A stretch of DNA of 24,869 nt from positions 1 to 24,869 of IMG/VR virus record IMGVR_UViG_3300008448_000594; one strand, 5' to 3'. Positions 1 to 24,869 of the stretch are shown here, in pieces (within the stretch, counting starts at the first letter, position 1; every line of letters begins with the position of its first letter). This stretch comes from a virus. The position numbers were made by a program, and so were the translations under genes. The notes beneath the pieces are model-generated. The model was given only the letters and a program-made list of their open reading frames with translations, ran no database searches and had not been told where the DNA came from.

Positions 1-3
1 AAC

Positions 4-138
4 AGTCAGGTGGTGTAATTGGTAACGCTATAAGTGAGGCCATTGGTAACGCTACGGTGTCGTCTGTATAGAAAAAATGACCTATAAAAGAATACAGGAG
101 GTCCCACCAAATTTACAGGTTCGAGTCCTGTCCTGACT
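4..138 (+). tRNA. interrupted tRNA-like gene (anticodon not assignable, possibly Asp-type)
   Basis: The two ends form a good tRNA frame. Acceptor strand AGTCAGG (4-10) pairs with CCTGACT (132-138). A D-arm with GGTA loop is at 12-28, and the T arm ACAGG-TTCGAGT-CCTGT is at 115-131. The overall pattern (TGGTGTAATTGGTAAC, TTCGAGTCC, terminal GC after the acceptor) resembles Bacteroidota tRNA-Asp. The middle is too long: about 135 nt in total instead of about 75. A 13-base direct repeat (18-30 and 42-54) accounts for 24 extra bases. GGTG (56-59) can pair with CACC (105-108) as an anticodon stem followed by a five-base variable loop. The loop it encloses is 45 nt and carries its own hairpin CTGTAT/ATACAG (64-69 with 92-97). 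It could be an intron-bearing tRNA, a decayed tRNA, or a structured RNA that has recruited tRNA ends. Confidence 0.5.
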
Positions 139-148
139 GCAAATCAAA
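121..148. repeat. direct repeat copy 1: tRNA 3' end and leader
   Basis: This 28-base stretch covers the T loop, acceptor 3' strand and trailer of the tRNA-like gene. It recurs at 375-402 with one difference (G to A). A further shared block, CAAAACAAATGAAA, follows each copy at 160-173 and 404-417 and includes the start codon of the next gene. Confidence 0.9.
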
Positions 149-167
149 TCAACTAAAAACAAAACAA

Positions 168-374
168 ATGAAAAACAAAATTTGGAACCAAACAGTTATT
201 GCAACCGAAGAACAAAACGTAAGCATTTATCCGACAGAAGAGTTTGACGGCATTATAGTTGAAATAAAAGAGTTGGATGATAAAACATTGAATGGTATGT
301 TGTATCTTAACAAAGATGAAATGGAATTGTTGATTCAGAAAATGGTGGAAATGATGAATTACGTAAAAAGTTAA
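168..374 (+). CDS. hypothetical protein, 68 aa, in a repeat-flanked cassette
   Basis: No family is recognised. The product is a short acidic protein, probably soluble: an N-terminal part with beta character (around WNQTVIATEEQNVSIYP), then a likely amphipathic helix near the C terminus (KDEMELLIQKMVEMMNYV). No signal peptide or membrane segment is visible. The start follows an A-rich leader without a Shine-Dalgarno motif, as expected in Bacteroidota phages. The stop codon touches the second copy of the tRNA 3' repeat, so the gene lies exactly between two direct repeats and looks like an inserted accessory gene. Base composition is AT-rich, like the small genes that follow. The reading frame is convincing because of its position and leader, but the function is unknown. 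Confidence 0.65.
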   Translation: MKNKIWNQTVIATEEQNVSIYPTEEFDGIIVEIKELDDKTLNGMLYLNKDEMELLIQKMVEMMNYVKS

Positions 375-402
375 TCGAATCCTGTCCTGACTGCAAATCA
401 AA
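375..402. repeat. direct repeat copy 2: orphan tRNA 3' end
   Basis: This is a second copy of the tRNA 3' segment (T-loop to trailer), starting right after the stop codon at 372-374 and with no tRNA 5' half nearby. The distance to copy 1 is 254 bp. The shared leader after it (404-417) provides the start codon of the membrane protein gene at 412. Confidence 0.9.
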
Positions 403-411
403 CCAAAACAA

Positions 412-900
412 ATGAAACTAAATCAAAACTCACTCTCGGCAAAACTCTATCGTTGGTTCTATAAAACCGACACAATGCCCACCAACCTGTGTCCTTACTT
501 TTGGAAACTGGTTACTGCGGTGATTCTTTCGCCTTTGCTTGCAATTTGTACCCTACCCTATGAAATCATCAACTACAAACGTTGGCGTCGGGACACATAC
601 GGTGATATTCTCGGAGAATCGCTTGCTCATTGGTTCTTTATCGCTGCTATTATTTGCATGATTTCAACATTGAGTCTTTTCTTTTACATCCCTGATGAGG
701 ATTCATTACTTATGGTAATGATAGTTTTTGGTTTTTGTGTTTGGACTGCCCTTATCATAGTTGGTATTATTTGGAGTATTTTTAACACAGAAGAATACTT
801 GCAATCAAAGAATAGTAATGCTGAAAAGACAGACAACATCATCGTTGAGATGGTGAAAGCAAAGTATCACAAATACTGTCCTAAAATTGATTGGAAGTAA
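412..900 (+). CDS. small integral membrane protein, 162 aa
   Basis: Three hydrophobic stretches are visible. One is at about residues 29-45 (LVTAVILSPLLAICTLP). The second starts near residue 73 (WFFIAAIICMISTLSLFFY). The third starts near 99 (LLMVMIVFGFCVWTALIIV). A charged tail of about 35 residues follows. The N-terminal region contains MPTNLCPYFWKLV, a pattern that looks conserved in phage hypothetical proteins, but this is recalled rather than searched. It begins within the second repeat leader. A role at the host inner membrane (superinfection exclusion, holin-like or modulation) is possible but cannot be separated from the sequence. It heads a group of membrane or envelope genes together with the next two. 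Confidence 0.75.
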   Translation: MKLNQNSLSAKLYRWFYKTDTMPTNLCPYFWKLVTAVILSPLLAICTLPYEIINYKRWRRDTYGDILGESLAHWFFIAAIICMISTLSLFFYIPDEDSLLMVMIVFGFCVWTALIIVGIIWSIFNTEEYLQSKNSNAEKTDNIIVEMVKAKYHKYCPKIDWK

Positions 901-914
901 ACAAATGAAACAAG

Positions 915-1016
915 ATGAACATCGGAAACATCATTGACCTGCTCATTGAAATCGGCAAGGGAATAGCTACTGCGCTCTTTATTTTAATCATGCTCACACT
1001 AATCTGGACACTATGA
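915..1016 (+). CDS. 33-aa single-pass membrane peptide
   Basis: This short frame begins MNIGNIIDLLIEIGKGIA and continues with one strongly hydrophobic stretch (TALFILIMLTLIWTL) up to the stop. Its TGA stop overlaps the ATG of the following lipoprotein gene (ATGA at 1013-1016), the coupling used elsewhere in this genome, which supports translation. It begins 14 bases after the previous stop. Tiny one-span proteins beside a lipoprotein gene can be holin, antiholin or accessory lysis proteins, but no motif decides this. The likely spanin lies on the other strand far away, which weakens a lysis role. Confidence 0.55.
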   Translation: MNIGNIIDLLIEIGKGIATALFILIMLTLIWTL

Positions 1017-1216
1017 GATACCTATCGCTCCTAATGCTCCTCCTGACCGCTTGCACCAACGACCGCCCTTGGAAGGTGATTGAGGTTCGAGCCAAGGGGG
1101 ATGCCTGTGAGTATGTCCTATCCCGAAGCAACGGATTCGGGCCACAAATCAAGACCCTGACCGATTCGTGTGGTGCGTACAAACTATTTCAAACCTTAAA
1201 CCTAAAAACTCAATAA
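1013..1216 (+). CDS. putative lipoprotein, 67 aa
   Basis: The N terminus is a lipoprotein signal: MRYLS, a leucine-rich core, and a lipobox LLTAC with the lipidated cysteine at residue 14. The mature part is about 53 residues with two further cysteines (in DACEY and DSCGAY) that could form a disulfide, as expected for a periplasmic or outer-membrane location. The start is set by the ATGA overlap with the upstream 33-aa membrane peptide. No family is recognised. Lipoproteins of this size in phages include superinfection-exclusion proteins and o-spanin-like proteins, but there is no proline-rich tract or partner i-spanin here, so a spanin role is not favoured. Confidence 0.7.
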   Translation: MRYLSLLMLLLTACTNDRPWKVIEVRAKGDACEYVLSRSNGFGPQIKTLTDSCGAYKLFQTLNLKTQ

Positions 1217-1217
1217 A

Positions 1218-1484
1218 ATGAAATTTCATAAGACAAAAGACGGCAAAAAAATCAAGTTGTCTGATTTAGAAACTGGTCACTTGGAAAATATCCTTAAGTG
1301 GATTGAACGTAAAGCCAAAGAAGGGTTAACCGTAAGAATGGGTGGTGGCTCGTGTGCAGAAGATATGTGGTATGAGCAAGAGACTTATTATGGCGAAGAC
1401 GCAAAAAGACAACTTAATTTTTACGACTACAAGGCTGAATTGAAAAACAGAGTTAGTGCTTGCGCCCAACTCGCTCATTCGTGA
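1218..1484 (+). CDS. hypothetical protein, 88 aa
   Basis: The frame opens MKFHKTKDGKKIKLSDLETGH and continues with a lysine-rich helix (LENILKWIERKAKEG), a glycine turn (VRMGGG) and an aromatic stretch (MWYEQETYYGED). It is soluble, without signal or membrane segments. The leader contains AACCTTAAACCTAAA followed by AATAAA and the ATG, nearly the same leader as the next gene, which supports this start. I recall similar short proteins in Bacteroidota phages and plasmids but cannot name a function. It is probably co-transcribed with its neighbours. Confidence 0.65.
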   Translation: MKFHKTKDGKKIKLSDLETGHLENILKWIERKAKEGLTVRMGGGSCAEDMWYEQETYYGEDAKRQLNFYDYKAELKNRVSACAQLAHS

Positions 1485-1513
1485 ACCCAACCAAACCTTA
1501 AAACCTAAATAAA

Positions 1514-1771
1514 ATGACACGAGAACAATGGGAATACGAAGCAGGATTGGCTGCACAAGCACAAGCACAAGCAGAGTATGAGGCTCAAATGGCTTTTTAT
1601 GAGTATTTAGATGGCTTGATTGCTGATAAAAAGTATCAATTACACGCACTTGAAATAGCATTGGATATGCTTAATTCAAAAAATTTTGCCAATAGTGGTA
1701 TGTCGCCTAAAGATTGGTTAACTGCAGAAAGAAATCGTCTGTTGGCTACAAACACAAATGATATGCAATGA
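1514..1771 (+). CDS. hypothetical protein, 85 aa, Ala/Gln-rich helix
   Basis: The first 40 residues are alanine-, glutamine- and glutamate-rich (GLAAQAQAQAEYEAQMA) and should form a long helix, possibly a coiled coil. A second helical region with IADKKYQLHALEIALDML follows. No enzyme motif is seen. The leader repeats AACCTTAAAACCTAAATAAAATG, close to the leader of the gene before it. The stop overlaps the next start as ATGA at 1768-1771, pointing to coupled translation of the pair. Confidence 0.6.
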   Translation: MTREQWEYEAGLAAQAQAQAEYEAQMAFYEYLDGLIADKKYQLHALEIALDMLNSKNFANSGMSPKDWLTAERNRLLATNTNDMQ

Positions 1772-1974
1772 TGAAACGATTCTTAGTATTTGCAGGTGAT
1801 GCCTATTATCCTGAAGGAGGGATGAATGATTTTCAGGAGGACTTTGACACCTTGGAAGAGGCAAGAAGTTTTGAAGCAAAAATCATAGAAAAGTTTAAAT
1901 CTATATGGAAGGACAGCTGGAAGAATTTCAAATGGAGTGCCATTTGGGATTCGGAAACACGAACCTACGTTTAA
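1768..1974 (+). CDS. hypothetical protein, 68 aa
   Basis: The start is supported by the ATGA overlap with the previous gene. The product has an N-terminal beta segment (MMKRFLVFAGDAYYPEGG), an acidic middle (FQEDFDTLEEA) and a helix (EAKIIEKFKSIWKDS), ending with W-rich SAIWDSETRTYV. The FxVFAGxxYYPxGGxxDF pattern recalls small phage proteins of unknown role that are common in accessory regions. It has no membrane or signal sequence. Confidence 0.65.
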   Translation: MMKRFLVFAGDAYYPEGGMNDFQEDFDTLEEARSFEAKIIEKFKSIWKDSWKNFKWSAIWDSETRTYV

Positions 1975-2002
1975 TACGCAATCGATAACCGTCAGCCACA
2001 GC

Positions 2003-2209
2003 ATGAAAACGATATACTTTCAACCAAAGGGGATAAACCCAAAATTTTGCGAAGCAGGTGTCATTCACGAAAGCGACAGTGAATCTATCCGCTACTTAAG
2101 TGAACCTTGCAAAGTGTCAATTAATGATGTAAAAATCATACCAAACGAGAGCGTCACTTATGATGAAAAAAATGGGTTATATCTTGTTCGGGAAAGTACT
2201 CATTCTTGA
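2003..2209 (+). CDS. hypothetical protein, 68 aa
   Basis: An open frame exists from 1937, but its first 22 codons would overlap the preceding gene. The Met at 2003 (MKTIYFQPKGINPKFCEAG) lies just past that gene and gives a compact product, so it is the preferred start. The protein is soluble with two cysteines and an acidic, serine-rich middle (IHESDSESIRYL). The C terminus looks beta-rich (VSINDVKIIPNESVTYDE). No family is recognised. One copy of the octamer CGTCAGCC lies just ahead of the start. Confidence 0.5.
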   Translation: MKTIYFQPKGINPKFCEAGVIHESDSESIRYLSEPCKVSINDVKIIPNESVTYDEKNGLYLVRESTHS

Positions 2210-2333
2210 ACAAATCGTCAGCCTCTGGTCTTACCAAACCTCCCCCAGCGTCAGCCTATAAGCTGTCATAAAATACCCAAAACCTCGCAAATTGTCCCAT
2301 ATAAACCCCAAACCCTAATCCCCTAACCAAACT
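2210..2333. other. intergenic spacer with repeated CGTCAGCC octamer
   Basis: No gene is seen here. CGTCAGCC occurs at 2216-2223 and 2249-2256, 33 bases apart, and a third copy is at 1990-1997. The right half is C- and A-rich (runs such as AAACCCCAAACCC are typical of it) with no clear promoter element. It precedes the small gene at 2334 and the helix-turn-helix gene at 2510, so an operator is possible. Confidence 0.4.
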
Positions 2334-2513
2334 ATGAACCAAGAACTATTTGATACGAAGCGATATACGCAATGGGTCTCAAAGCTTGGGGCCGAATCAA
2401 TCGAGCAAGAGTCAAGCAATTTACAATCTGTTTTGCAGAATAGGGCTGCATTTAGCAATTTAACCATTAAAATTGCAGAAAAAAAGCTACACCTACTAAA
2501 CAAAAGACCATGA
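2334..2513 (+). CDS. hypothetical protein, 59 aa
   Basis: This frame begins MNQELFDTKRYTQWVSK and reads through a helical, charged protein ending in KLHLLNKRP. Its TGA stop overlaps the ATG of the helix-turn-helix gene (ATGA at 2510-2513), the same junction type as several confident pairs here. The leader CCTAACCAAACT before ATG resembles other leaders in the window. It has no signal, membrane or catalytic motif. A small partner or antagonist of the adjacent DNA-binding protein is one possibility, by position only. Confidence 0.5.
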   Translation: MNQELFDTKRYTQWVSKLGAESIEQESSNLQSVLQNRAAFSNLTIKIAEKKLHLLNKRP

Positions 2514-2713
2514 CCCCTGAGAAAGCCGTTTACATCATAAGGTCTCTTGTGGATGAATATGGCATTTCTCAATCCACAATGGCCAAGCATTTAGATATGT
2601 CGAGAGGAGGATTCATTAAAGTATACAATGGGCAGAGCAGACCATCATCAGTCTTTGTGTCCAACGCATCAAAGCTCATCAGAAGAATACGAATGGAGGT
2701 GTCCAATGGATAG
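2510..2713 (+). CDS. helix-turn-helix DNA-binding protein, 67 aa
   Basis: The product looks like a minimal Cro/C1-type (XRE-like) domain. A first helix, PEKAVYIIRSLVDEYG, leads into ISQSTMAKHLDMSRGGFIKV, which has the spacing of a helix-turn-helix with a small residue in the turn. The YNGQSRPS segment matches the loop that normally follows the recognition helix. A C-terminal basic helix (ASKLIRRIRMEV) completes the fold. No second domain exists. The start is set by ATGA overlap with the previous gene, and the stop overlaps the next start (2706). It is probably a small phage transcription regulator acting on nearby promoters; the CGTCAGCC octamers upstream are candidate sites but untested. Confidence 0.6.
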   Translation: MTPEKAVYIIRSLVDEYGISQSTMAKHLDMSRGGFIKVYNGQSRPSSVFVSNASKLIRRIRMEVSNG

Positions 2714-3068
2714 ACACCTAGTTGGAGTGTATGGCACTCTAAAGCGCAATAAAGGCAACCACCCTTACATGGAGTACGCTGATGCCGAGTTCTTAGGCGA
2801 TTGCGAAACCAAGTCGAAGATGAGGCTATGCGTTGACGGGCTCCCATACTTAATCAAGGGAGAGCACGAGGATGGCGAGAATGTCACAATAGAGCTCTAC
2901 TCCGTTGATGATGTGGGCCTCAGGATTTTAGATTCCCTTGAGGGCCACCCTTACTTCTACGAGCGAGAGAAGATACCGCTCATCATGAAGGACGGCTCAG
3001 AGATTGAAGCTTTTGTTTATCAAGTAACCCAAAAATATGACAATGGAAGATACCAAAAAGAGTACTAA
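2706..3068 (+). CDS. gamma-glutamylcyclotransferase-like (AIG2/GGCT fold) protein
   Basis: The 120-residue form starting MDRHLVGVYGTLKRN matches the GGCT/AIG2-like family. The family's substrate loop is YGTLKRN (residues 9-15). Family pattern residues follow in IELYSVDD, LDSLEGHP and the Y-x-R after it, with Glu79 as the likely acid-base residue. Family enzymes cyclise gamma-glutamyl amines or peptides to release 5-oxoproline. An upstream in-frame start at 2628 would add 26 residues lying inside the HTH gene and outside the domain, so 2706 is preferred. The 3' end overlaps the DUF1599 gene by 26 bases, tying the two in expression. In a phage the substrate may be a gamma-glutamyl-type nucleotide modification or a host metabolite; this is inference. 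Confidence 0.8.
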   Translation: MDRHLVGVYGTLKRNKGNHPYMEYADAEFLGDCETKSKMRLCVDGLPYLIKGEHEDGENVTIELYSVDDVGLRILDSLEGHPYFYEREKIPLIMKDGSEIEAFVYQVTQKYDNGRYQKEY

Positions 3069-3450
3069 CGAAAAGATTATCGAGCAAGTCCGTGCTATTG
3101 AGACCTTGCTCATTGAGAAGAACATCGCTTACGGGGATAGCGCAACGAACCCTGCGAATGTGTTCAGCAAGAAATCACCGAGGGATTCTATCTGCGCTAG
3201 GATTGACGATAAGTTGAACCGCATCAAGAACCGAGGGCTCAACGACCACACCGAGGACACCGTAACTGATTTAATTGGCTATTTAATTTTATTAAAAATC
3301 GTATTGCAAGATGAACGAGACCAACCCACTAGACAAGAGGATAACGGTGTTCAAGACACTGACGGACACAGCGAGCCCGATTATCGCCACACTTGGACAA
3401 GTAGTTCAACAAGTGGCGAACCCAAAAAAGTATTCTTTAGCGATTATTGA
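3043..3450 (+). CDS. DUF1599 / nucleotide modification associated domain 1 protein
   Basis: Residues about 10-90 match the DUF1599 family. The pattern is a helix ending in IEKNIAYGDSATNPANVF, then a basic ARIDDKLNRI segment, and then EDTVTDLIGYLILLKI. The family occurs in phage genomes near nucleotide and DNA modification genes, but its reaction is not established. Starts at 3037 and 3043 are both in frame; the second Met (MEDTKK) is chosen. The last 45 residues (after about QDERDQPTRQ) are polar, low in complexity and lie over the first 140 bases of the primase-helicase gene in another frame. The conserved domain ends before this overlap, so the tail looks overprinted. It might have arisen by loss of an earlier stop. 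Confidence 0.75.
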   Translation: MEDTKKSTNEKIIEQVRAIETLLIEKNIAYGDSATNPANVFSKKSPRDSICARIDDKLNRIKNRGLNDHTEDTVTDLIGYLILLKIVLQDERDQPTRQEDNGVQDTDGHSEPDYRHTWTSSSTSGEPKKVFFSDY

Positions 3451-5128
3451 GCGCATTCGCTCAGGCGAGGCGACTAAAGACGAGAAGAAGCAGTTACCCA
3501 TCATCTGTTTCTCTGGGGTGTTCAGAACGAGGGACGATGCGTCCCTTGAGGAGCACTCTGGCTTGATGGTTATCGACATCGACGATGTTAACGCTGTAGA
3601 AGCCAAGAGGCACATAGCACTGGACAAGCACACGCTTGTATGCTTCGTGTCCCCCTCTGGTAGAGGAATCAAGGTCGTGGTAAGGATATCAAACCCCGAA
3701 CGCCACCGAGACCACTATCGCTCCATCATCAAGTACTACGACATCAATTACGGCCTTGAGGTAGACCCAACAGGTATCAATGTGTCAAGGGCTTGCTTCT
3801 TTAGCTACGACCCAGAGATTGTTTATAGAGAGGATGCTGAACCCTACGGGGGACTTCTCTCCGAACGAGCCGAGGCGCAACAGATTGAAGTTAAAACAGC
3901 TGGTATCACAGACTATGAACAGCTGAACATAGCGTGTCGCATGATTCGCAGAGCTGAGCAGGGGGAGAAACATGATGTGCTACTTCGTGCCTCCGTGCTC
4001 TGTGGAGGGTACATCGCTGCCTCGCTGATGGAGGAAGATGAGGTCGTTCGCGTGCTGTCTAGGGAGATAAGCAAGCGAGATGTGGACTCCATGCAGGTAG
4101 CCATGAACACCATCAGGGACGGCTTAGAGCGAGGCAAATTGATGCCCATTAAGAATGTCCTTGACGAGCGTGATAAGATGCGTAGGGAGCTTCTAATCAG
4201 CGATGGGGATATGTCCTTTATCTCATCCGACGACGACGATTACAAGTGGATTTCCATGTTCGCAAGAGGGGAGATTCCTCAAGGTCTGTCCACTGGTATC
4301 GAGAAGGTTGACGCTCACTGGCGGTTCAAGAAGAACTTTATGGTTATCAACGGCCATTCCAACATCGGTAAGACGACCTTCGCATTGTACCTACAGGTGG
4401 CTAGCTCCATGAAGCATGGCTGGAAGTGGTTGCTATACACCTCCGAGAACAAGACCGCCTCCGTGAAGATGAAACTAATGACCTTCGCCATGGGTAAGAC
4501 CATTGAGTCGATGACCAAGGCTGAATTGAAGCTCAGCTACGACTGGGTTCGAGCTCACTTCACGATTATCGAGAACAACAAAACCTACTCCTTCTATGAC
4601 CTCCTCGTCTTCACTGAGAAGGTTCTACGCCAAGAGAGGCTTGATGGGGTCCTCATAGACCCCTACAACGGACTCAAGCGTGACATGAGGCAGGGCTCTA
4701 CATTAGGTGTGCACGAGTACGATTACGAAGCGATTAGCGAGATGCTGACAATGGCAAACGCCAACGGCATTGCGGTGTGGCTCAACGCCCACGCAGTCAC
4801 GGAGGCCCAGCGCATGAAGGGCCCAGACGGATTGCCCATTGCCCCGTTTGCGGAGCAGACCGAGGGAGGTGGTAAGTTCGTAAATAGGGCGGATGATTTC
4901 GTGACCTTCCACAGAAAGATTCAGCACCCCGATGCAGCGTTGAGGCGAACTGTTGAGATGCACGTTCGTAAGATTCGTGAGACAGAAACGGGTGGTTCCC
5001 CTACATCGTTGGACAACCCTCTCATGTTTGAGTGCAACTTCGATAGAAACACCTTCTACTTCAACGATGGTTCGCTGATGTTTAACCCTTTAGCCTGTGG
5101 AGAACTAAGTGAAACTTTATTTAGATAA
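3311..5128 (+). CDS. primase-helicase: BT4734/VirE-N-like domain fused to DnaB-like helicase
   Basis: This 605-residue protein has two parts. Residues about 10-180 resemble the BT4734-like/VirE N-terminal family. They contain KRITVFKTL, then LPIICFSGVF, SGLMVIDIDDV (85-93) and SPSGRGIKVVV (114-124). The acidic ID-ID pair and the SPSG loop recall archaeo-eukaryotic primase active sites, which is inference. Residues 325-605 are a RecA-like helicase. Walker A is GHSNIGKTT (348-356), Walker B is DGVLIDP with Asp450, a sensor-like WLNAH is at 490-494, and an FVTFHRK strand is near 530. This is the phage's replicative helicase with probable primer synthesis at the fork. The start at 3311 keeps the family's N-terminal pattern, although it overlaps the upstream gene by 140 bases. 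Confidence 0.85.
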   Translation: MNETNPLDKRITVFKTLTDTASPIIATLGQVVQQVANPKKYSLAIIERIRSGEATKDEKKQLPIICFSGVFRTRDDASLEEHSGLMVIDIDDVNAVEAKRHIALDKHTLVCFVSPSGRGIKVVVRISNPERHRDHYRSIIKYYDINYGLEVDPTGINVSRACFFSYDPEIVYREDAEPYGGLLSERAEAQQIEVKTAGITDYEQLNIACRMIRRAEQGEKHDVLLRASVLCGGYIAASLMEEDEVVRVLSREISKRDVDSMQVAMNTIRDGLERGKLMPIKNVLDERDKMRRELLISDGDMSFISSDDDDYKWISMFARGEIPQGLSTGIEKVDAHWRFKKNFMVINGHSNIGKTTFALYLQVASSMKHGWKWLLYTSENKTASVKMKLMTFAMGKTIESMTKAELKLSYDWVRAHFTIIENNKTYSFYDLLVFTEKVLRQERLDGVLIDPYNGLKRDMRQGSTLGVHEYDYEAISEMLTMANANGIAVWLNAHAVTEAQRMKGPDGLPIAPFAEQTEGGGKFVNRADDFVTFHRKIQHPDAALRRTVEMHVRKIRETETGGSPTSLDNPLMFECNFDRNTFYFNDGSLMFNPLACGELSETLFR

Positions 5129-5155
5129 TTGACAAGTAGGTTCATAGATTTACAG

Positions 5156-5716
5156 ATGGCTAAAAAAACCAAGATAAATGCAGAGAAGAACTTCTACGAT
5201 GGAATACAATTCAAGAGTGGTTTGGAGCTCTATTGCTACAAGAAACTCAGAGCCGCTGGTTTGGTATTCGACTATGAGTCGGAATCGTACACGCTTATGG
5301 ACGGCTTCGTTTTCTCAGGTACCTACTTTAAGTGTACCAATGGGGCTCAGCTCATGGTCAATCGAAGCAACGGAAAGGAGTTTCCAATTACCTACAAGCC
5401 AGACTTTGTGTCCCATGACCACAAGTTCATCATTGAGACCAAGGGATTTGTGCCTTCACAGCACACATTCACGATACGCTGGAAGCTATTTCTTCACTGG
5501 CTGGTCATCAACGAGATGACTGATTACAAAATCTTTTTACCTAAAAACCAATTACAAGTAGACCAAACCATAAACATAATCTTAAACGATGGACAAGATA
5601 CAACTGTCGGCTTACTACCTGATGTCGGTAAGTCGCATTCAAAGACACGCAGTCGACCTGTACGAAAAACTACACGACGAAAAAGGGGACCCGATACACG
5701 ACGAAGAGCTCGTTAG
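5156..5716 (+). CDS. T7 endonuclease I-like (PD-(D/E)XK) nuclease
   Basis: The order of motifs follows phage endonuclease I. KSGLELYCYKKL carries Glu24, then VFDYE. YKPDF carries Asp83 and FIIETKG carries Glu94 and Lys96. An arginine-lysine pair is in IRWKLFLHW. T7 endonuclease I cleaves branched DNA such as Holliday junctions and helps degrade host DNA; the same role is likely here. A 45-residue insertion between the first Glu and the YKPDF strand makes it longer than T7 gp3. A TTG start at 5129 would add nine residues; ATG at 5156 (MAKKTK) is more convincing. The last 42 residues are basic and low in complexity and lie over the next gene in another frame, so they may not belong to the fold. 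Confidence 0.8.
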   Translation: MAKKTKINAEKNFYDGIQFKSGLELYCYKKLRAAGLVFDYESESYTLMDGFVFSGTYFKCTNGAQLMVNRSNGKEFPITYKPDFVSHDHKFIIETKGFVPSQHTFTIRWKLFLHWLVINEMTDYKIFLPKNQLQVDQTINIILNDGQDTTVGLLPDVGKSHSKTRSRPVRKTTRRKRGPDTRRRAR

Positions 5717-5801
5717 GAAAGCTTGCACCGAGCTGTTGGTGGATTCAAGGAAGGAATTAGACTTCCTTAAAGACGCTCTGGAAGAGCACAACTCTCAGTA
5801 A
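5589..5801 (+). CDS. hypothetical small helical protein, 70 aa (or 59 aa)
   Basis: The protein is charged and almost entirely helical: SRIQRHAVDLYEKLHDEKG, then ELVRKACTELLVDS and LDFLKDALEEHNSQ. It has no membrane segment or enzyme motif. The first 128 bases lie inside the nuclease gene in another frame. A second Met at residue 12 (5622, MSVSRIQ) would reduce the overlap to 95 bases and is an equally good start. The helical, balanced composition suggests that this frame, rather than the arginine-rich nuclease tail, is the constrained one. The stop at 5801 is two bases before the next ATG, typical of an operon. The function is unknown. Confidence 0.6.
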   Translation: MDKIQLSAYYLMSVSRIQRHAVDLYEKLHDEKGDPIHDEELVRKACTELLVDSRKELDFLKDALEEHNSQ

Positions 5802-5802
5802 T

Positions 5803-6309
5803 ATGAGCAGGTTTGCTTCATCGGTAGCCGAAGGAAAATCGGCAGAGGAGAGGTTTGTCGCTGACTATATCCTCACCTATGGTCTCCCAGAGACCATCCT
5901 GAGGGCTTCTCAGTATCAGAATATCCACGAGCACTGGGATGTATCCATCAACGGGGATTGCATTGACGTGAAGGGCCGTAGGAGGCTGTCAAGAGGCTCT
6001 GGCTTCAACGAGGCTTACGCTATCTTCGAGATGAAGAATGTAAGCGGTAGGCTAGGTTGGGGATACGGGTTAGCGACATTCATTGTGTACGAGTTTGAGG
6101 ACCGATGGGTGACGGTGGATAGGGACAAAATCGTGTCCATTGTGGAGCCAAAGCTATTGGAGGATAAGCAGGTTTACTATAAATTTGCGGGCCCCTACAA
6201 GAACCACTCAAGGGAAGGCCGTAACGACCTGTTCACATGGATTCCAGTGGCTGATTTGGAGGAGATAAAGACTAGTTCATTCATTAAAAAAATCAAAGAT
6301 GCTCTTTAA
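5803..6309 (+). CDS. putative PD-(D/E)XK-fold nuclease-like protein, 168 aa
   Basis: A restriction-endonuclease-like core can be read. SAEERFV provides the N-terminal helix Glu, HEHWDVSING provides the first strand with Asp46, and CIDVKGRRR provides an Asp-x-Lys pair (D55, K57). Beta strands such as AYAIFEMKNV and ATFIVYEF follow. DVKG in place of (D/E)xK is a common variant. The rest (VTVDRDKIVSIVEP, then YYKFAGPY) is beta-rich. It overlaps nrdB by 11 bases and follows the small helical gene by one base. It may process DNA during replication or degrade host DNA to feed the reductase encoded next. The assignment rests on motif order only, and the specific function is not known. Confidence 0.6.
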   Translation: MSRFASSVAEGKSAEERFVADYILTYGLPETILRASQYQNIHEHWDVSINGDCIDVKGRRRLSRGSGFNEAYAIFEMKNVSGRLGWGYGLATFIVYEFEDRWVTVDRDKIVSIVEPKLLEDKQVYYKFAGPYKNHSREGRNDLFTWIPVADLEEIKTSSFIKKIKDAL

Positions 6310-7291
6310 ACAAAGAATACCATACAAACCCTTTGAGTACCCAGTCTACTATACGGAGGGGTGGCTCAAGCAAGCTCAAGCGTTCTGGTTGCACACGGAG
6401 ATACCCATGCAACAGGATGTTAAAGACTTTAGAGAAAACTTATCTGACCACGAGAAACAGCTCGTCGGGAACATCTTGCTAGGCTTCGCACAAACAGAGT
6501 GTGCTGTGTCCGACTATTGGACAAATCAGGTCACAAGGTGGTTCCCGAAGCATGAAATTATCCAGATGGCGATGATGTTTGGCTCTCAGGAGACCATCCA
6601 CGCAACGGCTTACAGCTACCTCAACGAGACCTTGGGCTTGGAGAACTTCGACGGCTTCCTGCACAACGAGGTAACGAAGAACAAGTTTGACAACCTGATG
6701 AACACCAAGAACGACTACACCTATGTGGAGCTGGCAACGATGCCACTCGCTAGGGTAGAGGTAGCCAAGTCGCTGGCGGTATTTTCCGCCTTCGCTGAGG
6801 GTGTGTCGCTGTACTCCTCCTTTGCTGTGCTGTATTCCTTTCAGATGCGTAACCTCCTCAAGGGGATAGGGCAGCAGATGAAATGGTCTGTGAGGGATGA
6901 ATCCTTGCACTCTAAGATGGGTTGTATGCTTTTCAGGCAGATGTGCGAAGAGTACCCAGAGCTTAGGGATGCAGCGAGAGAGAAGGTTCTGGAGGCTGCT
7001 CATTTGAGCGTCAACATGGAGATTGATTTCATCAACAAGATGTTTGAGAACGGGGACCTAGAGAACCTGAAAGCAGAGGACTTGGTGGAGTTCATCCGCA
7101 AGCGTGCCAACGAGAAGCTTATCGAGCTCGGATACGAGCCTGTGTTCATCGTTGACACCACGAAATCCGACAACCTCGACTGGTTCTATCACCTAACGGG
7201 AGGTCTCACGCATACGGACTTCTTCGCTCTACGCCCAACGGATTACTCCAAAGCTGGAGAGGGGGAAGACTTTGAAGATGTTTGGCACTAA
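6299..7291 (+). CDS. nrdB: class I ribonucleotide reductase small subunit (R2)
   Basis: The protein is 330 residues, a normal length for R2. Metal ligands can be placed: Glu67 (AQTECAVSD), Glu98 and His101 in QETIHATAY, Glu167 (FAEGVSLY), and Glu201 and His204 in RDESLH. Tyr105, four residues after His101, sits where the radical tyrosine of E. coli NrdB is found. The first ligand is Glu rather than the Asp of the E. coli enzyme. The C terminus (EDFEDVWH) is the expected flexible tail that docks into NrdA. The dimer holds the dimetal-tyrosyl cofactor and passes the radical to NrdA to make deoxyribonucleotides for phage replication. It overlaps the upstream gene by 11 bases. Its partner nrdA lies two genes downstream, not adjacent. 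Confidence 0.95.
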   Translation: MLFKQRIPYKPFEYPVYYTEGWLKQAQAFWLHTEIPMQQDVKDFRENLSDHEKQLVGNILLGFAQTECAVSDYWTNQVTRWFPKHEIIQMAMMFGSQETIHATAYSYLNETLGLENFDGFLHNEVTKNKFDNLMNTKNDYTYVELATMPLARVEVAKSLAVFSAFAEGVSLYSSFAVLYSFQMRNLLKGIGQQMKWSVRDESLHSKMGCMLFRQMCEEYPELRDAAREKVLEAAHLSVNMEIDFINKMFENGDLENLKAEDLVEFIRKRANEKLIELGYEPVFIVDTTKSDNLDWFYHLTGGLTHTDFFALRPTDYSKAGEGEDFEDVWH

Positions 7292-7302
7292 ACCTTTAAA
7301 CT

Positions 7303-7515
7303 ATGAAACTGAAAAGACTTACACCAAAAGAGTACAAGAGCAAAGTCGCTGACATCTGCGACTCAATGACGGAGGATGAGGTTGAGAAGCTGACCGTTTT
7401 TTATTGGGAGACCCAAATTAACGGGAAGAAGTTCTTCGTAACTTATATCTGCGAGACTGACGAGACTGATGAGTCGGTTATGGAAATCATGAAAGCAAAA
7501 TCAAAAGAGAAATGA
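7303..7515 (+). CDS. hypothetical protein, 70 aa
   Basis: This is a charged small protein: a basic N terminus ([15 protein letters not shown]), an acidic segment ([11 protein letters not shown]), a beta-like stretch ([17 protein letters not shown]) and a lysine-rich tail. No family, signal or metal motif is recognised. It lies 11 bases after nrdB, and its TGA overlaps the ATG of the collagen-like gene (ATGA at 7512-7515), so it is translated within the reductase operon. The leader AAACCTTTAAACT before ATG resembles other leaders in the window. A reductase accessory role is suggested only by location. Confidence 0.6.
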
Positions 7516-7931
7516 GCTACAACTACACAGACAAGATTCTCTTTGATTACCTCACAGAGAACCCAGATGCAAGCGTCATCCAGATAAACAGGGTTACAGG
7601 CGTTAGCTTTCCTCTGATTACGGATTTCCTTGAGAACAAATGGAGAGGTGGTAAGGGGCCAGCTGGAGAACAAGGGCCTCAAGGTCTGCAAGGGCCTCAG
7701 GGCATTCAAGGGGACCCAGGGCCAACTGGAGAACAAGGGCCTACAGGCCCAGAAGGGCCAGCAGGGGCTACTGGAGCTACAGGTCCAGCGGGTGCTGGGT
7801 ATTCCAGCGGTCAAAATGTTGGGGATATCAAATATTGGGACGGCTCTGAGTGGAAGAACTTAAGTATAGGGACGGCTGGTCAAGTGTTGACAGTCGGAGA
7901 ATCAGACAATTTAACTTGGACAGATAAATAA
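7512..7931 (+). CDS. collagen-repeat protein with N-terminal helical domain, 139 aa
   Basis: Three parts are visible. Residues 1-44 are a compact helical segment with a winged-helix-like rhythm ([11 protein letters not shown], then [21 protein letters not shown]). Residues 46-96 contain 17 unbroken Gly-X-Y triplets with frequent proline and glutamine, a collagen-like triple helix. Residues 97-139 are a small beta-rich cap ([29 protein letters not shown]) of the type seen at the end of phage fibre proteins. This architecture suggests a trimeric virion fibre or spike element. It sits between nrdB and nrdA with ATGA and TAATG junctions, an unexpected place for a structural gene. The triple helix could instead only serve to trimerise a regulatory head domain. 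Confidence 0.8.
7656..7742. repeat. internal DNA repeat within collagen region
   Basis: A 24-base unit beginning GGGCCAGCTGGAGAACAAG at 7656-7679 recurs at 7719-7742 with one base changed (G to A). The offset of 63 bases equals seven Gly-X-Y triplets, so unequal exchange between copies would keep the frame and the triplet register. GGGCCT-type hexamers fill the space between. Confidence 0.85.
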
Positions 7932-9712
7932 TGAGAAACTACGGAAAAGAATTTAATTGGGAGGTCGGTGTAGACTTCCCAGCTTGGGCAAATACAGAGG
8001 AGTACGTCAAGACCATCACGAATGGGTACTTGATTAACAACGAAACCCCCAAAGAAGCATACAAAAGAGTATGCATAGCAGTAACAAACAGATTGAATCA
8101 AACGAAGGTGTTCGAGGACAAGCTGTTCTCGTACATCTGGAATAATTGGTTGTGCTTAGCCACACCAGTTCTCGCTAACACAGGAACCGATAGAGGGTTA
8201 CCCATCTCTTGCTTCGGTGTAGATGTTGGAGATAGCATCCAAGATATCGGAATGAAGAACCTAGAGATGATGCTGCTAGCGAAGCACGGTGGAGGGGTCG
8301 GTATCGGCATGAATATGCTGCGACCTGCTGGCTCGCCTATCGCTAACTCAAACGGCACCACCGATGGCGTTGTCCCTTTCTGTAAAATCTACGACTCCAC
8401 CATCCTTGCAACATCGCAGGGGAACGTAAGGCGTGGTGCTGCAAGCGTCAATCTGAACATCGAGCACGACGACTTCTGGGAGTGGATTGAGATTCGTGAG
8501 CCAAAGGGAGACGTGAACCGCCAGTGCTTGAATATGCACCAATGCGTTGTGGTTTCGGATAAGTTCATGCGTAAGCTTGAAGAGGGCGACCAAGAGTCAC
8601 GCAGACGCTGGGCTAAGGTTTTGCAGAAGCGTAAGGCTACAGGAGAACCCTATGTCATGTTCCGTGGGAATGTCAACAAGGCAAACCCAGAGATGTACAA
8701 GAAGAACGGGCTCAAGGTATTCATGACCAACATCTGCTCAGAGATTGCCCTATACACCGATGAGTCTCACTCGTTTGTGTGCTGCCTATCGTCGCTCAAC
8801 CTAGCTAAATACGACGAGTGGAAGGATACAGACCTAGTATACACCGCTACAATGTTCCTTGACGGGGTGCTTGAAGAGTTCATCCAGAAAGCCAAGAACA
8901 TGAGGGGCTTTGAGAACTCTGTTCGTTCAGCGGAGAAGGGGCGAGCTCTTGGGCTCGGTGTCCTCGGCTGGCATACCTACCTACAGCAGAAGGGGATGTC
9001 CTTTGAAGGACTCCCAGCGCAGATGCACACACGCTCCATCTTTTCTCACATCAAACTTGAGAGCGAGCGTGCCTCAAGGGATATGGCTCGCATCTACGGG
9101 GAGCCGTTGTGGTGCAGGGGATTCGGTATGCGAAACACCCATCTACGAGCTGTTGCCCCAACAGTTAGCAATTCAAAGCTCTCTGGCAATGTGTCGGCTG
9201 GTATCGAACCTTGGGCAGCGAATGTGTTCACGGAGCAATCCGCAAAGGGTACATTCATCAGGAAGAACCCAGAACTTGAGAAGACCTTGCGTAAGATTGG
9301 CATGAACACCAAGGAGGTATGGGATAAGATTCTAGAGGATGGCGGTAGCGTTCAGGGGCTAGACTTCCTTGACAGCTATCTCTTTGTCAACGGTGAGGTC
9401 AAGCATATCGATGAACCTAGGTCTTCAACAGCTCTTGTTGAGTCGATTAAGGATGTCTACAAGACCTTCAAGGAGATTAACCAGATGGAGATAATCAAGC
9501 AAGCGAGCATTCGTCAGCGTTATGTGGACCAATCTGTTTCGCTGAACCTTGCATTCCCTACGGAGGCATCCCCAAAGTGGATTAACCAAGTCCACATGGA
9601 GGCTTGGAACCAAGGAATCAAGACGCTCTATTACATGAGAACGGAGTCTGTATTGCGGGGGGATATCGCTGCAAAGGCTACTGACCCTAGTTGTCTATCA
9701 TGTGACGGGTAA
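7931..9712 (+). CDS. nrdA: class I ribonucleotide reductase large subunit (R1), short form without ATP-cone
   Basis: Catalytic features of class I R1 are present. The redox cysteine is Cys94 (LPISCFG). The active-site triad is Asn267-x-Cys269-x-Glu271 (TNICSEIAL), and the second redox cysteine is Cys285 in CCLSSLNL. The radical-transfer tyrosines are Tyr567-Tyr568 (LYYMRT). The C-terminal thioredoxin-reducible pair is Cys588 and Cys591 in CLSCDG. At 593 residues it is much shorter than E. coli NrdA (about 760). It begins directly with the R1 helical domain, so the N-terminal ATP-cone is missing and dATP shut-off through that domain is not expected. The enzyme reduces ribonucleoside diphosphates with NrdB. 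The start overlaps the collagen gene stop as TAATG, and tRNA-Thr follows six bases after its stop. Confidence 0.95.
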   Translation: MRNYGKEFNWEVGVDFPAWANTEEYVKTITNGYLINNETPKEAYKRVCIAVTNRLNQTKVFEDKLFSYIWNNWLCLATPVLANTGTDRGLPISCFGVDVGDSIQDIGMKNLEMMLLAKHGGGVGIGMNMLRPAGSPIANSNGTTDGVVPFCKIYDSTILATSQGNVRRGAASVNLNIEHDDFWEWIEIREPKGDVNRQCLNMHQCVVVSDKFMRKLEEGDQESRRRWAKVLQKRKATGEPYVMFRGNVNKANPEMYKKNGLKVFMTNICSEIALYTDESHSFVCCLSSLNLAKYDEWKDTDLVYTATMFLDGVLEEFIQKAKNMRGFENSVRSAEKGRALGLGVLGWHTYLQQKGMSFEGLPAQMHTRSIFSHIKLESERASRDMARIYGEPLWCRGFGMRNTHLRAVAPTVSNSKLSGNVSAGIEPWAANVFTEQSAKGTFIRKNPELEKTLRKIGMNTKEVWDKILEDGGSVQGLDFLDSYLFVNGEVKHIDEPRSSTALVESIKDVYKTFKEINQMEIIKQASIRQRYVDQSVSLNLAFPTEASPKWINQVHMEAWNQGIKTLYYMRTESVLRGDIAAKATDPSCLSCDG

Positions 9713-9718
9713 AAGAAA

Positions 9719-9791
9719 GCCCCCGTAGTTCAACTGGTAGAGCAACGCACTTGTAATGCGTGAGTTACAGGTTCAAATCCTGTCGGGGGCT
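9719..9791 (+). tRNA. tRNA-Thr (anticodon TGT)
   Basis: This is a complete cloverleaf. The acceptor GCCCCCG (9719-9725) pairs with CGGGGGC (9784-9790), with discriminator T at 9791. D stem GTTC/GAGC encloses AACTGGTA. Anticodon stem ACGCA/TGCGT encloses loop CTTGTAA with anticodon TGT at 9752-9754. The variable loop is GAGTT and the T arm is ACAGG-TTCAAAT-CCTGT. CCA is not encoded. It lies six bases after nrdA and is probably cut out of the same transcript. Confidence 0.97.
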
Positions 9792-9800
9792 CAATAAAAA

Positions 9801-9815
9801 CCTAAAGAATTTAGG
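9801..9815 (+). terminator. weak hairpin after tRNA-Thr
   Basis: CCTAAA-GAA-TTTAGG forms a six-base-pair hairpin with a three-base loop, ten bases after the tRNA. The following bases (CATATATTTG) are AT-rich but not a T run, so this may be a weak terminator or just a processing boundary. Confidence 0.35.
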
Positions 9816-9817
9816 CA

Positions 9818-9825
9818 TATATTTG
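9818..9825 (+). promoter_or_regulatory. Bacteroidota-type -7 element (TATATTTG)
   Basis: TATATTTG matches the TAnnTTTG -7 consensus of Bacteroidota primary sigma factor promoters and lies 13 bases before the ATG at 9839. This is the longest non-coding gap in this part of the genome and the junction between the reductase and glycosyltransferase blocks. No clear TTG -33 element is seen about 20 bases upstream, so the call is tentative, and a start site here would leave a very short leader. Confidence 0.4.
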
Positions 9826-9838
9826 TAATCAATTTAAT

Positions 9839-11020
9839 ATGAATAAAAGACCAATCGTCATTAGCACGATTTACACACAGGAAGAGAGCGGAGCTGCATT
9901 CTATCGGCTCAATATGCCGAATGCTTGGATGCAAGACAACTCCGACTTGTTTGAGTTCAGAAACTTCGCTGGGTTTGACAAGATTGGGGATACGAACATC
10001 GTGGAGACAGACCTCTTTGTTATCACAAGGGTTATGGACACGAAGTCCGTGGAGTCCGTTCAAGAAGCAGCCAAGGCGCTGAAACAGTTCGGTGCTAGGG
10101 TTATCTTAGACCTTGACGACTACTGGGTGCTTAACAAAGACCATGTGTCCTACAAGCATTACAAAGACAACAACCTATCTCGCATCATCGAGGAGAACAT
10201 CAGGCAAGCCGACTACATCACTTGCTCGACTGATTACTTGGCTAGCAGAGCTGGAAATATCAACACAGAGGTAACGGTAATCAAGAATGTCCCCTACCCC
10301 AATAAGTTCCATCAGTATGTACCTATTCAACGCCCAGCACCCTATGTGCGATTCGGTTGGTTCGGTGGTGCTCAGCACATTGAAGATATTGCGCTGATGG
10401 AGAAGAGCATGAAGATGCTTTGCAATGACAGGTCACTGAATGGCAAGTACACCGTTACGCTTGGTGGCTACAATGACAACCCATCCTATAACTTCTACGA
10501 GCGGATATTCAGCAACAGAGGGAACAACAAGCACTACAACCGCATCCCAGCTAGGTCTGTGTACGAGTATATGTACGGGTACAACGATGTAGATGTAGCC
10601 TATGCTCCAGTGAACAAGACGGAGTTCAATCGTTCTCGTTCTGAGCTGAAGGTCGTTGAGGCTGGATGGATGGGTAAGACTCTCATCTGCTCTGACATGG
10701 ATTACTACAAGGAGCATATCAAGCACGGGTACAACGGGTTCATCGTGTCAAAGGCAGAGGAGTCTGGGTGGTATCGTTATACCAAGCAGCTTATCCTTGA
10801 TAAGGATTTGCGTGAGGGTATGCAGAAGAATTTGCAAGAGTATGTACTAAAGAACTTTCAGTTCCCTGAGATATTTGCTAAGAAAGCAAACCTTTATCTA
10901 AGAGCGTATAGGGAGAACAGCATGGAAAATCGAATTCAAAAATTAATAGACAATGGAACAATCTCAATCACCGAGCCAGGAGCAACCGAAGAGCCAACCG
11001 AAGGTTCTACCGAGGCTTAA
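9839..11020 (+). CDS. GT-B fold glycosyltransferase (GT4-like), 393 aa
   Basis: The protein reads as a retaining GT-B glycosyltransferase. The N-terminal half has alternating strands and helices, with VILDLDDYW around residue 90 and an SGAAFYRL opening typical of the group. The C-terminal half begins with VRFGWFGGAQHIEDI. It carries the donor-binding segment SRSELKVVEAGWMGKTLICS, which has the EX7E-like spacing of GT4 enzymes, then YNGFIVSKAEE, as in sugar-nucleotide binding loops. No membrane segment is seen. The acidic tail (EEPTEGSTEA) overlaps the next gene by 68 bases. It is the first gene after the tRNA and a possible promoter, and probably leads a four-gene decoration operon. The sugar and acceptor are not predictable. 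Confidence 0.85.
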   Translation: MNKRPIVISTIYTQEESGAAFYRLNMPNAWMQDNSDLFEFRNFAGFDKIGDTNIVETDLFVITRVMDTKSVESVQEAAKALKQFGARVILDLDDYWVLNKDHVSYKHYKDNNLSRIIEENIRQADYITCSTDYLASRAGNINTEVTVIKNVPYPNKFHQYVPIQRPAPYVRFGWFGGAQHIEDIALMEKSMKMLCNDRSLNGKYTVTLGGYNDNPSYNFYERIFSNRGNNKHYNRIPARSVYEYMYGYNDVDVAYAPVNKTEFNRSRSELKVVEAGWMGKTLICSDMDYYKEHIKHGYNGFIVSKAEESGWYRYTKQLILDKDLREGMQKNLQEYVLKNFQFPEIFAKKANLYLRAYRENSMENRIQKLIDNGTISITEPGATEEPTEGSTEA

Positions 11021-11675
11021 TCACTTCTATCACATCTACGCTGGCAGCGATTGGTTGCTGACGGTTCATCAGCACTTCGTTACGCTGAGTTCTTACGGAC
11101 TCATGGATGTCCTTGAGAACGTATATGTAGGCATCGTTGGTCCGCCAGAGCAACGTCAAGCTGTTATTGAACATCTTCAGAGTTATAGCAATCCAAAGAT
11201 TATCGTCGCTGCTCAAGAGGATAGCGGTTACGAAGGTGTTACCCTGAGGAAGTTATGGGAGTTTGCAAAGACGGACGATGGACTGGTTTACTACGCACAC
11301 ACAAAGGGTAGTTCAAGGGGCGGTATCGTCAATCAGCTATGGTGTCGTTCTATGCTCTTCTTCTCTTCGGTCCGATGGCAGCACGCAATCATGCCTCTCA
11401 TGGAGAGCGATAATGAAGCTGCTGGGTGTCACTACATCAGCAAGGATAAGTTCCCTGAGTACTTCAAGATGTACAAAGAACATCACCCGCATGGGTATTC
11501 TTTCTTCGCTGGTAACTTCTGGTGGGCTAAATCAAGCCATGTGCAGAAGCTATCAGCGCCTAAGACAGAGGACAAGTATTCATCCGAGGGATGGCTTGGT
11601 AGTGTGCCATTCAAACAGATTGATATGTTTGAGGGGATGCCCGCATTAAACATATTTCAGAATATAACTTTTTAA
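10953..11675 (+). CDS. glycosyltransferase-like protein, 240 aa
   Basis: After a Gln/Ser/Pro-rich lead of about 20 residues, the domain begins LNHFYHIYAGSDW and continues with VYVGIVGPPEQRQ, GYEGVTLRKLWEFA, LVYYAHTKGSSRG, FFAGNFWWAKSSH and SSEGWLGSV. The HTKGS, AGNFWWA and WLG blocks recall a glycosyltransferase-like family seen in viruses and marine bacteria. It looks like a single GT-A-type domain, although no DxD motif is obvious. The only available ATG (10953) lies inside the previous gene, 68 bases before its stop. The low-complexity lead is therefore overprinted on that gene's acidic tail. It should act with the neighbouring sugar and methyl transferases. Confidence 0.65.
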   Translation: MEQSQSPSQEQPKSQPKVLPRLNHFYHIYAGSDWLLTVHQHFVTLSSYGLMDVLENVYVGIVGPPEQRQAVIEHLQSYSNPKIIVAAQEDSGYEGVTLRKLWEFAKTDDGLVYYAHTKGSSRGGIVNQLWCRSMLFFSSVRWQHAIMPLMESDNEAAGCHYISKDKFPEYFKMYKEHHPHGYSFFAGNFWWAKSSHVQKLSAPKTEDKYSSEGWLGSVPFKQIDMFEGMPALNIFQNITF

Positions 11676-11677
11676 CT

Positions 11678-12262
11678 ATGAAAGACAAAGAACTGATTGA
11701 TATACTCGACGAGTTGGGACTCAATGGTGCTGACTGGCAAGGAGGAACCGATAAGGCTAGTGACCATAACTACACAAGCACCTATGCCAAATATTTGGCT
11801 GAAATGCGGGATAAACCAATCAACTTTGTTGAAATAGGGGTATGGCACGGTGGTTCAATGGCCATGTGGTCAAAGTATCTACCCAAGGCCAAGTTCCTGT
11901 TCTATGACATTGATAACCAAGTCAAGCCGAAGGCTGACGAGCATATAGATTGGACTCGTTCAAAATTGCATATTGCATCAGCTTACACACCAGAATCCGT
12001 TCAAGTAGCTAAGGACTACTTCGAAAATGGAATTGACTTTTTGCTTGATGATGGCCCGCATACATTAGAATCCATGCTACAAGTTGTAAATCTATATAGC
12101 CCATTGATGAATCAGGGAGGTATATTAATGATTGAGGACGTACAAAGCAAGGATTGGTTCGTTTACCTGTCAGCCGTAGCACCTAGCAATTCAGTCTTTG
12201 AATCTGTAGACCTTACAGAATCGGGCCGATACGATGACCTTATTGCGGTTTACAAGTTTTAA
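11678..12262 (+). CDS. class I SAM-dependent methyltransferase-like protein, 194 aa
   Basis: The Rossmann pattern is clear. NFVEIGVWHGGSMAMW corresponds to motif I, and KFLFYDIDNQV ends in the acidic residue expected to bind the cofactor ribose. DFLLDDGPHT carries a DD pair, as in metal-dependent sugar O-methyltransferases and cephalosporin hydroxylase-type proteins, and GGILMIEDVQ is the following strand. The N-terminal helical region (DWQGGTDKASDHNYTSTYAKYL) is also typical of that group. It is likely to methylate a sugar made or attached by the flanking glycosyltransferases. It starts two bases after the preceding stop, so the genes are coupled. DNA or protein methylation is less likely because no target recognition domain or DPPY-type motif exists. 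Confidence 0.8.
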   Translation: MKDKELIDILDELGLNGADWQGGTDKASDHNYTSTYAKYLAEMRDKPINFVEIGVWHGGSMAMWSKYLPKAKFLFYDIDNQVKPKADEHIDWTRSKLHIASAYTPESVQVAKDYFENGIDFLLDDGPHTLESMLQVVNLYSPLMNQGGILMIEDVQSKDWFVYLSAVAPSNSVFESVDLTESGRYDDLIAVYKF

Positions 12263-12291
12263 TAGCGGTCTATTTAAAGCATATAAGATAA

Positions 12292-13041
12292 ATGAGAACA
12301 GCACTTGTTTGTATCGCAAAAGACGAAGACTTCTACATAGAAGAGTGGATTAGCTACCATTTAGCTATAGGATTTGATAAGATATTCGTGCTTGCAAACG
12401 AATGGAATTACTCTACAGGCAATAAGCGTGTAGAGGTCATACCGTTCCCTTCGTTTGAGTACGCACTAGATATGCAATCAAAGGCATACAATTACGCATT
12501 GAGAATCCTTAAAGGAAGCTATGATTGGGTAGCCTTTTATGATGTCGATGAATTCCTTTGCTTAAAGAAACATTCGGATGTTAAGAGCTTCATCAAGGAG
12601 TTCTATCCACACAGACCAAAGGCTATTGCTGTAAACTGGGCTTTCTATGGTGATAACGGATTATCAGAGGTATCAGGCAGCTATAGTCTTCTAGAAAGGT
12701 TCACCAAGCGTCAAGCTGAACCTGATAAGCATATTAAAGTGATTGTAAGCCTAAAGGGTAATCACTACTTCAGCGAGCAACCACACAGCACCAATTTGGA
12801 GTGGACTGACCAAAGCCTTCGTGTAGGGACTGGCCCATTCAACGAAAATGCAAGCATCGATATGGCTCAGATAAACCATTACTGGTGTAAGACAAAAGAA
12901 GAGTACGATAAGTTTAAAATGCCAAATGGTCAAACATGGGGACCCAATCTAAAAAGGGAACCAGGCGACTTTCAAAACCACAACCACAACGAGGTTGAGG
13001 ACACCATCGCTAGAGACTTCTACCGCCTCTCAGAGCGGTAG
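12292..13041 (+). CDS. GT92-like / GT-A glycosyltransferase, 249 aa
   Basis: The start MRTALVCIAKDEDFYIEEWI followed by SYHLAIGFDKIFV is the family signature of GT92 and related GT2-like enzymes. WVAFYDVDEFL supplies the DxD motif (metal and nucleotide-sugar binding) near residue 83. Later conserved blocks are AIAVNWAFYGDNG, SLLERFTK, HIKVIV and INHYWCKTKEEYDKF; the last is typical of the acceptor-side end of the domain. No transmembrane segment is present. It is the last + strand gene and runs tail to tail into the putative spanin gene, overlapping its 3' end by 22 bases. It probably completes a surface-decoration pathway with the three genes before it. Confidence 0.85.
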   Translation: MRTALVCIAKDEDFYIEEWISYHLAIGFDKIFVLANEWNYSTGNKRVEVIPFPSFEYALDMQSKAYNYALRILKGSYDWVAFYDVDEFLCLKKHSDVKSFIKEFYPHRPKAIAVNWAFYGDNGLSEVSGSYSLLERFTKRQAEPDKHIKVIVSLKGNHYFSEQPHSTNLEWTDQSLRVGTGPFNENASIDMAQINHYWCKTKEEYDKFKMPNGQTWGPNLKREPGDFQNHNHNEVEDTIARDFYRLSER

Positions 13042-13454
13042 ATAACGACTAGCAGTAATACTGCTGCGAATCCCCAAACTGCACTTGAGAGATACTCGAA
13101 AGGCTTGCTCTTCTTGGCTTCTTTGTAAACAACCCTTTCAACGGGGACCGAAACAGTCCGCACGATTGTATCCGATTTGCAAGCCCCAGTAACTCTAATA
13201 GTATCATTTGATTTTATGATTTTGATTTGTAGTTTGTCCTTGATGATTTCGATGGTGTCGTATTGCTTCGTAACGAATGTATCTGTAACGTATACCGCTG
13301 GCGTGTAGAACGTATCCCTAACCTTTAGGGTGTCGGTCTTCACTATCATAGGGTTCTTTCTTATTGCACGCTTTAGATGCCATTCTGGCGAACATGAAGC
13401 TAATAAACAGAAGAAACCCGTTAAACATATCTTGAGTGCAAATTTACTTACCAT
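13020..13454 (-). CDS. putative unimolecular spanin (lipoprotein with C-terminal membrane segment), 144 aa
   Basis: The chosen start (MVSKFALKICLTGFF) gives a lipoprotein signal with lipobox LASC and lipidated Cys21. The middle (residues 25-115) is hydrophilic and rich in beta-prone Thr/Val/Ile repeats (DTLKVRDTFYTPAVYVTDTF, NDTIRVTGACKSDTIV). The C terminus is a single membrane helix (about 121-139, YLSSAVWGFAAVLLLVVIY) closed by RSERR. An outer-membrane lipid anchor plus an inner-membrane C-terminal anchor is the architecture of u-spanins such as phage T1 gp11, which fuse the two membranes at lysis. An upstream Met would add 14 residues that spoil the signal peptide. It overlaps the giant protein's stop by 11 bases, so it ends the virion operon. 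No holin or endolysin is in view. Confidence 0.65.
   Translation of the reverse strand: MVSKFALKICLTGFFCLLASCSPEWHLKRAIRKNPMIVKTDTLKVRDTFYTPAVYVTDTFVTKQYDTIEIIKDKLQIKIIKSNDTIRVTGACKSDTIVRTVSVPVERVVYKEAKKSKPFEYLSSAVWGFAAVLLLVVIYRSERR
13021..13040. terminator. hairpin at the convergent gene junction
   Basis: TACCGC (13021-13026) pairs with GCGGTA (13035-13040), giving a six-base-pair stem with an eight-base loop, across the tail-to-tail overlap of the last + gene and the last - gene. Its symmetry would serve both transcripts. There is no T run on either side, so intrinsic termination is uncertain. Confidence 0.3.
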
Positions 13455-16400
13455 AGCCTGTTTCTTTTTGATACTCACGGAGGATTTCGGAACCATTGAT
13501 TGGCTTACCAGTCTTCCGCTTATAGTCGTTGATGTATTCTACTAGCTCCTTTCTGCTCATCGTCCTACCCCCGTACTCCATAATGATTCTCGCTTTAGCC
13601 TCGTTGCTTGCAGCGTAGCTGATGTCGTTGTACTCTGGGTTGGTGGCTTTCCCGTACTTTCTGGCTTGCTGGAAGGCATCCATAAAATACCTAGCGTCTG
13701 GTACACCGCTCTCTTTTCTGATTCTCATCAGCTCGTCTTGGTACTCGCTCCTAGCTTCGCTCATAGCCTTGCTATCCTTTGCGTTGTAAGCTTCAAAGTA
13801 CTTTTGACCTATATCCTGAGCTGCAATCTTGATGCCACGCCTTTCGGATTTCTCCTCCATGTTGATGCGCTCAATCTCTTCCTTCCTCGTGTAGCTCCTC
13901 CAGTCTGGCTCAGTAGCACCCGTGAACACCTTGGACATACTGATACCTAACGATTTGCTGACGCTGTTAGAGATAGCTGCTTGGTCTTTTACGGGGATAC
14001 CTCCTGGGCCCTTAAGCTCAAAGAGCCTTGAGAACGAATCAAGTATCGTGTACGCACCCATGGTTAGCAAGGATGAATACGGAGTGGTTACGAACTTCTC
14101 AGTGGCGACTTGAAGGCGCTTAGGACCAACCTCACCTCCAGATGCGGTAACGCCTTGAGCTAGAGCCTTGTAAAAGTAAGGAACTTGCTTGTTGGTGAAA
14201 TCTTCGTCCTGTGGGAGAACTTGGTTGTAGTCCATTGATATGGCACGCTCTCTGTAGGTATCATAATTCATCTGATATGAAGAGATAGCCGAGTACATTG
14301 GAACCAATGAAGAAATCTCTTTGGTCACATTTGATGGGTCCTTAGGCAGGTACATCATCGCACCCTTCCAAGCGTACTCATAAGCATCCTTGGATTCTCT
14401 TGGTTCACGTCCCATGACCCCAGCAACAAAGTAGTCAGATGCCAGCTCAAGACCAGCAATGAATGGTGCAAGCTGTTGTGTTTTTGCTATCTTGACATAG
14501 TGACGCTTGGTCTTCCCGTCCTCCTCGAAGGTGAACGGAGTCATGATGATAAAGTACTTACGCTTGGTCTCCTCTGGGATATCCTCCATATCATCGTCGC
14601 CAATCATCGCATTGTAGAGCGCAAGCATCAGCACACCGATAGACAAGTATCCGAGCTTTATAGCGAACTCTTTGGGGTTGTTCTGAATGTAGCTAGTTGA
14701 TACCCTAAAACCTTGGAATGCGGAGTTGATGTATGGTGCGATAAGCTCCAAATTCTTAGTTGCAATACCACCCTGAGAGAAGTCAATCATCTCTCTAGCT
14801 TTAGTAACAGCTTGAACCTTAACTCTTGTAATCTCGTCCTCCGTTGCGTTGGACCCTAGAGCCTTGATTCCGTCCTCCTTGAACTTCTTGTACATAGCTA
14901 AGCGGAAACCAATCTCTGATAACTCACCAGCCTTACCGAATTTCTCAATAAGCTTATTGATTACTGTTCTCTTGTTCACCATACTCTCTAATCCCTCCGT
15001 GGACAGGAAGTCCATACCACCACCGAACTCAACAAAATCCTTAAAGTCTTGGTCGTCTTGGAGTTTGCCCTTAACGCCCTTGATAAAGTCACCAGCAAGC
15101 CTCATGGCTGCAAGCGGTAGGGACATATTATCATAAGCGTCCGTAAAGAATAGAACGTGCAGATAGTCCCTTGGAATGTTCTTAGCGACGAACAATGGGT
15201 TTGCCCTCGTGGCAAATAGTTTGACAGCATAAGAACCAGTAATAAGTCCGATTACTCTCTTTGCATTATAGGATAGCGTTGACACACGCTCTATATCATC
15301 AAGCTCTGACTTCAAGTTATCCTTTAAGTAAAAGGACTTCCTGACACCTTCTTCAAAGTAAGTAACCTCTTCGAATCCTGGTTTATCGGTCTTGGATACC
15401 CATGACTCGTTGCCCTGTGCCTCGGTGGCTTTGGCAATCTCCTTGTTGGCTTTGTTGCGTGCAATCTTGGAGAATGCGCTCTTAGCGTAAAGAGACAGTA
15501 GGAACCTTGAGTCGAACATAATATCACCCTCGCTACCTTCCTTAATTCGTCTAATCTGCGAAGCGCTTAAGTTCATCTCACGCATGGATGGTTCGTCCAT
15601 TTCAGTGATATGGTCTAGGAATAATCGTGGTTGGTAATCGATATCCCTCAGCTGCTCGTACAGCTCCTCGCTAACAAGCCCCTCCTCGTACATAGAGTCT
15701 AACAGCGAACGGAAAGCATCGAAGTACTTGGTGGCACGGTCGTTAAGGTCTTTGTATGCAGCGTTCCCAAGCTCTTTCTGGAGCCTTGCAAGCTCCATTT
15801 CAGCGTACTCCTTATTGAAGCCGTTGGTGTGCTTTGGGCGGGCTTCGTCACGCTCATCGAAGTTGCTATCAATCTCGATGATACGCCTGAGCATAATAAT
15901 CTGGTCGAGCTTTTCAATCTGTTCCTTCTTGAGGTCTTTGTAGATATCCTTCTCCTTCTCGTAATAGAAGTAGGCAGCTCTAGCCCCAGACCCAGCCTTG
16001 TTGACCAGATAGTTGTAAGCGTTCTTCATCCCTGAGGCGAGAATCGCCTTCTTGAGCTCTGCCTGTCTGTCAATAAAATATTTCTTGAGGTTGTTCCATG
16101 TGAAGAAAGCCTTGTTCTTCCCTGCCTCCATGCGCTTCTTTGAGCTATCGTAAGCGTCTTGGATGCTTGGTGCAGTGAACGGTGGCTTGTTTCTTACAAC
16201 TCCGTTGTAGATTGCAGTAGCTGTCTGTGCGCTCAGGTACGGGGTCATCATGGTCAACCACTGCTGGAGTGTATACGGTGGAGTGTTCGTCCCGTCTGAA
16301 TTCTTAGTAGATTCTTGCAGCAAGCTGCTGTAGACCGCTGGTATTAGAGAAGGCCCTTGAGCTTTTGAGATAGCTTGGCGCTTTGGTTGCTTTTGTTCTC

Positions 16401-19400
16401 CAACCAACAAGTCCTCAACTGCTTTGACTAATTCAGGGTTAGACCCATCTTTCTTGGCTTTGTGGTAAGCTTCGGAAATAGATTTTGGATTATTATCGTA
16501 ATTGTCAAATACATCTTTATTTGCTTCAAATATTTTCCCCCACTCATATCTTTCATTTCTATTTGCAATTTCTTTTTCGTTCCAAGATGTATCAAAATAT
16601 TTATTCAATATAGAATTTACTTCATCAAGAGCGGTGGGGCTTTTGGTTATTTTTTCTATAAAGTTTCTTATTATGTTTTTCAATTGGTCAAATATAGAAT
16701 TGCCATTGGCTTTTATTTCTTTGCCAGCAGGAATAGCATCTAAAAAATCTGCAAATTCCTTATTTGTAAATGCGTAAGTAATTAGTTCTTCAAGGCTGCC
16801 TACTTCCTTAAGTTTGTCTGATTTTAATTCTTCTTCTGTTGCCCCAAAAAAATCTCTTTCCTTAAACTGTTTTCTTGTGTCTTGAATGTATGAAATTATA
16901 CCTTTGACTTCATCGGATGCGCTATCATAATTATTCAAAACAGAGTTCATTACACCTTGCAAATCATTATTTAAGGCATAATTGTCCCTTATCCCTCTGC
17001 TTATTAAACCATGTATTATTTCATGATTCAATGTTTCTGCAAATTCATTGTAATCTCCTAAATAATATTTTGCTACATTTTTGTTCAATTGAATATTGCC
17101 GTATGCCCAAGCAGCAGTCATTCCATAGGGCAACTTTTCATTTGATATGTTTATATTGTTTCTCGCAGCTATCTCATAAAGGGATTTGTATTTATTAAAT
17201 ATAGCCCTTGGCAAAACATATTCAGCAACTTCTAAAGCAGATGGAAATTTTTTATCTGCTATTTGCTTGTCAAATTTTGATAATTTGTCTACAATTGTAT
17301 TCTTGTAATCTATATCAAACTTGCCATCCAACGCCTTAGCCGTACTCTCCACGTCTTTCAGTGCGGCTACTCTTGAGATATCTTGACGCTTGGGGGCTTT
17401 TTGCCCAGACTCTTCTAGATAGGTGTCTAGCGTTTTTGGTGATTTACCGCTATTGCCTTCATCCCAAGTGCTCTTATCAGCCTTGTCTACGTCTTCTTTG
17501 AACTTAGCCAGCTCTTTAGTGAACTCGCTTTCACTTAACTTAAACGATGGGTTTGTAAACGCCTTGTAATAAGAAAGACTAAGGGCTTTAGCACGCTCCC
17601 TAAGTTCGTCGTTTATGTTTTCGTCACGATTGATTTCATAGAAATAGTGCCCTATACCATCTGGTATAGCCCATCCCAATCGGTTCTGAACTTCTTTGAG
17701 TCTCTTTCTAGCAAAGTCTTGCTGATTGTCGTCAAAGTAATCAACCCCGTCTTTAGCCAGATACCCCTCTGGGGTCATTATCTGTATTTCCCCTATGAAT
17801 CCATTCTTTGTATCCATCTCAATGAGCCGTTTTGGATATCCCAAATCGGTGGTCTCATTTACACGCCTCTCCCTGTCAGGGTTTTTTGATGGGTTCTTTT
17901 TGTCGATTTCGTTAAACAGCCTGTCAGCCTGTTGCTCGTTATCAACGATGATATTTACTCTAGCCCCATCACCGAGGTCTTCTATATCAGAGTTATACCA
18001 TCGCATAACCTTTATCGAGGCTCTTTCTGGTCTCTTTATGTTGAACCTAGAAACGAATGCTCCTCTTAGGTTGCGGGAAACAGACGATGCAATTCTCTCT
18101 ATCTCACGCTTAGCTTCTTTGTAAAAAGGCTCATTTAAGGCTATTGTGTCTTGGATGATAGGTTGGATGACGCTTTTTATTTCATCATACCTTTTCTGCT
18201 TATCCTTAGGTAGCTTCTCCTTTTTCTTGGAGAGCTCTATTTCCTCCAGGCGAAGCTTATTGAACTCTTTAGCTAGCAGCTCATACTTAGTTAATCCGTC
18301 TTTGTGCGCTTTAAGAAAGTTATCTCTATCGTATTGTCTGGTTGCTCCTTCGGTTGATTTTGCCCCTTTGTAGGTTGACTTCCTGAACCTGACCTCTGAC
18401 TTGACATCTCTTCCCACTCGGCTGACGTTAGCCATAGCTTTTCGGGCTGAGCTGATTTGTTCGTCGTAGTATTCTTTTTTGATTCTTCGCTGCTCATCTT
18501 CTGATAATTTTTCTTGTTCTTCTGTTAAAAATGGGAATATAGTTATCTTTAATTCTTTCTTATTAAGCGAGAATCCATCAATTCCGCCTTCTCTTAAAGA
18601 CAAAGATAGTTCATTTAGCTCCTTATCGGATAAAGGACTGGTAAATTCCGCATAAAGTTGCGGGAAATGAGACATATTTGTCTTTTCGTCGTAATCGCCA
18701 AGAGGCATTACATTTTCCCCTAACTGCTTCCTAAAGTCCTCTGATTCTTCTGACGCTGTTTCTACGATAAACGCATCTTGAGTATATCTCTCAGCAAACT
18801 CGTTGAGAATCTGAGATACCTCATTCTCATTTGATTGCGGTGTAAGCCTTAGCTTGAGGTTAAACGATGGCTCGAATACATTGTTGTACAGACCCCTGAA
18901 ATCATCGTCAAACTTAACGGAAGCACCTTTTACTTTAGAAATCCTAGCAGCAAGCTGTTTCCTCGCTGCATCTAGTATTTGAGAGGCTACGTTATTAATC
19001 TCCTCTGAGTTGTCAATCCCTTTCTCTGACTCTTTTACTAATCTATCGTATTTCTCAGATAGGCTCTTTATTCTAGCTGTTACCTTATCAAACTTTCTTT
19101 CGGTTGTCGCTGGGGTAATAGCGATATCTAACTCTCTTACGAATGTAGCTGACTGCTTACCCTCAAAACCTTGACGCTTTGGGGCCTTTCTTTGCTGAGC
19201 GTTATTTATAGTCTCTGTGGCCTTATCAACAGCAGCCAAATCAACAGCCTCATCTAGCTGTATAATATTGCTACTAGGAGAACTAATAGCATCAACATAT
19301 TCGTCTTCAGATTCCTTTACATTAACAATTTTCGAGACTTCGTTTGGCAAGAATGATAAATCCTTTTTCCCTTCTATTAATTTGGTCACAGCATTGGAAT

Positions 19401-22400
19401 AATCCACGTCCATTGCTGACTTTTTGCTCTGTATCTCTGCGTAAAGTCTTTTTTCGAAATACCACAATATGGCCTGAATATCAGCCATTGATAAATCATA
19501 ACCAGCCTTCTTGAGTTTTTCTTGAGCAACCTGCGTTGTCTCAATCATCATATCCCTATCTCCAGCATTAAAAGGCTTATCATTAAGCTCTACAAAAGCA
19601 GCTTTATAGATGGTATTGGCCGCTTTCTCTATAGCTGTACCGTTTTTGTATTTTTTCTTTATGTATGAGTCAGCATACTTTTTGACCTCTTTTAGGAAGG
19701 CGTTGTTGCTAATGTTTGGTTTTCCTATGGCATTTAAAAACTTCTGCTTGCCCTGTTCTTTTACAGTTGGTAAGAGTATACCCCTATATCTATTAAAAGT
19801 TCTACTCCACCATCTATCCATGGTCAAATAGTTCTCTTGACCAGAAAGGTTCGCAAAGAACGCTCCTAATTTAGGCCCAAATACCCCAGCCGAAATTGGC
19901 ATCGTTGTGGTTACTTTGTAATCACTTTTTTTTATATTGTATTTCTTCTTGATATTACCGTAGCTATCTGTTTGCAATAGAAAATCATTGATTGCAACAA
20001 AATCATTCCCATATTGCTTAATTAATCTATTTATATTGCCTACATTTATCTTCATCCCAGAATTCCTATCTCCACCAAAATTAAATTTGTCAGATACAAC
20101 GCCATCCTTTAAGTAAGAGTTGTATAACGATATAGCATAGGTGAAATTATTGATAACCTTTTGTCCATCAGAAGTTATAGCAACAAGCATGGTAAACAGA
20201 TTTCTGTTGCCTTTATCTTTTAGGCTGGGTATAGACTCAGACAGCAAATCAAGTGCTTTCTGAAACTTTTCCCCATACCAACCCTTAGCAGAAGACTCAC
20301 CGAGTGATTCTAGTTCAAATATCACCTCATCAACCATATAGTTTGAGATGATATCTTTTGCCTTGTCGCTGGTATCATTTTTAGCTATTTTAATATACTT
20401 CTTCTGTTGTCTTTTTTCTAACGCAGCACCTACCTGACGGATATTGGTTACTTTATCACCGACTGGGAAGCCAAATTCAGCAAGACTTTCCTCTTTCGTT
20501 CTAAGTCCAACAGCTTGTCTCTTTGGCCCCTTTTTGTCTCCTTCCTCTTTGGTTTCAGTCGTCTTTTGAATATCAAGCTTAGCCCCAGCTCCGAGCTTCT
20601 GTGAGTAGCTTAAAAGGGCTTCAGCGAGCTGCGAAGAGTTCGGTGCCATCTTGATACCAACCGCTCCTAATACGCTCGCTACGGCCTCCATAAAGCGTGT
20701 GGCGAGGCTCTTCGTAATCTCGACATCGATATCTCCAGCTGCAACCATTGCCCCCAACTCAGCAAGTAGCTCCTCGCTTTTGTCACCTTGCTCATATTGA
20801 GACAAGAAGTTACCAAATTTTGCATTAAGCCCTGGGTCTCGCTTTATTCCGCTTGCAAGCGCTTTAGCCACCTTGTTTATACCCTCCTGACCAAATGCCT
20901 GTGGGACTATCTCGTGGATACCCTCGTGATAGACCGTGTTGCCAAGCAATGCTGGGGCGAACAGGATAATCTTAGAGGGCGCTCCCTCTTGTCCTCTTTG
21001 GTAATACAGACCCCTAGACAGCTTTTGTGGCTCTCCAGTCGTTGGGTCCATCGTTGCCTTATTCCATTCGTCTTCAGTGTTAATGGCCTCAACTTCGACG
21101 TTAAGACCTTCCTTGGCGAAGGAGGAGATTACATTAGCAACAGATTCAAAGCCATCTGTTATTGACTGGCGTGTTGTTTCAAACTTCTGTAGCGTTTCCT
21201 CAGGGATGCTCTCGACATAGGACTTAAGCCCAGAGAGAACCTGAGGCAGCGTTTGAGATGTTAGCTTCGCCTTGGTAGGTCTGAATCCGACGTTTGGTTG
21301 CTTAGCCGCTTCTACTACTTTTTCTTCTTGCTGGCTAGGTACTTGAAGTACTCCACCTGCTTGAGGCGTTTCTGTGCCTGTTCCTTGGACGGGAACTCCC
21401 CCAAGTTCCGCCCCTTGGACGACTGGACTTGGTACTTGTTGTTTTTGCGTACTATCATATTTCTGTTCGATTTGCGCCTTCTCGGCTAGTGATTGCTTGA
21501 TAAGACTTACAGCTTCTGCTTTCGCTTCCGCTGTCTTCAGTTGGCTGTACCCGTTGAACTGCCTTGCTACATCTTGATGAATCTGTAGCATTTTCTTCTG
21601 GTCCTCTGGGGAGAACTGTTTGTACAGATTGCTTGACTCGTCCTGTAATTGTCTGAGCTGTGTCTTGTACTGATTCAATCTGTTGCTTAGTAGCGACTTC
21701 TCTGATTCAGAGATAGAGGGGTCCTTCAGCAATTCGTTAATTTGTTGAACTCTGTTCTTAATCTTGTAACCGTCGCTAAACAGTCTGGTTTCTGGCAATG
21801 ACGACACGCCATAGGCCAGCGTCTGAACGCCTCCACCCATTGATGCTCCAAGCACAAAGGACTCCGCTATATCCATAGGGCTGAATTCCTTGCCCATCAT
21901 GACGTTATCCATTGTCTGAGAGACAACCGAAACGATACCTTCTTCAATGCCTTCCTCCAGGGAGCCTCTTAAAGCTTTTGGCACCCTCTTGAATAGGGCA
22001 TCAGCAAATTCTTTCTTAGGTATCTCAGAGAAAGCTTTAGCTCCACCAAACTTACCCTTTAGCAAGCTGTTACCAATCCCTCTAACGGTATTGATATCAG
22101 TAGAGAACAAACGCTCTGTGAGTGCCTCCGTTAAACCAATGGCAAACGCATGGGCGACTTTGCCAAGACCAGACATATTCTCGTTATCCATGTTGGAAAT
22201 CCAGTCCTGAGCGCCAGCTTGTGTTCCAAGAAACGCTATACCAGCTGGTCCAGCAGCTGCAGCAATAACGAAGTTCGGGACCTGGTCTAGCATATCTAGA
22301 CCTAACATTTCGATAGAATTACCGAAGTTGCCTTTTAGGGCTTGCCCTAAGAACCCATCGTTGATTTCCTCCTCTGTATACCCAGCGTTAATCCTTTCAG

Positions 22401-23184
22401 CGAAAGCAGATAGCTCACGCTTTTGTCTAGCCTCTTTTGCTTTCTGGCTAGCCATTGTAGGCATACCAGCTATAGCATCAAAGGGCACTGGAGTTGCGTA
22501 CTTAGAAACAAGGTCCGCAAGTCCTAAACCAGCCTCTACGATGCCTAACCCAGCTCTGTCAATGAAATTAGTGCGCTCAGCCTCTCTTTTTAGCTTGGCT
22601 TTCTCGTCTTTAATGGTCCTATCGTAGAAGCCTTTTATATCTTGGTCTATGATTCTTGCTACATTCGAGGACAGATTGCCAGATTCGTCAAATGGAGAGT
22701 CTGGTAGCGTTGAGTCGGTCTTTCTGTACTCGTCCCAATACGACTTTACGCTTGGGGCAATAGCCTCCCTGAACGACTCATCGTCTGTTGCTTTTTTCTG
22801 TGACGCAAGAATTTGGTTGGCGATATTCGTTGACAAACTCTGTCTGCGCTGAGTCTCAGCAATCTGTTCTAGCTGTGGCCTTATAGCCTCAGCAGAAGAC
22901 TCAAACTTTGCTTCTTGAGCCCTTAAGTAAGGGGGCGTATCGTCAGTCGACTTTACCCTCAGCTCCGATAAAGATGGAGTAGCTACCCGTGTGGATGGAG
23001 ATGCCCCAGCGGCCCTTAAGCCAGTTCCAGCGGGACTTTTTTTTTTAAACTCGTTGTAATACAATGGGATTGAATCTAAATACGATTCCCCCCAACCAGC
23101 GTTAGCAAAGTCATTACGCATCTTCTCAAGAGAGTAACCCTTGCTTACACCAATCTGTACGAGTTTCTTTAAATCTTCTGCCAT
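13444..23184 (-). CDS. giant polyvalent virion-type protein, 3246 aa (two zincins, RelA/SpoT-like, LPD38-like)
   Basis: One uninterrupted frame covers 39% of the window. Four PKRQ motifs (887, 1335, 1931, 2267) define five modules. Module 1: polar helical N terminus, hydrophobic Ala/Gly stretch near 305-320 (FVIAAAAGPAGIAFLG), Gln-rich coiled coil about 480-580, then a zincin with HEGIH at 753-757 and candidate third ligand Glu809. Module 2: unidentified domain containing SDGQKVINNF and NYLTMDRWWSR. Module 3: unidentified N-terminal half, then a RelA/SpoT-like domain with DLGDGARV (1736-1743), GYPKR (1782) and EIQIMT (1799-1804). Module 4: second zincin, HEIIH at 2054-2058 with Glu2132/2133. 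Module 5: long helical part and LPD38-like NPLFVAKNIPRDYLHVLFF (from 2662), with a membrane-like helix near 2845-2862. It is probably packaged in the virion and injected. No counterpart with the same full domain order is known to me. Confidence 0.85.
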   Translation of the reverse strand: MAEDLKKLVQIGVSKGYSLEKMRNDFANAGWGESYLDSIPLYYNEFKKKSPAGTGLRAAGASPSTRVATPSLSELRVKSTDDTPPYLRAQEAKFESSAEAIRPQLEQIAETQRRQSLSTNIANQILASQKKATDDESFREAIAPSVKSYWDEYRKTDSTLPDSPFDESGNLSSNVARIIDQDIKGFYDRTIKDEKAKLKREAERTNFIDRAGLGIVEAGLGLADLVSKYATPVPFDAIAGMPTMASQKAKEARQKRELSAFAERINAGYTEEEINDGFLGQALKGNFGNSIEMLGLDMLDQVPNFVIAAAAGPAGIAFLGTQAGAQDWISNMDNENMSGLGKVAHAFAIGLTEALTERLFSTDINTVRGIGNSLLKGKFGGAKAFSEIPKKEFADALFKRVPKALRGSLEEGIEEGIVSVVSQTMDNVMMGKEFSPMDIAESFVLGASMGGGVQTLAYGVSSLPETRLFSDGYKIKNRVQQINELLKDPSISESEKSLLSNRLNQYKTQLRQLQDESSNLYKQFSPEDQKKMLQIHQDVARQFNGYSQLKTAEAKAEAVSLIKQSLAEKAQIEQKYDSTQKQQVPSPVVQGAELGGVPVQGTGTETPQAGGVLQVPSQQEEKVVEAAKQPNVGFRPTKAKLTSQTLPQVLSGLKSYVESIPEETLQKFETTRQSITDGFESVANVISSFAKEGLNVEVEAINTEDEWNKATMDPTTGEPQKLSRGLYYQRGQEGAPSKIILFAPALLGNTVYHEGIHEIVPQAFGQEGINKVAKALASGIKRDPGLNAKFGNFLSQYEQGDKSEELLAELGAMVAAGDIDVEITKSLATRFMEAVASVLGAVGIKMAPNSSQLAEALLSYSQKLGAGAKLDIQKTTETKEEGDKKGPKRQAVGLRTKEESLAEFGFPVGDKVTNIRQVGAALEKRQQKKYIKIAKNDTSDKAKDIISNYMVDEVIFELESLGESSAKGWYGEKFQKALDLLSESIPSLKDKGNRNLFTMLVAITSDGQKVINNFTYAISLYNSYLKDGVVSDKFNFGGDRNSGMKINVGNINRLIKQYGNDFVAINDFLLQTDSYGNIKKKYNIKKSDYKVTTTMPISAGVFGPKLGAFFANLSGQENYLTMDRWWSRTFNRYRGILLPTVKEQGKQKFLNAIGKPNISNNAFLKEVKKYADSYIKKKYKNGTAIEKAANTIYKAAFVELNDKPFNAGDRDMMIETTQVAQEKLKKAGYDLSMADIQAILWYFEKRLYAEIQSKKSAMDVDYSNAVTKLIEGKKDLSFLPNEVSKIVNVKESEDEYVDAISSPSSNIIQLDEAVDLAAVDKATETINNAQQRKAPKRQGFEGKQSATFVRELDIAITPATTERKFDKVTARIKSLSEKYDRLVKESEKGIDNSEEINNVASQILDAARKQLAARISKVKGASVKFDDDFRGLYNNVFEPSFNLKLRLTPQSNENEVSQILNEFAERYTQDAFIVETASEESEDFRKQLGENVMPLGDYDEKTNMSHFPQLYAEFTSPLSDKELNELSLSLREGGIDGFSLNKKELKITIFPFLTEEQEKLSEDEQRRIKKEYYDEQISSARKAMANVSRVGRDVKSEVRFRKSTYKGAKSTEGATRQYDRDNFLKAHKDGLTKYELLAKEFNKLRLEEIELSKKKEKLPKDKQKRYDEIKSVIQPIIQDTIALNEPFYKEAKREIERIASSVSRNLRGAFVSRFNIKRPERASIKVMRWYNSDIEDLGDGARVNIIVDNEQQADRLFNEIDKKNPSKNPDRERRVNETTDLGYPKRLIEMDTKNGFIGEIQIMTPEGYLAKDGVDYFDDNQQDFARKRLKEVQNRLGWAIPDGIGHYFYEINRDENINDELRERAKALSLSYYKAFTNPSFKLSESEFTKELAKFKEDVDKADKSTWDEGNSGKSPKTLDTYLEESGQKAPKRQDISRVAALKDVESTAKALDGKFDIDYKNTIVDKLSKFDKQIADKKFPSALEVAEYVLPRAIFNKYKSLYEIAARNNINISNEKLPYGMTAAWAYGNIQLNKNVAKYYLGDYNEFAETLNHEIIHGLISRGIRDNYALNNDLQGVMNSVLNNYDSASDEVKGIISYIQDTRKQFKERDFFGATEEELKSDKLKEVGSLEELITYAFTNKEFADFLDAIPAGKEIKANGNSIFDQLKNIIRNFIEKITKSPTALDEVNSILNKYFDTSWNEKEIANRNERYEWGKIFEANKDVFDNYDNNPKSISEAYHKAKKDGSNPELVKAVEDLLVGEQKQPKRQAISKAQGPSLIPAVYSSLLQESTKNSDGTNTPPYTLQQWLTMMTPYLSAQTATAIYNGVVRNKPPFTAPSIQDAYDSSKKRMEAGKNKAFFTWNNLKKYFIDRQAELKKAILASGMKNAYNYLVNKAGSGARAAYFYYEKEKDIYKDLKKEQIEKLDQIIMLRRIIEIDSNFDERDEARPKHTNGFNKEYAEMELARLQKELGNAAYKDLNDRATKYFDAFRSLLDSMYEEGLVSEELYEQLRDIDYQPRLFLDHITEMDEPSMREMNLSASQIRRIKEGSEGDIMFDSRFLLSLYAKSAFSKIARNKANKEIAKATEAQGNESWVSKTDKPGFEEVTYFEEGVRKSFYLKDNLKSELDDIERVSTLSYNAKRVIGLITGSYAVKLFATRANPLFVAKNIPRDYLHVLFFTDAYDNMSLPLAAMRLAGDFIKGVKGKLQDDQDFKDFVEFGGGMDFLSTEGLESMVNKRTVINKLIEKFGKAGELSEIGFRLAMYKKFKEDGIKALGSNATEDEITRVKVQAVTKAREMIDFSQGGIATKNLELIAPYINSAFQGFRVSTSYIQNNPKEFAIKLGYLSIGVLMLALYNAMIGDDDMEDIPEETKRKYFIIMTPFTFEEDGKTKRHYVKIAKTQQLAPFIAGLELASDYFVAGVMGREPRESKDAYEYAWKGAMMYLPKDPSNVTKEISSLVPMYSAISSYQMNYDTYRERAISMDYNQVLPQDEDFTNKQVPYFYKALAQGVTASGGEVGPKRLQVATEKFVTTPYSSLLTMGAYTILDSFSRLFELKGPGGIPVKDQAAISNSVSKSLGISMSKVFTGATEPDWRSYTRKEEIERINMEEKSERRGIKIAAQDIGQKYFEAYNAKDSKAMSEARSEYQDELMRIRKESGVPDARYFMDAFQQARKYGKATNPEYNDISYAASNEAKARIIMEYGGRTMSRKELVEYINDYKRKTGKPINGSEILREYQKETGYGK
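16375..16386 (-). other. PKRQ linker 4 (residues 2267-2270)
   Basis: Context EQKQPKRQAIS, at the end of the AT-rich second zincin module. Codons are CCA AAG CGC CAA. The GC-richer LPD38-like C-terminal module begins here. Confidence 0.75.
17383..17394 (-). other. PKRQ linker 3 (residues 1931-1934)
   Basis: Context QKAPKRQDIS, following a Gly/Ser-rich polar stretch after the RelA/SpoT-like domain. Codons are CCC AAG CGT CAA. The second zincin module begins just after it. Confidence 0.75.
19171..19182 (-). other. PKRQ linker 2 (residues 1335-1338)
   Basis: Context RKAPKRQGFE, after NNAQQ. Codons are CCA AAG CGT CAA. It separates module 2 from the module that carries the RelA/SpoT-like domain. 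Confidence 0.75.
20515..20526 (-). other. PKRQ linker 1 (residues 887-890)
   Basis: Context KKGPKRQAVG, after a Lys/Glu-rich disordered stretch that follows the first zincin. Codons are CCA AAG AGA CAA. It marks the entry into the AT-rich module 2. Confidence 0.75.
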
Positions 23185-23189
23185 ATTTT

Positions 23190-24539
23190 TTATTGTTCAT
23201 ACCCAGCTGGCACGGAGCCAACGCTAGATTTATTTACGTTCTTAGACCCAGCTATTGCTTTTTTTGAATAAGCACGCAACTCAGATAAGTAAGGCTTCAT
23301 TTCGTTTAAAGCCTTCTTGTAAGCCGCATTAAATTCTTGATTAGGAGCGTTATTCTTATCTCTCTGAGGCACTGTTGTTCCAAATTCGTCTTGTATAATC
23401 ATAAGCGGTGTTCCTTCTTTATCGAAGGAAATACGCTTGACACTGTAACGCCTATCTCCAACAGAAAAATCTTCTAGTGGAGGGTCATCAAATTGAGCGA
23501 CTACTCTTCCGTCACTAAGCCTACCTTCAACGCCTTTAGTGTTCTCAAGGAAAAACGAAAGGTCTCTGAATGCTTTAGATGGTTCCCCTTGCTGAGGAGC
23601 AACACCTCTCTGTGTGGGCGGAATATCAATAGACGGGAGCATTTCACTCCAGAATCTTTCCTTAGCAGATTCAAATAAGGTAGGGTTTTTATACTCAGCT
23701 ATAACGCTTTCCCTTTCCTGAGGAGAAGGAGGTCTACCATTTACTGCAGTCCAATGCCTAAGTATAACAGCTTCCACCTGTGGAGGGTAGTTCTCTAGAT
23801 TATTCTCATAGGCTGCCCTAACTTTTTTGACTAATTCTGGTTTATTATATGTAATATTCCTACCATCGTCTGTTTTAACCCCACGGGCATCCCAAGAACT
23901 CTTAGATAGGAGCTGACCCTGTTCCATTGGATTCATATACTTGGTAGATGGGTCAACTGGCACTAAACCAAGCGTGTTGTAGCCTGGTTGTAAGTTAGTT
24001 GAAAAATAAACGGATTCAGTAACTGGTATCTTTTTGCCTTTTTCAGTAACGAATAAAACCCCATTCTCAAGAACAGGTTGAAAGTTAATGTTTTTTCTAT
24101 CAGCGATTGCTTGATTTGCCACTTTTTGACTTTCTGCAGTAAAAGCTGAAGGATTCTTTCTAAAAGTCTCCGCCTCTTCCATTATACCATTAGATATTGC
24201 TAATCCAGTACCAACAACTTGGTTGTATACACCAGCCGCTTTCTGCATTTTAAGCTTAGCTTCTTCGCTGCCAGTCTTCTCGTATTCTATAGCAGCCTGT
24301 TCCCACGCCTTATATGCTTCACCTGCTACCGCTTTAGCGCCTGGCTCTAATGCGAAAGATTTCTCGTAATAAGACTGCTTGACACCGAAAGCATCGGCTT
24401 CCCGCTGCCTCTGAGCCACTTTGCGCTCTTGCTTCTCCTCGTCCCTTAAACGACGCTCCTCATCAGCCAATGACTTCTTGTAAGCCATTTCAGCGAAATC
24501 TGGGAGCTGTATTACCGCCCTGCTAAGTGGTGCTGCCAT
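23190..24539 (-). CDS. putative internal virion protein, 449 aa
   Basis: No enzyme motif is seen. The N terminus has a strongly charged helix (about residues 18-50, LADEERRLRDEEKQERKVAQ) likely to be coiled coil, then Ala-rich helices (AVAGEAYKAWEQAAIEYEK). The central and C-terminal parts are mixed, with WTAVNGRPPSPQERESVIAE, a beta-rich segment (GDRRYSVKRISFD, PLMIIQDEFGTTV) and a polar tail. There is no signal or membrane segment. Its ATG overlaps the upstream stop as TAATG, and its stop is five bases before the giant protein's start, so the three are one transcription unit. A mid-sized helical protein directly before a giant injected protein is the arrangement of podovirus internal core proteins; the role is inferred from this arrangement. 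Confidence 0.65.
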   Translation of the reverse strand: MAAPLSRAVIQLPDFAEMAYKKSLADEERRLRDEEKQERKVAQRQREADAFGVKQSYYEKSFALEPGAKAVAGEAYKAWEQAAIEYEKTGSEEAKLKMQKAAGVYNQVVGTGLAISNGIMEEAETFRKNPSAFTAESQKVANQAIADRKNINFQPVLENGVLFVTEKGKKIPVTESVYFSTNLQPGYNTLGLVPVDPSTKYMNPMEQGQLLSKSSWDARGVKTDDGRNITYNKPELVKKVRAAYENNLENYPPQVEAVILRHWTAVNGRPPSPQERESVIAEYKNPTLFESAKERFWSEMLPSIDIPPTQRGVAPQQGEPSKAFRDLSFFLENTKGVEGRLSDGRVVAQFDDPPLEDFSVGDRRYSVKRISFDKEGTPLMIIQDEFGTTVPQRDKNNAPNQEFNAAYKKALNEMKPYLSELRAYSKKAIAGSKNVNKSSVGSVPAGYEQ

Positions 24540-24853
24540 TACTTCTCGAATTTCTTGATTAAGGAGCGTACATAACTGTGCAATCTGTTCTTATCGTTGC
24601 TCGATACGAACTTCTTGATATTGCTCATCTGCTTGGGGTTGAAGATGTATTCCCCACCAGTAGCCTCCGCAATCTTCTTCCCGTCCTTCATGATGTCAAT
24701 AGGGTTCTTCTTATGAGAGAACTCACCAGGGGTCTTCATAACTCCGCCTTTCTCAAATCCTAAATCAGCAGTCAATGGTTTTCTGTTGGTGTATTTTGAA
24801 GGCATGGTAGGAGGTATGAAAGAGCTGTCAGTGCCTTTTTTCTTCCCCAACAT
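24539..24853 (-). CDS. hypothetical virion-associated protein, 104 aa, possibly the C-terminal part of a longer protein
   Basis: The frame from MLGKKKGTDSS runs to a lysine-rich end (LIKKFEK). The segment GGVMKTPGEFSH and the block ATGGEYIFNPKQMSNIKKFV resemble a short conserved tail found in phage internal virion and tape-measure-like proteins (GGEY/F-x-x-N-x-x-Q). The frame stays open through the 16 remaining bases before the ATG, encoding YGSE ahead of the Met, so the true start may lie outside the window. If ATG 24853 is the start, CGGAG directly before it is too close to act as a Shine-Dalgarno. The stop overlaps the next start (TAATG). Confidence 0.6.
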   Translation of the reverse strand: MLGKKKGTDSSFIPPTMPSKYTNRKPLTADLGFEKGGVMKTPGEFSHKKNPIDIMKDGKKIAEATGGEYIFNPKQMSNIKKFVSSNDKNRLHSYVRSLIKKFEK

Positions 24854-24869
24854 CTCCGAGCCATATATC

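Follow-up and report, generated by a model that had tools for sequence, protein, structure and literature searches.

Repeated linkers and a bracketed cargo slot suggest module exchange in a giant phage polyvalent protein

The window, a 24,869-nt stretch of viral DNA (IMG/VR record IMGVR_UViG_3300008448_000594), encodes a giant protein of 3246 aa on its minus strand. Beside the giant gene lies a row of glycosyltransferase- and methyltransferase-like genes (9839-13041, plus strand), and a collagen-like tail fibre protein is encoded at 7512-7931 (plus strand). This fibre protein has 139 aa in the window and 346 aa, owing to extra collagen repeats, in L001, the one close relative, itself a single IMG/VR contig whose giant protein measures 3498 aa. 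The giant gene is laid out as follows:

13444..23184, minus strand: ORF of the giant, predicted polyvalent protein, 3246 aa
21337..23184, minus strand: N-terminal part, residues 1-616, without family match
20527..21336, minus strand: module 1, residues 617-886, with a HEGIH zincin-like motif read from the sequence
20515..20526, minus strand: PKRQ-1, residues 887-890
19183..20514, minus strand: module 2, residues 891-1334, weakly DUF7178-like, shared with podophages ctEw122 and DC33
19171..19182, minus strand: PKRQ-2, residues 1335-1338
17395..19170, minus strand: module 3, residues 1339-1930, Tas1-like (RelA/SpoT-type) domain, matching Tas1 (6ox6)
17383..17394, minus strand: PKRQ-3, residues 1931-1934, exact breakpoint against L001 and first half of a direct repeat
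17329..17361, minus strand: left bracket LKDVESTAKAL, residues 1942-1952
16480..17328, minus strand: slot cargo, the zincin-like (HEIIH) module 4, residues 1953-2235; kinase-like in L001
16405..16479, minus strand: right bracket ISEAYHKAKKDGSNPELVKAVEDLL, residues 2236-2260
16375..16386, minus strand: PKRQ-4, residues 2267-2270, second half of the direct repeat
13447..16374, minus strand: C-terminal module, residues 2271-3246, with a sub-threshold LPD38 match; homologues in Cellulophaga, Maribacter and Desulfofustis phages

Judged by its sequence, the giant protein belongs to the polyvalent (multi-effector) proteins of phages. We assign it to this family because residues 2863-3025 match Pfam LPD38 ('large polyvalent protein associated domain 38'; E=7.6e-5; 23.3 bits, below the Pfam cut-off of 27), and because distant homologues of its C-terminal module occur in Cellulophaga phage phi46:3, Maribacter phage Panino and a Desulfofustis phage. 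Several effector-type domains lie in one large phage-encoded chain, namely the LPD38 region (below cut-off), the Tas1-like module and a module 2 shared with podophage giant proteins (residues 904-1295, in podophages ctEw122 and DC33). The phi46:3 homologue is annotated as a virion structural protein, and in L001 the giant-protein gene comes after tail and internal-protein-like genes; the giant protein probably travels in the virion and is injected. In phi46:3 (L002, 8434-14953), the C-terminal module's homologue is divided between two ORFs (gp120 and gp121). The module 1 region (570-845) has weak homology in contig L023, and no match to module 1 was found in PDB or NCBIfam. Module 3 matches Tas1 (PDB 6ox6) with E=1.3e-5 as a single sequence and 1.1e-6 as a profile; Pfam and NCBIfam do not detect this domain. 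A BLAST search for internal self-homology of the giant proteins returned none.

A first-pass annotation had proposed that four PKRQ motifs delimit the modules, as candidate processing sites or swap points. The copies begin exactly where it placed them in the 3246-aa ORF, at residues 887, 1335, 1931 and 2267, and PKRQ is the commonest tetrapeptide of the protein, of which composition predicts 0.02 copies. A best tetramer of any sequence was as over-represented in 1/3000 shuffled proteins. Two near-copies read PKRL, one of them within the Tas1-like domain (residue 1784). The codons do differ between copies (CCA AAG AGA CAA; CCA AAG CGT CAA; CCC AAG CGT CAA; CCA AAG CGC CAA), but the argument drawn from this, that the identity is not just recent DNA duplication, needs correction: neighbouring copies resemble each other in DNA more closely than stretches taken at random from the gene do. 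Copies 2 and 3 have a similarity score of 14 (null fraction 0.0002) and copies 3 and 4 a score of 13 (null fraction 0.0003), with the likeness of the latter pair extending beyond PKRQ (AAGCGYCAAGMTATCTCAA). PKRQ-1 shows little DNA similarity to its neighbours (null fraction 0.05 with copy 2). The same annotation counted two zincin domains in the chain; the HEGIH and HEIIH motifs are present, but neither domain libraries nor models confirmed the fold, the SprT-like match reaching only E=0.23 and the single-sequence model of the HEIIH cassette (pLDDT 40) being too poor for use.

Comparison with L001 revealed an added module and a replaced one. The DNA of the two giant genes is 97% identical from nt 1561 to 5788 of the window gene and then breaks; a 76-nt match begins with the first PKRQ-3 base, at window gene nt 5791, and pairs with L001 gene nt 6778. 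In L001 this match is displaced by ~1 kb, behind an additional module with an LPD23 domain. Homology stops a second time a few residues past LKDVESTAKAL and restarts 31 residues ahead of PKRQ-4, at ISEAYHKAK. In this gap the window has the zincin-like (HEIIH) module, whereas L001 has an unrelated module that is kinase-like by motif and has no Pfam match. Because homology breaks and cargo is replaced there, modules appear to have been exchanged at or beside PKRQ-3 and PKRQ-4, and for these two copies the idea of swap points gained support. L001 keeps the PKRQ sites though its module-4 zincin-like domain is gone, and one of its junctions (EPKES) is without PKRQ. The extra L001 module contains another HExxH-like motif, HEIQH, through which L001 could have a peptidase despite the loss.

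Next, we examined module 3, which about 20 other phage contigs carry at 43-47% identity beside differing neighbouring modules. In most of them homology begins 6-13 residues after the PKRQ-2 position and ends 4-9 residues before PKRQ-3 or a few residues beyond. The module borders at PKRQ-2 and PKRQ-3 are thus real, and exchange at PKRQ-1 and PKRQ-2 is plausible. None of these roughly 20 phages has PKRQ at the junctions, and we rejected a universal boundary code; motif-lacking homologues are what the first-pass annotation had itself said would count against it. That the borders are real while PKRQ is lineage-specific argues against a conserved cleavage signal.

Two functional explanations of the motif bear on these data. 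PKRQ might be a short linker or a docking motif for a virion partner, under selection at the protein level. The four copies differ only synonymously and are retained in L001, as such selection would have it; but homologous modules of other phages do without the motif, and L001 is too similar over most of its length to reveal selection, which leaves this explanation improbable. Rather less probable still is a proteolytic site, where a host protease or the zincin-like domains would separate the effectors after entry. A dibasic, probably exposed linker lies at every border, zincin-like motifs occur in the same chain, all four amino acids are retained while codons vary, and metallopeptidase processing of polyvalent proteins is proposed in the accessible text of Iyer et al. 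2017 (PMC5512222). Against cleavage stand the absence of PKRQ from the module 3 homologues, the retention of the sites in L001 after loss of the zincin-like domain and the DNA-level likeness of neighbouring copies. Moreover, junction peptides of other phages have no residues in common with PKRQ, no protease consensus unites them, and a junction motif conserved across homologues, as in an autoprocessed polyprotein, was not found. Chance recurrence of a common tetrapeptide in Lys/Gln/Pro-rich linkers, where K, Q and P are indeed frequent, is very improbable and largely refuted by the shuffled proteins and by DNA likeness that continues past the tetrapeptide.

We then turned to the interval between PKRQ-3 and PKRQ-4, in which module 4 is enclosed by two conserved peptides, LKDVESTAKAL on the left and ISEAYHKAKxDGSNPELVKAVEDLL on the right. 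A scan with the PKRQ-4 region gave 34 loci, nearly all sharing just the peptide that precedes PKRQ-4. Left and right peptides were each searched independently and the results combined, which gave 43 cassettes, all with left before right, around unrelated cargos of 18-281 aa. Cargo matches, nearly all weak, include ART-PolyVal (above the Pfam cut-off in L014, weaker in L043 and L094), NlpC/P60, GNAT, ParB-like and DUF7832; many cargos have no match, and among 20 cargos scanned most lack a confident Pfam match. Three natural cassettes (L058, L060 and L078) are near-empty, with 18 aa. A downstream right bracket was present in 19/19 sufficiently long contigs found by the left peptide alone, a count that includes L051, whose divergent right bracket was identified by eye; about a dozen right brackets have no detectable left bracket. 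The right bracket also occurs in two Bacteroidetes MAG contigs, which makes Bacteroidota the probable hosts; among isolate phages and plasmids it had no match. At the retrieved loci, bracket matches fall within giant ORFs or ORFs truncated where the locus ends, and none of these loci showed a stand-alone cassette.

Homology ends cluster at the brackets. Alignments were required to reach 40% identity or more, to contain few gaps and to cover 50 or more residues outside the brackets; of their distinct ends, 22/79 fell in bracket windows against 2.8 expected, with a maximum of 11 in 5000 circular shifts. A first count (121/618 vs 23) was set aside, being inflated by gapped alignments that bridge both brackets; low-identity 'travelling cassettes' were discounted for the same inflation. 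A shared cassette can have differing contexts (L046/L066, L034/L043), and a shared context can have differing cargo (window/L001, L022/L023, L016/L034). In L037, module 3 is placed after the bracketed cassette, not before it.

The peptides directly outside the cassette are often alike on both sides in one phage and differ between phages: PKRQ in the window, GQPSxxKRTPA in L022 (L088), ASDVASL in L056, EKPTTQPD in L043, NVVPST in L036 and LKxKAQM in L030 (L072). Similarity between a phage's own pair has a mean rank of 0.29 (0.5 expected), with a rank of 0.05 or less in 11/39. Direct DNA repeats with a score of at least 12 flank the cassette in 11/42 cases, whereas 0.65% of positions equally far apart within those genes reach that score. 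Six repeat pairs have 37/42 codons identical against 14.9 expected; since these pairs were chosen for their match, 11/42 is the fairer test. Private repeated tetrapeptides, sought in every giant protein, were present in some only. The best reading of PKRQ is a set of such linker repeats that has aged, with PKRQ-3 and PKRQ-4 forming one repeat.

Two long direct repeats were also noted. In a 734-aa ORF of L094, a Bacteroidetes MAG contig, a nearly perfect 123-nt repeat (residues 79 and 307) encodes a linker that precedes each of two successive modules. In a 1683-aa ORF of L059, a perfect 52-nt repeat (residues 843 and 934) surrounds a 91-residue module just upstream of a left bracket, and the identical sequence occurs in L042.

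The four PKRQ copies look like worn, phage-specific joins at which enzyme modules recombined, rather than cut sites. We consider it probable that PKRQ is a private junction linker, that modules were added by recombination, and that PKRQ-3 and PKRQ-4 flank a bracketed, exchangeable cargo slot. Modules would join by recombination (insertion or exchange), leaving a linker copy on each side, so that short direct repeats come to enclose the module; PKRQ-2/3 and PKRQ-3/4 would be older, partly diverged repeats of that type, and the linkers may otherwise be mere flexible spacers. Cargo would later be exchanged via the brackets, LKDVESTAKAL on the left and a helical hairpin (SEAYHKAK..DGSNPELVKAVEDLL) on the right, which are common to many Bacteroidota phages and would allow homologous exchange of effector cargo with the frame kept.

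The brackets themselves bear on how such exchange might proceed. In the left bracket the Ser codon is AGT in 17/17 (usage 0.18, P 3e-13) and the final Leu codon TTG in 12/17 (usage 0.18), as expected if phages exchange shared DNA; recent common descent of the cassettes would equally produce this codon conservation. The right bracket lies nearer codon saturation (0.48 vs 0.40), and protein-level selection therefore acts on it as well. A model of a natural near-empty cassette shows one helix and a helical hairpin (pLDDT 76), with no match in PDB, and DNA-anchor and structural roles may coexist. A bolder reading, which we hold only tentatively and think rather unlikely, is that co-infecting Bacteroidota phages use the DNA-conserved left boundary (GAGAGTACGGCTAARGC) together with the right hairpin as dedicated recombination anchors for trading injected effectors with the frame kept, each insertion duplicating the local linker.

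Bracketed exchange of cargo has a parallel in polymorphic toxins (Rhs, CDI), in which homologous recombination through conserved sequence allows an adjacent, variable toxin module to be exchanged. In those toxins it is the C-terminal end that varies, accompanied by an immunity gene and orphan cassettes. Like these systems, the slot holds differing cargo between flanks that are conserved among related proteins; its cargo, however, is internal, bounded on both sides and followed by further modules. Tas1, the (p)ppApp synthetase effector of Pseudomonas, has a synthetase domain that module 3 matches in sequence (E about 1e-6), but Tas1 is a type VI secretion effector, whereas module 3, a candidate synthetase, is part of a phage polyvalent protein. 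The polyvalent proteins of phages and conjugative elements, as portrayed in the accessible text of PMC5512222, are likewise giant and multi-domain with an LPD38 C-terminus, and likewise combine RelA/SpoT-like, ART, kinase, GNAT, ParB-like and metallopeptidase modules in varying ways. That text describes polyvalent-protein domain types and suggests cassette recombination for Verrucomicrobium kinase loci; within it the word 'linker' does not occur, and the passages found mention neither conserved brackets nor direct repeats flanking the modules. We found no bracket peptides in the literature searched, relative to which the bracketed slot with flanking repeats is new.

Two short signatures thus locate the effector slot in giant phage proteins without knowledge of the effector, making it straightforward to mine for new anti-host enzymes, with 43 cargos so far. 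They also provide a testable account of how polyvalent proteins may gain and lose domains while the frame stays intact.
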